Shown piece by piece: positions 1-64,000 of a DNA stretch of 64,000 nucleotides; within the stretch, counting starts at the first letter, position 1, and each line of letters opens with the position of its first letter. The DNA comes from Ruania halotolerans (GTDB lineage: Bacteria; Actinomycetota; Actinomycetes; Actinomycetales; Beutenbergiaceae), in assembly GCF_021049285.1 (NCBI RefSeq), contig NZ_CP088017.1, forward strand, positions 3,979,380-4,043,379. Reading direction: 5' to 3'. The notes below the pieces were generated by a model. That model had not been told where the DNA came from. It did not search any database and worked only from the letters and a program-made list of their open reading frames with translations. Both the position numbers and the translations under genes were made by a program.

Positions 1-667
1 TGTTGAAGGCGTACATCGGCTTCACACCCGTGCGCTCGGCGTGCCCGTTCAGCACCGGCATCACGGCCTTGATGCGCTCGGCCAGCGGCGCGTGCGGGCC
101 GTTGCCCTGCAGCTCGTCATCCTTGATGAAGTCGATCCCGCCCTCGGCGAGGTCTCCCACCAGCTCGGCCAGCTCGGCAGGACTCAACCCGATACTGGGT
201 TTGACGATCGTGCCCAGCAAGGCTCCGTCCGGCCGGGAGACGAGCCGCCTCGTGCCTGCCATCCCGAACTGCGGCCCCCGATAGCGCTCGGCGAAGGCGC
301 CGGGCAGATCGAGGTCGACCAGCTTGATCGCGCCGAGCTCCTTGATCTCGAACAGGTTGCCGGCCACTGCGGCCATCAGGTTCGGTAGCGACGGACCGAA
401 GTTGCTCAGCGGGAAACGGATGCGCAGCAGGGCTCGCCGCCGAGCTGCCGGATCGCCCACAGTGCCGGGCAGTGGGGATGCGCCCGTCAGCGGCAGTTCC
501 TCCAGGCTTTCCACCTGGGCGGCGAACCGGGCGCGGACCGAGTCCGATTCGCGTTCGACCCGCACGAAGGTGCCGGTGGACTGTTCGCCGGCCAGCACTT
601 CAGCCGCTCGCTCAAGTGGCAGTGAGGTCTCGATGGCGTACGTCGCAACAACATGGTCGGTTGCCAT
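1..667 (-). CDS. RuBisCO-like protein (form IV type), C-terminal part beyond window edge
   Basis: The 222 visible residues read as the N-terminal domain and the first barrel strands of a RuBisCO large-chain homologue. The segment GTIVKPSIGLSP carries the catalytic-lysine position (K156), and FIKDDE (K182, D184, E185) matches the carbamylated-lysine/Asp/Glu metal site. Known RuBisCO-like proteins act in methionine salvage or in D-apiose catabolism as 3-oxo-isoapionate-4-phosphate decarboxylase or transcarboxylase/hydrolase. True carboxylase function is unlikely because there is no Calvin-cycle context. Its ATG shares one base with the stop of the upstream GH127 gene, so the two are probably translationally coupled. 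The sugar-hydrolase context and an apionate operon at 39.5-43 kb favour an apiose-type role, which is inference. The missing C-terminal half prevents subfamily assignment. Confidence 0.85.
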   Translation of the reverse strand, partial: MATDHVVATYAIETSLPLERAAEVLAGEQSTGTFVRVERESDSVRARFAAQVESLEELPLTGASPLPGTVGDPAARRRALLRIRFPLSNFGPSLPNLMAAVAGNLFEIKELGAIKLVDLDLPGAFAERYRGPQFGMAGTRRLVSRPDGALLGTIVKPSIGLSPAELAELVGDLAEGGIDFIKDDELQGNGPHAPLAERIKAVMPVLNGHAERTGVKPMYAFN

Positions 668-2652
668 CACCACACCACCGGCAGCCAGACGGACATTTCC
701 GAGGGGCCGCGGTTGCTCCAGGCGAAGTACGGGATCAGCCGTACGGTGGCCGGCTGCAGGGGGGCGTCATCGAGATCGTCGTACAGTTCCTCGCGGGTGT
801 GCGGCAGGACCGCGATCTCCGTCTCCAGGGCAATGACGCGCTCACCGGCGATCGTCGTCTCCACCGGGACCGGATGTGTCCCGCGGCGCACGGCGGCCTG
901 CTCCAGCCGGACGCCGTCGGGCAGTTCGTGGCTTTCCACGCAGTACACGAGCGGCCCGCGCTGTACGGCCACCTGGTTGGTGACCTCCTCGGCGAGGCGA
1001 TGGCCCCGCACGAGGCGCACCGGCATCGGCAGGTCGAGCGTGAGTACGTCTCCGGCCTGCCAGTCCCGTTCGATACGGGTGTAGCTGGAGGGCTCGCTCG
1101 CGTCGATAGGTGTGCCGTTGACGGCGATCCGCGCCCCGCGTGACCAGCCCGGGATCCGTAGGTGGATCGGCACGCTGCCGGTGGCCTCGGTGACGGTGAA
1201 GGAGATGGCGCCGTCCCATGGGTACTGCGAACTCTCCTCCAGCACCACCCGCGCCCCGTGATGCTCGCCCCGGATCTCGGAGCCGCCGTACTGATGTACG
1301 TACAGGCCGTCCGGGCCCACCGAGGCGATGCGCTCATGCATCTCGGCGAGGGTGCGGGCGATGTTCGGCGGACAGCAGAAGCAGCTGAGATAGGACTGCC
1401 GGAGGCGTTCGTCCGAGGGTGGCGGCTCCGGAGTCGGACGCAGTGCGGTGTCACCGGACCGGCGCAGCGGGTAGGGCAGGTCGCGCACCTGCCGCAGCGG
1501 GTTGGTGTAGAAGTAGCTGGCGCCGTCGAGGCCGATACTGGCCAGCAGGGCGTTGTAGGAGATCGTCTCGATCACGTCGGCGTAGCGCGCCTCGGGGCGC
1601 AGCGCCAGCATCCGCTCGGACCAGAAGATCATGCCGATGTGCGCGCACGACTCGTTGTGCGCCGTCGTGTTGGGCAGTTGATAGGCCCGGCCGTAGGCCT
1701 GGTGGACCCGGCTGATCTCCTTCTGCCAGGGGTACCCGTCCGGGGAGGCGCCGTCGTAGAGGGCGCCACAGCCGCCGGTGAGGTAGAGCTTGGTCTGGAC
1801 CACGTCCTGCCACAGCCGCTCGAGCACCGTCTGCAGTTCGGCGTCCCCGGTCTCGGCGACGAGGTCGCTCAGGCCCGCGTACAGGTAATTGGCGCGCACG
1901 GCGTGCCCGGTCACCACGGTCTGTTCCCGGACCGGGATCCGGTCCTGGTTGTCGTCGCCGCCCTCGTCGAACTCGTCGCGCACCCGCAGGAAGGCCTCGG
2001 CCAGGCGCAGGTAGCGGGGATTGGCGGTGGCCCGGAACAGGTCGATGACCGCCATGTAGTGGGAGGGGCAGATCGCCGACTTCGCCAGCTCGGTGGGCTT
2101 GTCGGTGGCCAGCATCTCCAGGAAACCGGCGGCCTTCTCGGCGACGTCCAGGAGCGTCCGGGAGCCGGTGACGGCGTGGTGGCGCACGGCCACGGTGATG
2201 AGGTGGCCGAGGTTGTAGGTCTCGAAGTTGAAGCGGTCGGCGAGCGCCTGGACCTGCTGCTGCTGGCGCTCGGCGATGGCGGTCGGGGTGTGCAAGTACC
2301 CGTCCTCGCGCTGCACGGAGGCGATGAGGCGGCCGAGCTCGTCGATCCGCGCGGCGAGCTCGTCATCCCAGGCGAGTTCGAGCTGCACGACGGCGGACTC
2401 CAGCCATTTGTAGGTGTCCCCGTCCATGAACGGTGGTCCCTGGTGCTCGCCCTCCTCCAGACCAGCGGCGATACGGAAGTTGCGCAGGCCGGGGCTGATC
2501 GCAGGATCGCGAAGCATCTCCCACATCGAGGGGACCGTCACCTCACCGGTCCGGCGCGCGACGCCGCCCCAGAAGCCGGTCCGCCAGCGGGCACCCTCGG
2601 CACCGAGGGGCCTCCACGGCGCATGGGCGCGGGTCTGGGATGTGGCCGTCAT
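667..2652 (-). CDS. GH127 family glycoside hydrolase (beta-L-arabinofuranosidase type)
   Basis: A 661-aa protein with the GH127 hallmarks. E334 and C336 lie in NESCAHIG, and C426/C427 lie in CFCCPPN; in the Bifidobacterium enzyme HypBA1 the equivalent Glu and three Cys bind zinc and one Cys is the nucleophile. The family removes beta-L-arabinofuranose, and some members act on other branched or acidic pectin sugars. There is no signal peptide, so it is probably cytoplasmic and acts on imported oligosaccharides. The start at 2652 is preferred over an in-frame ATG 63 bases upstream because GAAAGGA sits six bases before it. It is first in a leftward unit with the RuBisCO-like gene and divergent from the racemase-fold gene. 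Confidence 0.9.
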   Translation of the reverse strand: MTATSQTRAHAPWRPLGAEGARWRTGFWGGVARRTGEVTVPSMWEMLRDPAISPGLRNFRIAAGLEEGEHQGPPFMDGDTYKWLESAVVQLELAWDDELAARIDELGRLIASVQREDGYLHTPTAIAERQQQQVQALADRFNFETYNLGHLITVAVRHHAVTGSRTLLDVAEKAAGFLEMLATDKPTELAKSAICPSHYMAVIDLFRATANPRYLRLAEAFLRVRDEFDEGGDDNQDRIPVREQTVVTGHAVRANYLYAGLSDLVAETGDAELQTVLERLWQDVVQTKLYLTGGCGALYDGASPDGYPWQKEISRVHQAYGRAYQLPNTTAHNESCAHIGMIFWSERMLALRPEARYADVIETISYNALLASIGLDGASYFYTNPLRQVRDLPYPLRRSGDTALRPTPEPPPSDERLRQSYLSCFCCPPNIARTLAEMHERIASVGPDGLYVHQYGGSEIRGEHHGARVVLEESSQYPWDGAISFTVTEATGSVPIHLRIPGWSRGARIAVNGTPIDASEPSSYTRIERDWQAGDVLTLDLPMPVRLVRGHRLAEEVTNQVAVQRGPLVYCVESHELPDGVRLEQAAVRRGTHPVPVETTIAGERVIALETEIAVLPHTREELYDDLDDAPLQPATVRLIPYFAWSNRGPSEMSVWLPVVW

Positions 2653-2731
2653 TGGCTGTCCTTTCGCGTCAATCACTGGTGGCGACTCTGCCGACAGGCT
2701 AGCCTGAGCCTGCAACTTCTCGCAATCGCGA

Positions 2732-2746
2732 ATGATTATGCATCAT
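2732..2746. promoter_or_regulatory. Inverted repeat ATGAT-N5-ATCAT between divergent genes
   Basis: A perfect 5-base dyad lies in the 142-bp intergenic space between the GH127 and racemase-fold starts. It is AT-rich compared with its surroundings, as expected for an operator or promoter core. No regulator is assigned. Confidence 0.35.
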
Positions 2747-2794
2747 GAGACAGTTGCTCTGCCTCACCATCGACTCACAGGAGAAGATCGGACC

Positions 2795-3481
2795 ATGACC
2801 TCCACCGCACCCTCCAGCACGTCTGCCGCCGCCACCCGGGTCGCCTTCCTGCACACCGGCGCCGTCGTGATCCCGCCCGTCATGGAGCTGGTCGGTGAGC
2901 AGCTCCCCGGCCTGAGCACAGTCAACTACCTCGACGATCGGATCGTGCCCGATCTCGCCGACCCGGCCCGCGAGGCTTCGGTCCCGGACCGACTGGCCGA
3001 CCTGGCCGCCGCCGCCAAGTCCGCCGGCGCCGACGTGCTGATGTTCACCTGCTCCTCGATCTCGCACCTGGCCGCTTCCACTGCGGAGAAGGCCGGGATC
3101 CCGGTGCTGCGCATCGACGAGGCGATGGCCGATGAGGCCGTGGCCGGTGGCGGGAAGGTGACCGTGCTGGCCACTCTGCCCACCACCTTGAACCCGACGC
3201 TCGCGCTGCTGCGTGAGCGGGCCGAGCTCGCCGGAACCCAACCCGAGCTGAGCAGCGAAGTGGTCCCGGGTGCCTTCGAGGCGGTGGCCGGCGGAGACCG
3301 CGCCACCCACGACCGGCTGGTGGCGGAAGCGATTGAGCGCCACGCCCCGGACAGCGACGTGGTGGTGCTCGCACAGGCCTCGATGGCCTCGGCCGCGGAG
3401 GCCTCGCAGGTCACCGTGCCGGTGCTGACCAGCTTGCGGCCGGGGATCGCACGCCTGGCCGAGCGCGTGCAGGCCGGCTGA
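2795..3481 (+). CDS. Asp/Glu racemase-superfamily protein with a single cysteine
   Basis: A 228-aa protein with the fold signatures of the aspartate/glutamate/hydantoin racemase superfamily: an FLHTGAVV strand near the start and MFTCSSISHL with C86. Classical racemases use two facing cysteines. Here the second site, in VVVLAQASMASA, has no Cys and the protein has only one in total. Single-cysteine members of the superfamily include decarboxylases and isomerases, so racemase activity should not be assumed. The start is supported by AGGAGAAG seven bases upstream; an earlier in-frame ATG at 2732 lies in the operator-like dyad. Divergence from the GH127/RuBisCO-like unit suggests a step in the same sugar-acid pathway, which is inference. 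Confidence 0.75.
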   Translation: MTSTAPSSTSAAATRVAFLHTGAVVIPPVMELVGEQLPGLSTVNYLDDRIVPDLADPAREASVPDRLADLAAAAKSAGADVLMFTCSSISHLAASTAEKAGIPVLRIDEAMADEAVAGGGKVTVLATLPTTLNPTLALLRERAELAGTQPELSSEVVPGAFEAVAGGDRATHDRLVAEAIERHAPDSDVVVLAQASMASAAEASQVTVPVLTSLRPGIARLAERVQAG

Positions 3482-3512
3482 CGCCACGCCACCACGCCAC
3501 TCGCCCGGGCCC

Positions 3513-3551
3513 TCGTTGCGGATTCGCCGGGTTCCCGTTGCGGATTCGCCG
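3513..3551. repeat. Short tandem direct repeat
   Basis: Two copies of CGTTGCGGATTCGCCG lie about 23 bases apart just after the racemase-fold gene. No coding role is seen. Confidence 0.4.
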
Positions 3552-3564
3552 CCCAGCGCAGCAG

Positions 3565-3620
3565 CGAGGGTTGCTTCAGTGTCGCTGGGAGCGCGAGAAA
3601 CGACACTCAGGCCACCCTCG
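3565..3620. terminator. Likely bidirectional terminator hairpin
   Basis: Imperfect 20-base arms at 3565-3584 and 3601-3620 match at about 17 of 20 positions and flank a 16-base loop. They sit between the convergent racemase-fold and GH78 genes, where a shared terminator is expected. Confidence 0.55.
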
Positions 3621-3640
3621 CCGGGCGGGTCGCGCTCAGT

Positions 3641-6334
3641 TCAGGTCCGCATCCGGCGATGCTGCCCGTGCCCGAGTATCTCCGGCTCCGAGTCCGGCAG
3701 CTCCAGAATCGCCTCGGCGCCCACGGGTACCGTCACATCGACCACGAGTTCGCCCCGGGCGATCCGCCAGGAGATCGCGGCCTCGCCGTATGGGGTGAGG
3801 TGCCGCGCCGAGGCGTGCGTGAGCCCACCGCCGGGGCGCGGAGCGAACCGGATCCGGCGATAGCCCGGTTCTGCCGGAGCGAGCCCCGCCACTACCCGGT
3901 GCATCCAGTCGGCCACGGCGCCGAGGGCGTAGTGGTTGAACGAGGTCATCTTCCCCGGGTTGACGGTGCCGTCAGGCAACATCGAGTCCCACCGCTCCCA
4001 CACCGTCGTCGCGCCCTGTTCCACCTGGTACAGCCAGCTCGGGCACTCCCGCTCCTGCAGCAGCCCGTACGCCGTCTCCAGCTCACTGGCCGACGTCAAC
4101 GCATCGGTCACCAGCGGCGTGCCCACGAAGCCGGTCGCGATCCGGTGCCCAGCCTCGCGGACCAGTTCGGCCAGCCGCCGTCCGGCGACCTCCCGCTGCT
4201 CAGGCGTGAGCAGGTCGAACTCGAGCCCCAGGGCATAGGCGGTGACGGCGTCGCTGGTCATCCGCCCGTCCGGCAGCACGTAGGTGGCCCGGAAGGCCTC
4301 GGCGACGGCGTCCGCGAGCCTCCCGTAGCGCGCCGCATCCTCCGTAGCACCTAGCCGATCGGCGGTCTGAGCCATCAGCCGGGAGGACCGCGCGAAGTAC
4401 GCGCTGGCCACCAGGTACCGGTCGGTGCGTGCGTCGGCTGGGTCGTCCGGCGGGGCGGCCGGGTCGAGCCAGTCGCCGAGCTGGAAGCCCTCATCCCACA
4501 GGTGATCGTCCCCGGCCAACCGGTCTACCAGGTCCACCCAGCGGCGGGCGCTGCCGTACTGGGTCTCGAGCACCCCGGCATCGCCGAAGCGCTGATACAA
4601 GGTCCACGGCAGCATGGTCGCCACATCCCCCCACGCGGCGCCGGGGCGGATCGGCGTCCACATCCGGTGCGCCGGGATCACCGGCACGTACCAGGGCACA
4701 GTGCCGTCGGGGAGCTGGTCGGCCTCGACGTCGCGCAGCCAGCCGGCGAGCATCCCGGAGACGTCGTACAGGAATGACGCCGTGGGTCCGAACACCTGGA
4801 TGTCCCCGGTCCACCCGGCGCGCTCATCGCGCTGCGGGCAGTCGGTCGGCACGTCCACGAAGTTCGAACGCATCCCCCAGACGATGTTCTCGTGCAGCTG
4901 GCTCACGAGTTCATCGGAGCAGTCGAACCAGCCGGTGCGTTCGGCGTCGGTGTGCAGCACCCGGGCCACCAGCGCGCCGTCGGCCACATCGGCATCGAGA
5001 TCACCCGGCCAGCCATCCACCTCGACGTAGCGGAAGCCGTGGAAGGTGAACCGCGGCTCCCACTGCTCGATCTCGCGCCCGGCGAGAGTGTAGTGGTCGG
5101 TGGACCGCGCCGAGCGCAGCGGGCGGGTATAGAGCTCGCCCTCCTGCAGCACCTCGGCCGTGCGCAGCCGCACCGTCGCACCCGCCGGCCCCTGCACCCG
5201 GATCCGCACGCGGCCGGCGAGGTTCTGCCCGAAGTCGAGGATGCGGTGGCCGGCCGGGGAGGTGAGCACCGCCACGGGGTGCACCTCCTGGGTGCACCGC
5301 ACCGGGGGCGCCGTCGGGGCCACCAGCGTTGCGGGGTCGCGGTAGCGCACGGCCACCTGCTCCCACGCGTCGTCGTCGAACCCGGGGACCGACCACCCCG
5401 GCTGCTCGAGCCGGGCGTCGTGATCCTCGCCGTCGTAGATCCCCGAACGCACGATCGGACTCGGCGCCGTGCGCCAGGTGCGGTCGGTGGCGATCGTCTC
5501 GACGCGCCCGTCGGTGTAGGTCACCTCGAGCTGGCCGATGAAGGACAGATCTTCACCGAAAACGTTGCGGAATCCCTCGTACCAGCCGATCCGCCCCCGG
5601 TACCAGCCGTCCGCGAGCCAGGCCCCGACGGCGTTGGCCCCCGGGTGCAACAGCTCGGTGACGTCGTAGGTGTAGTACCGCAGCCGGGTGCCGTAGGAGG
5701 TCCATCCGGGCGAGAGAGTGTCCGTGCCCACGCGGGTGCCGTTGATCTCGGCCTCGTAGAGCCCGTGGGCGCTGGCGTACAGGCGCGCGCTCGCCACACC
5801 CTCGCCGAGTGTGAACTCCCGGCGGACGAGGGAGGGGCGCCGGGAGTCGGAGTCGCGCTGTTCCAGCCATCGGGCGCCGACGGGCCGGGCCTGCCAGTCC
5901 TCGGGACTGAGCAGTCCGGTTTCGAGCCGGGTCGGTTCGGAGGGCTCGGACCACTGACCGTCCGCACCGCAGACCTGTACGCGCACGGTGGCGGCTTCGC
6001 GCGAGGCCAGTGGTTCGAGCGGCCACGGCACGAGGATCTGCTCGGCCGAGTGGACCGCCACGGCGTGGTCGGTACCGACCGCCGCACCCCCTCCAGCCTC
6101 CGCCGCTGCGCCCGGACGGTTCTGTCCAAACTTGGCGGCTCCAGCATCCCGTCCAGGCTTGCCTGCCTGACCGGCGTCACCGACGCCACCGCGCACCACC
6201 AGCAGCCGGTAGCCGGTCTGCTGCCACCCAGGCGGCGCGGAACTGACCCGCCAGGAGACCCGCGGGCTCGCCTCGCCGATGCCCAGCGGCTCGCGGTGAT
6301 GTTCGATCGTGGGGGCGTCAGCGATGACGCTCAT
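3641..6334 (-). CDS. GH78 family alpha-L-rhamnosidase
   Basis: An 897-aa protein with the GH78 layout: N-terminal beta-sandwich modules, an (alpha/alpha)6 barrel and a C-terminal beta domain. The signature D498-CPQRDERAGWTGD carries the acidic residues that form the catalytic centre in characterised rhamnosidases. It should release terminal alpha-L-rhamnose from pectin or flavonoid glycosides. No signal peptide is seen, so it is probably intracellular. The start at 6334 follows AAGGTGG and gives MSVIADAPTIEHHREPLGI, a typical family N-terminus; an upstream in-frame extension is unlikely because it would run through the operators. A low-complexity insert (GDAGQAGKPGRDAGAAKFGQ and following) lies near the N-terminus. 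LacI-type operators control it. Confidence 0.93.
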   Translation of the reverse strand: MSVIADAPTIEHHREPLGIGEASPRVSWRVSSAPPGWQQTGYRLLVVRGGVGDAGQAGKPGRDAGAAKFGQNRPGAAAEAGGGAAVGTDHAVAVHSAEQILVPWPLEPLASREAATVRVQVCGADGQWSEPSEPTRLETGLLSPEDWQARPVGARWLEQRDSDSRRPSLVRREFTLGEGVASARLYASAHGLYEAEINGTRVGTDTLSPGWTSYGTRLRYYTYDVTELLHPGANAVGAWLADGWYRGRIGWYEGFRNVFGEDLSFIGQLEVTYTDGRVETIATDRTWRTAPSPIVRSGIYDGEDHDARLEQPGWSVPGFDDDAWEQVAVRYRDPATLVAPTAPPVRCTQEVHPVAVLTSPAGHRILDFGQNLAGRVRIRVQGPAGATVRLRTAEVLQEGELYTRPLRSARSTDHYTLAGREIEQWEPRFTFHGFRYVEVDGWPGDLDADVADGALVARVLHTDAERTGWFDCSDELVSQLHENIVWGMRSNFVDVPTDCPQRDERAGWTGDIQVFGPTASFLYDVSGMLAGWLRDVEADQLPDGTVPWYVPVIPAHRMWTPIRPGAAWGDVATMLPWTLYQRFGDAGVLETQYGSARRWVDLVDRLAGDDHLWDEGFQLGDWLDPAAPPDDPADARTDRYLVASAYFARSSRLMAQTADRLGATEDAARYGRLADAVAEAFRATYVLPDGRMTSDAVTAYALGLEFDLLTPEQREVAGRRLAELVREAGHRIATGFVGTPLVTDALTSASELETAYGLLQERECPSWLYQVEQGATTVWERWDSMLPDGTVNPGKMTSFNHYALGAVADWMHRVVAGLAPAEPGYRRIRFAPRPGGGLTHASARHLTPYGEAAISWRIARGELVVDVTVPVGAEAILELPDSEPEILGHGQHRRMRT

Positions 6335-6352
6335 AGGAACCACCTTTGCTTC

Positions 6353-6362
6353 GAAACGTTTC
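6353..6362. promoter_or_regulatory. LacI-family operator core GAAACGTTTC
   Basis: A perfect 10-base palindrome of the type bound by LacI/GalR repressors, 19 bases upstream of the GH78 start codon. The position suits repression of the leftward promoter. Confidence 0.65.
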
Positions 6363-6394
6363 AGCCTTACCCTAGTTGACGCTAGATTAAGAGA

Positions 6395-6416
6395 GAAACG
6401 CTCTTGTATACGTTTC
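6395..6416. promoter_or_regulatory. Second LacI-type half-site pair GAAACG-N10-CGTTTC
   Basis: Inverted GAAACG and CGTTTC half-sites are separated by ten bases, 33 bases from the first operator core, in the divergent region between GH78 and the apiosidase-like gene. A repressor bound here could control both directions. Confidence 0.45.
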
Positions 6417-6513
6417 ACACATGCAGACCGCAGCAGGCGGTTCACAGAGGTAGTCCACACCCTGGCCGACGCCAGGATCCGCCCCGCCTGGGGCACCGAC
6501 GAGGAGGTCGCTG

Positions 6514-8067
6514 ATGGCGCAGCGAGAGGCGCACGTGCACGAGCCCTACGAGATCGAACTCACCGGACCGCAGAGCCCGATCCGGGCCGATCAGGTTCCG
6601 TTCCAGGCCGAGTTCACTCACACCTCGGGCCGGGCGATGACCCTGCTGGGCTTCTGGGACGGCGAGCGCCGCTACCTCGTCCGCATCGCTCCCCCGCTCG
6701 CCGGAACCTGGACGTGGCGCACCAGCAGTGACGCGGCCGAGCTGGATGGTCACTCCGGCGAGTTCACCGCTGAGCCTGCTGAGCCCGCTGAGTCGGCCGA
6801 GTTCACCGACTCCCCCGCCCACGGAGTCGTCCGCGTCAACGCTCGTTTCCACTTCGCCCATGAGGACGGCACCCCGTTCCGCCCGGTCGGCGCCACGGTC
6901 TACAACTGGATCCATCAGGACGAGCCGCTGCGCACGCAGACGATGGCCTCGCTCAGCGAGGCGGGGCTCAACAAGCTTCGGTTCATGGTCTTCCCGCAGG
7001 CGGGCGGCTACGTCGAGCACTTCCCCGAGCTGATGCCGTTCGAGCGGACTGATGATGGCTGGGATGTGGGCCGCCCGAAGGTGGAGTTCTTCCGCCGCCT
7101 GGACTCCCTTGTGGCGGACCTGGGCAACCGCGGCATCGAGGCCGATGTGCTCATCTTCGACGCCTACGATCGCGGCGTCTTCGGCCTGAACGAGCTCACC
7201 GAGGAGCAGGACGCCGCCTACCTGCGCTACCTGGTGGCACGGCTCGGCGCCTATCCGAACGTGTGGTGGTCACTGTGCAACGAGTTCGACCAGATGACCG
7301 ACCGGCCCACGGAGCGATGGACCCGGGCCGGCGAGCTGCTCGCGAAGATCGACGCACACGATCACCTGCGCTCGATCCACAACTGGGTGGAGCTCTACGA
7401 CTACAACCAGCGCTGGGTCACCCACGCCTCGATCCAGAACGGGTACGCCACCGAGGCCCTCGGGCGCGCGAGCCTGTACCGGGACGTCTACCGCAAGCCG
7501 ATCGTGCTGGATGAGATCAAGTACGAGGGCGACACCGAACGCTGGGGCCGCCTGAGCGCGCCGGAGCTGGTGGACCGGTTCTGGATCACCACCGCCTCCG
7601 GTTGCTATGCCTCGCACGGGGAGAGCTTCGTGACCGAATCTGGCAGCCTGCACATCGTTGAGGGTGGCCGGCTGCGCGGGGAGAGCCCGGCGCGCTTGGG
7701 GTTCCTGCGCCAGGTGCTGGACGGGCTGCAGATTCCGGGGCTCGACCCGATCGACAAGTGGGACGATCCGGCCAGCGTGGTGGGCAAGGCGCGCGAGCAG
7801 TACCTGATCTATCTCGGCCGCGATGCCCCGGCCGAGTGGACCTTCCGGCTGCCGCAGGGCCATGACGGCGATCGCCTCAAGGTGGGCGATGCCTTCGAGG
7901 TTCAGATCATCGACACCTGGAACATGACCATCACCACCGCACCGGATGAGTACGTGCTCACCGAGGTGCAGCGCAACGACGCCTACGCGCACAACAACGC
8001 GCCGGTCGCGCTGCCGGAAGGTGAGGCGATCGCGCTGCTGATCACCCGCGTCCCCAGCGCCTCCTGA
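6514..8067 (+). CDS. DUF5060/DUF4038-type glycoside hydrolase, apiosidase-like (GH140-related)
   Basis: A 517-aa protein. Residues 1-95 read as a DUF5060 beta-sandwich. A TIM-barrel follows with clan GH-A catalytic signatures: E257 in SLCNEFD as likely acid/base and E334 in IVLDEIKYEGD as likely nucleophile. A DUF5605-like C-terminal beta domain ends the protein. Relatives with this barrel include GH140 apiosidases, which cut apiose linkages in rhamnogalacturonan II; the exact substrate here is inferred. An EPAEPAES linker joins the first two domains. GAGGAGG precedes the ATG. The GH2 gene starts 43 bases after the stop, so the two probably form one unit. No signal peptide is seen. Confidence 0.75.
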   Translation: MAQREAHVHEPYEIELTGPQSPIRADQVPFQAEFTHTSGRAMTLLGFWDGERRYLVRIAPPLAGTWTWRTSSDAAELDGHSGEFTAEPAEPAESAEFTDSPAHGVVRVNARFHFAHEDGTPFRPVGATVYNWIHQDEPLRTQTMASLSEAGLNKLRFMVFPQAGGYVEHFPELMPFERTDDGWDVGRPKVEFFRRLDSLVADLGNRGIEADVLIFDAYDRGVFGLNELTEEQDAAYLRYLVARLGAYPNVWWSLCNEFDQMTDRPTERWTRAGELLAKIDAHDHLRSIHNWVELYDYNQRWVTHASIQNGYATEALGRASLYRDVYRKPIVLDEIKYEGDTERWGRLSAPELVDRFWITTASGCYASHGESFVTESGSLHIVEGGRLRGESPARLGFLRQVLDGLQIPGLDPIDKWDDPASVVGKAREQYLIYLGRDAPAEWTFRLPQGHDGDRLKVGDAFEVQIIDTWNMTITTAPDEYVLTEVQRNDAYAHNNAPVALPEGEAIALLITRVPSAS

Positions 8068-8110
8068 ACGACCGCCCACCTGCACGCCCCCGGGCCACGA
8101 GGAGAACAGC

Positions 8111-11100
8111 ATGAGTTCCGCACGCTACTGGGAGTCCCACGCCCCGGGTGAGGGCCGCCGTCGGCCTCGTGCGGAGGCTTGCACAGATGCCCGCATCCTC
8201 TCCTTGAACGGCACCTGGCGGTTCCGGTTGTCCCCGACGGCGGCCGGTACCGGGGCAGGGTTCCTCGCCGAGGATTTCGACGACAGCACCTGGGATGAGA
8301 TCCGCGTTCCGTCTCATTGGGTACTGGAGGACGTCACCCCGCTGGCCGGCGGTGAGCCCCGCTCGCTGCGCGGCAGCGCCGAAGGCCCGCTCTACACCAA
8401 TACGGCGTTCCCGATCCCGATCGACCCGCCCCGGGTGCCCACGGAGAACCCGACCGGCGACTACCGGCTCGTCTTCGACGCCCCGGCCGATTGGGGCACC
8501 TCGATCCTGCGGCTGCGCGGGGTGGACTCGTGCGCGAAGGTGTGGCTGAACGGCGTCGAGTTGGGCTGGTCCACCGGCAGCCGGTTGCCGGTGGAGTACG
8601 ACGCCCCGGTGCGCCCGGGCCGCAACGTGCTGTGCGTGCGGGTGCACCGCTGGTCGGCGGGGACCTACCTGGAGGACCAGGACATGTGGTGGCTGCCCGG
8701 GATCTTCCGGGATGTCGACGTGATCGAGCGCCCCACCGCCGCGATCGAGGACCATCACGTCCACGCCGACTTCGACCACACCGCCGGCACCGGCACGCTG
8801 CGAGTGGACGCCGAGGTGGCGGACGGGTCGCCCGCCCGGGTGCGGGTGCCCGAGCTCGGCATCGACATCGGTGCCGGGGAGACCGTCACTGCCGAGGTCA
8901 CGCCGTGGAGCGCGGACCGCCCACGCCTGTACCGCGGCACCCTCTCGACGGCGGAGGAGACGATCGAGCTGGCGATCGGTTTCCGCCGGGTGGAGATTTC
9001 CGACGGCGTCCTGCTCGCCAACGGCACGCCGTTGCGCTTCCACGGGGTGAACCGGCACGAGCACGACCCGGCGCGTGGCCGCGCGATCGACCGCGAGACG
9101 ATGATCCGCGACATCGAAATGATGAAGCAGGCGAACATCGATGCCGTCCGCACCAGCCACTACCCGCCGCACCCGGACTTCCTGAGCCTGTGCGACGAGT
9201 ACGGGCTGTGGGTGGTCGAGGAGTGTGACCTGGAGACCCACGGTTTCATCTACGCCGGCTGGAAGGGCAACCCGCCCGACGATCCGGCGTGGCTGCCGGC
9301 GCTACAGGACCGGATCGAGCGGATGGTGGAACCGGACAAGAATCACCCGAGCGTGGTGATCTGGTCGATGGCGAACGAGAGCTGGACCGGCGCCGGGTTC
9401 GACGTACTGGAACGCTGGATCCGCGAGCGCGACCCCTCGCGCCCGGTGCTGTACGAACGCGATCCCTCCTACCGCAACTCCGACTTCTACTCCTGTATGT
9501 ACCCCTCGCTGGAGGACCTGGAGGCGATCGGCCGGCGGGATGAAGCTCGCCCGGAGAACGTCACCGACGCCGAGGACGAACGGCGCCGCACCCTGCCGTT
9601 CCTGCTGGTGGAGTACGCCCACGCGATGGGCAACGGACCCGGTTCGCTGGGCGACTACCAACGCATCCTGGAGAGTTCGGACCGCTTCTGCGGCGGGTTC
9701 ATCTGGGAGTGGATCGACCACGGCTTCGACGCGATCACCTCCGACGGCACGCCCTTCACGCTGCACGGCGGGGTCGTGGACTACCGGCCCAGTGGCGGGC
9801 GCTACTGCCTCGACGGGCTCGTCTTCGCCGACCGCACCCCGACACCCGGCCTGACGCAAGTGGCGAAGGCGTACGAGCCGGTGCGGATCACGATTGCGGA
9901 GGCGATCACGGTGACGAACCGGCGCCACGGCGCCGACACCTCCGATCTGCGCTGGCGCTGGGAGCTGCTCTCTGCTGGCACCCCGGTGGCGGGCGGCGAG
10001 CTGGAGATACCGGCGGTGCCGGCGGGCGGGGCGGTCGAGGTGGCTGTACCCGACGTCATGCCACAGCTCACCCTGCCCGGCGACGGCGAAGCTCACCTGA
10101 CCGTCGAGGCGATCCTTGCGCAGGACGCCCCCTGGGCGCCCAGGGGACACGTGATCGCGTGGGCCCAGCATCAGGTGCGGGCGCCCGGCACCACCAGTCC
10201 ACCTGCCACCGAACCGTCCGCCAGCACCGCCAGCACCGCCAGCACCGGCACACCCACGCACCTGGCGACTGCCTCCGGCGCGGAGCCGGCCGGGATGGAG
10301 CCGGCCGGAGCCAGTTTTGCCGGGGCGAGCTCGGCACAGGGTGAGCGTGGCGGGGGCGCACCTGAGGACGCAGCGCACGGGACGCCGTCGGCAATCGTGC
10401 TCGGCCCGGCCACCTTCGATGGCGAGACCGGGCGCCTGGTGCGCCTGGGAGACCTGGAGTTCGAGGGGCCGTGGCTGGATGTGCACCGCGCCCCCACCGA
10501 GAACGACCGGGGCCAGGGAGGCCGCAACGATCTCGCGGGGGTGTGGTCCGCCGTCGGGATCGACCGGATGCTGCACCGCACACTGAATGTGCAGGCGGAC
10601 GACGACGGGGTGCGCGTGCTCGGCCGGGTGGCGGCCGCCACGCACCCGCACGCACTGGAGTACCAGCTCGACTGGACCGTGGACGCCGGGCTGCTGTGGC
10701 TGGACGTGCGGGTCGACTTCGCTGGGCCGTGGGACTCGACACCCCTCAAGGGGCTGGAGATCGTGCTTCCCCGGTTGGGGTTGTTGTTCCGCCTGCCAGG
10801 CGGGTACGAGAGTGCGGCATGGTTGGGGCGTGGGCCCGGGGAGACCTATCCCGACTCCTTCGAGGGGTCGCGGGTGGGCCGATGGTCAGCCACGATCGAC
10901 GACCTCCAGGTCCGCTATCCGGTGCCGCAGGAGAACGGCAACCATGTGCACACGCGCGAGCTGACGCTGACCGGACCGGACCTGCCGGCCCTGGGCGCCT
11001 ACGGTGATCCGTTGTTCGACTTCACCGCCCGCCGCTGGACGTCGAAGGATCTGCAGCAGGCGCGCTTCCCGCACGACCTGCGCGACAGCGGACACGTCTG

Positions 11101-11233
11101 GCTGAATCTGGACCACGGTCAACTGGGCTTGGGATCGGCCTCGGTGGGGCCCGCGCTGCCCGAGGAGTACCGCCTTTCCCGGCGCCAGACGTCGTGGCGG
11201 GTCGGGTTGGCGGCACCTTCTCGTGATGAATAA
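8111..11233 (+). CDS. GH2 beta-galactosidase, LacZ type
   Basis: A 1040-aa protein with the LacZ domain order: jelly-roll sugar-binding domain, immunoglobulin-like domain, TIM barrel, a second immunoglobulin-like domain and a C-terminal beta-gal small-chain domain. E423 in SMANESW is the acid/base and E501 in LLVEYAHAMGNGPG the nucleophile by family precedent. It hydrolyses beta-galactosides or related glycosides, here probably galactose-containing side chains of imported plant oligosaccharides. It has no secretion signal. An unusual insert of roughly 70 residues rich in Ala, Ser, Thr and Gly, with AST and EPAG repeats, separates the fourth and fifth domains (residues about 700-770). GGAG precedes the ATG. 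Confidence 0.92.
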   Translation: MSSARYWESHAPGEGRRRPRAEACTDARILSLNGTWRFRLSPTAAGTGAGFLAEDFDDSTWDEIRVPSHWVLEDVTPLAGGEPRSLRGSAEGPLYTNTAFPIPIDPPRVPTENPTGDYRLVFDAPADWGTSILRLRGVDSCAKVWLNGVELGWSTGSRLPVEYDAPVRPGRNVLCVRVHRWSAGTYLEDQDMWWLPGIFRDVDVIERPTAAIEDHHVHADFDHTAGTGTLRVDAEVADGSPARVRVPELGIDIGAGETVTAEVTPWSADRPRLYRGTLSTAEETIELAIGFRRVEISDGVLLANGTPLRFHGVNRHEHDPARGRAIDRETMIRDIEMMKQANIDAVRTSHYPPHPDFLSLCDEYGLWVVEECDLETHGFIYAGWKGNPPDDPAWLPALQDRIERMVEPDKNHPSVVIWSMANESWTGAGFDVLERWIRERDPSRPVLYERDPSYRNSDFYSCMYPSLEDLEAIGRRDEARPENVTDAEDERRRTLPFLLVEYAHAMGNGPGSLGDYQRILESSDRFCGGFIWEWIDHGFDAITSDGTPFTLHGGVVDYRPSGGRYCLDGLVFADRTPTPGLTQVAKAYEPVRITIAEAITVTNRRHGADTSDLRWRWELLSAGTPVAGGELEIPAVPAGGAVEVAVPDVMPQLTLPGDGEAHLTVEAILAQDAPWAPRGHVIAWAQHQVRAPGTTSPPATEPSASTASTASTGTPTHLATASGAEPAGMEPAGASFAGASSAQGERGGGAPEDAAHGTPSAIVLGPATFDGETGRLVRLGDLEFEGPWLDVHRAPTENDRGQGGRNDLAGVWSAVGIDRMLHRTLNVQADDDGVRVLGRVAAATHPHALEYQLDWTVDAGLLWLDVRVDFAGPWDSTPLKGLEIVLPRLGLLFRLPGGYESAAWLGRGPGETYPDSFEGSRVGRWSATIDDLQVRYPVPQENGNHVHTRELTLTGPDLPALGAYGDPLFDFTARRWTSKDLQQARFPHDLRDSGHVWLNLDHGQLGLGSASVGPALPEEYRLSRRQTSWRVGLAAPSRDE

Positions 11234-11238
11234 TGATG

Positions 11239-11292
11239 CACAGTTGATTCTGTAGTTACATCGGGCTACGCTCGGGGCGAGTCACACAGTTG
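11239..11292 (+). promoter_or_regulatory. Promoter region of the sugar ABC transporter with two CACAGTTG boxes
   Basis: TTGATT (11244-11249) and TACGCT (11267-11272) are spaced 17 bases apart, a plausible sigma-70-type promoter. Exact CACAGTTG copies at 11239-11246 and 11285-11292 flank it. A small GGCCGC/GCGGCC hairpin lies downstream at 11292-11311. Confidence 0.5.
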
Positions 11293-11328
11293 GCCGCGCC
11301 TAGGTGCGGCCCTCGTCAAGGAGGACGT

Positions 11329-12675
11329 ATGAACATCCGTCACCGGCGGCGCACCGTCGTCGCCGCGAGCGCCCTGCTCGCCACATCACTGACCCTCGCC
11401 GCCTGCTCCGGTGGCGGGGACGAGGACACCGACTCGGGGTCAGATTCCGACTCCGGATCGAGCATCGGGACCGACCCGGACAGCTTCGAGGTGATGACCG
11501 CCAACGAGAACCCCACGCTGCGCGAACAGCTCGACGCCCTGGCCGCGAACCAGTGCTCGGCCGAGAACGACGCGCTCCCGCTGGAGCACCGCACGATTGC
11601 CCAGGCCGACACCGTGCAGCAGATCACGCTGCTCGCCAGCCAGGGCGCCCTGCCCTCGCACTTCATCGCCGGTACCGATCAGGTCCGGCCCGATGGCGAT
11701 CTCGGCGGCGGCGGTCTCGTACTCGACTACGAAGAGGCCTTCACCGAGTCCGGCGCATGGGAGAACGTGCTGCCCGCCGCCGCCTCGACGATCGAGTCGG
11801 TCTACGGCCAGATGGTCTCCATGCCGTACCAGTACAACCTCGAAGGCTTCTGGTACAACAAGGAGATCCTCGCCGAGCTCGGCCTCGAGGAGCCGCAGAG
11901 CTACGACGAGCTCGTCGACGCTGCGGACGCGGCGGCCGAGGCCGGGTACATCCCGATCGCCCAGGCTGGTGCCGACGGTTGGCCGATGACCCGGCTGATG
12001 GGTCTGTACATCTTCCGCAACGTCGGGCCCGATGCCATGGCGCAGGTGCGTGACGGCGAAGCGAGCCTGACCGACCCGGAGTACGTGGCCGGCGCCCAGG
12101 CACTGCAGGACCTCGCACTCTCCGGGGCCTTGGGTGAGGGCTTCATCTCCCGCACCGGTGACCAGGCCACGGCGGCACTGCTCAGCGGGCAGGCCCTGAT
12201 GAAGTACGACGGCACCTGGCTGCTGAGCGCCGTCAACGACCCGGAGCGCAATGAGGTGGGCGAAGAGAACATCGGCTTCATGCCGTTCCCGGACGTCTCC
12301 GGCGGAGCCGGTAGCGCTGACCAGTACCCCGCGAACGCCGGTGCTGCGATGGCCATCAACCCCGAGACCTACGGCCCGCTGACGGCCGACTGGTTCGCCT
12401 GCATCGCCGAGAACTACGGCCAGCAGGCCCTCAGCGACGCCGGCGTGCTCTCCGGCTTCGCCGTGAACGGCGACGTCGGTGACATCCCCGCCGCCACCGC
12501 TGACATCCAGGAGCGGATGTCCACCATCGACGAGACCGTGTTGTGGTTCGAGGCACTGCTTGACTCCGAGAGCAACTCGCTGGCCTCGACGAACGTGTCG
12601 CTGCTCACCAACGGCGACATGAGCGCCGAGGAGTACATGACGCAGCTGCAGGAAAGCATCGACTCCAACCGTTGA
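11329..12675 (+). CDS. Sugar ABC transporter substrate-binding lipoprotein
   Basis: A 448-aa family-1 extracellular solute-binding protein. A basic N-terminus (NIRHRRR) and hydrophobic stretch end in the lipobox LAAC with C26, so it is lipid-anchored outside the membrane. An acidic linker (DEDTDSGSDSDSGS) follows, then a bilobed binding domain that includes SMPYQYNLEGFWYNKEI. The start after AGGAGG is preferred over one 39 bases upstream because it gives a proper lipoprotein signal. It begins a three-gene transporter unit. The ligand cannot be read from sequence; the adjacent glycosidases suggest an oligosaccharide or released sugar. Confidence 0.9.
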   Translation: MNIRHRRRTVVAASALLATSLTLAACSGGGDEDTDSGSDSDSGSSIGTDPDSFEVMTANENPTLREQLDALAANQCSAENDALPLEHRTIAQADTVQQITLLASQGALPSHFIAGTDQVRPDGDLGGGGLVLDYEEAFTESGAWENVLPAAASTIESVYGQMVSMPYQYNLEGFWYNKEILAELGLEEPQSYDELVDAADAAAEAGYIPIAQAGADGWPMTRLMGLYIFRNVGPDAMAQVRDGEASLTDPEYVAGAQALQDLALSGALGEGFISRTGDQATAALLSGQALMKYDGTWLLSAVNDPERNEVGEENIGFMPFPDVSGGAGSADQYPANAGAAMAINPETYGPLTADWFACIAENYGQQALSDAGVLSGFAVNGDVGDIPAATADIQERMSTIDETVLWFEALLDSESNSLASTNVSLLTNGDMSAEEYMTQLQESIDSNR

Positions 12676-12738
12676 TCGACAAGGTGGTCGCCGGCCCGGC
12701 CAGGGCCGGCGGCCACCTGCACGAAAGGACCTTCAGCG

Positions 12739-13620
12739 ATGACGCGAGTCTTCGGGGACAGGAAGACCATCCTGATCCTGCTCCTGCCTACTCTCTCCAT
12801 CTACGTCCTGCTCAAGGTGATCCCGGTTGCCTGGTCGCTGGGGCTGTCCTTCTTCCAGGGCAACACGCTGCGTGGGTTCGAGTTCATCGGGCTGGACAAC
12901 TTCCGGGAGTTCCTGGGTGATTCGGCGGCCCTGAACTCGGTGTGGGTGAGCGTCGGCTTCGCCGTGATCGTGACCATCGCCCAGGTGACCTTCGGCTACC
13001 TGCTCGCCCTGCTGTACGTCTTCGTTCTGCGCAAGGGCTCAGCGTTCGTACGTACCGCCGTCTTCTTCCCGATGGTGCTGCCCACTGTGGCGGTGGCGCT
13101 GCTGTTCAAGAGCCTGATCGCCGTCGGGGAGAATCAGGGCCCGGTCAATGACGCCATCAACGCCTTCGGCGGGGAGAGCATCGAGTTCCTCGCCTCCACG
13201 GCGGGCACGATGACCATCGCCGTGGTGATGACGTTGTGGAGCTCGATGGGCTTCTACGCCGTGCTGCTCTACACCGGCCTGCTGGACATCCCCGAGGAGG
13301 TGGTGGAGTCGGCCCGGATGGACGGGGCCACCGGCCCTCGCCTCGTGGGGTACATCATCATCCCGCTCTCGCTGCCGATTCTGCTTTCTTCGATCATCTT
13401 CAGCCTGAACGCCACGCTCAAGGTGTTCGACAGCCTGCTCGCCCTGAACAACGGCGGTCCGGGCACCACCACCGCTCCCCTGACCCTGTACATGTATCGC
13501 ACCGCCTTCGAGTACGCCGAGTACGGCTACGGCAGCACGATCGCCCTCGCACTGACCCTGCTGTGCCTGGTCTTCACGCTGGTGGTCTTCCGGCCCTCGA
13601 GCAAGCGCGTGGAGGACTGA
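12739..13620 (+). CDS. Carbohydrate ABC transporter permease, MalF/UgpA type
   Basis: A 293-aa protein with about six hydrophobic helices. The cytoplasmic EAA-loop equivalent reads EEVVESARMDGATGPRLVGYIIIPLS and contacts the ATPase. AAAGGA precedes the ATG, 63 bases after the binding-protein gene. It is followed after one base by the second permease, so the two are coexpressed and form the heterodimeric pore. No ATPase gene is nearby, so a shared MsmK/UgpC-type ATPase elsewhere probably drives it. Confidence 0.92.
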   Translation: MTRVFGDRKTILILLLPTLSIYVLLKVIPVAWSLGLSFFQGNTLRGFEFIGLDNFREFLGDSAALNSVWVSVGFAVIVTIAQVTFGYLLALLYVFVLRKGSAFVRTAVFFPMVLPTVAVALLFKSLIAVGENQGPVNDAINAFGGESIEFLASTAGTMTIAVVMTLWSSMGFYAVLLYTGLLDIPEEVVESARMDGATGPRLVGYIIIPLSLPILLSSIIFSLNATLKVFDSLLALNNGGPGTTTAPLTLYMYRTAFEYAEYGYGSTIALALTLLCLVFTLVVFRPSSKRVED

Positions 13621-13621
13621 C

Positions 13622-14527
13622 ATGACCACCGCACCCGCAGCAGCGCCCGTCCAGCTCCCCGGCCCGCGACCCCAGCCTCGACCTATGCGCCGCACGGCTC
13701 GCCGGATCGTGCGCCGCCTCCCCGTGTGGCTTCTTGTCACCGTCCTACTCGTGGTGATGCTCTATCCGCAGTTCTGGATGATCATGGGATCGTTCAAGAC
13801 CCAGACGGAGTTCTTCGCGAACCCCACCTGGGCGCTGCCGGAGCAGTTCAGCCTCGACAACTACATCGACGCGTTCACACGCGGCAATGTCGGCCTGAAC
13901 TACCGCAACAGCATGCTCGTGACCCTGCCCTCAGTGGGTCTGATCGTGCTGGCCGGCCTGGCCGCCGGGTACGCCCTGGAGGTCATGATCTGGAAGGGCC
14001 GCCGGCAGGTCCTGCTCTTCGTGATGGGCGGGATCATGGTGCCCGGGCAGATGATCCTGGTGCCGCTGTTCACCGCGTACTTCAAGCTCGGCATCACCGA
14101 CAGCCTGCTGCCGATGATCCTCACGTACACCGCGATGGGGATCCCACTGACGACGTTCCTGATGGCGGCGTATTTCCGGGCGATTCCGCGGGAGATCTTC
14201 GAAGCGGCCACGGTGGACGGCTGCGGGCCGCTGCGGTCGTTCTTCGTGATCGCCGTACCGCTGATGAAGAACTCGATGCTGACGATCGGGCTGATCCAGT
14301 TCTTCAGCGTGTTCAACGATCTGCTCATCGCGCTGACGTTCACCACGCGGCCGGAGCTGGCCACCATCCAGGTGGGCCTGCTGAGCCTGTCCGACCAGTA
14401 CGGGTCCACTCAGTACGGTGCGTTGTTCGCGGCCATCAGTATCAACATCATCGTGCTGCTGATCGTCTTCATCTTCCTGAACAAGAAGATCATGGCGGGG
14501 TTGGCGGCCGGGTCGGTGAAGGGCTGA
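13622..14527 (+). CDS. Carbohydrate ABC transporter permease, MalG/UgpE type
   Basis: A 301-aa protein with six predicted membrane segments and the EAA loop EIFEAATVDGCGPLRSFFVI. The N-terminal 40 residues are Pro/Arg-rich and cytoplasmic. Its start lies one base after the stop of the partner permease. It ends the transporter unit; about 170 bp without a recognised gene follows before the YtrA-type regulator. Confidence 0.92.
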   Translation: MTTAPAAAPVQLPGPRPQPRPMRRTARRIVRRLPVWLLVTVLLVVMLYPQFWMIMGSFKTQTEFFANPTWALPEQFSLDNYIDAFTRGNVGLNYRNSMLVTLPSVGLIVLAGLAAGYALEVMIWKGRRQVLLFVMGGIMVPGQMILVPLFTAYFKLGITDSLLPMILTYTAMGIPLTTFLMAAYFRAIPREIFEAATVDGCGPLRSFFVIAVPLMKNSMLTIGLIQFFSVFNDLLIALTFTTRPELATIQVGLLSLSDQYGSTQYGALFAAISINIIVLLIVFIFLNKKIMAGLAAGSVKG

Positions 14528-14659
14528 CACCCTCGCGTCACCCGCGCCCGACGGCGTTTCGTCACTTCGCGCCGCAGCATCGGCCCCCGGTGGCCACGCT
14601 CGCGCGGCGTCGCCGAGCCCACAGAGCACCCGGTGTTGCGAGCCTTGTCCGACTGTCCT

Positions 14660-14685
14660 ACTGTTATTAAGCACATACACAGTTG
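14660..14685. promoter_or_regulatory. Likely autoregulatory site of the YtrA-type repressor
   Basis: ACTGT (14660-14664) and ACAGT (14679-14683) form an inverted repeat with a 14-base spacer, resembling the spacing of operators bound by YtrA-type GntR repressors. A CACAGTTG box (14678-14685) overlaps the right arm. The gene start is 12 bases downstream. Confidence 0.45.
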
Positions 14686-14697
14686 GGGCGGTGTCAG

Positions 14698-15075
14698 ATG
14701 CAGATCGTGGTGTCGACCAGCTCGAGCACACCCATTTACGAGCAGATCAAGCGCCAGGTCCGCGCCTCGATCCTCTCCGGTGAGACGGGGGTCGGCGAGT
14801 TGCTGCCGTCCCTGCGTCACCTGGCGGCTGACCTGCGCGTCAGCACCATCACCATCACCCGGGCGTACAACGATCTCGCCGCTGAGGGCTTGGTCCAGGG
14901 CGAGCACGGCCGAGGTTTCGTCGTCCTTGCGGTCGATGCTCAAGTGGCCTCGACCGCGCTGGAGGCCCGTGTCGACGAGGCACTCGGCGAACTCGTGTCC
15001 GCGGCCCGGCGCGCCCAACTGAGCAAGTCCGATGTCCAACGCCGTCTCGATGAGAGCTGGAGCAGACATGACTGA
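14698..15075 (+). CDS. GntR-family regulator, YtrA subfamily
   Basis: A 125-aa protein. A winged helix (residues 5-75; PIYEQIKRQVRASILSG and TITRAYNDLAAEGLVQGEHGRGF) is followed by a short dimerisation helix, the layout of the YtrA subfamily that lacks a ligand domain. Such repressors usually sit first in operons for small ABC transporters induced by envelope stress, and the next two genes fit this. Its stop overlaps the start of the ATPase frame (ATGACTGA). An in-frame ATG 15 bases upstream is an alternative start. Confidence 0.9.
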   Translation: MQIVVSTSSSTPIYEQIKRQVRASILSGETGVGELLPSLRHLAADLRVSTITITRAYNDLAAEGLVQGEHGRGFVVLAVDAQVASTALEARVDEALGELVSAARRAQLSKSDVQRRLDESWSRHD

Positions 15076-15918
15076 CCATGCGGTACGCGTCGACCACCTC
15101 CGGGTCAGGTGCCCGGGGTTCGAGATCCACGATCTCTCGCTCGCACTTCCCCGCGGCACCGTGCTCGGGCTCGTGGGCCCGAACGGAGCGGGCAAGACCA
15201 CCACCATCCGCGCCATGCTCGGCCTGCTCACACCGGAGGGCGGCGCGATCGAGATCCTCGGGCGCCCGGCGGGCGCCACCGAGTCCCTCGCGCGCACCGG
15301 CATCGTCCTGGATGAACCGACCGCCGCCCCCGAGTGGTCCGTCACCAGTCTCGGCAGGCGGTGGGGCCCTTCTACCCCGCCTGGGACGGCGACCGGTTCG
15401 ACCACCTGCTCGACCAGCTCTTGGTCCCCAAGCGCGAGCGCGTGGGAGACCTCTCCCGCGGGGAGGGCATCAAGCTCTCCCTCGCCACCGCCCTGGCCCA
15501 GCAGCCGGAGCTGCTGATCCTGGACGAGCCCTCCAGCGGCCTCGACCCGGCATCGCGGCGGCAGATCGCCGACCTCATCCGCGACTTCATGGTCGATCCC
15601 AGCCATGCAGTCCTGTTCTCCACGCACATCACCACCGATCTGGAGAATCTGGCGGACGAGATCATGGTGCTCGTGGCCGGCGAGGTGGCACATCACGGCC
15701 CGCTGATCGACCTCCCGGAGCAGTTCGCCATGGCTCGTGGCTCGGGCACGCCTCCCTCCGGCCCCCTCATCGGGCTGCAGGCGGCACGTGCCCAGTGGTC
15801 GGCCATGATCCGCCTGCAGGATTCAGCCGCCTTCGGACCCGAGGTGGTGATCGATGCCGCGAGCATCGACGACGTCGTGGTCCACCTCGCCGCCGAGGAG
15901 AAGGTGGTCGCCGCATGA
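15068..15918 (+). pseudogene. ABC transporter ATPase (YtrB-like) with an internal frameshift
   Basis: Two overlapping frames together make one ATPase. The first, from ATG 15068, carries Walker A GPNGAGKTTT and runs to EWSVTSLGR. The second, in another frame, continues VGPFYPAWDGDRFDHL, a degenerate signature DLSRGEGIKLSLA, Walker B LLILDEPSSGLDP and the switch STHITTDLENL. The switch falls near 15355-15365 in a G/C-rich run (GGCGGTGGGGCCC). Either a base is missing or added in the sequence, or the gene is broken. The intact flanking genes with overlapping stop/start codons argue that the operon was recently functional. Its product would energise the permease that follows. Confidence 0.8.
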
Positions 15919-16565
15919 GCGCGATGAGCGTCGGATTTGCCCGCTTCGATCTCCTCTCCTGGTTCCCGCGGAAGCAGACCCTGCTGACCTTGGCCTTCGT
16001 GGTGGTGATCGGGATCCTGCTGCCCGTCCCCGGGATGGCGATCATCGCCGCCGCGGTGGTCACATCCTTGATGGTCTCCGCGCCTTTCCTCGGCGACGAA
16101 CAGGGCCGGCTGGACACGCTCTACGGCGTCCTGCCCGTCTCCCGGGCGAGCATCGTGGTCGGGCGCGCCGCGTCGCTGCTGACCTACTACCTGACGGCTG
16201 CCGCCCTGGCCACGGTCACCACCGTCGTCGTCAGCGCCACCCGGGGAGATGAGCCGGCCGCCGACCTGCTGCTGGTCGCCCATGCAGCCGCGGCGGCGAT
16301 CGTCGGGATCGCCCTGGGTCTGCAGATGCCGGTCTTCTTCCGGATCGGCTACTCACGCGGGCGCCTGATGGCCTACGCGCCCACCGTCGTCATCGCCGGA
16401 GGTGCCTGGCTGTTGCAGGCGATCGGCTGGCACACGCCGGTGCTCGAGGCATTCTCCGGGGTGCCCGTCACGGTCCTTCTCGGCGCCGGACTGGCGGTGG
16501 GGCTCGCCGGGGTGATCCTCGGCGTCGTCATCTCCGCCCGGCTCTATCGGACGCGCGATCTCTGA
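15915..16565 (+). CDS. ABC-2 type membrane permease
   Basis: A 216-aa protein with about six hydrophobic segments, resembling the ABC2_membrane_5-type permeases paired with YtrB-like ATPases. The motif FLGDEQGRLDTLYGVLPVSR after the second helix pair is typical of that group. Its ATG overlaps the ATPase stop (ATGA). Its 3' end overlaps the convergent TetR gene by 38 bases. Confidence 0.8.
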   Translation: MSAMSVGFARFDLLSWFPRKQTLLTLAFVVVIGILLPVPGMAIIAAAVVTSLMVSAPFLGDEQGRLDTLYGVLPVSRASIVVGRAASLLTYYLTAAALATVTTVVVSATRGDEPAADLLLVAHAAAAAIVGIALGLQMPVFFRIGYSRGRLMAYAPTVVIAGGAWLLQAIGWHTPVLEAFSGVPVTVLLGAGLAVGLAGVILGVVISARLYRTRDL

Positions 16566-17166
16566 GCTCCAGGCCCAGCACGGCATCCACGGCCATGGCG
16601 AGCGTCTGGGCCTCCTGGGCGGCGAGTGAGTCCTCAGCCGGTAGCGCACGCTCCAGACCGAGCCCGTTGAGGACCGTGGAGAGGAACCGCGCGCGGCGAG
16701 GGATGTCCTCGACCGGGATGCCGCCCTCCTCGGCGATCACGGTCAGCCAGTGCTCGAGGCGATACTGGGCGTCTCGTTCGATCGCCAGGTAGGACTCGCG
16801 AACCTGATCGGTCTGCTCGCCGGCGATGAACGTACGGCAGGTCGTCGCCATGGTCTCGCGCGCCTGTGCTCCGGCACCGATCAGGGCGAGCGGCTGCTGG
16901 AGCGCCTGGATGAGGCGCTCGCGCACCGGTAGCGAGGTGTCATGAATCGTGTCGCCGGGAGCGATCCAGCCGTAGATGCGTCGCATCACCTCATCGCGCA
17001 ATTCCCGCTGCGTGGGGAAGTGGTGGCGCAACGATCCTGTGCTGACACCCGCCCGTGCTGCCACCGCGCGCACGCTCAGGCGCGCCGCCAGCCCCTCCTC
17101 GCTGATGATCGCGGCCGCGGCCGCCAGGATCCGCTCGCGCGTCGGAGGTCTCTGATCGTCATTCAC
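16528..17166 (-). CDS. TetR-family transcriptional regulator
   Basis: A 212-aa protein with an N-terminal TetR DNA-binding domain (RERILAAAAAIISEEG and SVRAVAARAGVSTGSLRHHF) and a helical ligand domain. The GTG start at 17166 is chosen because GGAAAGG lies about eight bases upstream; longer frames cross the operator. The palindrome at 17191-17208 is probably its own operator and sits between it and the CPBP gene, which it may also control. Confidence 0.88.
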   Translation of the reverse strand: MNDDQRPPTRERILAAAAAIISEEGLAARLSVRAVAARAGVSTGSLRHHFPTQRELRDEVMRRIYGWIAPGDTIHDTSLPVRERLIQALQQPLALIGAGAQARETMATTCRTFIAGEQTDQVRESYLAIERDAQYRLEHWLTVIAEEGGIPVEDIPRRARFLSTVLNGLGLERALPAEDSLAAQEAQTLAMAVDAVLGLELRDRASDRAGRR

Positions 17167-17190
17167 GTCGCTCGCCTTTCCGGAGTGATA

Positions 17191-17208
17191 CGGCGTACTA
17201 GTACGCCG
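17191..17208. promoter_or_regulatory. Perfect 18-bp palindrome, probable TetR operator
   Basis: CGGCGTACTAGTACGCCG is self-complementary throughout and lies 25 bases upstream of the TetR start. A partial second copy (GCTAGTGTACCGG) follows at 17209-17222. Confidence 0.75.
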
Positions 17209-17359
17209 TGCTAGTGTACCGGAGGACCGACTAGCACAGTGTGTTGGTGAGAGGCCTGCACCAGGGCAGCCGCGTCGACGGACCGCAGAGCGCGCAGACC
17301 CCTGGCTGCGGGCCTCACACCGGATGTCGCGGCGTGGTCCGTACGAAGGAGAGAACGAC

Positions 17360-18244
17360 ATGACCGACGCAGTGATCACCAGGCCGTATGGCGCACATCT
17401 GCGCCTGCGCTGGTGGAAACCGCTGGTACTCGTACCGGCCCTGCTGCTGGTGTTCCTCGTCATGCAGGTGGCCTTCTACGCCATGTCGTCGCTGATCGAC
17501 CGCCGCGAGGAGATCCTCACGCCGGCGATGAGCCCCACCGTGCAACTGGCGAACAACCTCAGCGTTGCGGTGACGGGGGTGATCGCCGTGGCGGTCACCG
17601 CGCGGATCGCGAAGGTGCCCTGGCTCGACCTGCTCCGCCATGGCCGCAGCCTGGATGGACGGCGCCTGGCGATGTACGGAGCGGTCTCCGCGATCCTGGT
17701 GGCCGCCGGAGCGGGAGCCACCACAGTGCTCGCCCCGGAGTCCACCGGCTGGATCAGTTTCGGCATCTCGGGGACGACGGTCGCGCTGCTGGCGGTGTCG
17801 ATCCTGACATCTCCCCTGCAGTCCGCTGGGGAGGAGCTGATCTTCCGGGGCTCGATGATGCCGGCGATCGCGTCTTGGGGGCGGGCGGTACGCCCGGCGC
17901 TCGGCCTCGGGATCGCCGTCTCCAGCGTCCTGTTCGCGCTGATTCACGGGTCGAGTGATCCGTGGCTGTTCGCCTACTACACCGTCATCGGGATCAGTAC
18001 CGCCGCGATGGCCGTCCTCAGTCGCGGCATCGAGGCGCCGGTGGCGTTCCACGTGGCCAACAATCTCGTGACCTCCATCCTCAACACCACGCTCGCCGCC
18101 GGTGAAGCCCCGACGTTCGAACGCTCCGCAGGGGTCGGCGGCCCGTCCTATCTGATCCTCATGGCGGTCAATGTCGCGGTGGTGTGCGTGGTCTGGTGGC
18201 GTGAAAGCAGGGGGATCTCGGGTCGCGGCCAGGCGCGCACGTGA
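17360..18244 (+). CDS. CPBP-family intramembrane metalloprotease
   Basis: A 294-aa membrane protein with about eight hydrophobic helices. The Abi/CPBP motifs are present: EELIFRG (motif 1, two Glu and Arg), FALIHG (motif 2 His) and FHVANN (motif 3). The family includes CAAX prenyl protease homologues and proteins tied to bacteriocin self-protection; the substrate here is unknown. GAAGGAGAG precedes the ATG. Divergence from the TetR gene with a shared operator region suggests TetR control. Confidence 0.85.
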   Translation: MTDAVITRPYGAHLRLRWWKPLVLVPALLLVFLVMQVAFYAMSSLIDRREEILTPAMSPTVQLANNLSVAVTGVIAVAVTARIAKVPWLDLLRHGRSLDGRRLAMYGAVSAILVAAGAGATTVLAPESTGWISFGISGTTVALLAVSILTSPLQSAGEELIFRGSMMPAIASWGRAVRPALGLGIAVSSVLFALIHGSSDPWLFAYYTVIGISTAAMAVLSRGIEAPVAFHVANNLVTSILNTTLAAGEAPTFERSAGVGGPSYLILMAVNVAVVCVVWWRESRGISGRGQART

Positions 18245-18259
18245 CTGCGCACATAGCGG

Positions 18260-19099
18260 TCAGGTTGGATAACCGAAGCGAGCGGTGTAGTGCCAGACCC
18301 GCTTGAGGATCTGCTCCTCCTCGCGACCCGCCCGGGCGGCATCGCCCACCACCCGAGCCGTCAGTGCTCCGTCGACGGCAATGCGGGCGGCGGCCTCGAT
18401 GACGTGGCAGCCGCGATAGCCGGGATGCTGCGACACGGCGTCCACGGTGGTGGCGAAGCCGGGGTGCCACTCGACCGGGACACCCAGCTCGTGGGCGTCG
18501 CCCTCGACGTCGGTGCCGCGGTAGCAGGGGTCCAGGACCAGGGCTTCGACGTCGCGCTCGAAATGGACACCGCCGTGGACATGGGCTTCGACGTAGTCGT
18601 CGAGCAGGTCCTGCTCATCGGCGTCGGCGAGGTCGGTCAGGCTCATGTGCGCGGCGGTGCCCAGGTTGACCGGCTCCAGGACGCTGTCGGGGTAGCAGAA
18701 GGTGGTGCGCTGCAGGCTGGCGGCGCTCAGGCGGAAGTGCGCTGAACCGAAGCGGGGAGAGCCACCGACCGAGCGCTGGCGATGATTCAGCGAGCCGTAG
18801 ACGGGACGGGCGGCGCTGGGTGCATCGTCGTAGACGCTGGCGAACAGCCGGCTCTCCCAACGCCAGCGGTCACCGCCGGGGTGAGCGGTGAGCCCGCCAT
18901 TGCTGGTGCCGGTTTCGAACTGTGAGCGGTAGCGTCCGTCGGTGGCCATGAGGCGCAGGATCGGCGTCCCACCGGGGAGGCGATCGGGATGGAAGTGCAG
19001 CGTCACCCGCCACGTCGGGTCGATGGGCCGACCGCGGGCCAGTCGGTCGACGTGCGCCAGGGCGGAGACTGCCCACGTGAGGTCCGGTGCTGTGCTCAC
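18260..19099 (-). CDS. DUF3626 domain protein
   Basis: About 279 aa. The segment VTLHFHPDRLPGGTPILRLMATDGRYRSQFETGTSNGG matches my recollection of the actinobacterial DUF3626 family. Other visible features are a His/Asp-rich core (YVEAHVHGGVHFERDVEALVLDPCYRGT) that could bind metal and a C-terminal helical tail. The function of the family is not known. The GTG start at 19099 is the best guess; an upstream in-frame extension to 19297 would overlap the promoter side of the kinase gene. No operon partner. Confidence 0.6.
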   Translation of the reverse strand: MSTAPDLTWAVSALAHVDRLARGRPIDPTWRVTLHFHPDRLPGGTPILRLMATDGRYRSQFETGTSNGGLTAHPGGDRWRWESRLFASVYDDAPSAARPVYGSLNHRQRSVGGSPRFGSAHFRLSAASLQRTTFCYPDSVLEPVNLGTAAHMSLTDLADADEQDLLDDYVEAHVHGGVHFERDVEALVLDPCYRGTDVEGDAHELGVPVEWHPGFATTVDAVSQHPGYRGCHVIEAAARIAVDGALTARVVGDAARAGREEEQILKRVWHYTARFGYPT

Positions 19100-19226
19100 A
19101 CGCCTAGCCTGCCTGCTGCGGGCTGCATCCCACGCGGCTCGCCGCGCGTCAGACCTGATGCGAGCCAGGTTGACACCGCGGACGCGTGAGCCCGCGATGG
19201 CCCTGAGGGCAGGGCCCTCCGGCGGC

Positions 19227-20381
19227 TCATTCCGCCACAGCGGCGACACGAGGAAGGAACACCCGGAAGCACGCACCGCCGTCGACGTTCTCCACACTGA
19301 CCCGCCCGGCGTGAGCCTCGACGATGCCTCGGACGATCGCCAGACCCAACCCCGCCCCGGTGGTGCGCCCGACCGGCCGCGCCGGGGTGCGCGAGCTCGT
19401 GCCGCGCCATCCAGCCTCGAAGACCCGGGTGAGGTCCTCGTGCGCGATCCCGCCGCCGCTGTCGCGCACGGTCAGCACGGCGTTGCCGTCGTGGTCGCGC
19501 GTGGTGTCGACCACGACCTCACCGCCGGCGGGCGAGTGTTGAACGGCGTTCGCCAGCAGGTTCTCGACCACGCGGGTGAGCTCGCGCGGGTCGCCCATGA
19601 CGACGACACCCTCGCCGCCGCGCTCCTGCAACCTCACCTTGCGCGAGGTGGCCAGCACGCGCAGGTCGGCGACGGCGTCGCTCACCAGGTCGTACAGCGC
19701 CACCTCGACCCGCTCCAGCCGCAAGGTCCCGGACTGGATCTTCGACAGCTCGAAGAGCTCGTCGACCATGCCGGAGAGGTGATCGACCTGCGAGCGCACC
19801 TGACGGTGGAAGCGCTCGGGGTCGTCGGCCATGCCGTCGACCAGTGCCTCCGCCATCGCACGCAGGCCGGCCAGCGGGGTGCGCAGGTCGTGCGAGATCC
19901 ACGCCACGAGCTCGCGGCGCGACGCGTCGAGCGCGGCGACCTCCTCGCGAGCCTGGTCCAGCCGGTCGCTGGTGTCAGCGAGCTGTGCCGTCAGCCGCGT
20001 GAGCTCGGACCGATCGCGCGGGTCGATCGTGGCGCGGACCGGCACGCCGTCGCCGAGGGCTTGCGCGAGCTGTGCCACCCGATCGCTGTCCCGCCCGAAC
20101 ACGCGGCCGAGCACCAGCGCCACCGCGACCGAGCTCAACGACGCCGCCGCCGCGACCCACAGCAGCACCGCCAGGTCGTGCTCGGAGAAGTACATCGCCC
20201 ACGCGATCACCACCACCGCGGCCACGAGCGAGACGATCCCGGTCACCGCCACGACGAGCAGCCGCACCAACATCCGCGCGCGCCGCGTGAGCCGCAGCAC
20301 CAACACCCCGAGCAGCCCCGCCACCAACGCGCACCCCAGCGCAACGGCCAGGATGATCGCCAGATCGGCCGCGGGAATCAT
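19227..20381 (-). CDS. Sensor histidine kinase
   Basis: A 384-aa kinase. Two transmembrane segments (residues about 5-30 and 40-90) flank almost no extracellular loop, so the sensed signal is probably in the membrane. A HAMP-like linker precedes the DHp helix, which has the phospho-accepting H164 in WISHDLRTPLAG. The ATPase domain shows an N box (NLLANAVQHSPAG), G1 (DSGGGI) and G2 (GAGLGLAIV). Its start overlaps the stop of the response regulator gene (ATGA type), so the two are translated together. Confidence 0.93.
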   Translation of the reverse strand: MIPAADLAIILAVALGCALVAGLLGVLVLRLTRRARMLVRLLVVAVTGIVSLVAAVVVIAWAMYFSEHDLAVLLWVAAAASLSSVAVALVLGRVFGRDSDRVAQLAQALGDGVPVRATIDPRDRSELTRLTAQLADTSDRLDQAREEVAALDASRRELVAWISHDLRTPLAGLRAMAEALVDGMADDPERFHRQVRSQVDHLSGMVDELFELSKIQSGTLRLERVEVALYDLVSDAVADLRVLATSRKVRLQERGGEGVVVMGDPRELTRVVENLLANAVQHSPAGGEVVVDTTRDHDGNAVLTVRDSGGGIAHEDLTRVFEAGWRGTSSRTPARPVGRTTGAGLGLAIVRGIVEAHAGRVSVENVDGGACFRVFLPRVAAVAE

Positions 20382-21115
20382 GCCGCCTCACCCGGCTCCA
20401 GGCGATAGCCCACGCCCCAGACCGTCACCAGGATCTCGGGCATCGCCGGATCGGCCTCGATCTTCTCCCGCACCCGACGCACCGTGACCGTCACGGTCGA
20501 CAGGTCGCCGAAGTCCCAGCCCCACGCCGCGCGCAGCAGCTGCTCGCGGCTGAACGCCTGCCGTGGATGCTTCAGCAAGTACGCCATCAGGTCGAACTCG
20601 CGCACCGAGAGCGCGAGTTCGGCGCCGTGCCGGCGGATCACCCGCGCCGACACATCCAGGTGGAACGGGCCGACGTCGAACGGTGCCTCCGGGACGGATT
20701 CGTCGATCGTGCGGCGCAGGATCGACAGCACCCGCAGCACCAGCTCCCGCGGCGAGAACGGCTTGCCGAGGTAGTCGTCGGCACCGGCCTCCAGGCCGGC
20801 GATCCGGTCCTCGGTCGACCCGAGCGCGGTCAGCATGATGACCGGCACGCTGCTGGTCGTTCGCAACCGTCGGCACACCTCGACGCCGTCGATGCCGGGC
20901 AGCATCCGGTCCAGCACCACCAGGTCGGGCGGCAGCTCGGCCACCGCACGCATCGCGGCGATGCCGTCGGTGGCCGTCGAGACCAGCAGCCCAGCGGCCT
21001 CGAGATATGTGGTGGCGACCTCGAGCACGGTGGGGTCGTCCTCGACCACGAGCACGCGGCGATCGGCCAGCTCCGCCGGCAGCGGCGCCGTCACCTCGCT
21101 CGGGTCCTCGTTCAC
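20378..21115 (-). CDS. OmpR/PhoB-family response regulator
   Basis: A 245-aa regulator with a receiver domain (EDD near residue 25, phospho-acceptor D69 in LVVLDRMLPG, K118 in LGKPF) and a C-terminal winged helix. It is first in the leftward two-gene signalling unit and divergent from the GT2 gene. The recurring CCGTAAG-type motif in front of the GT2 gene and the cytochrome/phosphorylase pair is a candidate binding site, which is inference. Confidence 0.93.
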   Translation of the reverse strand: MNEDPSEVTAPLPAELADRRVLVVEDDPTVLEVATTYLEAAGLLVSTATDGIAAMRAVAELPPDLVVLDRMLPGIDGVEVCRRLRTTSSVPVIMLTALGSTEDRIAGLEAGADDYLGKPFSPRELVLRVLSILRRTIDESVPEAPFDVGPFHLDVSARVIRRHGAELALSVREFDLMAYLLKHPRQAFSREQLLRAAWGWDFGDLSTVTVTVRRVREKIEADPAMPEILVTVWGVGYRLEPGEAA

Positions 21116-21185
21116 GCCCCCAGCCTAGGTCAGGCGCCTCGGCACACACCGGTCCCCCAGCCCTCCCGACGGCGACTGTCCCCGC

Positions 21186-21198
21186 TTCGTAAGGGTTC
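21186..21198 (+). promoter_or_regulatory. Candidate response-regulator site TTCGTAAGGGTTC
   Basis: It lies 36 bases upstream of the GT2 start, between it and the response regulator gene. It shares CGTAAG and a trailing TTC with sites at 24882-24893 and 24918-24931. Confidence 0.5.
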
Positions 21199-21233
21199 GG
21201 CCGGGTCTCCGGCCGGGCCCGCTCTCTAGCGTC

Positions 21234-21902
21234 ATGACAGTGATCACCACCGTCGACGTCATCCTTCCGTGCCTGAACGAGGCTCAAGCCCTGCCTACGC
21301 TGCTGGCCGGCCTCCCGCCCGGCTACCGGGCCGTCGTGGTCGACAACGGATCGACCGACGGCTCGGCGCGGATCGCGCGCGAGCACGGAGCCACCGTGGT
21401 CACCGAAGCGCGGCGCGGGTTCGGCTCCGCCGCGCACGCGGGGCTGCTCGCGAGCACCGCCGACATCGTCGCGTTCTGCGACGCCGACGGGTCCTTCCGG
21501 CTCTCCGACCTGCCCGCCGTCGTCGAGCCGGTCGCGGCCGAGGCGGCCGACCTCGTGCTCGGACGCCGCCGCACCGGGGTACACGGCGGCTGGCCGCTGC
21601 ACGCCCGCGCCGCCAACCGCGCTCTCACCGCGCTGATCCGGGCACGCACCCCGATACGACTGCACGATCTCGGCCCGATGCGAGCCGCCCGCCGCGAGCA
21701 GCTGCTCGCGCTCGACCTGCAGGACCGGCGCTCCGGGTATCCGCTGGAGATGGTGCTGGCGGCGGCGAGCCACGGCTGGCGGGTACGGGAGGTCGACGTC
21801 GACTACCTGCCTCGCGTGGGCCGGTCGAAGGTCACCGGCACCCTCACCGGCACCGTGACCGCGGTGCGGGACATGTCCCGCCTGCTCGCGGCGGCACGAT
21901 GA
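21234..21902 (+). CDS. Family 2 glycosyltransferase (DPM1/GtrB-like)
   Basis: A 222-aa GT-A transferase. It opens with DVILPCLNEAQALPTLL, continues VVVDNGSTDGSARIA, and carries the metal-binding DADGSF. No membrane anchor is seen. The short length suits transfer of a sugar from a nucleotide donor to a lipid carrier or small acceptor. It starts a tight rightward trio with a four-base overlap to the DUF2064 gene. No Shine-Dalgarno sequence precedes the ATG, so the message may be leaderless. Confidence 0.88.
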   Translation: MTVITTVDVILPCLNEAQALPTLLAGLPPGYRAVVVDNGSTDGSARIAREHGATVVTEARRGFGSAAHAGLLASTADIVAFCDADGSFRLSDLPAVVEPVAAEAADLVLGRRRTGVHGGWPLHARAANRALTALIRARTPIRLHDLGPMRAARREQLLALDLQDRRSGYPLEMVLAAASHGWRVREVDVDYLPRVGRSKVTGTLTGTVTAVRDMSRLLAAAR

Positions 21903-22540
21903 CCACGCTGATCGTGCTCGCGAAAGCGCCCGTGGCCGGCCGCGTCAAGACCCGGTTGCAGCCGGGACTGACGCCGGAGCAGGCCGCCGGCATCGCACGC
22001 GCCAGCCTCGACGACACGCTCCGCACCGGACGAACGCTCGGCGCGACCCGGCTCGTGCTCTGTCTCGACGGCGATCCTGACGGGCTCGACGCGGCCGGCT
22101 ATGACGTGGTGCCGCAGGTGGCCGGCGGGCTCGACGCGCGCATCGACGCCGCCCTCGGCGCGGTCGCCGGCCCCGTGCTCCTCGTCGGGATGGACACCCC
22201 GCAGCTACGTGCGGCGCACCTGCCGCCGCTGCCGGAACCGTGGCCGGTCGGCGTCGACGCCTGGTTCGGCCCCGCCCGCGACGGCGGCTTCTGGGCCCTC
22301 GGCCTCGCCCGGCCGGTCCCTGGTCTCGTCAACGGTGTCCCGATGTCGCGCGCTGACACCGGCGCGCTGATGCTGGCGCGGCTGCGCGAGGCCGGGCTCG
22401 GCGTGCTGCACCTTCCGGAGCTCGTCGACATCGACACCGTGGAAGACCTGGCTGAGGTCGCCGTGCAGATCCCCGGGAGTGCGACGGCGGAGCTCGCCGA
22501 GGTCGTCGGTCTCGCCCGCCCGCTCGGCGTGGTTCGCTGA
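21899..22540 (+). CDS. DUF2064 (TIGR04282-type) nucleotidyl/glycosyltransferase-like protein
   Basis: A 213-aa protein with the nucleotide-diphospho-sugar transferase fold: VLAKAPVAGRVKTRL at the start, LLVGMDTPQL as the metal-binding strand and GPARDGGFWALGL as the acceptor loop. TIGR04282 members are annotated in arsenosugar loci, but no arsenic methylase or radical SAM partner is seen here, so that role is doubtful. It overlaps GT2 upstream and shares one base with the methyltransferase start downstream. Confidence 0.85.
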   Translation: MTTLIVLAKAPVAGRVKTRLQPGLTPEQAAGIARASLDDTLRTGRTLGATRLVLCLDGDPDGLDAAGYDVVPQVAGGLDARIDAALGAVAGPVLLVGMDTPQLRAAHLPPLPEPWPVGVDAWFGPARDGGFWALGLARPVPGLVNGVPMSRADTGALMLARLREAGLGVLHLPELVDIDTVEDLAEVAVQIPGSATAELAEVVGLARPLGVVR

Positions 22541-23214
22541 TGTCGCTGCCCGAGGTCGAGGTGGTCGACGACGGCTTCGGCCGCGGCGGCACCCACCCCT
22601 ACGACACGGCACTGCTGCGCCGGACGCCGTTGACGCTGCTCGATCTGGGGGACGCCAGCGCCCCGCGCCAGATGGACGTGCCCCAGTTCCTGCGCGCGGC
22701 GGACGCGGTCGAGGCGGAGCTGGTGCGCTCGCTGACCGGGCCGCTGCTCGACGTCGGATGTGGTCCTGGGCGGATGGTCGCCGCGGCGAGCCGTGCTGGG
22801 CTACGCGCGCTCGGGGTCGACATCTCCCCGACGGCGATAGCGATCGCTCGGCAGCGAGGGTTGCCGGTGCTGCTGCGCTCGGTCGACGACCCGCTCCCCG
22901 GCGAGGGCCGGTGGGGCTCGATCCTGCTGCTGGACGGCAACATCGGCATCGGCGGTGACCCGGCCGCACTGCTGCGCCGGTGCGCCGCACTCGCCGCGCG
23001 CGAGGGCGTGGTCGTCGTCGAGGCGCACCCCGACGACGACCACGACACCACCTTCGACGCGGTCCTCGCCGATCCGGACGGAGGGCGAAGCCACCGGTTC
23101 CGCTGGGCGGAGAGTGGCCGGGACGCGCTCGCGCGGCACGCGCGGGCGGCGGGCCTCAGGACTCGTCGGCAGTGGCGGCGCGGCGAACGAAGCTTCGTCG
23201 TTCTCGGACGGTGA
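22540..23214 (+). CDS. Class I SAM-dependent methyltransferase
   Basis: A 224-aa protein with SAM-binding motif I LLDVGCGPGRMVAAA, motif II GVDIS and the strand WGSILLLDGNIGIGG. It is probably a small-molecule O- or N-methyltransferase; the acceptor is unknown. It is third in the GT2-DUF2064 unit. Its last 59 bases overlap the convergent membrane-protein gene. Confidence 0.85.
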   Translation: MSLPEVEVVDDGFGRGGTHPYDTALLRRTPLTLLDLGDASAPRQMDVPQFLRAADAVEAELVRSLTGPLLDVGCGPGRMVAAASRAGLRALGVDISPTAIAIARQRGLPVLLRSVDDPLPGEGRWGSILLLDGNIGIGGDPAALLRRCAALAAREGVVVVEAHPDDDHDTTFDAVLADPDGGRSHRFRWAESGRDALARHARAAGLRTRRQWRRGERSFVVLGR

Positions 23215-23611
23215 GCACCGCGGCGATCGCCACGCCGAGCACCGCGATCACCAGCCACGCCACCGCGAGCGCCTGCGCGTAGTCCACCTGCAGCACGGAA
23301 GCGTTGCGCGGGCCCCGGGCACGGGCCAGGATCGCGGGCACGGCAACGATCGTCAGCACGGTCCCGATGCCGAACGCCGTGCGCAGCACCAGCCTGGCCG
23401 GGTGCGCGAGCGTGCGGGTGACACGGTCGGCACCCAGCCCGAAGACCTGCAGCAGGGGCACAAGAACGCCGTCGTGCACCACGATCGCCCCCGCCAGCCA
23501 CACGCCGAGCCCGAGCAGCTGCCACAGCGGCACATCGGCGAGCAGGGTCAACACGCCGACGCCGAGCAGCAGCACCCCGGCGACACCGATCAGTCCGCGA
23601 GCGAGCCTCAT
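23156..23611 (-). CDS. Small membrane protein with four predicted helices
   Basis: A 151-aa protein with four hydrophobic helices (RGLIGVAGVLLLGVGVLTLL; LLGLGVWLAGAIVVHDGVLV; LRTAFGIGTVLTIVAVPAIL; ALAVAWLVIAVLGVAIAAVL) and a basic C-terminus. I do not recognise a family. Its ATG overlaps the stop of the molybdopterin oxidoreductase gene (ATGA), so it belongs to that three-gene unit and may be an accessory or electron-transfer partner, which is inference. Confidence 0.75.
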   Translation of the reverse strand: MRLARGLIGVAGVLLLGVGVLTLLADVPLWQLLGLGVWLAGAIVVHDGVLVPLLQVFGLGADRVTRTLAHPARLVLRTAFGIGTVLTIVAVPAILARARGPRNASVLQVDYAQALAVAWLVIAVLGVAIAAVLTVRERRSFVRRAATADES

Positions 23612-24231
23612 CCGAGTACCTCCACCCGACTGAGCCATTTCGTCTGCAGCACGCCCGGGCGGGCGGGTGCGATCACACGCGCAGGGAAGCCGTGGTCCAG
23701 GTGCAGCGGTTCGCCGTTGAGCTCAAGCGCGACGAGCGTCGCGGAGTCCCGGACGAACTCGGCGCCCATCTCGGAGGAGCCGTAGGCGCCGCGGGTCTGA
23801 AGGCTGCTGAAGCGGACGTCCTGCCGGTCCGGCAGTCCTGCCGCGCCCAGCAGGTCGCGCAGTCGCACGCCGCGCCAGCGCGCCATCGTGCTCCAGCCCT
23901 CGACGCACGCGATCGGTAGCTCCAGCTGGGTCTGCGGCAGGGAGCGCAGCCGGTCCAGGCCGAACCCGGCGGTGCCGGCAGCCCCGGCTACCGTCAGCGA
24001 CCAGTCCGCGGCGACCGCGGTCTCCAGCACCTGCGCCTCCTCGGCCGTGCGGTTGACCGGCACCCCCTGCGGCCCCTCGCCCTGCTGCCGCGGCGCGAAC
24101 ACGGTGAGTGGTGCCAGCGGCTCCCAGGTCTGACCGGCGGTGGTCGCGACCAGCGCACCGGTCGCGATGCCGGTGCCGAGCAGGAACGCGCGGCGGCTGA
24201 GCCGTCCGGTCGCGTCGTCGTCCGTCGTCAT
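23608..24231 (-). CDS. Molybdopterin-dependent oxidoreductase (sulfite-oxidase/MsrP superfamily), Tat-exported
   Basis: A 207-aa protein with a Tat signal (RLSRRAFLLGTG) and the oxidoreductase molybdopterin-binding domain. The conserved Mo-ligand cysteine is in ELPIACVEGWS. It should act on the outer membrane face and take or give electrons through the neighbouring cytochrome b, as MsrP does with MsrQ. At 207 aa it is shorter than full sulfite oxidases and lacks a dimerisation domain. The substrate is unknown. Its start overlaps the cytochrome gene stop. Confidence 0.88.
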   Translation of the reverse strand: MTTDDDATGRLSRRAFLLGTGIATGALVATTAGQTWEPLAPLTVFAPRQQGEGPQGVPVNRTAEEAQVLETAVAADWSLTVAGAAGTAGFGLDRLRSLPQTQLELPIACVEGWSTMARWRGVRLRDLLGAAGLPDRQDVRFSSLQTRGAYGSSEMGAEFVRDSATLVALELNGEPLHLDHGFPARVIAPARPGVLQTKWLSRVEVLG

Positions 24232-24839
24232 GACTTCTCCTCCGCGTGCTCGGCCGGCGTCTCGATCTCCTCGCCGGACAGGTCTTCGGGCTCCTCAGCC
24301 GTGCGGCGCCAGTGCTCGCGGATCTCGGGAAGCTTGACCGCGACGTGCACCAGCAGCGACCCGACGATCACCCAGGCGAGGCCGTAATGCACGGCACGGA
24401 AAGAGAACGGCCACGGGTACCACTGGTAGGTGTTGATCAACCCGATGACGACCTCCAGCAGCGTCGCCGACACGAGCGCCCCGATGCTCAGCCGCTCCAG
24501 CGCGTTGGGCCAGGACGTCACCGGCGGCCACGCGAACAGCCGCGGGTACACGCTCCAAAGCTTGGCCAGCAGCAGCGGGAAGATCGCCGTCCCGGCGGTG
24601 ACGTGTATGCCTTGCGTCCACCGGTACAGCTCAGTCGGCCGGGTGGGGAACGTGATCCAGTCCGGAGGCTCCTGCAGCAGGTGGCTGTACAGCCCAGTGA
24701 GGAAGCAGAGGACGACCGCCAGCCCTAGCAGCCGCCCGATCACCACTGCCATCCGGGTGTTGCGCACCGGCGACGCCAGGCTGCGCTGCAGGCGGCGCGC
24801 GCGGTCCGCCAGCGCCGAGTCGAGGGGGTCATCGCTCAT
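24228..24839 (-). CDS. Di-heme cytochrome b-type membrane protein
   Basis: A 203-aa protein with about four helices and histidines spaced as heme ligands (GLYSHLLQ, GIHVTAGTAIF, RAVHYGLAW, GSLLVHVAVK). It resembles cytochrome b561/MsrQ-type subunits that pass electrons to an exported molybdoenzyme. It is first in the leftward unit cytochrome-molybdoenzyme-membrane protein. The start at 24839 gives MSDDPLDSAL; longer frames run into the divergent promoter. Confidence 0.82.
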   Translation of the reverse strand: MSDDPLDSALADRARRLQRSLASPVRNTRMAVVIGRLLGLAVVLCFLTGLYSHLLQEPPDWITFPTRPTELYRWTQGIHVTAGTAIFPLLLAKLWSVYPRLFAWPPVTSWPNALERLSIGALVSATLLEVVIGLINTYQWYPWPFSFRAVHYGLAWVIVGSLLVHVAVKLPEIREHWRRTAEEPEDLSGEEIETPAEHAEEKS

Positions 24840-24881
24840 GTCTGCAAGTCTGTGACGGGGACGGGTGCGAGCGCCTGCCTC

Positions 24882-24931
24882 AGTTCTTACGGACCGCGGA
24901 CAGTCAGCCGTCACCGATCCGTAAGGAGTTC
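24882..24931. promoter_or_regulatory. Inverted pair of CCGTAAG-type sites in the divergent promoter
   Basis: AGTTCTTACGGA (24882-24893) and TCCGTAAGGAGTTC (24918-24931) are inverted relative to each other between the cytochrome and phosphorylase genes. They share TCCGTAAG, and a related copy lies before the GT2 gene at 21186. Confidence 0.55.
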
Positions 24932-24987
24932 TCGCCACCCGGCCCCGGTCGACGTTGCCAGGGTTGGGGTGGGACCTGAGGAGGACC

Positions 24988-25857
24988 ATGTCGCACGAAT
25001 CACCGCACCGCATGCACCGGATCCCTGCCGCCGACCCGCCGCATGCGCCGCTGGTGGGCGTGATCGGCGGCACCGGGCTGCAGGAGCTGCTTGGCCCCAC
25101 CGCCGACACCGTCACGATGCGCACCCCGTACGGGCCGCCGTCGGCACCCGTGGCGCTCGGCGAGCTCGCGGGCCGCCGGGTCGCGTTCCTGCCCCGACAC
25201 GGGCCCGGCCATGCGCTGGCTCCCCACGAAATCAACTACCGGGCGAACATCTGGGCGCTCGGCCATCTGGGCGTCCGCGCCCTGGTGACCTCGAACGCCG
25301 TCGGCGGCCTCGCACCGTCGACTCCGCCCGACACGTTCGTGCTGCCCGACCAGCTCATCGACCGGACCCGACGGCGGGAGGACACCTTCGTGGGCGAGGG
25401 CGTGGTCGCGCACGTGGCGCTCGCCGACCCGTACTGTCCCGTCCTGCTCGCCGCCGCCGGGGACGCGTTGCACGGCCTCGGGGAGCCGACCCGGGTGGGT
25501 GGCACGGTGGTGGTCATCGAAGGCCCGCGGTTCTCCACCCGCGCTGAGTCGCGCTGGTTCCGCGACGCCGGGGCACACATCATCAACATGACCCAGTACC
25601 CCGAGGTGGCGCTGGCCGGTGAGTTGGGCATCGGCGTCGTCAACCTCTCGTACGTGACCGACACCGACGCCGGGGATGACGCCGACGATTCCGATGCCGC
25701 CGACGCCGCCCTGGTGCTTGAGCGGATGGCGCGTGCGCGCCCGCGCATCGAGGCGGCGGTGGCCGCGCTGGTGGCGGCGGTGCCGGCGAGCTACCACCCG
25801 CGAGCGCTGGTGCCCACCGAGGTGTCGGCCGCGCTGCTGGCGCGGGAGGTGCGATGA
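24988..25857 (+). CDS. S-methyl-5'-thioadenosine phosphorylase-like enzyme
   Basis: A 289-aa member of the PNP/MTAP family. GVIGGTGLQ is the phosphate loop, RHGPGHALAPHEINYRANIW the substrate loop, VVIEGPRFSTRAESRWF and NMTQYPEVALAGELGI the ribose/base pocket. The family releases a purine and a (thio)ribose-1-phosphate. Its position among glycosyl- and methyltransferase genes suggests it supplies a pentose-1-phosphate or works on a nucleoside intermediate, rather than plain methionine salvage; that is inference. GAGGAGG precedes the ATG. Its stop overlaps the next start. Confidence 0.88.
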   Translation: MSHESPHRMHRIPAADPPHAPLVGVIGGTGLQELLGPTADTVTMRTPYGPPSAPVALGELAGRRVAFLPRHGPGHALAPHEINYRANIWALGHLGVRALVTSNAVGGLAPSTPPDTFVLPDQLIDRTRRREDTFVGEGVVAHVALADPYCPVLLAAAGDALHGLGEPTRVGGTVVVIEGPRFSTRAESRWFRDAGAHIINMTQYPEVALAGELGIGVVNLSYVTDTDAGDDADDSDAADAALVLERMARARPRIEAAVAALVAAVPASYHPRALVPTEVSAALLAREVR

Positions 25858-26933
25858 CCACGCTGCTCGTCACCGGCGGTGCGGGGTTCATCGGCTCGAA
25901 GGTGGTCGACGCCGCGCTCGAGCGCGGCTGGCGGGTGCGGCTGCTGGACTCCTTCCGGGCCGACGTGCACGGTGAAGCGCCCGCTGCGCTGGCCGAGCAC
26001 CCCGATCTCGAGGTGGTGGCGGGTGACGTCGGCGACGCTGCGGTGATCGGGCCGCTGCTGCGCGGCGTGGACGTGGTCTGCCACCAGGCGGCCAAGGTCG
26101 GGCTCGGCGTCGGGATGTCGGACGCGCCCGACTACGTGGCGAGCAACGACCTCGCGACGGCGGTGCTGCTGTCGGCGATGGCCGAGCAGGGGGTCGGTCG
26201 GCTGGTGCTGGCGTCGTCGATGGTGGTCTACGGCGAGGGCCGGTACCGGGACGAGACCGGCGATGTCGAGGTGCCGCCGCGGCGGACGGTCGACCTCGAG
26301 GCCTGCCGGTTCGAACCGATCTCGCCGCGCACCGGCCACCCGCTCACCGCGCTGCTGATCACCGAGACCGCCCGCCTCGACCCGCGCAACGTCTACGCTG
26401 CCTCCAAGGTCGCGCAGGAGCACCTCGCCGCGTCATGGGCGCGCAGCTGCGGCGGCAGGGCGGCGATGCTGCGCTACCACAACGTCTACGGGCCGGGGAT
26501 GCCGACGGGCACCCCGTACGCCGGGGTGGCCGCGATCTTCCGTACCGCGCTCGCCGAGGGCCGCGCGCCGCGCGTCTTCGAGGACGGCGGCCAGCGCCGC
26601 GACTTCGTGCACGTACGGGACGTGGCCGCGGCCAACCTCGCGGCAGTCGGATGGACGAGCACGAGCGAACCGGGCGCGGTGCGTCCCTTCAACGTGGGCA
26701 GCGGTGAGGTCCGCACGATCGGGGAGATGGCGCGGGCGTTGTCCGCGGCGGTCGGCGGTCCGGAACCGGTCGTGACCGGCGAGTACCGGCTCGGCGACGT
26801 GCGCCACATCACCGCGTCCTCGGACCGGCTCCGAACCGAGACCGACTGGACGCCGCAGGTCACCTTCGCCGCGGGGATGAGTGAGCTCGCGACCGCACCG
26901 ATGCGGCCGGCGGCGACCGGACAGGCGCGATGA
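25854..26933 (+). CDS. NAD-dependent nucleotide-sugar epimerase/dehydratase (extended SDR)
   Basis: A 359-aa extended SDR. GGAGFIGSKVVD binds NAD, and YAASKVAQEH holds the catalytic Tyr-x3-Lys. RYHNVYGPGMPTGTPY and RRDFVHVRDVA are typical of UDP-glucose 4-epimerase-like enzymes that act on nucleotide sugars. It overlaps the phosphorylase and the membrane protein genes by four bases on each side, so the three are one unit. Confidence 0.88.
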   Translation: MTTLLVTGGAGFIGSKVVDAALERGWRVRLLDSFRADVHGEAPAALAEHPDLEVVAGDVGDAAVIGPLLRGVDVVCHQAAKVGLGVGMSDAPDYVASNDLATAVLLSAMAEQGVGRLVLASSMVVYGEGRYRDETGDVEVPPRRTVDLEACRFEPISPRTGHPLTALLITETARLDPRNVYAASKVAQEHLAASWARSCGGRAAMLRYHNVYGPGMPTGTPYAGVAAIFRTALAEGRAPRVFEDGGQRRDFVHVRDVAAANLAAVGWTSTSEPGAVRPFNVGSGEVRTIGEMARALSAAVGGPEPVVTGEYRLGDVRHITASSDRLRTETDWTPQVTFAAGMSELATAPMRPAATGQAR

Positions 26934-28321
26934 GCGACGCCCCGGGCGGACTGTCGGGTGCGGCGACGGGCACCGAGGCGGACGCCCCCGCAGCCGCCGG
27001 GCGGCGCCGAGCCTCGCCGCAGCTGGTCGCGCTGGTGGCGACGCTGGCGCTGATCGCGGTGGCCGCACTGCTGCCGCCCCTGGCAGGGATGGATGTCAGG
27101 GTGCCGTCACCGCCGCTGATGGCGCGGTGGATGCCGCGAGTCGGCCCGGGAACGGTCGTGGCGCTCGCAGTGGCGGTGCTCGTGGCGGTGGCCGGTCCGC
27201 GGGTCGCGGGCCGGTGGTCCTGGAGGCGGCTGCTGGTGGCGGTCTACCTGACCGCCGTCGTCTGGGCGACCGCCCTCGCCGCGGTCGACGGCCTCGACGG
27301 GCTGGGCGCGATCCTCCAGGGCCCGAACGAGTACCTCGGCACCGCGCGCGCGGTCACCGATGTCGGAGCGATGCTGCACGAGTACGTGGATCGGATCCCG
27401 TTCTCGCACCCCGACAACTGGCCGGTCCACGTGGCGGGGCACCCGCCGGGTGCGGTGCTGGTGTTCGTCGGACTGGTGCGCCTCGGGCTGGGCTCGGGAC
27501 TGGCGGCGGGATCGGTGGTGCTGCTGGTGGGAGCCACGACGCCGGTGGCCGTGATGATGCTGCTGCGCCGCCTCGGTGCGGCCGACCTCGCTCGCGTGGC
27601 TGCGCCGTTCCTGGCCGCGGCGCCGACGGCGATCTGGATGGCGGTCTCCGCCGACGGGCTGTTCACCGCCGTGGCGGCGTGGGGGCTGGCCGCCCTGGGC
27701 TACGCGGCGACCGCGCACCGCGTTCGCGGTGTGGCCGGGTTCGGGGTGCTGGCCGGCGTGCTGCTCGGCGCCTGCGTGATGATGTCGTACGGGCTGGTGC
27801 TGCTGGGCGTGCTCGCCGTGGCGGTGCTGGTGGTCGCGCGCCGGTGGCAGCCGCTGCCGTGGGCGGCCGGTGCTGCGCTGGCGGTGGTGGGCGGGTTCGC
27901 GCTGGGGGGCTTCGCGTGGTGGGAGGCGTACCCGGTGCTCGTGCAGCGGTACTGGGACGGCATCGCCTCCTCGCGACCGGGTGGCTACTGGATCTGGGCG
28001 AACCTCGCCGCGCTCGCCGTCAGCGCGGGCGTGGTGCTCGGACCCGTGCTGACCACCGCGCTGCCGCGGCTGCGGCAGACCTGGCGGGGATCGGGATCGG
28101 TGCGCGTGGTCGCGCTCCTGGTGACCGCGGCCGCCGTCACGATCGTCCTGGCGGACCTCTCGCAGATGAGCCGCTCCGAGGTCGAACGGATCTGGCTGCC
28201 GTTCGTGCCGTGGCTGCTCGTGGGGACCTCGCTGCTTCCGCCGCGGTGGCGACGTCTCGCGCTGCCGTGCCAGCTCGTGCTCGCCCTGGCCGTCCAGCAC
28301 CTCTTCCACACGTTCTGGTGA
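26930..28321 (+). CDS. Polytopic membrane protein, possible GT-C glycosyltransferase
   Basis: A 463-aa protein with about ten to twelve hydrophobic helices. After the first helices a loop reads WPVHVAGHPPGAVLVF; an HPPG motif of this kind occurs in actinobacterial GT-C-like mannosyl- and arabinosyltransferase relatives. No certain catalytic acid is assigned. With the epimerase, GT2 and phosphorylase it would suit transfer of a lipid-linked sugar across or at the membrane, which is inference. Confidence 0.65.
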   Translation: MSDAPGGLSGAATGTEADAPAAAGRRRASPQLVALVATLALIAVAALLPPLAGMDVRVPSPPLMARWMPRVGPGTVVALAVAVLVAVAGPRVAGRWSWRRLLVAVYLTAVVWATALAAVDGLDGLGAILQGPNEYLGTARAVTDVGAMLHEYVDRIPFSHPDNWPVHVAGHPPGAVLVFVGLVRLGLGSGLAAGSVVLLVGATTPVAVMMLLRRLGAADLARVAAPFLAAAPTAIWMAVSADGLFTAVAAWGLAALGYAATAHRVRGVAGFGVLAGVLLGACVMMSYGLVLLGVLAVAVLVVARRWQPLPWAAGAALAVVGGFALGGFAWWEAYPVLVQRYWDGIASSRPGGYWIWANLAALAVSAGVVLGPVLTTALPRLRQTWRGSGSVRVVALLVTAAAVTIVLADLSQMSRSEVERIWLPFVPWLLVGTSLLPPRWRRLALPCQLVLALAVQHLFHTFW

Positions 28322-28419
28322 CGCTGGTCTCCCGGCCGCCCATGCCTCGAGCAGCTTGGCGCTCCGGTATCCGCGGGAACGGTGGTTCTTGAGGGTGGGG
28401 CGTGGGTAGCCTCATCTGG

Positions 28420-28769
28420 ATGGTCTATCAGATCGTTGATCCAGCCGCGGCGGCTGCGGGGCCGGGCCCGCATCCCGCGGCGAGCCCGTTCGACAAGCGT
28501 GTGTGAGCGAAGCCCTCGGCATCACAGCTTTTGAGGTCTACACAGTCGAGTTGCCGCCGAACGCAGAAACCGTTCGCCACGACCATCTCGACGACGGCGT
28601 CGAGGACCTTTACTTCATCGTCTCCGGCGATGGCCGGGCCTTCGTTGACGGGGAATCTGTGCCGCTTCGGCCAGGACTTTTCCTCGCAGTGACGGTCGAG
28701 TCCGCAAGACAACTTCGGGCCGGCAGCAGCGGGCTGACGTTCGTCGCGATCTGCGGTCGACCGCTCTGA
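28420..28769 (+). pseudogene. Small cupin-fold protein with a dinucleotide frameshift
   Basis: The frame from ATG 28420 reads MVYQIVDPAAAAAGP to SPFDKRV and stops at 28504. In the next frame SEALGITAFEVYTVELPP continues straight into a cupin core ([32 protein letters not shown]). Removing one GT from the GTGTGT tract at 28499-28504 would restore a single 115-aa protein. The gene is therefore broken by a slippage-type insertion or by a sequencing error. Ribosomes could also restart at GTG 28503. The function of such single-domain cupins is unknown. Confidence 0.7.
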
Positions 28770-28857
28770 GACAACACGTTCCGCTCACCGATCGCCCACC
28801 TGTGGCACTGGACGCACATGACACAGGATGTCGGTGGCAACGCCTACTGTCCCCTTC

Positions 28858-29235
28858 ATGGCGAAAAAAGTACACGTGGCCCCGAGATCGTTCGACCGGC
28901 CTAGGGGGAGGCATGAGCAGTGGTCCGAGAGGCGGACTATCCACTGGTCCTGGAGGTGGCATGTCGACCGGCCCGAGAGGTGGGATGAGCACCGGACCTG
29001 GCGGAGGTATGTCGACCGGCCCAGGAGGCGGACTTTCAACCGGCCCTAGGGGCGGCCTGTCTACAGGCCCAGGTGGGGGGTTGTCTACGGGGCCGGGCGG
29101 AGGCCTCTGGACCGGCCCGGCCCGCACTACTCCAGCAACATCCCACCCATCCATGTGTTCATCCCGATATTGCGCAGGCAGGGATATGCGTGGGCGGCCG
29201 ACATGTTGGCCAGGGCGCACGGCTCCGACGTCTGA
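28858..29235 (+). pseudogene. STGP-type octapeptide-repeat small protein, frameshifted
   Basis: Nine octapeptides of the form (S/L)TG(P/L)(G/R)GG(M/L) are followed, after a one-base frame change near 29110-29120, by [23 protein letters not shown] and a short amphipathic helix ending at 29233-29235. I recall small bacterial proteins with the same layout (STGPGGG repeats, a YxSNxPP motif, then a helix), with no known function. The N-terminus is also uncertain. An A6 run at 28863-28868 puts MAKK out of frame with the repeats, while an A5 run would give [19 protein letters not shown]. The internal ATG at 28913 after GGGGGAGG is an alternative start. Confidence 0.6.
28892..29107 (+). repeat. Nine 24-bp coding repeats
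   Basis: Units begin every 24 bases from 28892. The peptide is kept while serine codons vary (TCG, AGC, TCC, TCA, TCT) and glycine third positions differ. This pattern suggests selection on the peptide rather than recent DNA duplication. Confidence 0.8.
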
Positions 29236-29548
29236 TTAGCGGTCGCGAGCGGATCCCCAACCGGGAGCAGTCGCCGACAAACTCGTCGTGGGCTCCCGCC
29301 CCGGTGGAGCGCCCGCGTCGATCGCGGCGGTATGACGCACCTTGTGGTCAATCCGCAAGCCGGCTTGATCGCGATTGCGGTGACCTCCAGCGGCCACCTT
29401 CCGGCTCGAGTTTGGATTCAATAAGGCGCCTTCGGTAGACGGGTTCGCCGAAAGATTCGGAATGGCCCGACCTTGAGAGCGCTAGCTGCCGACGTTGCAG
29501 CAAGCGATGTGGTCGAATATGAGTTCCGCAACCCGAAGGCGACACACT
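29236..29548. other. Non-coding stretch upstream of the Gabija-like pair
   Basis: No frame with coding character is seen on either strand. It should hold the promoter of the nuclease-helicase unit. A ribosome-site-like GAAGGCG lies before the proposed TTG start. Confidence 0.5.
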
Positions 29549-31357
29549 TTGAAGATCCGGAGAATCGACATCGAGAACTTCCGCGGCATCCGGAGGCTGT
29601 CGTGGAGTCTGCCCGTCGACCAGACGTTCTTCGTCCTGATCGGGCCCGGAGACGCGAGGAAGTCGACAATCCTCACTGCTCTCGAGCGCGGGCTGAGCGA
29701 CCGGTGGAACATCACGTTCACCGATACCGACTTCTATCGCGGGGAACTGAGCGAGCCCATCCGTATCCGTATTGCGATGACTGCCATTCCCCAGGACCTG
29801 CTCGGTGTGGAGGATCTGGGTCTGCACCTTGCGGGCATCAACGCGGTGGGTGAGTGGTCTCACGACCCGGAGGACGGGTTCGAGGAGTGTGTGATCGTGG
29901 AGCTTCGGGTTGATGCGGACCTGGAGCCTGAGTGGGTTGCGTATCGGCCTGACGCTGACGACGACGAGGAGCGGCACGTTCTACGGGCGCGTCACCGTTC
30001 CCGGTTCGGGACGTTCCGTGTTGATGAGCGGGTTGATGCTCATCTGCGGTGGACGCGGATGTCTGCGTTGGGGAAGTTGACGGAGAAGAAGGGGGACGCC
30101 CGCAAGACACTGACGTTGGCGAACCGTGCGGCTCGTGAGGCGGTATCTACTGCGGTCCCGCCGGACCTGCAGCGCCTGGCTGACGATGTTGGGAATGCGG
30201 TATCGGCGATCGGGAGCGCCAAGTTCGAGGACCTTCGGCCGGGGCTGGACATCTCCCTGACGAGCGCGCAGGGGAACCTCGCGCTGTTCGATGGTCCGGT
30301 CCCGTTGACGAACTTCGGGTTGGGAACCCGGCGTCTGGCGGGTGCGGCTGCGCAGCAGCTTGCGCACGAGGACTCGACGATCTTGCTCGTCGATGAAGTG
30401 GAGTACGGGCTCGAACCGCATCGGCTGGTTCACCTGCTGCGGTATCTCCAGCGCAAGGACACGTTCTCGCAGGTATTCGTCACGACGCACTCTCCGTCGG
30501 CGTTGCAGCATCTGGATCCGTCCGACTTGGTGATGGTTCGGTCGGAGGACGGGGAGACGGTTGCGATGTCGCTGGGCGACCCGGTGACGTTGAAGCCGGT
30601 CATCAAGGCCAGCCCGGAGGCGTTTCTGGCCCGCCGGGTCGTCATGGGCGAAGGCAAGACCGAGTACGGACTTCTGCTCGGCCTGTTCGAGTCGTGGGAC
30701 ACCGAGTTGCAGGCGGCGGATAGTGTCCCGACTGCGGCGCTCGGGGTCGTCGGCGTTGAGGGCTCGGGAGGAACGGGATCTGCTGGTCGAGCCAAGGAGC
30801 TTCTCAATGCCGGATACGAGGTCGTCCTCGTCCTCGACAGCGACGACCAGGCTGCGAATGCGCTCGTGCCCGACGTGGAGGCCGCGGGCGGGAAGGTCGT
30901 GCAGTGGGCTGGAGGCGTATGTACCGAGCGGGCAATCTGTGACCAGCTTTCCGCCGAGGGCCTGACGGCGTTCATCGACACGGCTGTTGAGGCGGCCGAC
31001 GACCCTGAAACGTCCCGGGTGTCTTTCGCTGACCAGCTGAAGGCACGTGGCGCAGCCATTGTCAGTGAGAAGGACGCACAGCTCGACATCGCGGCGTGGG
31101 TGGCAGCCGGCACCACGTTGGAGCAGGCACGAGTGACGGTCGGCGACACCGCGAAACACAAGAGCTGGTTCAAGAACGTCGACCGGGGCAAGGCACTCGC
31201 CGCATTTGTGCTTAGCCGGCCCGAGCTGGCCGAGGGTGCGGTTGCTGCCACGCTGGCCAAGGTCCGAGAGCACACCTACTACCAACCTGAACCCGCACCG
31301 AACGATGCGCCGCCCGAAGAGGCCGACGGCACCGCGGTCGTCGAGGCGGACAAGTGA
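29549..31357 (+). CDS. OLD-family ATPase/TOPRIM nuclease, Gabija GajA-like
   Basis: A 602-aa protein. The N-terminal ABC/RecF-type ATPase has IENFRGIRRLSW and a P-loop-like GPGDARKST (residues 32-40) in which Arg takes the place of the usual second Gly. Walker B is ILLVDEVEYGLEPHR and the switch is VTTHSPSA. A C-terminal TOPRIM domain shows E368 in MGEGKTE and D430/D432 in LVLDSDD, the metal-binding set of OLD nucleases. Gabija defence pairs such a nuclease with a UvrD-like helicase, which is the next gene with a GTGA overlap. The TTG start follows GAAGGCG; ATG 29519 is an alternative. Base composition is less GC-rich than that of the neighbours, suggesting acquisition. Confidence 0.8.
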   Translation: MKIRRIDIENFRGIRRLSWSLPVDQTFFVLIGPGDARKSTILTALERGLSDRWNITFTDTDFYRGELSEPIRIRIAMTAIPQDLLGVEDLGLHLAGINAVGEWSHDPEDGFEECVIVELRVDADLEPEWVAYRPDADDDEERHVLRARHRSRFGTFRVDERVDAHLRWTRMSALGKLTEKKGDARKTLTLANRAAREAVSTAVPPDLQRLADDVGNAVSAIGSAKFEDLRPGLDISLTSAQGNLALFDGPVPLTNFGLGTRRLAGAAAQQLAHEDSTILLVDEVEYGLEPHRLVHLLRYLQRKDTFSQVFVTTHSPSALQHLDPSDLVMVRSEDGETVAMSLGDPVTLKPVIKASPEAFLARRVVMGEGKTEYGLLLGLFESWDTELQAADSVPTAALGVVGVEGSGGTGSAGRAKELLNAGYEVVLVLDSDDQAANALVPDVEAAGGKVVQWAGGVCTERAICDQLSAEGLTAFIDTAVEAADDPETSRVSFADQLKARGAAIVSEKDAQLDIAAWVAAGTTLEQARVTVGDTAKHKSWFKNVDRGKALAAFVLSRPELAEGAVAATLAKVREHTYYQPEPAPNDAPPEEADGTAVVEADK

Positions 31358-32832
31358 GCGACGAACTCGAGGCCACGGCGGCCGGGCTAATAACTGCGCT
31401 ACCCGTCTCGGTCACCCTGCCCGCTGGCACTGGCAAGACGCATCTGCTCGCCGAAGCCGCGCGCCAGATCGTCGCGCACGGTGGCCGGACCCTGATCCTG
31501 ACCCACACCAACGCGGGCGTTCACGCGATCCAGAAGCGTCTGAAGTCCTTCGGAATCACGGCCGGCGCACGCGTCTTCACACTGACCAGCTTCGGGTTCC
31601 TCCTGGCTCGCGCCTACCCGAACATAGGACAGCTGAAGGTTCCACCGACACCCGACTGGGACGACTCGGAGAGTTACATCACCGCGGCGCACCGCATCAC
31701 CACGATCCACACCATCCGTCGAGTCCTCGCCGCCTCCTACAGCCATGCCCTGGTTGATGAGTACCAGGACTGCAGCGAGACCCAACACCAGTTCGTGTGC
31801 GCTATCGCCGAAGCCATCCCGGCAACCGGTGTCCTCGGAGACCCCAAGCAAGCCATCTTCGAGTTCCGCGGCAACACCCTCGTCACGTGGGAAGACGTCC
31901 AAGCCAGGTTTCCCGACCACCCGATTGAGCCGAAGCCGTGGCGATGGCTCGAACACAACCAGCCCCTCGGAGAGTGGCTCCTCAAGGCGCGCACCGCACT
32001 GACGCCAGGCAGCGTCATCGATTTCTCCGCCATCAAGCTCCCGGCAGGCGTCGAGTACCGCAGTTCCGGGACCGACCGCCGAGCAGCCGCCAACGCCGCC
32101 CTCAAGTACCGACCGGCGGGCGAAACGACCGTCGTCATCTCCCCCTGGGAGAACACCGCCAGACGCGCCGCAGCCGACCTCAAGGGCGCGTTCACCATGA
32201 TGGAAGAAGTCGCCGGTGCGTTCATGGGCGACCGCCTCCGCGAACTCGCTGCCGCCAACCCTGAGCAATTCGCAACCTGGCTCATCAACCTGACTAAGCG
32301 CTGCACCTGCGGTCACGCCCAACTCAACGACGGCGTCAAAAACCGGCTCAAAGCTGGCCAGACCACCTCCGGCCTCAAGCGCCCCGGCCTTGAACCCGCG
32401 CTCGCAGCGTTCGACACCGTCGTTGCCAACCCCTCGTACACGTCCCTTGCCACCGCAATGGGCGCCATCCCGAACTCTGCCTCGCTCCGCCTCCACTCCC
32501 ACGAAGCTTGGAACGACATTCAGACCGCGCTCCGTGGCGCAGCCGCCGCAGGCGACAACCCCGATGTCCTCGGAACCGAACTCGCACGAGCACGCGACCG
32601 CATCCGCCACCAAGGCCGCCGAAACCGGAGCAAGGTCGTCTCCCGCACCCTCCTCATCAAGGGCCTTGAGTACGACCACGTCGTGATCGCCGACATCAAC
32701 CAGATAACCGACGTCAATAATCTGTACGTCGCCCTTACCCGAGCACGCAAGACGATCACGATCGTCGGCGCCACAGCGACCATTACCGTCACATGTACCA
32801 AGACCAAGACCAAGACCAGCAATGCGCGGTAA
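31354..32832 (+). CDS. UvrD/Rep-like superfamily 1 helicase, Gabija GajB-like
   Basis: A 492-aa protein with compact SF1 motifs: Walker A LPAGTGKTHLL (residues 22-32), motif II VDEYQDCSETQ, motif III GDPKQAIFEFRG, a motif V-like LLIKGLEYDHVVI and motif VI YVALTRARKT. The size is close to that of known GajB proteins and much shorter than UvrD. It begins with GTG overlapping the nuclease stop, so both are made together. The predicted role is sensing or processing of phage DNA ends with the partner nuclease. The C-terminus ends in a Thr/Lys-rich tail (TCTKTKTKTS). Confidence 0.82.
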   Translation: MSDELEATAAGLITALPVSVTLPAGTGKTHLLAEAARQIVAHGGRTLILTHTNAGVHAIQKRLKSFGITAGARVFTLTSFGFLLARAYPNIGQLKVPPTPDWDDSESYITAAHRITTIHTIRRVLAASYSHALVDEYQDCSETQHQFVCAIAEAIPATGVLGDPKQAIFEFRGNTLVTWEDVQARFPDHPIEPKPWRWLEHNQPLGEWLLKARTALTPGSVIDFSAIKLPAGVEYRSSGTDRRAAANAALKYRPAGETTVVISPWENTARRAAADLKGAFTMMEEVAGAFMGDRLRELAAANPEQFATWLINLTKRCTCGHAQLNDGVKNRLKAGQTTSGLKRPGLEPALAAFDTVVANPSYTSLATAMGAIPNSASLRLHSHEAWNDIQTALRGAAAAGDNPDVLGTELARARDRIRHQGRRNRSKVVSRTLLIKGLEYDHVVIADINQITDVNNLYVALTRARKTITIVGATATITVTCTKTKTKTSNAR

Positions 32833-32957
32833 ATCCGCGAGGGGGTCTCACGCGGCTAGAGAGTCCTTCAGCCACACAGCGCAGGGTCACAAGCGTAGCG
32901 GGATGGTGGATCTAGGAATCCTCACTAGCCGTTCGAGTCATCTTTCGATGAGCGAGG

Positions 32958-34733
32958 TCAGCCGAGCCCGTGAATGTTCCGCGCTTCATGGTGAACCCGC
33001 GACGCGCAGTCGAGCAGCGAGGCGCGGAATTTCTTGGCGCCGTCACTCAGCTCGGTCAGCACCAGCGCCGAGTGCCCGATGAGGTAAGCGGCACCAATGC
33101 ACGCTATGTCCAACGAGAGAGCCGTGAGCTCTGGGCTCAACTCGTTCCCGTGCCAGATGTCTTCATCGTCGTCGTACCTCACGGCGTGCAGGCAGCCGAG
33201 CGTTGTCGCATGTGTGACCTGGCTCAATAGCGAGTACGCCACAACCACCCAGCCCGGGTCCCGCGGCTGCGTGGCCTGACCGAATTCCCGCAGGAGCGCG
33301 GTGAGGTGCGGAATCTTCTGACGGTTCTTCGTTGGGGGCTTGGGTGGAGGGGCCTGCACGAACGACGGGAGCTCGAACAACCGGTTTGCGGCCTCCGCGG
33401 AGACGCCGTGGCCGCGCAGCTTGTTGATGGTCTTGCGTTGGTGTGCACGGAACTCGTCAAAGTATTGCGTCGCACGTGCGGCGAATGCCTTCTGGTCCGT
33501 CACGCTGAACCGCCACCGCAGACGGGCAGCTTCCTCGAGCAGCATCCGCGCAGCGAATACCGAAATGGGGCCGGACCCGGGCTTGTCGTATGTCGAGAGG
33601 CACGTGTCGAGGTTCGAGTACGCGCCGCCGTAGCTCAGCGACTCGTGCAGTGCGGTCCCGTTCGTGAAGTGCTCCTCGCCGACCGGCGTCGCCCGGGAGA
33701 TCGTCCAGAACCGCTCTGCTTCGGCGATAGTTCTGTCCAGGTCGCCCAGAAACGGGGTGACGTCGGCGAAGGTGATGATGGCTCGCGGGTTCAGGATGGT
33801 GGCGACCGGACGCACCGTTGCTGCTGCGCCCTTGTGGGTGCGTGGCTTGGTAGTGAAGAGTTGGTGGATGGGGCGCGCAGCTTCGGCGACGTCGCCGGCG
33901 AGCTCCATCGTCTTGGTCATGAACGGCTCCTGCGGCACGTCGGCGGGCCATAGTTCGGGCACCGCAGATGCGGTCCCGTGGAGCACCGTGACGACACCTG
34001 CGGCCGCGACCTGCATGAATAGCGCTTCGTAGATGTCGCGCAGGTCGTGGCCGGGCTGACCGTCTTCGCTTAGGCAGCTCTGGTGGCCCAGGTAGTTTCC
34101 GTGCCCGGCGAACGCGAGCACCATGACGGCGCCGCGAAGGCCGGTCGTGTCGAGCAGATGCAAAGGGTCGCTGGCCGGGGCGGAGCCGCCGTGCGCGTTG
34201 GTCGAGTTCAAGAAGTCCGACAGGAGTTCCTCGTCACCCGGGAGCGAGGAAGTGTCCAGCCAGGTCAGGGACTCCCCCGTCAGGTCTGCGACCGGCGGTA
34301 TGGGCATCAACCATCGGGACAGGTTCTGCATTGGGACGTTGTTCTTCCGCAACGCGTCGCAGATGTTGTTCCGTTCCTCAAGCAGGTCGCCGAGCAGCAG
34401 CGAGCGCCGCGCCTCGGGGTCCTCGCCAATCCATCGCCACCGCAGCCCGTCGACGAACAGACTGCGAGCCATCGCGCCGAGCACGGTGCCGCCCATCGCG
34501 CCACCGATGAGCGACTCCGCGCACCCGTACCGCTGCCGGGAGTACATGAACGCCATCCCTGCGAGGAACCGGTCCCCGGTCAGGTCCTGGTTGTAGTCGA
34601 CTGGAAGGTCATCCAGGTGGTTGCGCAGCGCGCGGGTCGCAGTCCGTAACTTCAGCAGCCCTGGGGTCGCCTCTCGCCCATCAGGACGGTCCACTGGAGG
34701 GATGAGCGATTGGTAGTAGTCGGGGTCTTTCAT
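32958..34733 (-). CDS. Large protein of unknown function in the defence region
   Basis: A 591-aa protein I cannot assign. It is mostly helical, with no signal peptide or clear membrane helix. A segment with Glu/Arg/His in helices (SLLLGDLLEERNNICDAL; VVAYSLLSQVTHATTLGCLH) recalls DUF5677-like helical proteins of unknown role. FAGHGNYLGHQSCL and the C-terminal VLTELSDGAKKFRASLLDC show conserved-looking cores. It converges on the Gabija-like pair with a 125-bp gap and shares its milder GC content, so it may have arrived with it. A linked antiviral role is only a guess. Confidence 0.7.
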   Translation of the reverse strand: MKDPDYYQSLIPPVDRPDGREATPGLLKLRTATRALRNHLDDLPVDYNQDLTGDRFLAGMAFMYSRQRYGCAESLIGGAMGGTVLGAMARSLFVDGLRWRWIGEDPEARRSLLLGDLLEERNNICDALRKNNVPMQNLSRWLMPIPPVADLTGESLTWLDTSSLPGDEELLSDFLNSTNAHGGSAPASDPLHLLDTTGLRGAVMVLAFAGHGNYLGHQSCLSEDGQPGHDLRDIYEALFMQVAAAGVVTVLHGTASAVPELWPADVPQEPFMTKTMELAGDVAEAARPIHQLFTTKPRTHKGAAATVRPVATILNPRAIITFADVTPFLGDLDRTIAEAERFWTISRATPVGEEHFTNGTALHESLSYGGAYSNLDTCLSTYDKPGSGPISVFAARMLLEEAARLRWRFSVTDQKAFAARATQYFDEFRAHQRKTINKLRGHGVSAEAANRLFELPSFVQAPPPKPPTKNRQKIPHLTALLREFGQATQPRDPGWVVVAYSLLSQVTHATTLGCLHAVRYDDDEDIWHGNELSPELTALSLDIACIGAAYLIGHSALVLTELSDGAKKFRASLLDCASRVHHEARNIHGLG

Positions 34734-35053
34734 GCGGCTGAACTTTCACTCTTGTATGGCTCGCTGTCGGACCACAATGGTGGCGGGGTCGAGGACGCCA
34801 AGGTATCGCGCGGGCAGTTGGTTGGGAGCGTCAATCTGGGCGGAATGCAGCGGTCCTCAACCCCACGCTGCCGACCCGTCCCGTAAGCATCGAACCTTCA
34901 CTGCGATCAGCCAGCAGATCAGTAGTCTCAACTGCTGCGAACGCACCGCCTTCCCGCAAGCCCGTCCGCGCCACTCCCCGGTGACGGGGCGTCAGCGGTG
35001 CCACCGGGAGCACGCCGCCGCGGGCCCCGGGCCGCACGAGGGCTCCATCCGTC
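34734..35053. other. Intergenic stretch without a recognised gene
   Basis: About 320 bp between the 591-aa unknown gene and the SorC regulator. Short frames are present but lack ribosome sites or recognisable products. It may mark the right edge of the acquired segment. Confidence 0.5.
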
Positions 35054-36022
35054 CTAGAGCAACGCCCGCGCCGTCCTTGCGTCCGTGATCAACGTCGTCA
35101 CCCATCCCCCCGCGAGCGCCCCTCGCACGGGATCCCTCTTCCGCTCACCGCCGGCAATGCCGATCCGGCGCGGGATCCGCCGGAAGTCATCGATGGGTAT
35201 CGAGATGGTCCGCGCGTCCACATCCCCCTCGATCGCCGACCCGTCCAGCCGGAACACCCGGTGGCAGATGTCGCCCACCGCACCGTCAGCGAGTAACGTC
35301 TCCCGATCCGCAGCATCGAACGCGTTCCCGCTCTCGGCCAGCAGGTCACTCGGCTCGATGCTGCCGATCCCCACCACCGCGGCCGTCAGTTCGCGCCAGC
35401 GCTCCATCACCGCCTGAAGTCCAGGCTCGCGCAGCAAACTGTCGCGAGTCCCGCGATCGGCTACCACGCCGGGAGCCTGCACGTAGTACGCCTGCCCGCC
35501 GAGCATCCGCGCCAGTTCGCTCGCCAGCCGCTGCGCCTGCGTCTGCACCTCCGGCACGCCGATCCCGCCGAGCAGCTGCACCACTTCGCTCACGGTCGGG
35601 TTCACGGCCGGTCGCATCCGGTCCACGGTCGCGAGCAACGTCTGGCTCCAGGAGGCGATTCCCACCCGGTCCGCTCCCGTGAACGCCGTCTCCAGGTATG
35701 CCGCCCCTGCGCCCCCGATCGCGGCAATCTGCTCGGCCTCGTCGGCGTCGTCCTCGACGTCCACGATCACCGCCTCCGCCAGGCCGAACGCGCGCTCCAG
35801 CTCGCCCTCGAGCTCGGTGTGCAGCCCCGGCGCGATACTCACCGTCGTGCGCACCACCCCGAGTTGGGCGGCGCGCTTGAGCAGCCGCGACACCTTCGCC
35901 TGCGAGAGCCCGAGAGCGTCGGCGATCTGCGCCTGCCGCACCCCTTGCTCGTGGTACATCACCGCCACCTTCGTCAGCTGCCGTAGCTGCACGTCGATCG
36001 GCGGACCGTATCGTGAGGGCAT
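35054..36022 (-). CDS. SorC/DeoR-type sugar-binding transcriptional regulator
   Basis: A 322-aa protein. An N-terminal helix-turn-helix (AQIADALGLSQAKVSRLLKRA) precedes a SorC sugar-phosphate-binding domain (VQLLGGIGVPEVQTQAQRLASELA; AYYVQAPGV; VVGIGSIEPSDLL). The start at 36022 follows AAGGAG. It is divergent from an SDR dehydrogenase gene and an operator-like dyad lies between. The effector is probably a sugar phosphate from the pathway it controls. Confidence 0.92.
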   Translation of the reverse strand: MPSRYGPPIDVQLRQLTKVAVMYHEQGVRQAQIADALGLSQAKVSRLLKRAAQLGVVRTTVSIAPGLHTELEGELERAFGLAEAVIVDVEDDADEAEQIAAIGGAGAAYLETAFTGADRVGIASWSQTLLATVDRMRPAVNPTVSEVVQLLGGIGVPEVQTQAQRLASELARMLGGQAYYVQAPGVVADRGTRDSLLREPGLQAVMERWRELTAAVVGIGSIEPSDLLAESGNAFDAADRETLLADGAVGDICHRVFRLDGSAIEGDVDARTISIPIDDFRRIPRRIGIAGGERKRDPVRGALAGGWVTTLITDARTARALL

Positions 36023-36044
36023 CACTGCTCCTTCCCCAAGAGGT

Positions 36045-36073
36045 GCAAGCATATTCACAGATGAATGAATTGC
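36045..36073. promoter_or_regulatory. Probable SorC operator
   Basis: ATTCA-N4-TGAAT (36053-36066) is a perfect inner dyad, flanked almost symmetrically by GCAA (36045-36048) and TTGC (36070-36073). It sits midway between the divergent SorC and SDR genes. Confidence 0.55.
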
Positions 36074-36134
36074 GCCAGTGGGCGCACCGCGACTAGGCTC
36101 GAAATCGCTATCTCACCACGAAGGAGTGTCGACG

Positions 36135-36965
36135 ATGATCGTCGGAGTGACCGGCAGTTCCGGCAAGCTCGGCCGTGCGACCGTAGCCCACTTGCAAGAG
36201 CACGGCCACGAGGTGATCGGCTTCGACCGTTCCGGCCCACAGGGCCCCGGCTTCACCCAGGTCGACCTCGGCGACTACGGCCAAACTCTCGACGCCCTGC
36301 TCGGCGTCACCGCACGCCACGAGGGCTTGGATGCCCTCGTCCACCTCGCGGCCATCCCGGTCAACGGCATCGTGCCCGACGCCGCCACCTTCGACGCCAA
36401 CGTCAGCGCCACCTTCCACACCCTCTTCGCCGCGCACCGCGCCGGCATCCGCAACGTCGTCTTCGCCTCCAGCATCACCGCCATGGGGTTCCCCTTCGAG
36501 CAGGCCCCGCCGTCCCTCCCGGTGGACGAGACGTTCACCCGCGCGCACAACACCTACGGCCTCGGCAAGGTGGCCGAAGAAGCGATCGCCGCCCAGCTCA
36601 CCGGCTGGACCGACGGCGCCTCGCTCACCGCACTCCGGTTCACGAACGTGGTCGCACCCGATGAGTACGCCACCTTCGAACGCGCCGGCGAGCCCACCTA
36701 CCGGCGCGACCTGCTCGGCTCCTGGATCGACTCCCGCGACGGGGCTCTCGCCGTGCGCCTTGCCCTTGAAGCGCCCGCCACGGGCTTCCGCGTGTACAAC
36801 GTCGCCCACCCCGAGTCCGGCAACAGCAGCCCCTCGGCCGAGGTGGCCGAGCGCTGGTTCCCCGGCACGCCCGTGGCCGGCGACCTCGGCGAGTACGAGT
36901 CCCTGATGTCCACCCGCAAGATCCAGCGCGAGCTCGGCTTCGCCGCCCAGCACAACTGGCGCTGA
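36135..36965 (+). CDS. NAD-dependent sugar dehydrogenase/epimerase (SDR, uronate-dehydrogenase-like)
   Basis: A 276-aa SDR. GVTGSSGKLGR binds the cofactor and TYGLGKVAEEA holds the catalytic Tyr-x3-Lys. Overall it resembles uronate dehydrogenase, which oxidises an aldose or uronate to a lactone. A lactone product would suit the sugar-acid lactonase (ApnL-like) encoded 2.5 kb downstream, so it is a candidate for the aldose-oxidising step, which is inference. AAGGAG lies nine bases before the ATG. The LacI gene follows after 28 bases. Confidence 0.8.
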   Translation: MIVGVTGSSGKLGRATVAHLQEHGHEVIGFDRSGPQGPGFTQVDLGDYGQTLDALLGVTARHEGLDALVHLAAIPVNGIVPDAATFDANVSATFHTLFAAHRAGIRNVVFASSITAMGFPFEQAPPSLPVDETFTRAHNTYGLGKVAEEAIAAQLTGWTDGASLTALRFTNVVAPDEYATFERAGEPTYRRDLLGSWIDSRDGALAVRLALEAPATGFRVYNVAHPESGNSSPSAEVAERWFPGTPVAGDLGEYESLMSTRKIQRELGFAAQHNWR

Positions 36966-36993
36966 GTACGCTCAGGCAGATGGAGAACAGGGC

Positions 36994-38019
36994 GTGAGCA
37001 GGGTCGGCATCCGCGATGTCGCCACCCACGCCGGTGTCGGGATCGGGACCGTCTCGAACTACCTCAACCACCCCGAACGCGTCTCCCCCGAGACTGCGGG
37101 CCGCATCGCCGCCGCCATCGACACTCTCGGTTTCGTACCCAGCCAGGCCGGCCGGCAACTGCGCTCAGGCACCAGCCGCGTGATCGGCTACCTCGCCCCC
37201 GACATCTCCAACCCGTACTTCACCGAGATCGCCGAGAGCGTCGAACAGGGCGCCTCCACCCGCAACGTCTCAGTCTTCTTCGCCGACTCCCACCGCAGCC
37301 GCTCCCGAGAGGACGCCTACCTGTCGGTCTTCGAGGAGCATCGCGTGCTCGGCCTGCTCGTGTCCTCCCATGAGCCGATCGAAGACCGGTTGGCGCAGGT
37401 ACGCAGGCGAGGGACGCCGTCGGTACTCGTGGGCCAGCAGGCCCACCACCCGGAGCAGCCCTCGATCTCCGTGGACGACCTCTCCGGCGGCCGGCAGGCC
37501 GCCGCCCACCTGATCGATGTCGGACGGCGCAGGCTCGCCTTCGTCGGTGGCCCTCTGACTATCGCCCAAGTCGCCGCCCGCCTGACCGGGGCGAGCGCCG
37601 CCGTCAGTGGGAGCGGGGCCGGCTTGGAGATCATCGACACCGCCGACCGCACCGTCCACAGCGGGCAGGAGGTGGGCCGTGCGCTCCTGGAACGCACCCC
37701 TGAGCGGCGACCGGACGCCGTGCTGGCCGTGAACGACCTCGTCGCGCTCGGCCTCATGCAGGCGTTGGTGCACGGCGGCGTGCGGGTGCCCGAGGATGTC
37801 GCGATCGTCGGCTACGACGACAACGAGTTCGCCGAGGCCTCCCTCATCCCGCTCACCAGCGTGCGCAGCCGGCACGAGGAGTTCGGGCCGACCATGATCG
37901 ATCTGCTGTTCGAGTCCATCGCCGGGGAGTTCTCCGGGCAGGTGCACCGCACGTTCGAGCCGGCGCTGGTGGTGCGGGCCAGTACGACAGCGGGACCGGG
38001 CGCACTGCCACGCCAATGA
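36994..38019 (+). CDS. LacI-family transcriptional regulator
   Basis: A 341-aa protein with a LacI helix-turn-helix and hinge (IRDVATHAGVGIGTVSNYLNHPERVSPETAGRI; QLRSG) and a periplasmic-binding-protein-type core ending in VAIVGYDDNEFAE and LTSVRS. GTG start after GGAG. It probably represses sugar genes; candidate sites are the GAAACGTTTC-type operators near the GH78 gene, though the link is not proven. It is cotranscribed with the SDR gene. Confidence 0.92.
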   Translation: MSRVGIRDVATHAGVGIGTVSNYLNHPERVSPETAGRIAAAIDTLGFVPSQAGRQLRSGTSRVIGYLAPDISNPYFTEIAESVEQGASTRNVSVFFADSHRSRSREDAYLSVFEEHRVLGLLVSSHEPIEDRLAQVRRRGTPSVLVGQQAHHPEQPSISVDDLSGGRQAAAHLIDVGRRRLAFVGGPLTIAQVAARLTGASAAVSGSGAGLEIIDTADRTVHSGQEVGRALLERTPERRPDAVLAVNDLVALGLMQALVHGGVRVPEDVAIVGYDDNEFAEASLIPLTSVRSRHEEFGPTMIDLLFESIAGEFSGQVHRTFEPALVVRASTTAGPGALPRQ

Positions 38020-38202
38020 ACTGAGTCCCGGCATCACCAAGCGTCTCGTGGCGTATGTCAGGAGGACACATCAGGCCGTGCGACAACGACGTTCGCGATA
38101 CATCGACAAGCACGGTGGGCCCGGCCCGGGCGGTCCTGGCCCCGAGCCGCGGCCGCCTGACTGAGCACCGCGCTACCGCCGCGACTACTGCCTCACGCGA
38201 TT

Positions 38203-38224
38203 GGCTTGATAACATTATCAAGCC
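38203..38224. promoter_or_regulatory. Palindrome 1 upstream of the AAA ATPase
   Basis: Perfect 10-base arms GGCTTGATAA and TTATCAAGCC flank a two-base centre. The core TGATAA-NN-TTATCA is shared with palindrome 2. Confidence 0.8.
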
Positions 38225-38232
38225 ATCGGATT

Positions 38233-38252
38233 CGCTGATAATGTTATCAGCG
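38233..38252. promoter_or_regulatory. Palindrome 2 overlapping the ATPase start codon
   Basis: Perfect 9-base arms CGCTGATAA and TTATCAGCG flank a two-base centre. Its last base is the first base of the GTG start. GATAAT (38237-38242) inside it fits a -10 element, which would put the transcript start at the GTG and make a leaderless message. Confidence 0.75.
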
Positions 38253-39493
38253 TGCGCACCGCAGCCAACAACCCCTTCAGCCCCGGTTCGGACACCATCC
38301 CTCAGGTCTGGGCCGGCCGGACCGTCCAACTGAGCGACTGGCGCGACATCGTGCGTCCGCGGCGCGACGCAGGGCTTCCCGAACGCGGACGCACCATCCT
38401 CGGCGAGGCAGGGCTCGGTAAATCCTCCCTCGTGCGCAAGATCGCCCGCGATGCGGCCGACGCCGGCGACTGGGTCACCCCGCAGCTGCGCATCCCCTCC
38501 GGATCGGACCCACTCAAGCGGGTCGCCACGGCAGCCTTGGCACTCGCCGACCGGGCGGGCCTGGCCACCTCGACGGAGAAGCGCGTCAGTGATCTCCTGG
38601 CCCGTGTGCAGAGGGTGGCAGTCAGCGGCGTGTCACTGTCGGTACGTCAGGCCGACGGCCCCGAGCCCTACACAGCACTCACCGACCTTCTCGTCGAGGT
38701 CGGTCAGGCCGCCATAGCCCAACACCGGATTGCACTCATCCACATCGACGAGATGCAGAACATCGCCGATGAGCAGGTGCTCTCCCAGCTCCTGATCGCC
38801 CTCGGCGACGCACTCTCGCACGAGGTTGCGGTCCCCCTCCCTGGTGGTCTGCACGCAACGCGAACGTTGCCGATCGCGGTGTACCTCACCGGGCTGCCCG
38901 AGTTTGCCGACATGGCCGGGGCGCGCAAGGGAGCCACGTTCGCCCGGCGCTTTGCTACGACCACGTTGAGCGCCATCGACGACAACGACCTCACCGCTGC
39001 CCTGCGTCCGTTCGTCATCGACGGCTGGGAGGTCACCGACGGAGATGGTGGTGTCGCACGGATCCGGATGGAACCGGCTGCCGCGGACCTGATCGTGACG
39101 CTCTGCCAGGGAGAACCCTTCCTCTTCCAACTTGCCGGCGAACGCGCCTGGTACGCGAGCACTGCGGACGTCATCGCCGCGGACCAGGTCCTCGCAGGCT
39201 GGGAGGTCGCCGCTCCGGAGGCGGTGGCCCATGTCGAGCGGATCCTCGAGCGGCTCCCGACCCGAGAACGAGAGTTCGTGCAAGTGATGGCCGAGCTCCC
39301 GGCGCCGGAGCGCACGCTCACGCGAATCGCGCAGGAGCTCGGGCTCACCAAGCACACCGATGCCGGCCCGACCTCACAGCGCCTCGACACCGTCCGAGGG
39401 ATCATCACCCGCGGAAAGCCCTATACCTTCAGGCACCGCGCCGTCGAGGCGTACCTCACGAGCGACTGGCCGTACGTGAGCCGGCACGACTAG
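38252..39493 (+). CDS. ORC1/Cdc6-like AAA ATPase
   Basis: A 413-aa STAND/AAA-type ATPase of the ORC1/archaeal-ATPase group. Walker A is GEAGLGKSS (residues 51-59), Walker B IHIDEMQN, sensor-like AVYLTGLPEF, and a C-terminal winged helix (TLTRIAQELGLTKHTDAGPTSQRLD). It resembles TniB-like or effector-free ATPases of unknown role. There is no ribosome site, and the GTG sits inside a palindrome, so expression is likely leaderless and tightly repressed. No partner gene is adjacent on the same strand; it converges with the apnL gene by four bases. Confidence 0.78.
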   Translation: MRTAANNPFSPGSDTIPQVWAGRTVQLSDWRDIVRPRRDAGLPERGRTILGEAGLGKSSLVRKIARDAADAGDWVTPQLRIPSGSDPLKRVATAALALADRAGLATSTEKRVSDLLARVQRVAVSGVSLSVRQADGPEPYTALTDLLVEVGQAAIAQHRIALIHIDEMQNIADEQVLSQLLIALGDALSHEVAVPLPGGLHATRTLPIAVYLTGLPEFADMAGARKGATFARRFATTTLSAIDDNDLTAALRPFVIDGWEVTDGDGGVARIRMEPAAADLIVTLCQGEPFLFQLAGERAWYASTADVIAADQVLAGWEVAAPEAVAHVERILERLPTREREFVQVMAELPAPERTLTRIAQELGLTKHTDAGPTSQRLDTVRGIITRGKPYTFRHRAVEAYLTSDWPYVSRHD

Positions 39494-41358
39494 GAGATCG
39501 TCCGCCTCACCCAGGACGCCTCCTCGACGCACTCGGTAACCGTCCCGGCGGGCGTGTTCACGCGCACCTCCCGCGAGACCGGGTGCAGGTTCGCCAGCAG
39601 CAGCGTGGTCTGGGGACCATCCGTACTTCCCACAGCCCAGAGCAGGCCGTCGGGGCTGTCGCCGCTCAGCAGTTGCACAGCCCCCGACGGCGCAGCGTGC
39701 GCCGATCTGTTCCCGTGCGTGACCGCAGGGTCACCCGGGGTCGCCAAGCAGAGGAGCGCCTCGATCGCGGCCGCCACCGGGTACGGCGTGCCGTCGCTAT
39801 CGACCACGCCGCGCGGGCCCCACTGCTCGAAGTAGCTGATCGAGGCAACCCCGGGCACTGCGAGCGCCGCTGCGCTGGCGATCGTCCAGGCGGCCAGCTC
39901 GGGTGCCTGCTGGCGCGGGTCGGTCGCGTCGGCCAGCGCCGGGCCGTAGCCCTCAGTCAGGTCGGTCCGTGTCGATCGCGCATAGTCGTGCTCGGCGACG
40001 GCATTGAAGGGCGGCCGCAGGGTCACCGGACCGATGTGCACCCCCGCCCCGCCGGCCTTCTCCCCCGCCAGCGCCACCATGCGGCGGGCAAGAATGCGCT
40101 GCATCGCCACCGACTCCACCAGCTGCGGGGTTCCGAGGTCGTGGAAGAGCGGCGACATCGCCACCGCCAACCCGTCCAGGTCGGCCGGGAGAAGGTGCTG
40201 CCCGCGGTTCAGTTCAGTGAAGTGGGATCGGGCGCCACCGACCACCGGCAGGTCCAGCCCGGCGGCGTCGAGCGCATCCCGGAGCACGGCGATCGTCGCC
40301 GTGTCGGAGACGTGTCGCGGGGACCCGCCGGCATAGGCACCCACCCGCAGCACGCGCCGGCCCACGAACCCATTGACGACGGAGCGCACCTTCTCGCGGT
40401 TGGCAGGGTCGGCTGAGTCGGCAGGTTCCAGCACCAGGCGCACGTCGAGCGGGTGGCCGCTGGCGACGGCGCGCTCCAGCACGGCCCGCCAGGTCGCCGT
40501 CCTGAGGTCAAGGTCGACCAGCAGCGGCACGCCCCTATCCATGCCGATCTCAGGCGCCGGGTCGGGCGCAGTCCCCGCGCCGAGACCGAACTGCGGGAGC
40601 GGGCCGGCAGCAGCGAGATCGATGACGTGCGGGCCGTGCCCACCAATCCCCTGCGAACTCACGCCCCGCCCCGGTGCCAAGGCGGCACCAGAGGGGACCT
40701 GCGCCGTCGTGCGTGATGCGCTGAGGATGAGGCCATGACGGATGCGCTCACCCGCCCCGATCCGATACGGGAACGGCAGGGAGAGGGGGCGGTTGTAGGT
40801 CTTGAAGGAAGCGTCGGTCCAGTTGCGCTGGTCCTCCATCTCGAACACGTCGCCCTCCAGGCCCAGCTCCACCCGGAGGCCGCCCTGATCCCAGGTGAGC
40901 CCGGCGATGTCGCGTGCCGGCTGATGCGGAGCGGGAGCCTCGGGGAACTCGGCCGGTGACCGGCCGCCGTCGGGGTGGCGTACGACCAGCGGGGTTCCGG
41001 CCAGTGCCGGGGGATGGAGCACGATCAGCCCGGCGCGGTTGGTCCACAGTTCCTCGGCGGGCTCCAGCTCAACCGTGGCGGTGAGCCGGTCGCCGTCGAT
41101 CTCCGCGCGCAGCGAGCCGGTGACCTGCGGCGCGGTGGCCTCGAGGCGCACGGTGACCGAGGCGTCGGTCATGTCCACGGAGGTCACCGACCACGGCACG
41201 GTCATCCAGTCGGCCACCCGAACGATCGCGCGCACCCCGCGCAGCAGCACCTGCCCGTCCACGGCGATCTCGGCGAGTTCACCGTCGCGGACGAGCAGGG
41301 CCCACCGCCCGCTCGTGACGGAGCGGGCCGGCGGGAACCAGGCTGGCCCCTCGGGCAT
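39490..41358 (-). CDS. apnL: D-apionate lactonase-like protein
   Basis: A 622-aa protein consistent in length with ApnL, the lactonase that opens D-apionolactone to D-apionate. The N-terminal half is beta-rich and the C-terminal half looks like a modified TIM barrel with LRPPFNAVAEHDYARSTRT and SISYFEQWGPRGVVDSDG. No standard lactonase motif can be pointed to, and the call rests mainly on its neighbours ApnO and OiaC. Its ATG overlaps the apnO stop (ATGA). It is last in the leftward three-gene operon. Confidence 0.68.
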   Translation of the reverse strand: MPEGPAWFPPARSVTSGRWALLVRDGELAEIAVDGQVLLRGVRAIVRVADWMTVPWSVTSVDMTDASVTVRLEATAPQVTGSLRAEIDGDRLTATVELEPAEELWTNRAGLIVLHPPALAGTPLVVRHPDGGRSPAEFPEAPAPHQPARDIAGLTWDQGGLRVELGLEGDVFEMEDQRNWTDASFKTYNRPLSLPFPYRIGAGERIRHGLILSASRTTAQVPSGAALAPGRGVSSQGIGGHGPHVIDLAAAGPLPQFGLGAGTAPDPAPEIGMDRGVPLLVDLDLRTATWRAVLERAVASGHPLDVRLVLEPADSADPANREKVRSVVNGFVGRRVLRVGAYAGGSPRHVSDTATIAVLRDALDAAGLDLPVVGGARSHFTELNRGQHLLPADLDGLAVAMSPLFHDLGTPQLVESVAMQRILARRMVALAGEKAGGAGVHIGPVTLRPPFNAVAEHDYARSTRTDLTEGYGPALADATDPRQQAPELAAWTIASAAALAVPGVASISYFEQWGPRGVVDSDGTPYPVAAAIEALLCLATPGDPAVTHGNRSAHAAPSGAVQLLSGDSPDGLLWAVGSTDGPQTTLLLANLHPVSREVRVNTPAGTVTECVEEASWVRRTIS

Positions 41359-42215
41359 CAGCGCTCGATGGCGTCGAGGTGCAGCATGCGGGCGAGGTTC
41401 TTGTCGAGTTCGTCGTCACGGAAGATCTTCTTCCAGTCCTCCTTGATGATCGACTCGCGCCCGTAGTCCATGGCGATCAGGCACGCGTCGCTGAACGGGT
41501 TGTCCCCGCGCAGACCGTTCGCGAGCGCCACCTGGGTGTGGCCGTAGAGGATGCTGCGCGCGGCGGCCTCGGGCACGCCCATCGTGTTCACCGCCTCCTG
41601 CAGTGCCTCGTTCAGCAGCTCACCGATCATGCAGGCCACGGTCTCCACCAGGGTCGGCTCGAGCTGGGCGAGCTGCTTGACGGTGACCCAGTGCACGTCG
41701 ATCACGGGGGCGTAGATGGCGCGGACCGTGGTCTCCACAAGGGTCTTCACGGCCTCATCGTCGGACTCGACGGCGGCAATGGCATCCTGCGGGGCGGCGA
41801 TGCCGCCGAAGGTGTCGGCCCACTCCTCGGGGGTCTTGCGCTGCAGGAAGACCGACGGGTGGCACGGGTGGGCGACCGCCTGGATGACATCCTCGCGGGT
41901 GGCGAGCAATCCGGCGTAGGCGGCGGCCGGGTCGAGGGTGAGCACCACGGCGCCGGCGCGCATCTGCGGCACCAGCTCGGCGGTGACCGAGGCGAGCGCG
42001 AGGTCCGGCACCGCCAGGACGACGATGTCGGCGTCGGCTACGGCGGTGGCGGCGTCGGTCAGCTCGCGGCCGGCGTCGATCGTGCGCTGGCGGCCGGCTT
42101 CAGAGTTCTCGACGTAGCGGACCGTGTGGTCGGTGCGGACGAGGTTGTTGGAGACGCGCATCCCCATCTTCCCGCCGGCGCCGATGACGGCGATCGTGTA
42201 CGTGTTCTCACTCAT
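41358..42215 (-). CDS. apnO: D-apionate oxidoisomerase (6-phosphogluconate dehydrogenase-like fold)
   Basis: A 285-aa protein. A Rossmann motif VIGAGGKMGMR (from about residue 7) and a PGDH_C-type helical domain (TVKQLAQLEPTLVETVACMIGELLNEAL; ALANGLRGDNPFSDACLIAMDYG) match the family that includes ApnO. That enzyme oxidises D-apionate and moves a hydroxymethyl group to give 3-oxo-isoapionate. HPCHPSVF probably contributes to the active site. GAGGAG lies seven bases before the ATG; its start overlaps the oiaC stop. Confidence 0.78.
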   Translation of the reverse strand: MSENTYTIAVIGAGGKMGMRVSNNLVRTDHTVRYVENSEAGRQRTIDAGRELTDAATAVADADIVVLAVPDLALASVTAELVPQMRAGAVVLTLDPAAAYAGLLATREDVIQAVAHPCHPSVFLQRKTPEEWADTFGGIAAPQDAIAAVESDDEAVKTLVETTVRAIYAPVIDVHWVTVKQLAQLEPTLVETVACMIGELLNEALQEAVNTMGVPEAAARSILYGHTQVALANGLRGDNPFSDACLIAMDYGRESIIKEDWKKIFRDDELDKNLARMLHLDAIER

Positions 42216-43006
42216 GTGGTGCTCCTCAGATAGTCGACGGCGGTACGGGTCCATTCCCGTTCCGTGCGGATGGTGGTCTCGGGGTCGTCCTGCCAGGGCA
42301 GCCAGTGCTCGACCACCTCGTTGATGCCGCGTTCGCGCGGGCGGACGGTGCGCAGTAGGTGCGGGTAGTCGTGCAGGCCCTCGCCCATCGGGGCGCCGCT
42401 ATAGGTGAAGCCGACCCAGCCGGGCTGGCGGGCGAAGGCGTAGTCCTTCACGTGCACGGCACGGGTGAGATCGGCGACCTGCTCCACGCAGGCCTGCGGG
42501 TTCTCCAACCGGGCGACGACGTTGCCCGGGTCGAGGCAGATCCCCAAGTTCTCGCTGCCGACTCCTTCGACGAGGCCGAGCAGGTCGGTGGTGGGCAACT
42601 GTTCGTAGGTTTCCAGGGCGAGGGTGACGCCGGCTGCTTCGAAGGCGGGCATCGTCTCGGTCAACCACTGGCGGGCTTGCTCGAGGGTGGGCCGCGAGTC
42701 GGGCCCGTAGATCATGGTGCGGATCAGTGTGGCGTCGAAGACGGCGGCAATCTCCAGGAAGCGGGCCAGGTGGCCGGGGTCGATGCCCTTGGTGCCGAGC
42801 TCGATCACCAGGTCCAGGTCTTGTGCTGCGGCGGCGGCATCGGCGAGTTCGGCGTCATCCATCTGCTCCAGCGGCGCGTAGTCGCAGATCTGATGCAGGC
42901 CGATGCCGAGGTCGCGGGTGGCCTGGAAGGCCTCCGGCAGCGTCATCGGCCGCGGGTTGCGGTCGGAGAGCTGCCAGAAGAAGGCGTAGGTGCCGAGTCC
43001 GAACAT
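42212..43006 (-). CDS. oiaC: 3-oxo-isoapionate decarboxylase-like TIM-barrel protein
   Basis: A 264-aa xylose-isomerase-like TIM barrel. Metal-site acids and histidines are visible in GLHQICDY, VTLALETYEQLPT, LGICLDPGNVV and AVHVKDYAF. OiaC enzymes of this fold decarboxylate 3-oxo-isoapionate to L-erythrulose. It is first in the operon oiaC-apnO-apnL. No ribosome site is seen, and the start is only ten bases from the regulator dyad, so the message may be leaderless. Confidence 0.75.
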   Translation of the reverse strand: MFGLGTYAFFWQLSDRNPRPMTLPEAFQATRDLGIGLHQICDYAPLEQMDDAELADAAAAAQDLDLVIELGTKGIDPGHLARFLEIAAVFDATLIRTMIYGPDSRPTLEQARQWLTETMPAFEAAGVTLALETYEQLPTTDLLGLVEGVGSENLGICLDPGNVVARLENPQACVEQVADLTRAVHVKDYAFARQPGWVGFTYSGAPMGEGLHDYPHLLRTVRPRERGINEVVEHWLPWQDDPETTIRTEREWTRTAVDYLRSTT

Positions 43007-43015
43007 GAGGCCATT

Positions 43016-43035
43016 TTGGCGAACCGGTTGACCAA
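43016..43035. promoter_or_regulatory. Probable operator of the FadR-type regulator
   Basis: A dyad matching at 16 of 20 positions: outer TTGG/CCAA arms and a central AACCGGTT palindrome. It fills most of the 68-bp gap between the divergent oiaC and regulator genes. Confidence 0.65.
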
Positions 43036-43074
43036 TTGCAAGAGCGCAGGTGCTGGTGCCGGTACTCTCATGCC

Positions 43075-43806
43075 ATGCCAGCCAGCGACCGTTCCGCCGA
43101 GATCACGGCGTCCCTGGGCTCGCTGCCGGGCACCACACCGGTCTCGGAGGTGGCGCGCCGCCTCCTCGATCTCTTCACCGGAGGCTCGTTCGAGCCCGGC
43201 ACCCGCCTGCCCGCCGAACGCCAGCTCGCCGCGGCCTTGGGGGTGGGGCGATCCGCGGTGCGGGAAGCCCTCGCGGCTCTGGAGATCCTCGGCATCGTGC
43301 AGGTGCGGCCCGGCTCGGGCACCTACCTGCGCGGGACCGCCAGCACGCTCCTGCCCCGGACGTTGCGGTGGGGCCTGCTGATCGGTTCGCGAAGCACCGC
43401 GGAGTTGCTGGAGCTGCGCTCCGGGCTGGAGACGCAGGTCGCCCAGCTGGCGGCGAGCCGTGCGAGTGAGCACGATCTGACGGAGTTGCGCGCCGCGGTG
43501 GACCGGATGCGTGAGAGCACGGCCGACCTGGGCAGGTTCGCGGCTGCTGATCACGACTTCCACGACCGACTCGCGAGCGCGTCGCGCAACGAGACGATCG
43601 TGGACCTGCTGCATGTGGTTCGATCCTTGCTGCAGGTCTACGCCGACCGAGCGGTGCATGACGAGGACTCGGCGCGGCGCGCTCTCGACGAGCACGAGGC
43701 TGTGCTGCACGCCATCACCGAACGCGATGAGGTGGCCGCGGCCGCCGCCATGGCGGCGCACATGACGACGGCGAACTCCCGCCTGGGCGAGGAGGCACAG
43801 CGATGA
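43075..43806 (+). CDS. GntR-family regulator, FadR/FCD subfamily
   Basis: A 243-aa protein with a winged helix (SEVARRLLDLFTGGSFEPGTRLPAERQLAAALGVGRSAVREAL) and an FCD all-helical ligand domain with metal-binding D and H positions (ADHDFHDRLA; HEAVLHAI). The subfamily commonly senses sugar acids. Divergent placement and the intervening dyad make it the likely repressor of the apionate operon. Confidence 0.9.
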   Translation: MPASDRSAEITASLGSLPGTTPVSEVARRLLDLFTGGSFEPGTRLPAERQLAAALGVGRSAVREALAALEILGIVQVRPGSGTYLRGTASTLLPRTLRWGLLIGSRSTAELLELRSGLETQVAQLAASRASEHDLTELRAAVDRMRESTADLGRFAAADHDFHDRLASASRNETIVDLLHVVRSLLQVYADRAVHDEDSARRALDEHEAVLHAITERDEVAAAAAMAAHMTTANSRLGEEAQR

Positions 43807-43828
43807 CCTGGCCGGATACGCTCACTGC

Positions 43829-44332
43829 GTGACGCTGCTCCTGACCCCGGCCCGCCGCCGCCGCGTTGGCACCGTGCATATCGCCCTCGGCTGCCTGGGC
43901 GCCGTCGTCGCGGTAGTCCTACCGCTCGCCGGCATCGGTGCCGTGAACGCGGCCAGCACCGGCGAGTCCGGACTCCTCGCCCCGGCGGCGGTCCTCCTGT
44001 TCGCCCTGCTGACCGGATTCGTCGCGGTCTACACCGTGTCCCTGTTCCGGAAGGCGGCTCGATGGCTGCGAGCGGCCAGATCGCCGGCCCTCGCCGGCGT
44101 CACCACCGGCCAGGTCCAGGAGATCACGACCAACCGATTCCGCACGCGCGTGGGCGTCGCCGTACCGGACCGGTCGCCGAGCACGCTGCTCACCGAGGAC
44201 GGGCTGGACAAATCCAGCATGGTCGGCGATCAGCTCCAGCTCGAGTGGTATCTGGTGGAGGCCCGCGCCATGGGCGCCTACCGGAACACCCGCACCGGGC
44301 GAATACGAGCCGTGACGGGAGTACTGCAGTAA
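43829..44332 (+). CDS. Small two-helix membrane protein of unknown function
   Basis: A 167-aa protein with hydrophobic segments at about residues 17-42 and 50-72 and a soluble C-terminal beta-rich half. Overall it resembles no family I can name. The GTG start is a guess, since no good ribosome site is present. It stands 22 bases after the FadR-type gene. Confidence 0.6.
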   Translation: MTLLLTPARRRRVGTVHIALGCLGAVVAVVLPLAGIGAVNAASTGESGLLAPAAVLLFALLTGFVAVYTVSLFRKAARWLRAARSPALAGVTTGQVQEITTNRFRTRVGVAVPDRSPSTLLTEDGLDKSSMVGDQLQLEWYLVEARAMGAYRNTRTGRIRAVTGVLQ

Positions 44333-44362
44333 CGCTGAATCCTCCCGGCCACAGGTGCGAGA

Positions 44363-44770
44363 ATGGCGCGTATGAGCTTTCTCATCAAGGTCCTCATCAA
44401 CGGCGTCGCCCTCTGGCTGACCTCACTGTGGGTGAGCGGCGTCGACTTCCGGACCGATGACACCCCCCTGAACACCGTGATCGTGGTGGCCGCCGTCGCG
44501 CTGCTGTTCACGATCGTCAACGCGATCGTGAAGCCGCTGGTGAAGCTGGTCTCGATCCTGTTCTACGTTCTCACCCTGGGCCTGTTCTTCCTGGTGGTGA
44601 ACGCGCTGATGCTGCTGCTCACCAGTTGGCTCACCGGATTCACGGACTACGGGCTCACCGTGGACGGCTTCTGGACGGCGGTGCTCGCCGGACTGATCAT
44701 CACGATCATCGCGGTGATTCTGACCCTGGTTCTGCCCGATGGGCGGAAGAAGGAGCGCTCGCGCCGCTGA
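44363..44770 (+). CDS. Phage holin family 4 (YvlD-like) membrane protein
   Basis: A 135-aa protein with four hydrophobic helices and the typical opening FLIKVLINGVALWL plus the central NAIVKPLVKLVSILFYVLTLGLF. The family, despite its name, is a widespread membrane protein tied to envelope stress. AGGTG precedes ATG 44363; ATG 44372 is an alternative. Its 3' end overlaps the convergent AraC gene by 65 bases. Confidence 0.85.
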   Translation: MARMSFLIKVLINGVALWLTSLWVSGVDFRTDDTPLNTVIVVAAVALLFTIVNAIVKPLVKLVSILFYVLTLGLFFLVVNALMLLLTSWLTGFTDYGLTVDGFWTAVLAGLIITIIAVILTLVLPDGRKKERSRR

Positions 44771-45578
44771 CGTTCTCCGCAAGAAACCGGCCCGGCGTCA
44801 TCCCGAGCACGGCGCGGAAGTCCCGCGTGAAGTGGGCCTGATCGGTGTAACCGAGATCGGCCGCGATGCGTGCCAGGTTGCCGCGTTCCCCGGAGCGCAG
44901 TGACGCCACCGCATCCCAGAGTCGGCGTCTGCTGATCACCCAGCGAGGAGAGAGCCCCACCCGCCGGGCGAACATCCGCTGCAGGGTGCGTTCGGCGACC
45001 GCGAACTCCGTGCACACCTGGGCCACACGCGTGATGGCTGAGTCATTCTCGATCCGCTCCACCATGGCGTTGACCAGGATGCCCTCCTCGTCCACCTCCA
45101 AGTCTGCGATGGCCTCCTCCAGGAGGCGGCGCGTGCGAGCGATGCGCTCCGGATCCGCCGGGTCCGGAGCCATCAGCTCCCGGACGGCGGGAATCGTCTC
45201 CTCGAATCGGCGCAACTCGGTCAGGGGGAGACTCCGCTCGCACAGGGCTTGCACGGAGGCGCCGGAGAGGAGATAGCCCGCGGCCGGTTGCAGCATCAAT
45301 CCGGCCGTCCACCCACTCCCGCTCAGGGTCTTGGTGCTCAGCCCCCGCTCTGGGCCGTGGAAGCGGGCGTCAGCTGGTGCGATCGTGACCAAGCAGACCG
45401 GGTAGCGCAAGATCCGCTGCACGGTCTCCTCTCCCGGGGGAAGGTCCCAGACGGGGGTCCAGTGCCGCCGGATCAGCCCGCGCAGGTTTGCCGATGGCTC
45501 ACCACGATGAACGGGCGGGGAGAACCCCGTGGCGTCCTTGAGGTGAGCCCGAGCCACCAGATCGTCCCGCGCATCCAT
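44706..45578 (-). CDS. AraC-family transcriptional regulator
   Basis: A 290-aa protein. An N-terminal DUF6597-like beta domain precedes a C-terminal double helix-turn-helix (ERTLQRMFARRVGLSPRWVISRRRLWDAV; LARIAADLGYTDQAHFTRDFRAVLGMTPGRF). The start at 45578 is chosen because the longer frame runs through a palindrome. It is divergent from the MDMPI-like gene, its probable target. Confidence 0.88.
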   Translation of the reverse strand: MDARDDLVARAHLKDATGFSPPVHRGEPSANLRGLIRRHWTPVWDLPPGEETVQRILRYPVCLVTIAPADARFHGPERGLSTKTLSGSGWTAGLMLQPAAGYLLSGASVQALCERSLPLTELRRFEETIPAVRELMAPDPADPERIARTRRLLEEAIADLEVDEEGILVNAMVERIENDSAITRVAQVCTEFAVAERTLQRMFARRVGLSPRWVISRRRLWDAVASLRSGERGNLARIAADLGYTDQAHFTRDFRAVLGMTPGRFLAENVSGASAPSSAHRAEPGSESPR

Positions 45579-45584
45579 GTGTCG

Positions 45585-45600
45585 GATTCTTGCAAGAATC
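45585..45600. promoter_or_regulatory. Perfect 16-bp palindrome between divergent genes
   Basis: GATTCTTGCAAGAATC is fully self-complementary and lies seven bases upstream of the AraC-type start and 30 before the divergent gene. It is a likely regulator site. Confidence 0.65.
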
Positions 45601-45629
45601 CCCGCCGGCGGCCTTGCCACCATGAACTC

Positions 45630-46220
45630 ATGACCACTCCGGAGACCACCCCCGCCCACGACATCTCAACAGACCCGCAGACGGAGCCGGCCGCCGTCGC
45701 CCCGTTCAGTACGCACCTGCCCGCCTTCACCCGCGTGGTGGAGTCGACTACGAACTGGGACGCCCCGAGCCCATGCGAGGGCTGGTCTGCGGCCGATGTG
45801 CTGGACCACGTGATCGACAGCCAGCGCGATTTCCTCGCTGAACGTGTCGGGCCCGTCGGCGAGCGCCCGACGGGGAGTCCGGTGCTGCGCTGGCAGGAGC
45901 ACCATGACCGAGTCGCCGCGCTCGTGACTGAGGCCGCACGGGCCACCACCTTCGAGGGGTACCTGGGCCCGACATCCGTGGCTGAGGCGCTCGACCTGTT
46001 CTACAGCATGGATCTGCTCGTCCACCGGTGGGACATCGCCCGGGCGGACGGCCGGGCCGAGGCTTTCACCGACGCCGAGCTGGACCAGATCGAGGCCGCA
46101 GCACGCGTTGGCGGAGCCGCGCTACGCATGGAGGGGATCTGCAAGGCCCCGGTGCCGATTGCCCAGGAGGCACCGCGGCAGCACCAGGTGCTGGCATTCC
46201 TCGGGCGAGACCCGCGCTGA
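45630..46220 (+). CDS. Maleylpyruvate-isomerase/DinB-fold protein (TIGR03086 type)
   Basis: A 196-aa member of the mycothiol-dependent maleylpyruvate isomerase N-domain family: WDAPSPCEGWSAADVLDHVIDSQRDF and the second helix pair with LFYSMDLLVHRWDIARA supply the metal-binding histidines. Members conjugate or isomerise substrates with mycothiol, but most are uncharacterised. The ATG at 45630 is preferred because an ATG eight bases earlier is followed at once by a stop. Confidence 0.85.
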   Translation: MTTPETTPAHDISTDPQTEPAAVAPFSTHLPAFTRVVESTTNWDAPSPCEGWSAADVLDHVIDSQRDFLAERVGPVGERPTGSPVLRWQEHHDRVAALVTEAARATTFEGYLGPTSVAEALDLFYSMDLLVHRWDIARADGRAEAFTDAELDQIEAAARVGGAALRMEGICKAPVPIAQEAPRQHQVLAFLGRDPR

Positions 46221-46250
46221 CACTCCGGTTCTCTCGGCACCCCACCCCGC

Positions 46251-47954
46251 TCACTCCTCGCGCTGCATCTGGAAGTACATCGATTCGGTGGTGACGGAGC
46301 CGGAGGGGAACACGTTCGCGGACTGCGCCTGCCAGCTGGCGATGGCCGGGTCGTTGCTGGCATCGATGAGGGCTCCGGTGCGGGCATAGGCAGGCAGATC
46401 GTGCGAATCACCGATGTGACTCACCCCCTGGTCGGCCGCGAGCTCGGAGTCGGTCAGGGTCCGTCCTACCGTCACCCGGTTCCCGGCCACCGGGTTCTGC
46501 GTGTTCGACAATGCGTGTACACCGTCCTCCTCATGTTCCACGTGCAGCACAGCCACGTCATCGGGGGTAGGGATGTGGCCGGTCGGTCCACCGAAGGTGA
46601 TCACGGACTCGATGTCGAACTGGCTCTGCACCAGCGGGTCATGCGCGACGCGCATCACGGTCATCCCAGCCTGGGAGTGCCCGGCGAGCATCACCGGTTC
46701 GCCCTGCTGAACCCCGGCGGCGTGCAGCGCCTGGACGAGACCCTCCTGGGAGGCGGCGCCCTGACCAGTGAACAGATTCAGGTTCGATTCCCAGTCATTC
46801 GGGTTCGGATTGCGGATGGCACCGCCCAGGTGCTGCACCGCAGTGTGCGCGAGTGGGCCGGCCAGCGCTGGCATCGCGGGGGTGAGAGACGTCGCAGGGG
46901 TGAGCGGCGCCGTGGGGATCACGGGAACGAGTGGCGGTGCAGGACTGTTCCGGATCAGCGGGGCAAGCGGCGCCAATGGGGTCGCCTGGGCCGCGGTCGC
47001 CAGCAGCGGGTTGACGAAGGGGAGGGTGGCGGGCCGCGGATCGTCCAGCGAGCTCTGCGTCCCTGGGACGTACACCTGCCACGAGACGTTGCCGTCTGCA
47101 TCAGTGATCCGATCCAGACGGACCGTTCCTTCCGGGAGATCGTCCCGTTCGCGGAAGTCGCCGATGCCAACGGCCGTATCCGCCACACCGCTCGCGGCGT
47201 AGGTATCGCGGACGTGCAGTCGACCGTTCACCACCTGCGGTGTGGGATACACGCGCTGAACCGTCACGTCCGTCCCTGTGCCCAGCAGCAGACCAGTCGT
47301 GTAGCTGAGCGCCGACGCGAGTAGCACGGGGCGATTCACGTTCTCGAATCCGGGAATGAACCACTCCGGCACCGGACCTCCGGTGAGCATCCAGCTCATC
47401 TCCTCCAGCATGTAGCCGAGCCCAGGGCCGGTCGGCGTCAGCTGCCCGCGGTCAGCGGCCGCCTCCACGTTGCCTGCCACGATCATGGCGAACCGAGGAA
47501 CCGCCCACGGGAGGTAGTCCAGTCCGAACAACCATGGGATAGGTTCAGGCGCTCCGGTGATCGAACGCGGGACGGTGTACACGAACCCTCCCCGCACCTC
47601 GTCCTCGGCCCGTTGATACTCCTGCCCTGCTTCCTGCAAGGCATCGGCGAGGTCAGAGGCCTCCCGGATGGCGGTGAGCAGGCGCAGTTTCGCTCCGCGG
47701 CACTGCGCCTGTGCGTACCGGCCGGAACTGGGGGCCAGCGCAGTGCTGTTCAGGAGCGAGCGCTCCGCGAGGTCGACGCGGGTGTACACCTCGTGCAGCC
47801 TGCCCTCGATCGCGGACGCCTTCACTCTCAGGCCGGAGAGTTCGGCGGTGTCGGCATCGATCGCCACACCGTAGACGTTCAGCTGCTCTGCGGCCTGACC
47901 TGACCAGTACCCATCCCGGTTGCCATCGGGGACCGGGTCGATACTGCCGCTCAT
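46251..47954 (-). CDS. WXG-like N-terminus fused to an alpha/beta-hydrolase (putative secreted lipase)
   Basis: A 567-aa protein. The N-terminus shows a WXG-type hairpin (YWSGQAAEQL, WSG at residues 17-19, then two long helices to about residue 115). A Pro/Ala/Thr-rich linker (about 330-370) leads to a lipase-like domain with nucleophile S427 in AGHSQAGMTV and a likely His in VSHIGDSHDL. No Sec signal is present, so export by a type VII system is plausible, though no secretion machinery is in the window. Its start overlaps the stop of the small helical gene, a typical Esx-partner arrangement. Confidence 0.72.
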   Translation of the reverse strand: MSGSIDPVPDGNRDGYWSGQAAEQLNVYGVAIDADTAELSGLRVKASAIEGRLHEVYTRVDLAERSLLNSTALAPSSGRYAQAQCRGAKLRLLTAIREASDLADALQEAGQEYQRAEDEVRGGFVYTVPRSITGAPEPIPWLFGLDYLPWAVPRFAMIVAGNVEAAADRGQLTPTGPGLGYMLEEMSWMLTGGPVPEWFIPGFENVNRPVLLASALSYTTGLLLGTGTDVTVQRVYPTPQVVNGRLHVRDTYAASGVADTAVGIGDFRERDDLPEGTVRLDRITDADGNVSWQVYVPGTQSSLDDPRPATLPFVNPLLATAAQATPLAPLAPLIRNSPAPPLVPVIPTAPLTPATSLTPAMPALAGPLAHTAVQHLGGAIRNPNPNDWESNLNLFTGQGAASQEGLVQALHAAGVQQGEPVMLAGHSQAGMTVMRVAHDPLVQSQFDIESVITFGGPTGHIPTPDDVAVLHVEHEEDGVHALSNTQNPVAGNRVTVGRTLTDSELAADQGVSHIGDSHDLPAYARTGALIDASNDPAIASWQAQSANVFPSGSVTTESMYFQMQREE

Positions 47955-48250
47955 ACCGGTATCGGAGCGCCGGTGAGCAGCGCCTGCCGGACGTGCTCCA
48001 GCTCGGCCTCATGGGTTCGCGCAGCAGCGGCGGCCAGCTCGATGTCAACGGCAGCGGCATCGATCGCGCTGGCGAGGTCACGGACGCGGCGGGTGTACGC
48101 GCGTGCAGCCGGTGAGCGCCAGTGCGTGGGTTCCAGATTCGCGGCGGATGTGGACACCTCCGAGGCATCGGTGGCGGCAGCGGTCAGCGTGAGCGACGAG
48201 TTCAGGTTCAGGGGTGCGCCGCCGTGCCGCAGCGGGGTGGGTGGGTTCAT
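47951..48250 (-). CDS. Small WXG100-like helical protein
   Basis: A 99-aa protein that is helical, with HWRSPAARAYTRRV in the turn position where WXG proteins carry Trp-x-Gly, here Trp-Arg-Ser. GAGGAGG precedes the ATG. It is translated with the downstream lipase-like gene through an ATGA overlap and is probably its export partner or chaperone. Confidence 0.65.
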   Translation of the reverse strand: MNPPTPLRHGGAPLNLNSSLTLTAAATDASEVSTSAANLEPTHWRSPAARAYTRRVRDLASAIDAAAVDIELAAAAARTHEAELEHVRQALLTGAPIPV

Positions 48251-48377
48251 TCGAGCCTCCTCTTCTCCCTGCTGACGGTAGGGACGCCATGGGCGCCGTG
48301 GCGCGGCATGGAGGAGGGGCTGTGGACGGGGAAGCATCGGAGCTCACTTGGGAACATCCGGGCTCGTGGCAGGCAGA

Positions 48378-48908
48378 ATGGCCGCTATGACGCAAGCGCC
48401 CGTGCTGGACTCGTTGGAGACTGAGCGCCTCCTCCTCCGGCCCCGCCGCGTGAGTGAGGCAGCCGTCTATCGCCACCTATGGACCGAGCGAGATCCGCGG
48501 GTGCCCGCACATCGGCAGATCAGTCCCGACGGCCGGCCGACCATCGCCGAGGTGGGTGAGCAGATCGCCGGTGGAGGTGAGCCGGGCCTGCTGGGGGTCG
48601 AGCGCAAGGGCACCGGTGACGTGATCGGCTACTGCGGGCTGATCGGCCATGGGAGTGGCTCACCGGAAGAACCGGAGCTGGCGTACGAACTGCTGCGCGC
48701 AGCACACGGCCACGGGTATGCCACGGAGGCGGCTCAGGCTGTGGTGGACTGGGCCGCTGATGCGGGCTACCGGCGGCTGTGGGCGGGAGTGCGCGACTGG
48801 AACATCGCCTCGCGACGAGTACTGGACAAGCTCGGTTTCCGCGAGAGCGGCGCCGTGACCCGCGACGCACGCCACGGCGACAGCCTGCTCACCGTACGAG
48901 ACTTGTGA
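48378..48908 (+). CDS. GNAT-family acetyltransferase (RimJ/RimL-like)
   Basis: A 176-aa protein with the RimJ-type opening (LETERLLLRPRRVSEAAVYRHLW), the acetyl-CoA loop AAHGHGYATEAAQAVV and the final NIASRRVLDKLGFRESG. ATG 48387 is an alternative start. It may acetylate a protein N-terminus or a small amine. It stands 43 bases before the phosphatase gene. Confidence 0.88.
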   Translation: MAAMTQAPVLDSLETERLLLRPRRVSEAAVYRHLWTERDPRVPAHRQISPDGRPTIAEVGEQIAGGGEPGLLGVERKGTGDVIGYCGLIGHGSGSPEEPELAYELLRAAHGHGYATEAAQAVVDWAADAGYRRLWAGVRDWNIASRRVLDKLGFRESGAVTRDARHGDSLLTVRDL

Positions 48909-48951
48909 ATCGCCGTCGTGGTACCGCCACGGTCGACTGTGAGGAGAACGC

Positions 48952-49440
48952 ATGACCTACCGAATCAGCGTGGTGTGCACCGGGAACATCTGCCGCTCCC
49001 CGATGGGAGAAGCGGTGCTGCGGGACGCATTCGAGGAGGCCGGCCTCGGCAACCGGGTTGAGGTGATCTCCGCGGGTACGGGCGCCTGGCACCTCGGTGA
49101 CGATGCCGATCACCGCACCCATCGCGTCCTGACCGCGCACGGGCACGAGCTGGTGGGGCACCAGGCCACCCAGTTCACCGCCGCGGACTTCGCCGATCTT
49201 GATCTGGTGCTCGCTCTCGATTCCGGCCACGCGCGGGAGCTGCGGCACCTGACCGCCGATGAGCAGGCCCGGGCCAAGATCCGGTTGATCCGCAGTTTCG
49301 ACCCCACCACACCGGACGGTGCGGACGTGGCCGACCCCTACTACGGCGAGCACAGCGACTTCGAGACCGTGTACGCGCAGGTGAGCGCCGCCGTCGACGG
49401 GTTGGTGGCATACGTGCGGGCGGAACTGGAGGAGCGATGA
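48952..49440 (+). CDS. Low-molecular-weight protein-tyrosine phosphatase
   Basis: A 162-aa enzyme with the CX5RS catalytic loop CTGNICRS (C9, R15) and the general acid in DPYYGEHSDF. GAGGAG precedes the ATG. Its stop overlaps the start of the fructosamine-kinase gene, a common actinobacterial pairing. Confidence 0.94.
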   Translation: MTYRISVVCTGNICRSPMGEAVLRDAFEEAGLGNRVEVISAGTGAWHLGDDADHRTHRVLTAHGHELVGHQATQFTAADFADLDLVLALDSGHARELRHLTADEQARAKIRLIRSFDPTTPDGADVADPYYGEHSDFETVYAQVSAAVDGLVAYVRAELEER

Positions 49441-50222
49441 GGAATTGGCGCAAGACCGACTTTCCGCACCCGGACGCTGCCCTCGCCGAGGCCGATGGCC
49501 TGCGATGGCTGGCAGAGGCCGACGGCGGTGCGCGGGTGGCGCAGGTGCGTCACGTCGAGGCGGGGGTGCTGGACCTGGAGCATGTGGCCACCGGCCGCGG
49601 TACGCCTGCGATGGCCCGGGCGTTCGGCGCGGCGTTGGCTCGCACCCACGCGGCTGGTGCGCCGAGCTTCGGCTACGTCCCTGGATCGACCGGCGGTTTC
49701 ATGGCCGGTGCGCCGATGCCCGGATCTGACGCCGCCACCTGGGGTGAGTTCTACGCGGACGCACGGGTGCTGCCGTTCGTGCGCCGGGCGGAGGCGGACG
49801 GGGCGTTCAGCGAGCGCGAGTTGGGTGTCTTCACCGAACTGGCTGATCGGCTCCGGTCGGGGCAGTTTGACCATGAGCAGCCGGGGCTGCTGCGCGACGG
49901 TGGAGTCGCCGTCGCCCGCCTGCATGGCGACCTGTGGAGCGGCAACGTGCTCTGGGGCGCTGGCGATACCGGCGGCGAGGTGGTGCTGATCGATGCCACC
50001 GCGCACGGCGGGCATGCGGAGACGGACCTGGCGATGCTGGACCTGTTCGGGGCGCCGCACCTGGAGGAGATCCTGGCCGGGTATCAGGAGGTGTCGTCGC
50101 TCGCCGAGGGATGGCAAGACAGGGTGGCCCTGCACCAGGTGAACCCGCTGCTCGTGCACACGGTGCTCTTCGGTGGCGGCTACGCCCAGGCGGCCGTCGC
50201 CGCCGCCGCTCGCTACCTCTAA
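49437..50222 (+). CDS. Fructosamine kinase family protein
   Basis: A 261-aa kinase-fold protein. VARLHGDLWSGNVLW is the catalytic loop and VLIDATAHGGHAETDLAMLDLFG the metal-binding loop. The family phosphorylates ketoamines on glycated proteins or amino acids so that they can be removed. It is translationally coupled to the phosphatase gene. Confidence 0.92.
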   Translation: MRNWRKTDFPHPDAALAEADGLRWLAEADGGARVAQVRHVEAGVLDLEHVATGRGTPAMARAFGAALARTHAAGAPSFGYVPGSTGGFMAGAPMPGSDAATWGEFYADARVLPFVRRAEADGAFSERELGVFTELADRLRSGQFDHEQPGLLRDGGVAVARLHGDLWSGNVLWGAGDTGGEVVLIDATAHGGHAETDLAMLDLFGAPHLEEILAGYQEVSSLAEGWQDRVALHQVNPLLVHTVLFGGGYAQAAVAAAARYL

Positions 50223-50560
50223 CCCAACCCCACACCTCTGCCCCCCGCACCCCATCCCCGCGAGTGCGGCCAATCTCGCTCACCTGGCGAGATATTCACG
50301 AGATCGACAGCACTCGATCCCGGTTGAGTGCGGGACGGGGACGCAGCCGACTGGTGATCACGTCCGCCCCTACGCGGGCATCCTCCGCCGACGACGCCGA
50401 GGGTCCGGTTGCCACAGCACCGATGAGTTTTCGTGCAGCCGGATGTCCACCATGACGAAACCGATGATGATCGCGCGTGCCGCGGGGCACCAGCGGCCGG
50501 TGGGGATGCGCGGGCGTGCCCCGACGACCCGTTCCGCCACGCAACTCTTGGAGGTCCGTG
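50223..50560. other. Intergenic stretch without a recognised gene
   Basis: About 340 bp. It should hold the promoter of the interrupted hydrolase gene. An apparent frame from 50454 lacks coding character and overlaps the hydrolase in another frame. Confidence 0.5.
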
Positions 50561-50842
50561 ATGCATCCAACCGACTCAACTCATTCATCCTGGTCCGGGC
50601 ACCGCACCGTCCGAGGTGGCACCGTCGAGGTGAACAGCGTGACGCTCGGGATCGAGCAGTTCGGCGACCCCGCGGACCGGCTCATCCTGTGCGCGGGCGG
50701 CACCACCATGCTCTCCTGGCCCGACGAGCTCTGCGCGGCCCTCGCGCGCGGCGGGCGGCACGTGGTGCGGTATGACCTGCGCGATTCGGGTGCGTCGCTC
50801 ACCCTCGATCCCGAAACGCCGGCGTACACGCTGCGTGACCTA
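50561..50842 (+). pseudogene. Alpha/beta-hydrolase gene, 5' part, cut by the composite transposon
   Basis: The 5' portion encodes MHPTDSTHSSWSGHRTVRGG and continues through LCAGGTTMLSWPDELC and VVRYDLRDSGAS to YTLRDL, then breaks at the insertion TA (50841-50842). A strong ribosome site (GGAGG) precedes the ATG. Joined to 55077-55685 it reads through without loss (TLRDLGHAAALARELDHRP), an epoxide-hydrolase/haloperoxidase-like fold. The gene is inactivated here. Confidence 0.85.
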
Positions 50843-50891
50843 GGGCGCGTGTCTCATAAAGGTTGAGGGGTCTGGCTGAAATGCTGGAGGA

Positions 50892-51287
50892 GTGTCGCGC
50901 TTCCAGCTTCTTTCGGATGATCAGTGGGCGTTCATCGCGCCGTTCCTCCCGTCGCGGATCGGCCGGCAGGGTCGTCCGTTCGCGGACGCGCGGATGATAG
51001 TCGAGGGCATCATCTACCGGTACCGGTGCGGAATCGCGTGGCGCGACCTGCCGCGCGAGTTTGGACCCTGGCAGACAGTATGGCGGTGGCATCGCAACCT
51101 CGCCGGCGACGGAACCTGGGACCGGATTCACCAGACGCTGCTCGCCGCAGTCGACCGGGACGGGACGATCGGCTGGACGGTGTCTGTGGACTCCACAATC
51201 GCTCGCGCGCATCAGCACGCGAGCACCCTCACGCGCCTCACAGGGGGCTGGATCGAATTGCACGGATCCGGCCGTCGAGCCGCCTGA
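50892..51287 (+). CDS. IS427-group transposase, N-terminal frame
   Basis: 131 aa (GTG start) encoding the IS5-type DUF4096 domain (LSDDQWAFIAPFLPSR; GIIYRYRCGIAWRDLP) and the first catalytic Asp in SVDSTIARAHQH. In this group a frameshift normally joins it to the second frame that begins before 51290. Confidence 0.85.
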   Translation: MSRFQLLSDDQWAFIAPFLPSRIGRQGRPFADARMIVEGIIYRYRCGIAWRDLPREFGPWQTVWRWHRNLAGDGTWDRIHQTLLAAVDRDGTIGWTVSVDSTIARAHQHASTLTRLTGGWIELHGSGRRAA

Positions 51288-51740
51288 CCACGCGATCGAC
51301 CGCTCCCGCGGCGGGCTGTCGACGAAGATCCACCAGCTCGTCGACGACCACGGCTTACCACTAGGGATCGCCGTCGCGCCCGGCCAAGCCGGCGACGTCC
51401 CGGCGCTGCTGCCTCTGCTGAGCACGCTGCGCGTGGCCCGTGCGACAACGCGTACTCCTCGCGCGCGATCCGTGCCCACCTGCGCAGCCGTGGGATCCGC
51501 GTCGTGATCCCGCAACCGCGCCGACCAACAGTCCCACCGGAAGCGGCGCGGCTCGCGCGGCGGGCGTCCGCCAGCGTTCGACGCGACCGACTACAAGGGC
51601 AGGAACGTCGTCGAGCGCCGCTTCTGCGATGCCAAGCGGTGGCGCGGGCTCGCGACCCGTTACGACAAGCTCGCGGTCGTGTTCCGCGCCGCAGTGGTAC
51701 ACGACGCGGTGGTCGCCTGGAGCCAGCAATCTTTATCAGA
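51288..51740 (+). pseudogene. IS427-group transposase, C-terminal region with deletion and frameshift
   Basis: GGLSTKIHQLVDDHGLPLGI runs to TLRVARA, where an apparent internal deletion of about 45 bases joins it out of frame to DNAYSSRAIRAHLRSRG. A further one-base shift after VVIPQP separates the final FDATDYKGRNVVERRFCDAK with the catalytic Glu. Active transposase from this copy is unlikely. Confidence 0.75.
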
Positions 51741-51963
51741 CACACCCTAGACCTGTGAAGGTCACGCCTGAGCATGAGCTGGCAAGACCGGCGGCGGCGT
51801 GACCAAATTGCGATACATAGATCTCGCTTGCCGAGACACGCGTAATTGAGCCTCAATTGCTGGACATGCACTAGAGACGGCGGGCCTTCTCGCGAGGTGG
51901 TGTCGTCAAGGGAGGTCTCGGCAGAAGTTCCAGTCGAGGCATAGCTAGTTGAGGAGGAGACGA

Positions 51964-52941
51964 ATGAGAATCAAACGTTCAGCAGCGGCCGCCGTGTCGC
52001 TTGCACTGTTGCTCGGCGGAATCGGCACCAGCGCTTCGGCAGAGTCGTCTGAAGACGTGGTTGACCTCGTGCAACGACTGGACCCGGATAGCCACCTCAG
52101 TTCAGTTGCACTTGAGCGCAGCGAAGGACGAGCAGGCGGAAGCGTAGATGTTGCTGATGTCTCACTCGCCACCCGCGGGGGAGGTCTCGAGATCAGTAGC
52201 GAATCGAAGACGCTTGACATTCGTTTGCCCGAGGAGTTTCGAGACGAGCAGGAAAGCCTCATCGACGGGGCGGCAGTATTCGAAGACGACGTGTCACGAG
52301 ACGCCGCGGTGATCGAAGCCCGCGGCGATGGTTCGGTTCAGGTACAAACCGTGGCGCGCGAGTCAGCCGATCAGCACGAGTATGTCTATGAATTTGATTC
52401 GGAATACACGCTCGTACCGAATCCCGACGGCTCTGTTGGGATCATGGTCACGGACCAGCACGGACCTGATCTTCAGGTCGGTCAAATTGATGCCCCTTGG
52501 GCGTTTGATTCTAGCGGGGACCCAGTCACTACCCGCTACTCAGTCGAAGGATCCGCTTTGACTCAAACCGTGACGCCGCATCCGTCCGCCCAGTATCCAA
52601 TTGTTGCCGACCCCACAGTTTCGTTCGGAGTCGGCGTTTACGTGTACATGACGGGCGCGGAACAGCGAACCTTTGTCGCAGCCGTGAGTGCCTTGGTTGT
52701 CGGCGGCGCTGCCACGGCCTGCGTAGTATATGGCAATCGTGTATCATCAATCCCTGGCGCGAAATACATCGTCCAACAGATTTGCGGCTGGACTAGTGCG
52801 GGTGGCCTCTACGCGCTCGCGAGCTCCATGCTTGGCGATATTGCGTCTACGTACACCGCAAGTTGCTACGAGAACCGCTGGTGGCCAGCAGGAAGTCCGG
52901 ATTGGAGGATAAAGTCCGTGTCATACTCGTTGTGCAGTTAG
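51964..52941 (+). CDS. Secreted protein of unknown function carried by the transposon
   Basis: A 325-aa protein with a Sec signal peptide (RIKRSAAAAVSLALLLGGIG, cleavage near SASA). A beta-rich middle ends in HPSAQYPIVADPTVSFG, a motif common in secreted actinobacterial proteins of unknown role. The C-terminal third is hydrophobic with several Cys (ACVVYG; QQICGW; SCYENR; SLCS), like a processed peptide or membrane-active domain. GAGGAGGAG precedes the ATG. Codon use is clearly less GC-rich than the host genes. A bacteriocin-like role is only a guess. Confidence 0.75.
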   Translation: MRIKRSAAAAVSLALLLGGIGTSASAESSEDVVDLVQRLDPDSHLSSVALERSEGRAGGSVDVADVSLATRGGGLEISSESKTLDIRLPEEFRDEQESLIDGAAVFEDDVSRDAAVIEARGDGSVQVQTVARESADQHEYVYEFDSEYTLVPNPDGSVGIMVTDQHGPDLQVGQIDAPWAFDSSGDPVTTRYSVEGSALTQTVTPHPSAQYPIVADPTVSFGVGVYVYMTGAEQRTFVAAVSALVVGGAATACVVYGNRVSSIPGAKYIVQQICGWTSAGGLYALASSMLGDIASTYTASCYENRWWPAGSPDWRIKSVSYSLCS

Positions 52942-52949
52942 GAGACACC

Positions 52950-53210
52950 ATGGCAAGCGATCCTGAGAAACAGCATGAAATTCCTGTGCCGCGGAGCGTC
53001 TCTGAGGAGGCCGTGATCCAGGAGGGGGGACAGAAACCCATTTGGAAGTCGGTTCTGGCCTTTCTCGGTGCTGCTGCAACCGGACTGATCATCTACGCCG
53101 TCCATCCCGGAGCATGGTGGGTGGGCCTTGCTCTGCTGGTGCTCGCCGCTGTCGCGGTGCTGATTATCGGCTCAAGAGGTCGCCCGCTGCGGCGACAGCG
53201 ACGCGGATAG
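52950..53210 (+). CDS. Small two-helix membrane protein
   Basis: An 86-aa protein with a soluble N-terminus (MASDPEKQHEIPVPRS), two membrane helices (VLAFLGAAATGLIIYAV; WVGLALLVLAAVAVLIIG) and a basic tail (RGRPLRRQRRG). TTAGGAG lies six bases before the ATG, eight bases after the secreted-protein stop, so the two form a unit. It could protect the host from the partner or help its export; neither is shown. Confidence 0.7.
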   Translation: MASDPEKQHEIPVPRSVSEEAVIQEGGQKPIWKSVLAFLGAAATGLIIYAVHPGAWWVGLALLVLAAVAVLIIGSRGRPLRRQRRG

Positions 53211-53714
53211 CAACACCGGGGCTCTTCGGGCTTCGGTGGGAGTATGGAGCCGCAAGCAGCGATTCGAGCGGTTCCGGTAAGCGTGCGGCCCGCTGGCCAC
53301 CGAAGCCCGAGGGCCTCCTGCCCGAATCGGTACTCGCCCTGGCTCCGTGTGCGCGACGGTTGTCGGGTACTCATGTATGAGGACCTGCGAGCAGACCCCT
53401 GCCTTGCGGAAGGCGGAACTTCGTACTGCCGGAGTTGATGTGGCTTCACTGACTACGGAGAGTCTGCTTGAGGGCCGTCCATGTTGGGCCGGGTGCGAGG
53501 AGTACTCGCATGATGGCGACACACCTGTGGTTCGGTCGTCGGGCAGCATTGCTGCTACCGCGCAGATCGCCATCGAGATCCGGCCCTGTAGTCTGGCCTG
53601 ACTTCCACAGGTGCTGATAGTTCTGGATCTTTGTGGTGGTCAGAGGGTTGGATGGTGCTGTTCGGGCACTAGGCGTGCGGGTAACCTCGGGATGTCGCCC
53701 CGTACATCCGTCGT
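53211..53714. other. Passenger stretch without a recognised gene
   Basis: About 500 bp between the small membrane protein and the first IS1634-like relic. Short frames only; none has a family I recognise. Confidence 0.45.
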
Positions 53715-53920
53715 GTGAAGACTCCGCGGGTGCCACCGCGGTGCAGATCGTGGAGAAGCGCGGTGGGGTGCGGCGGATCGTGGAGCATCTCGGGTCGGCT
53801 CACGACGAGTTCGATCTCGCCGTGCTGACTGCAGTCCGCGCGAGAGTCGCTGAATTCCGGGCAGGACGAACTCGATCTTGGCCTGGACCGCGAGCAGGCG
53901 CCGGCCTTGACCTGAGTTTG
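53715..53920 (+). pseudogene. Relic of an IS1634-like transposase, N-terminal part
   Basis: GTG-Lys-Thr followed after a frame change by GATAVQIVEKRGGVRRIVEH and LGSAHDEFDLAVL, the usual N-terminus of IS1634/IS1549-type transposases. It lacks the catalytic core. Confidence 0.65.
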
Positions 53921-53921
53921 G

Positions 53922-54167
53922 TCATTCGGTTAGTGCCTGAGGTTTCGGGTCGTGAGGGCGTCGATGATGGTCCGTCGGTCGGGGTCGATCTGCGGTGGGA
54001 TGGTCTGTGTGGCGCCGTTGGATGTGATGGTCGCTGAGCGTAGCGGTCTCAGTTGGCCGGATGGCGAGCCCGCAGCGGCGCTGGATCTCGCGGGAAACGG
54101 CCAGGGCGGTGATCGTCAAGTGGGCCTCGAGCGCATCGCGGGTGCGGACGAACATCGGCCGCGCGGC
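53922..54167 (-). pseudogene. Relic of an IS1634-like transposase, C-terminal part, opposite strand
   Basis: On the minus strand RPMFVRTRDALEAHLTITAL and AVSREIQRRCGLAIRPTETA match the C-terminal helices of IS1634-type transposases. It runs into IS copy B at 54168. The N-terminal relic faces the other way, so an inversion separated the two parts. Confidence 0.65.
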
Positions 54168-54169
54168 TA

Positions 54170-55074
54170 GGGTGTGTCTGATAAAGATTGCTGGCTCCAG
54201 GCGACCACCGCGTCGTGTACCACTGCGGCGCGGAACACGACCGCGAGCTTGTCGTAACGGGTCGCGAGCCCGCGCCACCGCTTGGCATCGCAGAAGCGGC
54301 GCTCGACGACGTTCCTGCCCTTGTAGTCGGTCGCGTCGAACGCTGGCGGACGCCCGCCGCGCGAGCCGCGCCGCTTCCGGTGGGACTGTTGGTCGGCGCG
54401 GTTGCGGGATCACGACGCGGATCCCACGGCTGCGCAGGTGGGCACGGATCGCGCGCGAGGAGTACGCGTTGTCGCACGGGCCACGCGCAGCGTGCTCAGC
54501 AGAGGCAGCAGCGCCGGGACGTCGCCGGCTTGGCCGGGCGCGACGGCGATCCCTAGTGGTAAGCCGTGGTCGTCGACGAGCTGGTGGATCTTCGTCGACA
54601 GCCCGCCGCGGGAGCGGTCGATCGCGTGGTCAGGCGGCTCGACGGCCGGATCCGTGCAATTCGATCCAGCCCCCTGTGAGGCGCGTGAGGGTGCTCGCGT
54701 GCTGATGCGCGCGAGCGATTGTGGAGTCCACAGACACCGTCCAGCCGATCGTCCCGTCCCGGTCGACTGCGGCGAGCAGCGTCTGGTGAATCCGGTCCCA
54801 GGTTCCGTCGCCGGCGAGGTTGCGATGCCACCGCCATACTGTCTGCCAGGGTCCAAACTCGCGCGGCAGGTCGCGCCACGCGATTCCGCACCGGTACCGG
54901 TAGATGATGCCCTCGACTATCATCCGCGCGTCCGCGAACGGACGACCCTGCCGGCCGATCCGCGACGGGAGGAACGGCGCGATGAACGCCCACTGATCAT
55001 CCGAAAGAAGCTGGAAGCGCGACACTCCTCCAGCATTTCAGCCAGACCCCTCAACCTTTATGAGACACGCGCCC
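54170..55074 (-). mobile_element. IS5-family (IS427 group) insertion sequence, copy B
   Basis: 905 bp, the inverted copy of 50843-51747. Its broken transposase frames translate to the same peptides as copy A, including the same deletion and frameshift. Outer end GGGCGCGTGTCTCATAAAGG (reversed) abuts the TA at 55075-55076. Confidence 0.88.
54630..55025 (-). CDS. IS427-group transposase, N-terminal frame (copy B)
   Basis: The same 131-aa peptide as in copy A, GTG start. The remaining transposase lies at 54177-54629 in broken frames. Confidence 0.85.
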   Translation of the reverse strand: MSRFQLLSDDQWAFIAPFLPSRIGRQGRPFADARMIVEGIIYRYRCGIAWRDLPREFGPWQTVWRWHRNLAGDGTWDRIHQTLLAAVDRDGTIGWTVSVDSTIARAHQHASTLTRLTGGWIELHGSGRRAA

Positions 55075-55076
55075 TA

Positions 55077-55685
55077 GGTCACGCAGCGGCACTCGCCCGC
55101 GAACTCGATCACCGGCCGGCACACCTTGCCGGTATCGGCGTCGGTGGGATGGTGGCCCAGGTCGCTGCGCTCGATCACCCGGACGCGTTCTCCGCGCTCA
55201 CCCTCATCGGTACGCGATCTGTCTGCCCAGGACCGGTCGATGACGACTTGCCCGACCATGACGCAGCAACGATGGACCGGCTGTTCTCTCGCCCGATGCC
55301 TGACTAGTCCGACCGCGAGGGGGTGGCAGAGTTTGCCGCCGAGGGCGCTGAGATCCTCGGCGACGATCCAGCAGCTGCACGTGCTGTAGCCGGGCGCACG
55401 TGGGACCGCACACCGAGTACGACGCCCGCGGTACAGATGGCAAACCAACTGGGCACGGTGTTTGCCAGCCTTGACTGCACGCCGCGCTGGCGCGAGCGGC
55501 TGGCCGAGCTCGCGATGCCGCCTCGTGGTGCATGGCGGCCGCGACCCGTTCTTCCCCGTGGGAAATGGCGAGGCGCTCGCACGCGAGATCTCCGATGCGA
55601 AGCTGCTCATCCTCGAACACGCCTCGACGGCGATCCCCCCCCCACAGCGATCGGTGAGGTCGCCACCGCGATGCTCGCCCTCTAG
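55077..55685 (+). pseudogene. Alpha/beta-hydrolase gene, 3' part
   Basis: It continues the interrupted gene: GHAAALARELDHRPAHLAGI, then a nucleophile region GIGVGGMVAQ in which Gly holds the usual Ser position, and LTLIGTRSVCPGP. A TAG at 55305-55307 stands where a TGG Trp is expected before SDREGVAEFAAEGAEIL. Two frame changes follow: near 55515, before LVVHGGRDPFFPVGNGEALA, and in the C9 run at 55635-55643, before TAIGEVATAMLAL. It is a decayed gene. Confidence 0.8.
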
Positions 55686-55818
55686 CGGTGCTCACGAGCG
55701 CGGCTGCAAGGGCGCTCCCGCACGGACGGACCACGGCACTCGACCACGCACGGAGTAGGACACTCGTACCTTCTGGTGGCGCGGTCTCGGGGCGAGCCAG
55801 ATCTGGGATGATGAAGCC

Positions 55819-57243
55819 ATGGAGCGCGTCCCCTTCGCCGAGTTGTCCGATATCGCCCTCGGCCCGTTGGACGGCCGCTACCGCCGGGTGGTGGCCCCGC
55901 TGGTGGACCACCTCTCCGAGGCGGCGCTCAACCGCGCCCGCCTGCATGTGGAGGTGGAGTGGCTGATTCATCTGACTACGAACCACGTGCTCCCCGGTGC
56001 CCCGGACCTGAGCGAGGCCGAGATCGGATACCTGCGTTCCGTCGTCGCGACCTTCGGCGCAGCGCAGATCGCCGAACTCGCCGAGATCGAGCGGGAGACG
56101 CTGCACGATGTGAAAGCCGTGGAGTACTTCCTGAAGCGGCGCCTCTCGGCGGCGCCGGACACGCTCGGCGAGACCGTCCTCCCGCAGGTCAGCGAGATCG
56201 TGCACATCTTCTGCACCAGTGAGGACATCAACAACCTGAGCTACGCGCTCACGGTGCGCGACGCCGTCACCGATGTGTGGCTGCCCTCGGCACGCAGTGC
56301 CACCGACGCCGTGGCGGACCTGGCGCGTGAGCACGCAGCCGTGCCGATGCTGGCCCGCACGCACGGTCAGTCAGCCACCCCCGTGACCCTCGGCAAAGAG
56401 CTCGCCGTGCTCGCGCACCGGCTCCGCCGGCAGATCCACCGGATCTCCGGGGCCGAGTACCTCGGCAAGATCAACGGCGCGACCGGCACCTACGGGGCGC
56501 ACGCCGTCTCGGTCCCCGGTGCGGACTGGCAAGAAGTCGCCCGCACGTTCGTGGAGCACCTGGGACTGACCTGGAACCCGCTCACCACGCAGATCGAAAG
56601 CCACGACTGGCAGGCCGAGGTGTACGCAGATGTGGCCCGGTTCAACCGGATCCTGCACAACCTCGCCACCGACGTGTGGACCTACATCTCCCTCGGGTAC
56701 TTCCGCCAACGACTCTCCGCGCAGGGCTCCACCGGCTCCTCCACGATGCCGCACAAGGTGAACCCGATCCGGTTCGAGAACGCCGAGGCGAACCTGGAAC
56801 TCTCCTGCGCCCTGCTGGACACACTCTCGGCCACACTGGTCACCTCCCGGCTGCAGCGCGACCTGACCGACTCCACCACCCAGCGCAATATCGGCGTGGC
56901 ATTCGGGCACTCGATGCTCGCCCTGGACAATATCCGGCGCGGACTGGCCGGGCTGGACGTGGACGCCGCAACTATGGCCGCGGACCTCGACGCCAACTGG
57001 GAGGTACTCGGGGAGGCCGTGCAGTCGGCCATGCGGGCTGCCGGGATCGCCGGGGCACAGGGGATGGCCGACCCGTACGAGCGGCTCAAGGAGCTCACCC
57101 GCGGGCGCCGGGTGGACGGGCCCGCGATGCGGGAGTTCATTGCTGGGCTCGGCCTACCCGAGGACGTCGAGGCCCGGTTGCTCAAGCTCGGGCCGGCCGA
57201 CTACGTCGGGCTCGCTCCCGAGCTCGTCGCTCATCTGGACTGA
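55819..57243 (+). CDS. purB: Adenylosuccinate lyase
   Basis: A 474-aa fumarase/aspartase-superfamily lyase that acts twice in purine synthesis, releasing fumarate from SAICAR and adenylosuccinate. The signature GSSTMPHKVNPIRFENAE holds the catalytic Ser loop, and ARTHGQSATPVTLGKE and SEDINNLSYAL are the other conserved regions. It is monocistronic or followed by the MFS gene 52 bases on. Confidence 0.96.
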   Translation: MERVPFAELSDIALGPLDGRYRRVVAPLVDHLSEAALNRARLHVEVEWLIHLTTNHVLPGAPDLSEAEIGYLRSVVATFGAAQIAELAEIERETLHDVKAVEYFLKRRLSAAPDTLGETVLPQVSEIVHIFCTSEDINNLSYALTVRDAVTDVWLPSARSATDAVADLAREHAAVPMLARTHGQSATPVTLGKELAVLAHRLRRQIHRISGAEYLGKINGATGTYGAHAVSVPGADWQEVARTFVEHLGLTWNPLTTQIESHDWQAEVYADVARFNRILHNLATDVWTYISLGYFRQRLSAQGSTGSSTMPHKVNPIRFENAEANLELSCALLDTLSATLVTSRLQRDLTDSTTQRNIGVAFGHSMLALDNIRRGLAGLDVDAATMAADLDANWEVLGEAVQSAMRAAGIAGAQGMADPYERLKELTRGRRVDGPAMREFIAGLGLPEDVEARLLKLGPADYVGLAPELVAHLD

Positions 57244-57295
57244 GCGGCCCGCTTCCTGCTGACCGCGAGGGCCGAACGCCGACAGAGAGTCTGCA

Positions 57296-58501
57296 GTGGA
57301 CCGCCGCCTCCTTCCCTCCCTCGTCGCAGCCAATCTCGTCCTCGCCGTCATGTATGCGGCCGTTGCGGGCGTGCTCGTGCCGGCTCAAGTCGCTCGAGCG
57401 GCTCCGGAGGACAAGGAGGCCGTGCTCGCTGTCATCATGACGGCATCGTCGCTGCTCACCGTGCTCATGCGCCCCGCGCTCGGAGTGGCCACGGACCGTA
57501 CCCGGAGCCGATGGGGGCAGCGGTCACCGTGGCTCGTCGGTGGCGCAGCAGGGGCTGCCCTCGCGCTGGTGCTCCTCGGCCAGGCGAGCACGGCGCTGGC
57601 CATCGGCGTCGGCTGGCTGATTGTCCAGCCTGCGCTGAACACGATCGAGGCGCCCTTGGACGCTGTGCTCGCCGACCGTGTGCCGGAAAGCCAGCGACCC
57701 CGGGTCTCGGCGTTCTTCGGTGCCGGCGCGGCCGTCGGCCTCGCCGTCGGAGCCGGTGGAGCCGGCCTGCTCCTCGGGTTCGAGGGCATCTACCCGGCGC
57801 TGGCGGTGCTGCTGCTCGCCACCGTGGTCGCCTTCGTGCTGCTCAACCCGGAGCGCGGAACCCGGCCACGGGGCCCCTCCCTCTCGCTCCGCCACGCCTG
57901 GCGCTCTCCCGCGCTCCGGATCGTCTTCGGCGGCCGGTTCACGCTCGTCCTCGGCCAGCAGCTCGTGCTCGGCTACCTTCTCTACCTCGTGATGGACCGC
58001 ACCGGAGCACAGGTGGAGGAGGCGGGCCGCCTCGTCACGGTGCTCACCGGCGTCCACATCCTCGCCATCGTCACCGGGGCAGTGATCGCCTCGCGGGTGG
58101 TGGGACCGCGGCGGGTCCCATGGGTGCTGGTCGCGACCGGGCTGATCGCCCTCGGACTGGTCATCGCGCTCGTGTGGCCCGGGATCGGCGGGCTGGCCGG
58201 CTACGCCGTCGTGGCCGGGGCGGGGCGCGGCCTGTACCTGAGCGCGGACCTGGCGCTCATGCTCGACCTGCTCCCATCGCCGGCGGACGCCGGTCGCGAT
58301 CTGGGCGTGCTGGGCCTGGCGACGATCCTGCCGCAGGTCCTCGCGCCCGCCCTCGCCGGTGCAGTCCTCGTGCTCACCGGCGGGCAATACTCGTGGCTGT
58401 TCGCCTTGGCCCTGGTGGCGGTGGCGACTTCCGGAGCCATCATGGCGCGACTGCTCCGCCGGCCATACGATCCTGAGCCGCTACCGGTCAAGCGCCCCTG
58501 A
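57296..58501 (+). CDS. Major facilitator superfamily transporter
   Basis: A 401-aa protein with about twelve membrane helices. The loop between helices 2 and 3 reads GVATDRTRSRWGQRSPWLVGG, a variant of the MFS D-R-x-G-R/K motif similar to that in GPH-type sugar/cation symporters. The substrate is unknown. GTG start; a strong terminator follows. Confidence 0.85.
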   Translation: MDRRLLPSLVAANLVLAVMYAAVAGVLVPAQVARAAPEDKEAVLAVIMTASSLLTVLMRPALGVATDRTRSRWGQRSPWLVGGAAGAALALVLLGQASTALAIGVGWLIVQPALNTIEAPLDAVLADRVPESQRPRVSAFFGAGAAVGLAVGAGGAGLLLGFEGIYPALAVLLLATVVAFVLLNPERGTRPRGPSLSLRHAWRSPALRIVFGGRFTLVLGQQLVLGYLLYLVMDRTGAQVEEAGRLVTVLTGVHILAIVTGAVIASRVVGPRRVPWVLVATGLIALGLVIALVWPGIGGLAGYAVVAGAGRGLYLSADLALMLDLLPSPADAGRDLGVLGLATILPQVLAPALAGAVLVLTGGQYSWLFALALVAVATSGAIMARLLRRPYDPEPLPVKRP

Positions 58502-58528
58502 CGTAGGGGGCTCCCAGCGCCCGCAGCA

Positions 58529-58563
58529 GAGCGGGTGCCCAGGCCTCGCCAGGGCACCCGCTC
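58529..58563 (+). terminator. Strong hairpin after the MFS gene
   Basis: Perfect 12-base arms GAGCGGGTGCCC (58529-58540) and GGGCACCCGCTC (58552-58563) with an 11-base loop, 28 bases after the stop. Confidence 0.75.
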
Positions 58564-58693
58564 CTCACCGCATCGATCTCGGCACGTTCACCGTCGCGCA
58601 CCAGCGGCACTGCCACCAGATTCCCCGGTGGGCGTTGCCGTCGGGGGAAATGCTGTGGCCGTATGTCGGTAGCGGAGCCTAGGCTCACTGTTC

Positions 58694-60808
58694 GTGCACG
58701 ACTTCCCTCCGGAGGTACCTGAGTACCCCACCCGCCAGGCCGGCGCCACCACCACCGGGCAGATCGGGGACGCCTCGGACCGGGTGACCCGGGAGCTTCC
58801 CGACACCCGGAGCCCGTCCCGGTTCCTCCTGTGGCTGCTGCGCCGGCAGGCCTATGCGATGGTCGGGATGTTCCTCACCGGGATCCTCGTGTTCCTCCCT
58901 GGTGCCGCAGGTCCGTACTTCGTGGGGCGCGCCGTCGATGAGGGCATCGTCGCCGGCTCCTGGGACGGTCTGCTCACCTGGTCGCTGATCCTGCTCGGCG
59001 TGATTGCCGTGGCCGCCTCGGTGGGTGTGCTGATGCACACCTACGCCGTGCACGGTTGGGTGAGCGCGCTCTACCGCACCACCAAGCTGGTCACCCGCAA
59101 GACCACGCAGATGGGTCACGTGCTGCCGCAGCGGATCCCCACTGGGGAGATCTTGTCCGTGTCCTCCTCGGACTCGGACAAGTACGGTGCGCTGAGCGAA
59201 GTGATGGGCCGCGCGATGGCGGCGCTGTTCGCGTACCTGGTGGTGGTGGGCCTGGTGCTGAGCACGTCGGTGCCGCTCGGCCTGATCACGCTGGTGGCCG
59301 CACCGGTGCTGGTGTTCGTCGCCGCGCCTCTGCTGCGACCGCTGCACCGGCGCCAGGCCGTCGAGCGCAGCCGTGCCTCCGAGCTCACCTCCCTGGCCAC
59401 CGATATCGTGGCGGGTCTGCGGATCCTGCGCGGCATCGGCGGTGAGCGGACGTTCGGTGCGAACTACGCCAAGCAGTCACAGCTCGTTCGCCACGCCGGG
59501 GTCTCGGCCGGGATCTGGCAGGCCGCCGTCGAGGCCGTGGGCACGCTGTTCTCCGGCCTGTTCCTGGTCACGCTGACGTGGTTCGGAACCCGCCTGGTGG
59601 CCCAGGATGAACTGACGGTGGGCCAGCTGATCAGCTTCTTCGGCTACGCGGTGTTCATGGTGGTGCCGATCTACACGTTCTTCGAGCTTGTGCAGAAGTG
59701 GGTGCAGTCGCTCGTGTCCGCCCGCAAGACGATCACCCTGCTGGAGCAGGAACCGCCGTGGGAGGAGCCCGCCACCCCGGCCCCGTTGCCTGCCGACGCT
59801 CCGATTCACGACGAGCTCACGGGCTTCACCGCCCGCCCGGGTGTGCTGACTGTGGTGGTTTCCGCCGTTCCGGACGACACCGCCGCCCTCGCCGACCGGC
59901 TCGGCCGGTATCTGGTCTCCGCAGCGGAACCGGTGAGTACGGAACTGGAGGAAGGGGTGAAGGGCAAGCGCGCCCGGCAGACGCGGGCTGAGCGCGAAGC
60001 CGCACGCCGTGCCCAGGCCGAGAAGGACCGGGAGAAGGCCCGACGGCGGTGGGGCGTCACGGTCGGTGGGGTGGACCTCTCCCAGGCGAGCCTGGCCGAG
60101 GTCCGCGAGCGCATCCTGGTCTCCGACACGGCCAGCATGGTCTTCGGTGGCACCCTGCAGCAGGCGCTCGACCCGCACGGGCGCCTCACCCGGGCCGAGG
60201 CGGAGCAGGCGATGTACGTGGCCTCGGCCGATGACGTCTTCGAAGCGCTCCCAAACGGGTGGCAGGGGCACCTGGACGAACGCGGGCGTGGTTTGTCCGG
60301 AGGTCAGCGGCAGCGGCTGGTCTTGGCTCGTGCGGTGGCCGCCGATCCGGACATCGCCGTTTTCGTGGAGCCGACTTCCGCGGTGGACGCACACACTGAG
60401 GCACGCATCGCCGAACGGCTCAGCGCGCACCGGCGCGGGCGCACCACGGTGATCGCCTCGGTCTCCCCCTTGCTCCTGCACCACGCCGACCGGGTGGCGT
60501 TCCTCAGCGATGGCCGGCTGGCCGCAGAAGGCACACATGAGGAGTTGCTGGCCACGAACGCCGACTACCGGCGGGTGGTGGTGCGCAGCATGGAGGACGA
60601 TCCGCTCGACGACGATCCGCCCCCAATGCCGCCGCCGAACCTGGACGGACCCGACGGGCCCGAAGGAACAGCCGCGCGGGTCGGGTCCGATGCCCCGGGT
60701 GACCGGCTCGACGATCCGGCCGAACCGGCCGGCGCCCCGGCCGGCGTGCCCACACACTCACACCCCGGCACCCTGGGCCCGCACCCCGAGGAGGCCCGCC
60801 ATGACTGA
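58694..60808 (+). CDS. ABC exporter subunit with degenerate ATP-binding site
   Basis: A 704-aa protein with six membrane helices (residues 50-340) followed by an ATPase domain. The ATPase is odd. The P-loop is gone: the equivalent stretch reads VVVSAVPDDTAAL, then a charged insert KGKRARQTRAEREAARRAQA. The ABC signature LSGGQRQR (534-541) is intact, and Walker B reads IAVFVEPTSAVD with Val in place of the usual Asp. A Pro/Asp-rich tail ends the protein. It must work as a heterodimer with the next gene, which overlaps it by eight bases. GTG start, no clear ribosome site. Confidence 0.9.
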   Translation: MHDFPPEVPEYPTRQAGATTTGQIGDASDRVTRELPDTRSPSRFLLWLLRRQAYAMVGMFLTGILVFLPGAAGPYFVGRAVDEGIVAGSWDGLLTWSLILLGVIAVAASVGVLMHTYAVHGWVSALYRTTKLVTRKTTQMGHVLPQRIPTGEILSVSSSDSDKYGALSEVMGRAMAALFAYLVVVGLVLSTSVPLGLITLVAAPVLVFVAAPLLRPLHRRQAVERSRASELTSLATDIVAGLRILRGIGGERTFGANYAKQSQLVRHAGVSAGIWQAAVEAVGTLFSGLFLVTLTWFGTRLVAQDELTVGQLISFFGYAVFMVVPIYTFFELVQKWVQSLVSARKTITLLEQEPPWEEPATPAPLPADAPIHDELTGFTARPGVLTVVVSAVPDDTAALADRLGRYLVSAAEPVSTELEEGVKGKRARQTRAEREAARRAQAEKDREKARRRWGVTVGGVDLSQASLAEVRERILVSDTASMVFGGTLQQALDPHGRLTRAEAEQAMYVASADDVFEALPNGWQGHLDERGRGLSGGQRQRLVLARAVAADPDIAVFVEPTSAVDAHTEARIAERLSAHRRGRTTVIASVSPLLLHHADRVAFLSDGRLAAEGTHEELLATNADYRRVVVRSMEDDPLDDDPPPMPPPNLDGPDGPEGTAARVGSDAPGDRLDDPAEPAGAPAGVPTHSHPGTLGPHPEEARHD

Positions 60809-62747
60809 GTCCGGTTCGGCCCAGCGTGGCGCGGAGTACCTGCCCGGTTCGGCCCAGACGTGGTTACCGCCCAGCCAGACGCCTGCCATTCCGCCTGAGC
60901 TTCGTCCACCCCGCACAGGCACCGTCCGCGAGCGGACGGCAGCCTGGCGGCGACGGCATCTGCTGCGCGAGCAGCGCGCCCAGGACACCTACGCCCGGTC
61001 CCGCAATCCCGAGCGAGGCCTCCCGGTCGCCTCCAGCTCCGCCGTCTGGGCGTTCCTGAAGTCACTCCTCGGCAATCGCAAGCCAATCCTGATCGGCCTG
61101 CTGGTGCTGCACTCGCTCGCCGCCGTGGCGGGTCTGCTGGTGCCCCGGATCCTCCGTGAACTGGTGGATACCGCCGCTGCTGGAAACACCGTGCTCTCGA
61201 CGTTGAACGCCCTCGCGCTCGCCGTGGCCGGCGTGGTGGTGGTGCAGGCTCTGCTGACGTTCGCGGCCCGGTGGATCTCGGCCGTATTCGGTCAGGACCT
61301 GCTGGCCGCGGCACGCGAATACGTGGTGCACACGGTGCTGCGGCTGCCACTGGGTTCGGTGGAGGGCGCCAGTACCGGCGATCTGGTCACCCGTGTGACC
61401 CGGGACGTGGGCACGATGAGCGAGAGCGTGCGCTGGGGACTGCCGCAGGCGGTGGTGGCGCTGGTGACGGTAGTACTCACCCTCGGCGCGATGGCGCTGA
61501 ACTCCCCGCTGCTCTCCCTGCCGCTGCTGTTGTCCATCCCGGCACTGGCGATCGCGGTGACGCGTTACCTCAAACGTGCCCCCGCTGGCTACATCACCGA
61601 GGGAAGCACGTACTCCGACATCAACTCCACCCTCACTGAGACGGTGGAGGGCGCCCGAACGGTGGAGGCCTTCGGGCTGGGCAGGCGCCGTCGGGAGCTC
61701 GGCGATGCCGACATCGAGGTGTCCGCGCAGGCCGAGCGGTACACGATGAGCCTGCGGAACCTGCTGTTCAGCGTGATCGACTTCGCCTACAGCTCTCCGC
61801 TGGTGTGGACATTGCTGCTCGGCGGCGTCGGGTACGCCAACGGGTGGGTGAGCCTCGGTCAGATCACGGCCGCGATCCTGTACATCCAGGCCATCGTCAC
61901 CCCGCTGGACCAGCTGGTGGCGAACGTGGACCGCCTGCAGGTCGGGGTGGCCTCCACCACGCGTCTGCTGGGTATCGCGGAAGTGCCGCAGGACCGTGAG
62001 CCCGGGGATGAGACGCCCGACGGCGTGAAGCTCACGGCTGAGGATCTGCGGTTCGCCTATCGCGAGGGTCACGACGTGCTGCACGGGGTGGATGTGGATC
62101 TCGTGCCGGGTGAACGGCTGGCGATCGTGGGCCCGTCCGGCTCGGGAAAGTCGACCCTGGGCCGGCTACTCGCCGGGATCAACGGGCCGCGAACCGGCTC
62201 GGTGACGGTCGGTGGGGTCAAGCTCATCGATCTCGAACTGGACGTGCTGCGCACCGAGGTGGCGCTCGTGACGCAGGAGCACCACGTGTTTGTGGGCACG
62301 ATCCGGGACAATGTGATCCTGGCCCGCGAGCATTCCCCGGACGCCGCGGTGATCGAAGCGCTGCAGGCCGTTGACGCGTGGGACTGGGTGAAGCGGCTCC
62401 CGGAGGGAATGGGCACGGTGGTCGGTTCCGGGAAGGTGAAACTCACCCCCGCTCAGGCTCAGCAGATCGCTCTGGCTCGCCTGGTGGTGGCCGATCCGCA
62501 CACGCTCGTGCTGGACGAGGCGACAAGCCTGATCGACCCACGCACGGCCCGGCACCTGGAGGGGTCGATGTCTGTGCTGCTTGAAGGACGGGCAGTGGTG
62601 GCGATCGCGCACCGGCTGCATACCGCGCACGACGCGGACCGGATCGCCGTGGTGATTGACGGCCGGATCGCCGAACTCGGCAGCCACGATGAACTGGTGG
62701 ACGCGGGCGGTGCCTATGCCGACCTCTGGCGCGCCTGGACCAGTTGA
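60801..62747 (+). CDS. ABC exporter subunit with intact P-loop and altered signature
   Basis: A 648-aa protein with a long Arg-rich N-terminus (about 80 residues), six membrane helices and an ATPase domain. Walker A GPSGSGKST (444-452) and Walker B LVLDEATS are intact, but the signature reads LTPAQAQQ (548-555) rather than LSGGQ. Paired with the previous subunit, the dimer has one complete site (this P-loop with the partner LSGGQ) and one dead site. It exports an unknown lipid, peptide or drug. Confidence 0.92.
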   Translation: MTESGSAQRGAEYLPGSAQTWLPPSQTPAIPPELRPPRTGTVRERTAAWRRRHLLREQRAQDTYARSRNPERGLPVASSSAVWAFLKSLLGNRKPILIGLLVLHSLAAVAGLLVPRILRELVDTAAAGNTVLSTLNALALAVAGVVVVQALLTFAARWISAVFGQDLLAAAREYVVHTVLRLPLGSVEGASTGDLVTRVTRDVGTMSESVRWGLPQAVVALVTVVLTLGAMALNSPLLSLPLLLSIPALAIAVTRYLKRAPAGYITEGSTYSDINSTLTETVEGARTVEAFGLGRRRRELGDADIEVSAQAERYTMSLRNLLFSVIDFAYSSPLVWTLLLGGVGYANGWVSLGQITAAILYIQAIVTPLDQLVANVDRLQVGVASTTRLLGIAEVPQDREPGDETPDGVKLTAEDLRFAYREGHDVLHGVDVDLVPGERLAIVGPSGSGKSTLGRLLAGINGPRTGSVTVGGVKLIDLELDVLRTEVALVTQEHHVFVGTIRDNVILAREHSPDAAVIEALQAVDAWDWVKRLPEGMGTVVGSGKVKLTPAQAQQIALARLVVADPHTLVLDEATSLIDPRTARHLEGSMSVLLEGRAVVAIAHRLHTAHDADRIAVVIDGRIAELGSHDELVDAGGAYADLWRAWTS

Positions 62748-62851
62748 ACGGCCGACTCGGCCGACTTCCGAGTGCCCGAGTTTCCGCGGATCAGGATCAA
62801 CCGGGTGACGTCTGAGCCGACCCGCTCCAACGCCGCGTACGCCCCGCGCAT

Positions 62852-63418
62852 CTAGCTAGATCGGAGGCCGCGCAGTGCGACCTCAATAAAGCGTGCAGAA
62901 GCTAGCTCTTCATCTCCCGGCGAGTGGGCGATCACTCCCGCGTTTCCTTTGAGGATCGAGAGAACATCGCCAAGAGTGACGTCGGGGCGCAGGATTCCGG
63001 CGTCGCTCGCGTGCTGAGCGATGGAGGTGAACATCACTCCGATGTGGTCCGCGGAGTCCGCGAGAGCGGCCGCGCTCACCCTGTCAGCAATCGCGCCGGC
63101 AAGCCCGGGTTGTGTGGCCTGGTGAGCGGCGCAGGCACGAATCGCGGCAGTGAACGTCTCCCACGCGTCGCCCGTCGAAGCGGGGTCTGCAGTGGCTTCC
63201 TGGAGCTCGGAGAGCTCGTCGGCAACGATCTCGCGGATCAGGTCGTCTTTCGTGGGGAAGCGTCGCTGCGCTGTGGCGAATCCGACGCCGGCTCGCCGTG
63301 CGATTTCCGCCATCGAGACATCAATGCCGTCGCTGGCAAACGCTGCACGCGCAGCGTCGATGATCTGCTCTCGGTTGCGCGCGGCATCCGCTCGCAACGC
63401 ACGTTCACCAGCTGCCAT
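62852..63418 (-). CDS. TetR-family transcriptional regulator
   Basis: A 188-aa protein with a TetR DNA-binding domain (REQIIDAARAAFASDGIDVSMAEIARRAGVGFATAQRRF) and a helical ligand domain. It is divergent from the oxidoreductase gene, with a dyad between them, and so probably represses it. Confidence 0.9.
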   Translation of the reverse strand: MAAGERALRADAARNREQIIDAARAAFASDGIDVSMAEIARRAGVGFATAQRRFPTKDDLIREIVADELSELQEATADPASTGDAWETFTAAIRACAAHQATQPGLAGAIADRVSAAALADSADHIGVMFTSIAQHASDAGILRPDVTLGDVLSILKGNAGVIAHSPGDEELASARFIEVALRGLRSS

Positions 63419-63503
63419 GCCCTGCTGCTCCGTTCCCGCGGGTGTTCCCGTACGACGCTCTCCCGTAAGCGGTTAGGTCTCTCCAGTTACGTGCTAGTGT
63501 CAT

Positions 63504-63527
63504 TAAGTGGAGACATTGCACCACTTA
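63504..63527. promoter_or_regulatory. Probable TetR operator
   Basis: TAAGTGG (63504-63510) and CCACTTA (63521-63527) are perfect inverted arms with a ten-base spacer in the divergent promoter, 28 bases before the oxidoreductase start. Confidence 0.6.
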
Positions 63528-63555
63528 GCAATCACACTGTAGCAAGGAGCGCGTC

Positions 63556-64000
63556 ATGGAGACCATGCGAGCAGTCCTGTTCAACCGGTACGGCGGTCCG
63601 GACGAGCTGTACGTGGCGACCCTTCCAGTGCCAGAGGTGCAGGCGGGAGGCGTCCTCGTACAGGTGGACGCCACCTCAGTCAATGGCGCAGATCTGCTGC
63701 TTCGATCAGGAAAGCTCGGACTGCTCACCGGCCGTCGCTTTCCGAAACAACTGGGAATCGACTTCGTCGGAACCCTCGTCGCCGCCGATACCGGAGCCAA
63801 TCTTGGCGGACTCTCCATCGGCGAGCGCGTCTGGGGGACGGTCGACGAACGCGGAGGGGCCCGCTCGCTCGCCGAATTCGTGAGCGTTCCAGCAATGCAG
63901 ATCGCTCAGGCGCCGGATAGCCTCACTCCAGAGGAGGCGGTCACGCTCCTCGCTGGCGGCACGACCGTCCATACCGGCCTCGTGGAGAAAGTACGCGTGC
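63556..64000 (+). CDS. Zinc-type/quinone oxidoreductase (MDR superfamily), cut by window end
   Basis: The first 148 residues read MRAVLFNRYGGPDELYVATL, VQVDATSVNGADLLLRSGKL and LGIDFVGTLVAA, the N-terminal catalytic domain of quinone-oxidoreductase-like NADPH enzymes without the zinc Cys. AAGGAG precedes the ATG. The nucleotide-binding domain starts at the edge (LAGGTTVHTGLVEKV). Probably induced by a reactive compound through the divergent TetR. Confidence 0.85.
   Translation, partial: METMRAVLFNRYGGPDELYVATLPVPEVQAGGVLVQVDATSVNGADLLLRSGKLGLLTGRRFPKQLGIDFVGTLVAADTGANLGGLSIGERVWGTVDERGGARSLAEFVSVPAMQIAQAPDSLTPEEAVTLLAGGTTVHTGLVEKVRV

Follow-up and report, generated by a model that had tools for sequence, protein, structure and literature searches.

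The window analysed here is a stretch of 64,000 nucleotides spanning positions 3979380-4043379 of the complete one-contig genome (4.27 Mb) of Ruania halotolerans; the source organism is described as a soil bacterium. At its left edge lie, in the order of transcription and all on the minus strand, genes for a GH127 glycosidase, a RuBisCO-like protein (RLP) and a DUF1537 kinase, with a gene for a single-cysteine protein of racemase fold (RAC) running divergently from the GH127 gene. The features considered below are as follows.

Genome 3977523-3978797, left of the window, minus strand: DUF1537 four-carbon-acid kinase with a GTG start, recognised by PF07005 and PF17042.
Window 1-667, minus strand: 5' part of the RLP gene; the full gene (genome 3978790-3980046) encodes 418 amino acids from its ATG and is recognised by PF00016, PF02788 and its catalytic residues.
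Window 667-2652, minus strand: GH127 glycosidase of the BT1003 (aceric acid hydrolase) type, assigned by its score with the NCBIfam model, its best PDB match and a shared insert.
Window 2795-3481, plus strand: RAC, 228 residues, a single-cysteine protein of the Asp/Glu/hydantoin racemase fold, assigned by PF01177 and its predicted structure.
Window 3641-6445, minus strand: GH78 alpha-L-rhamnosidase, a member of a cell-wall glycan cluster, with Pfam Bac_rhamnosid domains.
Window 6514-8067, plus strand: DUF5060/apiosidase-like/DUF5605 glycosidase (Pfam PF16586, PF13204, PF18310).
Window 8111-11233, plus strand: GH2 beta-galactosidase of the LacZ type (Pfam, NCBIfam).
Window 11332-14527, plus strand: predicted ABC sugar transporter, read from its ORFs as a substrate-binding lipoprotein and two permeases (12739-13620 and 13622-14527).
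Window 39490-43006, minus strand: separate apionate-type operon with ApnL-like, ApnO-like and OiaC-like genes (NCBIfam/Pfam), outside the pathway proposed below.

The sense strand at the GH127/RLP junction reads CCGGTGGTGTGGTGATGGCAACC. Here TGATG at 669-665 contains both the GH127 stop TGA (669-667) and the RLP ATG (667-665), with base 667 in common, just as the original prediction had it; its coordinates were correct, and the RLP gene runs past the left window edge. That prediction had also suggested reading the DNA left of base 1 for a four-carbon-acid kinase, and a DUF1537 kinase gene was found directly there, with 8 bases of overlap between its GTG start and the RLP stop. In 22 loci from other genomes, almost all actinobacterial, GH127 and RLP genes again lie close together, their aligned ends -4 to +71 bases apart, so the close arrangement is not a product of chance; the close spacing of all three genes, GH127, RLP and kinase, is likewise kept in many actinobacterial loci. 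ORFs in these high-GC loci were called by simple scripts, and some of the starts are approximate.

The surrounding genes also recur. GH78 is found within 10 kb of the RLP gene in many relatives, GH2 neighbours it in 19 loci, and relatives of the ABC transporter genes occur in other RAC-containing loci as well. Together with the apiosidase-like DUF5060 glycosidase, these genes fit the side chain B of rhamnogalacturonan-II, where galactose and rhamnose are the sugars to which aceric acid is attached and apiose is close by. L-Aceric acid itself is 3-C-carboxy-5-deoxy-L-xylose, a branched acid sugar of this side chain. Since rhamnogalacturonan-II also holds apiose, co-occurrence with its degrading enzymes cannot by itself choose between aceric acid and apiose.

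A pectin-type glycosidase had been rightly predicted for the first gene of the operon, and the enzyme can now be specified as a GH127 of BT1003 type. The Pfam catalytic, middle and C-terminal domains of the family are present at 309, 83 and 75 bits, all above their gathering scores, and the best PDB match is 5mqo (BT_1003 of Bacteroides thetaiotaomicron, the closest solved GH127) at 600 bits, followed by the next at 351. Both proteins carry the motif GPPF.DGD.YKW.E as well as the insert GALYDG(A/T)SPDG, which is absent from the arabinofuranosidase-type paralogues examined and by which the protein is placed in the BT1003 type. The enzyme resembles BT1003 rather than the beta-L-arabinofuranosidases in its sequence. 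BT1003 has been identified as an aceric acid hydrolase among enzymes that are otherwise beta-L-arabinofuranosidases (PMC10850190). Counting against an aceric acid function, the score of 755 bits with the aceric acid hydrolase model (NF049879, NCBIfam) is moderate and falls under the curated cut-off of 950; a further difference from BT1003 is that the gene here is translationally coupled to an RLP gene. Scores with this model were bimodal in the 394 genomes of the class that were scanned for aceric-type GH127, RLP, RAC and ApnO (apionate oxidoisomerase), nine reaching 640-779 bits and none of the rest exceeding 437; an arabinofuranosidase-type paralogue in the R. halotolerans genome reached 339.

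The second protein has both RuBisCO_large (PF00016, E 7e-66) and RuBisCO_large_N (PF02788) domains and misses the cut-offs for true RuBisCO, which places it in the sugar-acid branch of the form IV proteins. The metal site had been predicted to be intact, and it is: the motif IKDDE supplies K201, D203 and E204. In addition, equivalents of RuBisCO E60, T65, N123, K175, H294, R295, H327, K334, S379, G403 and G404 are kept, while those of K177, W66 and H298 are missing. The RLP of Ruania rhizosphaerae is 91% identical, and the closest solved RLP structure, 3nwr from Burkholderia fungorum (383 bits), has the same intact residue set but sits on a long branch. That the protein is a methionine-salvage enolase or a true RuBisCO can be set aside with near certainty. 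The fold is common to all of these, but scores with the MtnW models TIGR03332 and NF007095 were 153 and 197 bits (cut-offs 513.6 and 409), the type III RuBisCO model gave 249 (cut-off 497), and the neighbours are glycosidases and a sugar-acid kinase. A grouping with the salvage enolases, which the original prediction had named as an outcome that would speak against it, finds no support in these scores.

The nearest curated family is that of OiaX, the 3-oxo-isoapionate-4-phosphate decarboxylase, which belongs to the same branch of the RLP superfamily, is about 42% identical and has a DUF1537 kinase as its partner. Yet the RLP scored only 413.6 bits with the OiaX model NF042437 (NCBIfam), against a cut-off of 700, and its gene neighbourhood is a different one. 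Moreover, positions 60, 123, 327 and 379 are D, G, Q and G/C in all six OiaX proteins examined, whereas this RLP has E, N, H and S. On both the score and the residues, identity with OiaX was rejected. Among the relatives that are not OiaX, E60, N123, H327 and S379 were found in 87 or 88 of 88, the only departures being an alanine at 379 in one case and a truncated sequence in another. Two classes thus emerge in the family, one of decarboxylases and one retaining the carboxyl-handling residues of RuBisCO, and by its residues the R. halotolerans protein belongs to the latter. Such an intact set is compatible with carboxyl transfer. A review citing Carter et al. 2018 (PMC6302742) credits the RLPs of Agrobacterium radiobacter and Xanthobacter autotrophicus with decarboxylation and transcarboxylation/hydrolysis of 3-oxo-isoapionate 4-phosphate. 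By analogy, we infer that the class retaining these residues carries out the Xanthobacter-type reaction of carboxyl transfer and hydrolysis.

The kinase contains the SBD_N (PF07005) and NBD_C (PF17042) domains of the DUF1537 family and scored 269 bits with the model for OiaK, the 3-oxo-isoapionate kinase (NF042436, cut-off 700).

RAC is a member of the racemase-fold superfamily (PF01177, 68 bits against 31), and its predicted structure (pLDDT 92.8) superimposes on aspartate racemases with Z 21.9 and an rmsd of 2.4 over 208-210 residues, so that the racemase fold is predicted with confidence. It has one invariant cysteine; the second cysteine of the racemases is replaced by Ala or Gly in the motif LAQ(A/G)SMA in 37 of 37 sequences, and the protein thus lacks the cysteine pair of the amino acid (Asp/Glu) racemases. 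Arylmalonate decarboxylase, which has the same fold as RAC and the Asp/Glu/hydantoin racemases, also has one of the two cysteines. It keeps the C-terminal one, whereas RAC keeps the N-terminal one and sits in sugar-acid loci. We propose that RAC is an aldose-ketose isomerase, considering that a single acid-base residue would suit one-face proton transfer, as in other enzymes of that kind. Against this proposal, no aldose-ketose isomerase is known to us in the racemase superfamily.

Comparative work ties these genes closely together. In the class, RLP was found in all nine genomes with aceric-type GH127 and in 12 of 394 overall (hypergeometric P 4e-16, an optimistic value given genome relatedness), and RAC in the same nine and in 10 of 394 (P 2e-17, optimistic for the same reason). 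ApnO was present in eight of the nine, which fits a shared rhamnogalacturonan-II diet; an Occultella genome, from the window's own family, has GH127, RLP and RAC, and no ApnO was found in it. Nine other genomes of the class have ApnO without RLP.

A separate collection of 80 loci was scanned for neighbouring genes. RAC occurred in 36, ApnO in 26 and both in three, a rarity to be expected if RAC and ApnO are alternative sources of the ketone for one kind of kinase-RLP pair. BT1003-type GH127 was present in 26 of the 80, every one of them with RAC and one also with ApnO; neither RAC nor BT1003-type GH127 was found in any of the 23 loci with ApnO only. The same gene set reaches other phyla. An Anaerolineae MAG (Chloroflexota) has GH127, RAC, an ABC transporter, RLP and kinase in a row, its GH127 scoring 1019 bits and so above the aceric acid hydrolase cut-off of 950. 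Bythopirellula (Planctomycetota) has a GH127 of 943 bits together with RAC, kinase and RLP, and a Verrucomicrobia genome has a GH127 copy of 879 bits located elsewhere than its RAC-type locus. No ApnO was detectable in the genomes with RAC-type loci of Bythopirellula, the Verrucomicrobia, Desertihabitans, four Paenibacillaceae and Nonomuraea. Counting against an aceric acid module, RAC, RLP and kinase genes occur in Paenibacillus without BT1003-type GH127, and a remote GH127 relative takes its place there and in Kribbella and Streptomyces loci; for the Paenibacillus glycosidase the structure prediction has low confidence (mean pLDDT 60), and the fold matches of this model are supportive only.

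Quick trees of the RLPs showed RAC-type and ApnO-type proteins interleaved, with 6-7 label changes, clustered but not forming one clade. RLP sequence by itself therefore gives no substrate marker, and a substrate assignment from the tree alone was rejected. Two explanations of the interleaving are conceivable: acceptance of both substrates by the RLP, or exchange of genes between loci.

In apionate breakdown, ApnO gives 3-oxo-isoapionate, HOOC-C(OH)(CH2OH)-CO-CH2OH, which OiaK then phosphorylates. Aceric acid would need only an aldose-to-ketose shift to yield HOOC-C(OH)(CHOH-CH3)-CO-CH2OH, with the same core. From the gene order, co-occurrence, protein families and active-site residues described above, we infer a substrate and four catalytic steps. 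GH127 would free L-aceric acid, and RAC, using its one catalytic cysteine, would turn this aldose into the 2-ketose CH2OH-CO-C(OH)(COOH)-CHOH-CH3, taking the place that ApnO has in other loci. The kinase would phosphorylate the CH2OH end, and its product would share the core HOOC-C(OH)(R)-CO-CH2-OP with 3-oxo-isoapionate 4-phosphate, R being CHOH-CH3 instead of CH2OH. Finally, the RLP would carry out the two operations reported for its Xanthobacter autotrophicus counterpart, carboxyl transfer and chain hydrolysis, here giving 3-phosphoglycerate and lactate; this outcome would follow from the retained carboxyl-handling residues, and the configuration of aceric acid predicts L-lactate. We consider it somewhat more probable than its negation that the GH127-RLP-kinase operon and the divergent RAC gene form such a catabolic module for L-aceric acid, and we hold with fair confidence that aceric acid is the branched acid concerned.

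The closest parallel is XacX, the 3-oxo-isoapionate-4-phosphate transcarboxylase/hydrolase of Xanthobacter autotrophicus, likewise an RLP paired with a kinase in the breakdown of a sugar acid. The likeness is drawn from the reported reaction: the chemistry proposed here is the same, with carboxyl transfer, hydrolysis and 3-phosphoglycerate as one product, but a substrate with CHOH-CH3 for CH2OH would give lactate rather than glycolate, and the locus has RAC and lacks ApnO. Of the 36 RAC loci, 10 contain an FAD/Fe-S hydroxy-acid dehydrogenase gene that is missing from all 23 ApnO-only loci. It directly follows the kinase gene in two Microbacterium genomes, and the R. halotolerans genome has a copy of 51% identity away from the operon. 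Relatives of this enzyme mostly act on D-hydroxy acids and L-lactate is predicted, so the association is only partly supportive.

Other readings of the same genes have to be weighed. With the same module and substrate, the RLP could conceivably be a plain decarboxylase like OiaX, yielding a 5-deoxypentulose 1-phosphate that a class II aldolase would split into DHAP and acetaldehyde. The nearest curated family does consist of decarboxylases, the genome has four class II aldolase-family genes, and the planctomycete locus has one near its RLP gene. Decarboxylation would need an aldolase, however, and none is conserved in the operon or in RAC-type loci, few of which have one within 10 kb, so the aldolase route was rejected as a conserved next step; moreover, the RLP keeps the four residues lost in all OiaX examined. 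This variant is therefore unlikely, though it deserves some weight. It is also conceivable that the GH127 is a beta-L-arabinofuranosidase after all, or acts on another residue, and that the substrate of the RLP module is a different branched acid derived from plant glycans. Most characterised GH127 enzymes are indeed beta-L-arabinofuranosidases, and RLP-kinase loci do occur beside different glycosidases, among them a divergent GH127 in Croceibacterium and the remote GH127-like family in Paenibacillus and Streptomyces. The wide score gap to the arabinofuranosidase-type paralogues, including the one in this genome, the BT1003-specific insert and the orthologue from another phylum that lies in an equivalent gene set and passes the curated cut-off make such a reading improbable.

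The original prediction had pointed to apionate. The operon that it placed 39 kb away is indeed there, with an ApnL-like gene (180 bits with the NCBIfam ApnL model, cut-off 750), an ApnO-like gene with a Pfam PGDH_C domain and an OiaC-like gene with PF01261; OiaC-like genes also lie beside ApnO in six other genomes. It was suggested that RLP and kinase form a second, phosphorylating apionate branch beside the non-phosphorylating one, in which case RAC would be unrelated. In favour of this are the presence of apiose in rhamnogalacturonan-II and the occurrence of the same type of RLP-kinase pair beside ApnO in Pseudomonadota and Bacteroidota. The suggestion is weakened by the genomes that combine RAC, kinase and RLP with no ApnO found, by the nine class genomes with the converse pattern, and by the OiaC-like decarboxylase that the ApnO operon here has of its own. 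It would also leave the tight link to BT1003-type GH127 and RAC unexplained, and we give it a low probability. Good support exists for the other possibility raised in that prediction, namely an RLP whose substrate is a different branched sugar acid.

In the literature searched, no description was found of bacterial use of aceric acid after its BT1003-type release; no catabolic route for it was found in the openly accessible literature, and because most subscription papers lay outside the search, the novelty of the pathway is provisional. We put at about even the chance that these loci represent an undescribed L-aceric acid pathway, spread over several phyla, in which a racemase-fold isomerase and a carboxyl-moving, chain-hydrolysing RLP lead to 3-phosphoglycerate and lactate. 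Land plants in general contain rhamnogalacturonan-II, whose sugars need recycling; if the proposal is true, aceric acid would gain a route into central metabolism, and the RuBisCO-like proteins, few of whose substrates are known so far, would gain one more. The single-cysteine racemase family would receive a testable function. Finally, the findings point to a natural class of RLPs in which the carboxyl-handling residues of RuBisCO may serve sugar-acid breakdown, a class that would be useful for understanding the evolution of RuBisCO chemistry.

At some RuBisCO-like protein (RLP) loci without a BT1003-type GH127 (the proposed aceric acid hydrolase coupled to RLP in the window), another family of proteins, 574-607 aa in length, is encoded:

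L108:7554-9278, L111:7539-9266, L116:7524-9251, L125:7541-9277, L089:7161-8984 and L171:7002-8723 (positions within pieces of other genomes), family members

In Paenibacillus/Cohnella, the gene lies directly upstream of the row formed by RAC (the single-cysteine racemase-fold protein), RLP and the paired DUF1537 kinase, and it also occurs in the RLP neighbourhood of Kribbella and Streptomyces. Pfam gave no above-cut-off match for the family. GH127-like E-x-C and CC motifs are retained, and the best structure matches of a low-confidence model are GH127/GH146; a cysteine glycosidase is therefore possible. The family may thus be an unclassified glycosidase of this kind that would substitute for the aceric acid hydrolase.

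Another recurrent partner is a 2-hydroxy-acid dehydrogenase:

L068:12524-15310, FAD/Fe-S 2-hydroxy-acid dehydrogenase, 928 aa

It was found at 10 RAC-type loci (L068, L069, L072, L075, L077, L078, L080, L081, L084 and L093) but at none with only apionate oxidoisomerase (ApnO), and in two Microbacterium genomes it immediately follows the kinase. Two other features lie in the window itself:

35054-36965, SorC-type sugar-binding regulator and short-chain dehydrogenase/epimerase
50892-51287 and 54630-55025, one ORF in two copies, opposite orientation, ~3.3 kb between

Relatives of the first pair adjoin RAC-type loci in several Microbacteriaceae, and the pair probably shares a regulon with the RAC-type module. 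Both copies of the ORF begin with the same residues, and it appears to encode an IS5-type transposase.

On a Rhizobium gallicum plasmid, an OiaX-annotated gene (L203:271-1554; OiaX is a 3-oxo-isoapionate-4-phosphate decarboxylase) is flanked on both sides by aldo/keto reductase genes. Because the kinase does not adjoin it, the protein may act on a different substrate. A Croceibacterium plasmid carries a divergent GH127, RLP and kinase consecutively (L170:12190-16543) within a polysaccharide cluster of GH28, GH2, fucosidase, sialidase-like and TonB receptor genes; neither RAC nor ApnO is present in its annotated stretch. Finally, RLP and kinase occur on a Haloarcula plasmid (L193:4719-10636), where genes for an aldolase and for a TRAP transporter are close by; the RLP class of the window protein therefore extends to archaea.

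What the first reader, a model, noticed from the sequence alone, without database searches (positions are those of the whole stretch)
19227..28321. Undescribed-looking locus joining glycosylation, methylation, nucleoside phosphorolysis and membrane redox
A two-component system, GT2, DUF2064, methyltransferase, Tat-exported molybdoenzyme with cytochrome b, MTAP-like phosphorylase, nucleotide-sugar epimerase and a GT-C-like membrane protein are packed with mostly 1-4 base overlaps. I know of no described pathway with this set. A possible reading: the phosphorylase supplies an unusual pentose-1-phosphate, DUF2064 or GT2 activates and transfers it to a carrier, the membrane protein finishes an exported glycolipid, and the molybdoenzyme modifies or protects it outside. 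Arsenosugar synthesis, suggested by DUF2064 annotations, does not fit because its other enzymes are absent.
Basis: partly seen in the sequence, partly recalled or inferred. Interest (0 to 1): 0.7.

Follow-up and report, generated by a model that had tools for sequence, protein, structure and literature searches.

The report
Methylthio-sugar decoration cluster in actinobacteria
This gene cluster looks like an enlarged version of the pathway by which tubercle bacilli put a rare sulfur-containing sugar on their surface, carried by many other actinobacteria and joined to an outside enzyme that probably repairs the sugar's sulfur when it is oxidised.

Summary
They form a real unit: of 80 distinct relative loci with full flanks, 58 hold GT2, DUF2064, epimerase, methyltransferase, Mo enzyme and cytochrome b beside the GT-C gene, in 12 gene orders. 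New here are (1) wide distribution, in this case in a genome without Emb arabinosyltransferases; (2) linkage to an MsrP-like, Tat-type Mo enzyme with cytochrome b (the Sco3746 kind), best read as a sulfoxide reductase for the thioether sugar; (3) a promoter motif shared by three operons. In the two short-form genomes opened, the Mo module sits at a second place. Shown: homology, linkage, folds, motif. Inferred: substrates, sugar identity, redox direction, regulator binding. The methyltransferase's role is unknown. New variant of a known kind.

The parts
19227..20381 (-). Histidine kinase with three predicted TM helices near the N-terminus and no large outside domain (intramembrane-sensing type)
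   Evidence: Pfam HisKA and HATPase_c; hydropathy; in 48 of 80 distinct full-flank loci
20378..21115 (-). OmpR-type response regulator
   Evidence: Pfam Response_reg and Trans_reg_C; in 50 of 80 loci
21178..21193 (+). Promoter motif GTCNNCGNNYCGTAAG before GT2 (between the divergent RR and GT2 genes)
   Evidence: exact match; four exact matches in the 4.27-Mb genome, three of them in this cluster; reversed control two
21234..21902 (+). GT2 polyprenyl-phosphate glycosyltransferase, MtxS-like
   Evidence: Pfam GT2; best NCBIfam models are polyprenyl/dolichyl-phosphate sugar transferases, all below cut-off; 48-55% identity to the GT2 of eight f22 loci, presumed mycobacterial relatives; tree
21899..22540 (+). 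DUF2064, CofC-like; proposed pentose-1-phosphate nucleotidyltransferase
   Evidence: PF09837 58 bits; TIGR04282 115 bits, cut-off 134; the only PF09837 match in the genome
22540..23214 (+). Class I SAM methyltransferase with conserved DxGCGPGR and DGN-x-GIGG motifs; substrate unknown
23156..23638 (-).
23608..24231 (-). Tat-type sulfite-oxidase-family Mo enzyme, catalytic domain only, with the MsrP-like Mo-ligand motif CVEGWS
   Evidence: PF00174 96 bits; Cys109 invariant in 81 rows; motif aligned with E. coli MsrP; fold
24228..24839 (-). Cytochrome b561-like membrane protein; fused to the Mo domain in 68 of 79 distinct loci, separate here
   Evidence: PF01292 30.5 bits, cut-off 30.1; His86 and His158 invariant, His172 in 99% of 84 rows (numbering of the row used there, 7 more than from 24839); fusion count
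24886..24901 (-). Same motif, before the cytochrome b-Mo operon
   Evidence: exact match
24910..24925 (+). Same motif, before the MTAP operon
   Evidence: exact match
24988..25857 (+). MTAP-like phosphorylase with the adenine-type VTD-x-D motif
   Evidence: TIGR01694 253.5 bits, cut-off 274.9; PRK07823 278.7, cut-off 306; T224, D225, D227 in all 72 rows aligned; the only other superfamily match in the genome is punA-like with VTN
25854..26933 (+). Extended SDR nucleotide-sugar epimerase; proposed ribo-to-xylo (C3) epimerase
   Evidence: PF01370 155 bits; Tyr181 and Lys185 invariant in 89 rows
26930..28321 (+). GT-C membrane glycosyltransferase, MtxT-like
   Evidence: GT-C fold; homologues in 154 of 394 class genomes at E 1e-10

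Best explanation
The cluster makes, exports and maintains a polyprenyl-phosphate-linked 5-deoxy-5-methylthio-pentofuranose of the MTX type and attaches it to a cell-surface glycan. Proposed steps: (1) the MTAP-like enzyme splits 5'-methylthioadenosine, a by-product of SAM use, into adenine and 5-methylthioribose-1-phosphate; (2) DUF2064 converts this to a nucleotide sugar; (3) the epimerase inverts one centre (C3 if the product is xylo); (4) the GT2 moves the sugar to polyprenyl phosphate (MtxS role); (5) after flipping, the GT-C protein transfers it to the outside acceptor (MtxT role), which here is unlikely to be an Emb-made arabinan; (6) outside, the MsrP-like Mo enzyme, fed from the quinol pool by the cytochrome b, reduces the methylsulfinyl form back to methylthio; (7) the intramembrane kinase and OmpR regulator switch on the three enzyme operons through a shared motif. 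Shown: homology, linkage, folds, motif. Inferred: every substrate, the order of steps 2-4, the direction of step 6, and the regulator-motif pairing. The methyltransferase has no assigned step; O-methylation of the sugar is a guess.
For: Five of the genes recur as PNP-epimerase-GT2-DUF2064-GT-C in genomes G226 and G467. In G226 menA lies next to PNP and menE next to GT-C, with an SDR and FadD8 further on, which matches the order of Rv0534c-Rv0551c (recalled). Published: MtxS (Rv0539) forms MTX-P-C50 and MtxT (Rv0541c) adds MTX to LAM mannoside caps; MTX and its sulfoxide MSX both occur on LAM. Trees group the short-layout f22 GT2 and epimerase with the long-layout ones. GT-C fold: the ten best rows are lipid-linked-sugar transferases. 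Adenine-type motif in all 72 phosphorylases aligned; no MtnA match in the genome; the only other PNP-family match is punA-like. Mo-ligand motif CVE[G/A]WS shared with E. coli MsrP, which also lies near a two-component system. Mo, MT and GT-C linkage kept in 12 gene orders. Exact motif four times in the genome, three here, reversed control two; in 84 loci not looked at when the motif was made, 60 sites inside clusters (599 kb) against 12 outside (962 kb), and 33 of 47 loci with RR have a site against 11 of 37 without.
Against: No chemistry was found for any non-mycobacterial member. The key paper (Angala 2017) is not held; only Rv0539 and Rv0541c were seen described, so the roles of Rv0535, Rv0536 and Rv0540 are inference or recall. 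No call names a Mycobacterium. The genome has no Emb match, so the acceptor is unknown. MTAP is absent from 25 of 80 distinct loci. Of 80 genomes with a strong GT-C match, 23 have no listed Mo match within 15 kb. The Mo model is closer to sulfite oxidase (Z 18.2) than to MsrP (Z 13.9-14.2), and the cytochrome has no significant match to MsrQ. Several family scores lie under their curated cut-offs. With one mismatch allowed the motif is no commoner than its reversed control (34 against 60).
Confidence: 0.6

Rival explanations
1. Same architecture, different sugar: the phosphorylase uses adenosine, 5'-deoxyadenosine or another nucleoside, and the cluster decorates a glycan with a plain, 5-deoxy or O-methyl pentofuranose. 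The Mo enzyme then has another substrate.
For: The MTAP-like protein scores below the MTAP equivalog cut-offs. MTAP is missing from 25 of 80 distinct loci. The extra methyltransferase fits an O-methylated sugar. In four clusters opened no GT-C homologue was found, and in three of them another many-TM ORF lies there.
Against: Gene-order match to the locus of MtxS and MtxT; adenine-type motif in all 72 phosphorylases aligned; a sulfoxide-type Mo enzyme fits a thioether sugar better than a plain pentose.
Confidence: 0.25
2. The Mo enzyme works the other way (it oxidises the methylthio sugar to methylsulfinyl and passes electrons to the quinone pool), or it serves methionine sulfoxide in envelope proteins and is only a companion.
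For: Closest fold neighbours are sulfite oxidases and dehydrogenases. The authors who described Sco3746 compare it with MsrPQ, which repairs proteins. In 37 of 150 listed rows the Mo gene is not within 15 kb of a GT-C although the genome has one (some are on short contigs).
Against: The Mo-ligand motif is that of MsrP, a reductase; linkage to the sugar genes persists across 12 gene orders, more than a general repair enzyme needs.
Confidence: 0.3
3. Arsenosugar synthesis.
For: DUF2064 and GT2 hit the NCBIfam 'arsenosugar' models TIGR04282 and TIGR04283.
Against: Both below cut-off (115 against 134; 40.9 against 182 bits). No ArsS- or ArsM-like partner was recognised by eye among the 30 neighbour clusters printed, which were not annotated. 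The methyltransferase's only well-conserved cysteine lies in the SAM motif.
Confidence: 0.02
4. Unrelated genes packed by chance.
For: High-GC genomes have short intergenic distances; no GT-C match in the 10 other same-genus or same-family genomes searched.
Against: Same set in many families and gene orders; shared promoter motif.
Confidence: 0.01

Closest known systems
Mycobacterial methylthioxylose (MTX) capping of lipoarabinomannan: MtxS (Rv0539), MtxT (Rv0541c), with neighbours Rv0535, Rv0536, Rv0540 (neighbours recalled)
   Same: Same five gene families; the short f22 layout is a subset of this cluster, and its GT2 and epimerase group with the long layout
   Different: Here the genes are joined to a Mo enzyme, cytochrome b, small membrane protein, methyltransferase and two-component system, in a genome without an Emb match; the product has not been analysed
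E. coli MsrP-MsrQ with HprSR
   Same: Tat-type Mo enzyme with the Mo-ligand motif CVE(A/G)WS, a heme-b-type membrane partner and a two-component system nearby
   Different: No significant similarity of the cytochrome to MsrQ; MsrP equivalog score far below cut-off (29.8 against 207 bits); linked to sugar genes
Sco3746 family of heme-Mo membrane proteins (dual Sec/Tat), PMC5449189
   Same: Four-TM cytochrome b, twin arginine before a fifth TM, then a Mo domain; 68 of 79 distinct loci encode this fusion
   Different: Two genes in the window and in 11 of 79 other loci; the passages I read test membrane assembly, not enzyme function
Arsenosugar DUF2064 and GT2 enzymes (TIGR04282, TIGR04283)
   Same: Related families, thought to handle another 5-substituted pentose (recalled)
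   Different: Below cut-offs; the other arsenosugar enzymes were not recognised nearby

Membership tests
MTX (MtxS/MtxT) pathway | GT2 of the MtxS lineage | tested here: met
   48-55% identity to the GT2 of eight f22 loci; tree. That the short f22 loci are Rv0539's locus rests on gene order and recall.
MTX (MtxS/MtxT) pathway | GT-C protein of the MtxT lineage with GT-C fold | tested here: met
   40-46% identity in nine f22 loci, same caveat; fold
MTX (MtxS/MtxT) pathway | Nucleoside phosphorylase able to give 5-methylthioribose-1-phosphate | tested here: inconclusive
   MTAP-like, adenine-type motif in 72 of 72 rows aligned, but below the equivalog cut-offs
MTX (MtxS/MtxT) pathway | Arabinan-bearing LAM as acceptor | tested here: not met
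   No PF04602 match in the genome; the C. glutamicum control rings
MTX (MtxS/MtxT) pathway | Product is 5-methylthio-xylofuranose | not testable with these tools
   needs chemistry
MsrP (protein methionine sulfoxide reductase) | Mo-ligand cysteine in CVE(A/G)WS | tested here: met
MsrP (protein methionine sulfoxide reductase) | NCBIfam MsrP equivalog score | tested here: not met
   29.8 bits, cut-off 207
MsrP (protein methionine sulfoxide reductase) | MsrQ-type partner | tested here: not met
   no significant blastp match to E. coli MsrQ
MsrP (protein methionine sulfoxide reductase) | Reduces protein methionine sulfoxide | not testable with these tools
   needs an assay
Sco3746 heme-Mo family | Cytochrome b with conserved TM histidines, twin arginine before a TM helix, Mo domain | tested here: met
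   His86, His158, His172 conserved and Arg13-Arg14 in 98% of rows; RR before the TM segment
Sco3746 heme-Mo family | Single fused polypeptide | tested here: not met
   two genes in the window; fused in 68 of 79 distinct relatives
Arsenosugar pathway | TIGR04282 and TIGR04283 at cut-off | tested here: not met
   115 against 134 and 40.9 against 182 bits
Arsenosugar pathway | ArsS radical SAM and ArsM nearby | tested here: inconclusive
   none recognised by eye among the 30 neighbour clusters printed, which were not annotated; no family search was run for them

The most novel reading that the evidence does not exclude
A methylthio sugar treated as a hallmark of tuberculosis-complex LAM belongs to an old, widely shared actinobacterial surface-glycan system that includes its own quinol-fed, outside Mo sulfoxide reductase and its own two-component regulator. 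The thioether on the sugar is then a redox-active surface group that cells read and reset, the Sco3746 family has its function, and MTX-making mycobacteria carry the same redox module at a second locus.
Probability: 0.4. Interest if true: 0.82.

Novelty: new variant of a known kind. Interest (0 to 1): 0.6.

Why it matters
MTX is described as the hallmark of M. tuberculosis LAM and as unique to the complex (passages), and a urine test is listed as based on an MTX antibody (table). If environmental actinobacteria make the same or a kindred sugar, its origin and its specificity as a marker need a second look. The linkage also offers a first function for the Sco3746-type heme-Mo proteins, a possible enzyme for the MTX/MSX balance, and an example of redox repair of a glycan instead of a protein. 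It can be tested in harmless bacteria such as Streptomyces.

Tried and rejected
Arsenosugar synthesis: scores below cut-offs, no partner genes recognised. Chance packing: rejected by conservation across gene orders. Usual methionine salvage: no MtnA match in the genome. LAM arabinan as acceptor here: no PF04602 match. Further recurrent cluster members: clusters of unassigned ORFs in 87 loci (two of them duplicates) were judged by size and first residues only; the largest, an ABC-transporter ATPase-like ORF in 28 of 87 loci at a median of 6.9 kb from GT-C, was not followed; one seven-locus cluster was the small membrane protein missed by the first search. Sequence link of the cytochrome to MsrQ: none significant. 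Residue fingerprint of Sco3746 (five positions named in the eLife paper) on two Streptomyces-like loci: at best 3 of 5, so neither is shown to be S. coelicolor. The fourth exact promoter motif, at G000:C1:450740, lies inside a long ORF and is taken as chance. With one mismatch allowed the motif occurs 34 times in the genome and its reversed control 60 times, so only the exact form (four, control two) says anything there. Whether the methyltransferase travels with the sugar genes or with the Mo module stayed undecided: it is beside the Mo module in two of four relocated loci. The Mo-cytochrome of one long-form f22 locus (L135) is only 39% identical to the relocated one, unlike three others at 73-75%.
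Full report
What is there. Eleven genes lie at 19,227-28,321 in four operons: RR-HK on the minus strand; GT2-DUF2064-methyltransferase on plus; cytochrome b-Mo enzyme-small membrane protein on minus; MTAP-like phosphorylase-epimerase-membrane protein on plus. The membrane protein matched neither library at E 0.001, but its model (mean pLDDT 80, nine sequences) has the GT-C fold: the best rows are ALG12, ArnT, AglB, Pmt and OST, users of lipid-linked sugars; further down are arabinosyltransferases and also a GPI-transamidase subunit. About the first 90 residues are barely tested there.

Is it a unit? A GT-C search of 149 genomes of the order found 9, the window's own included; none of the 3 other same-genus and 7 same-family genomes had one. 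A profile search of 394 genomes of the class found 154 at E 1e-10, in 43 of 138 genera. The loci were chosen by GT-C homology and are related to each other, 29 of the 58 sharing one order, so they are not independent, but reshuffled order with kept content points to selection. No GT-C match in its nearest kin and a GC content of 0.72-0.75 at 20-28 kb, against 0.61-0.72 in the rest of the window, suggest horizontal gain in this genome.

Link to a known pathway. In two genomes of family f22 (G226, G467) the genes are PNP-epimerase-gap-GT2-DUF2064-GT-C without the Mo, MT or regulator genes. In G226 menA lies beyond PNP and menE beyond GT-C, followed by an SDR and FadD8; this is, from recall, the order of M. 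tuberculosis Rv0534c-Rv0551c. PMC8780516 (passages) says MtxS (Rv0539) forms MTX-P-C50 and MtxT (Rv0541c) transfers MTX to LAM mannoside caps, citing Angala 2017, which is not held. Other f22 genomes have the long form. In the GT2 tree the six g67 rows, two short and four long, form one fork (93/98); in the epimerase tree two short rows and one long form one fork (100/99). So the window cluster is an enlarged relative of the MTX locus. In the epimerase tree the window falls in a starred set of 11 mostly Microbacteriaceae rows; in the GT2 tree its place is not resolved. With 48-55% GT2 identity to the f22 forms an identical product is not assured.

The Mo module. In 68 of 79 distinct relatives the cytochrome b and Mo domains are one protein; in 11 of 79, and in the window, they are two. 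The fused form matches the architecture of Sco3746, described as a Sec- and Tat-dependent heme-Mo protein that the authors liken to MsrPQ (PMC5449189, passages). Two papers put an OmpR-type RR-HK pair at SCO3741-SCO3740 (PMC9739842, table passage) and a putative methyltransferase at SCO3744 (PMC6135851, table passage). The order Mo, small protein, MT, DUF2064, GT2, RR, HK in Streptomyces-like locus L138 would fit SCO3746 down to SCO3740; that is a match of numbers, not a reading of that genome. The Mo-ligand motif CVEGWS aligns with MsrP's CVEAWS; the fold is that of the sulfite oxidase family, closer to sulfite oxidase (Z 18.2) than to MsrP (Z 13.9-14.2). Of 150 listed Mo-profile rows, 75 lie within 15 kb of a transcribed GT-C row, 37 do not although the genome has one, and 38 are in genomes without one; of 80 genomes with a strong GT-C row, 57 have a Mo row that close and 23 do not. 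In G226 and G467 MT, fused cytochrome-Mo and the small protein sit together at a second place; in G460 and G314 the fusion and the small protein do, without MT. The G226 fusion is 73-75% identical to the in-cluster ones of three long-form f22 loci and 39% to a fourth. From recall this second place resembles Rv0217c-Rv0219; its neighbours were not annotated. Since LAM carries both MTX and its sulfoxide MSX (PMC8531672, passages), a dedicated outside sulfoxide reductase is the simplest role; the direction is not shown.

Swapped transferase. Four clusters from genomes without a GT-C match were opened (three in family f37, one in the window's order). All four keep GT2, DUF2064, MT, Mo, cytochrome b and epimerase, and three (L154-L156) hold another many-TM ORF of similar size; in L153 the printed ORF mixes frames. 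I read this as a changed acceptor with the donor part kept.

Supply of the sugar. Cluster phosphorylases keep T-D-x-D in all 72 rows aligned. The only other PNP-family match of the genome is punA-like and has VTN. No MtnA match was found, so methylthioribose-1-phosphate seems to lack the usual salvage route here. This fits, but does not prove, methylthioadenosine as the source. Three papers were listed as holding both 'methylthioadenosine' and 'lipoarabinomannan'; by title none is on this topic, and none was opened.

Regulation. CGTAAG is enriched upstream of cluster genes: 131 of 595 upstream stretches against 101 of 5,400 random ones (divergent genes share stretches, so some sites count twice). 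The longer form GTCNNCGNNYCGTAAG was built from the window and some of 15 loci printed, so its presence in the window is by construction; the test is the rest. In the whole genome it occurs exactly four times: before GT2, before the cytochrome-Mo operon, before the MTAP operon, and once inside a long ORF elsewhere; the reversed control occurs twice. In 84 loci not printed when it was made (a few of them duplicates), 60 sites with up to one mismatch fall inside clusters and 12 outside; 33 of 47 loci with an RR have one against 11 of 37 without. Relatedness of loci makes the p-values too small. That the cluster's regulator binds it is an inference.

Novelty. In the listings of searches for methylthioxylose, MtxS/MtxT, Rv and SCO numbers, Rv0218 and MsrP (several lists capped) and in the passages read, I saw no description of the enlarged cluster or of MTX outside mycobacteria. 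The library lacks most subscription papers, and most listed papers were not opened. I therefore rate it a new variant of a known kind.

Noticed in passing
window 29495-32832 (+): A Gabija anti-phage defence pair (best PADLOC models GajA 558 bits, GajB 425 bits) begins 1.2 kb after the cluster.
   Followed up: partly
window 18260-19297 (-): A DUF3626 protein (PF12294) overlaps the 3' end of the histidine kinase gene by 71 bases on the same strand if its listed GTG start is right; the true start is probably further in.
   Followed up: no
G000:C1:2203648, 3511353, 2261220, 3829292: The genome holds four further sulfite-oxidase-family (PF00174) matches besides the cluster's.
   Followed up: no
L130:14051-15721 (+) and L130:11942-13762 (-): Two genes between epimerase and GT2 in a short-form f22 locus: a DUF7937 protein (411 bits) and a 606-aa ORF without a family match; their link to MTX is unknown.
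   Followed up: no
G202, G426, G467, G329: Some genomes carry two GT-C homologues, and G202, G426 and G329 a Mo gene beside each, so the cluster may be doubled there.
   Followed up: no
28 of 87 loci, (example L050:17447-18391): An ABC-transporter ATPase-like ORF recurs at a median of 6.9 kb from the GT-C gene; it may be lineage synteny or an unnoticed partner.
   Followed up: no
L165 (E. coli K-12): E. coli msrPQ also lies near a two-component system (HprSR, with hiuH between), a layout like the one seen here.
   Followed up: no
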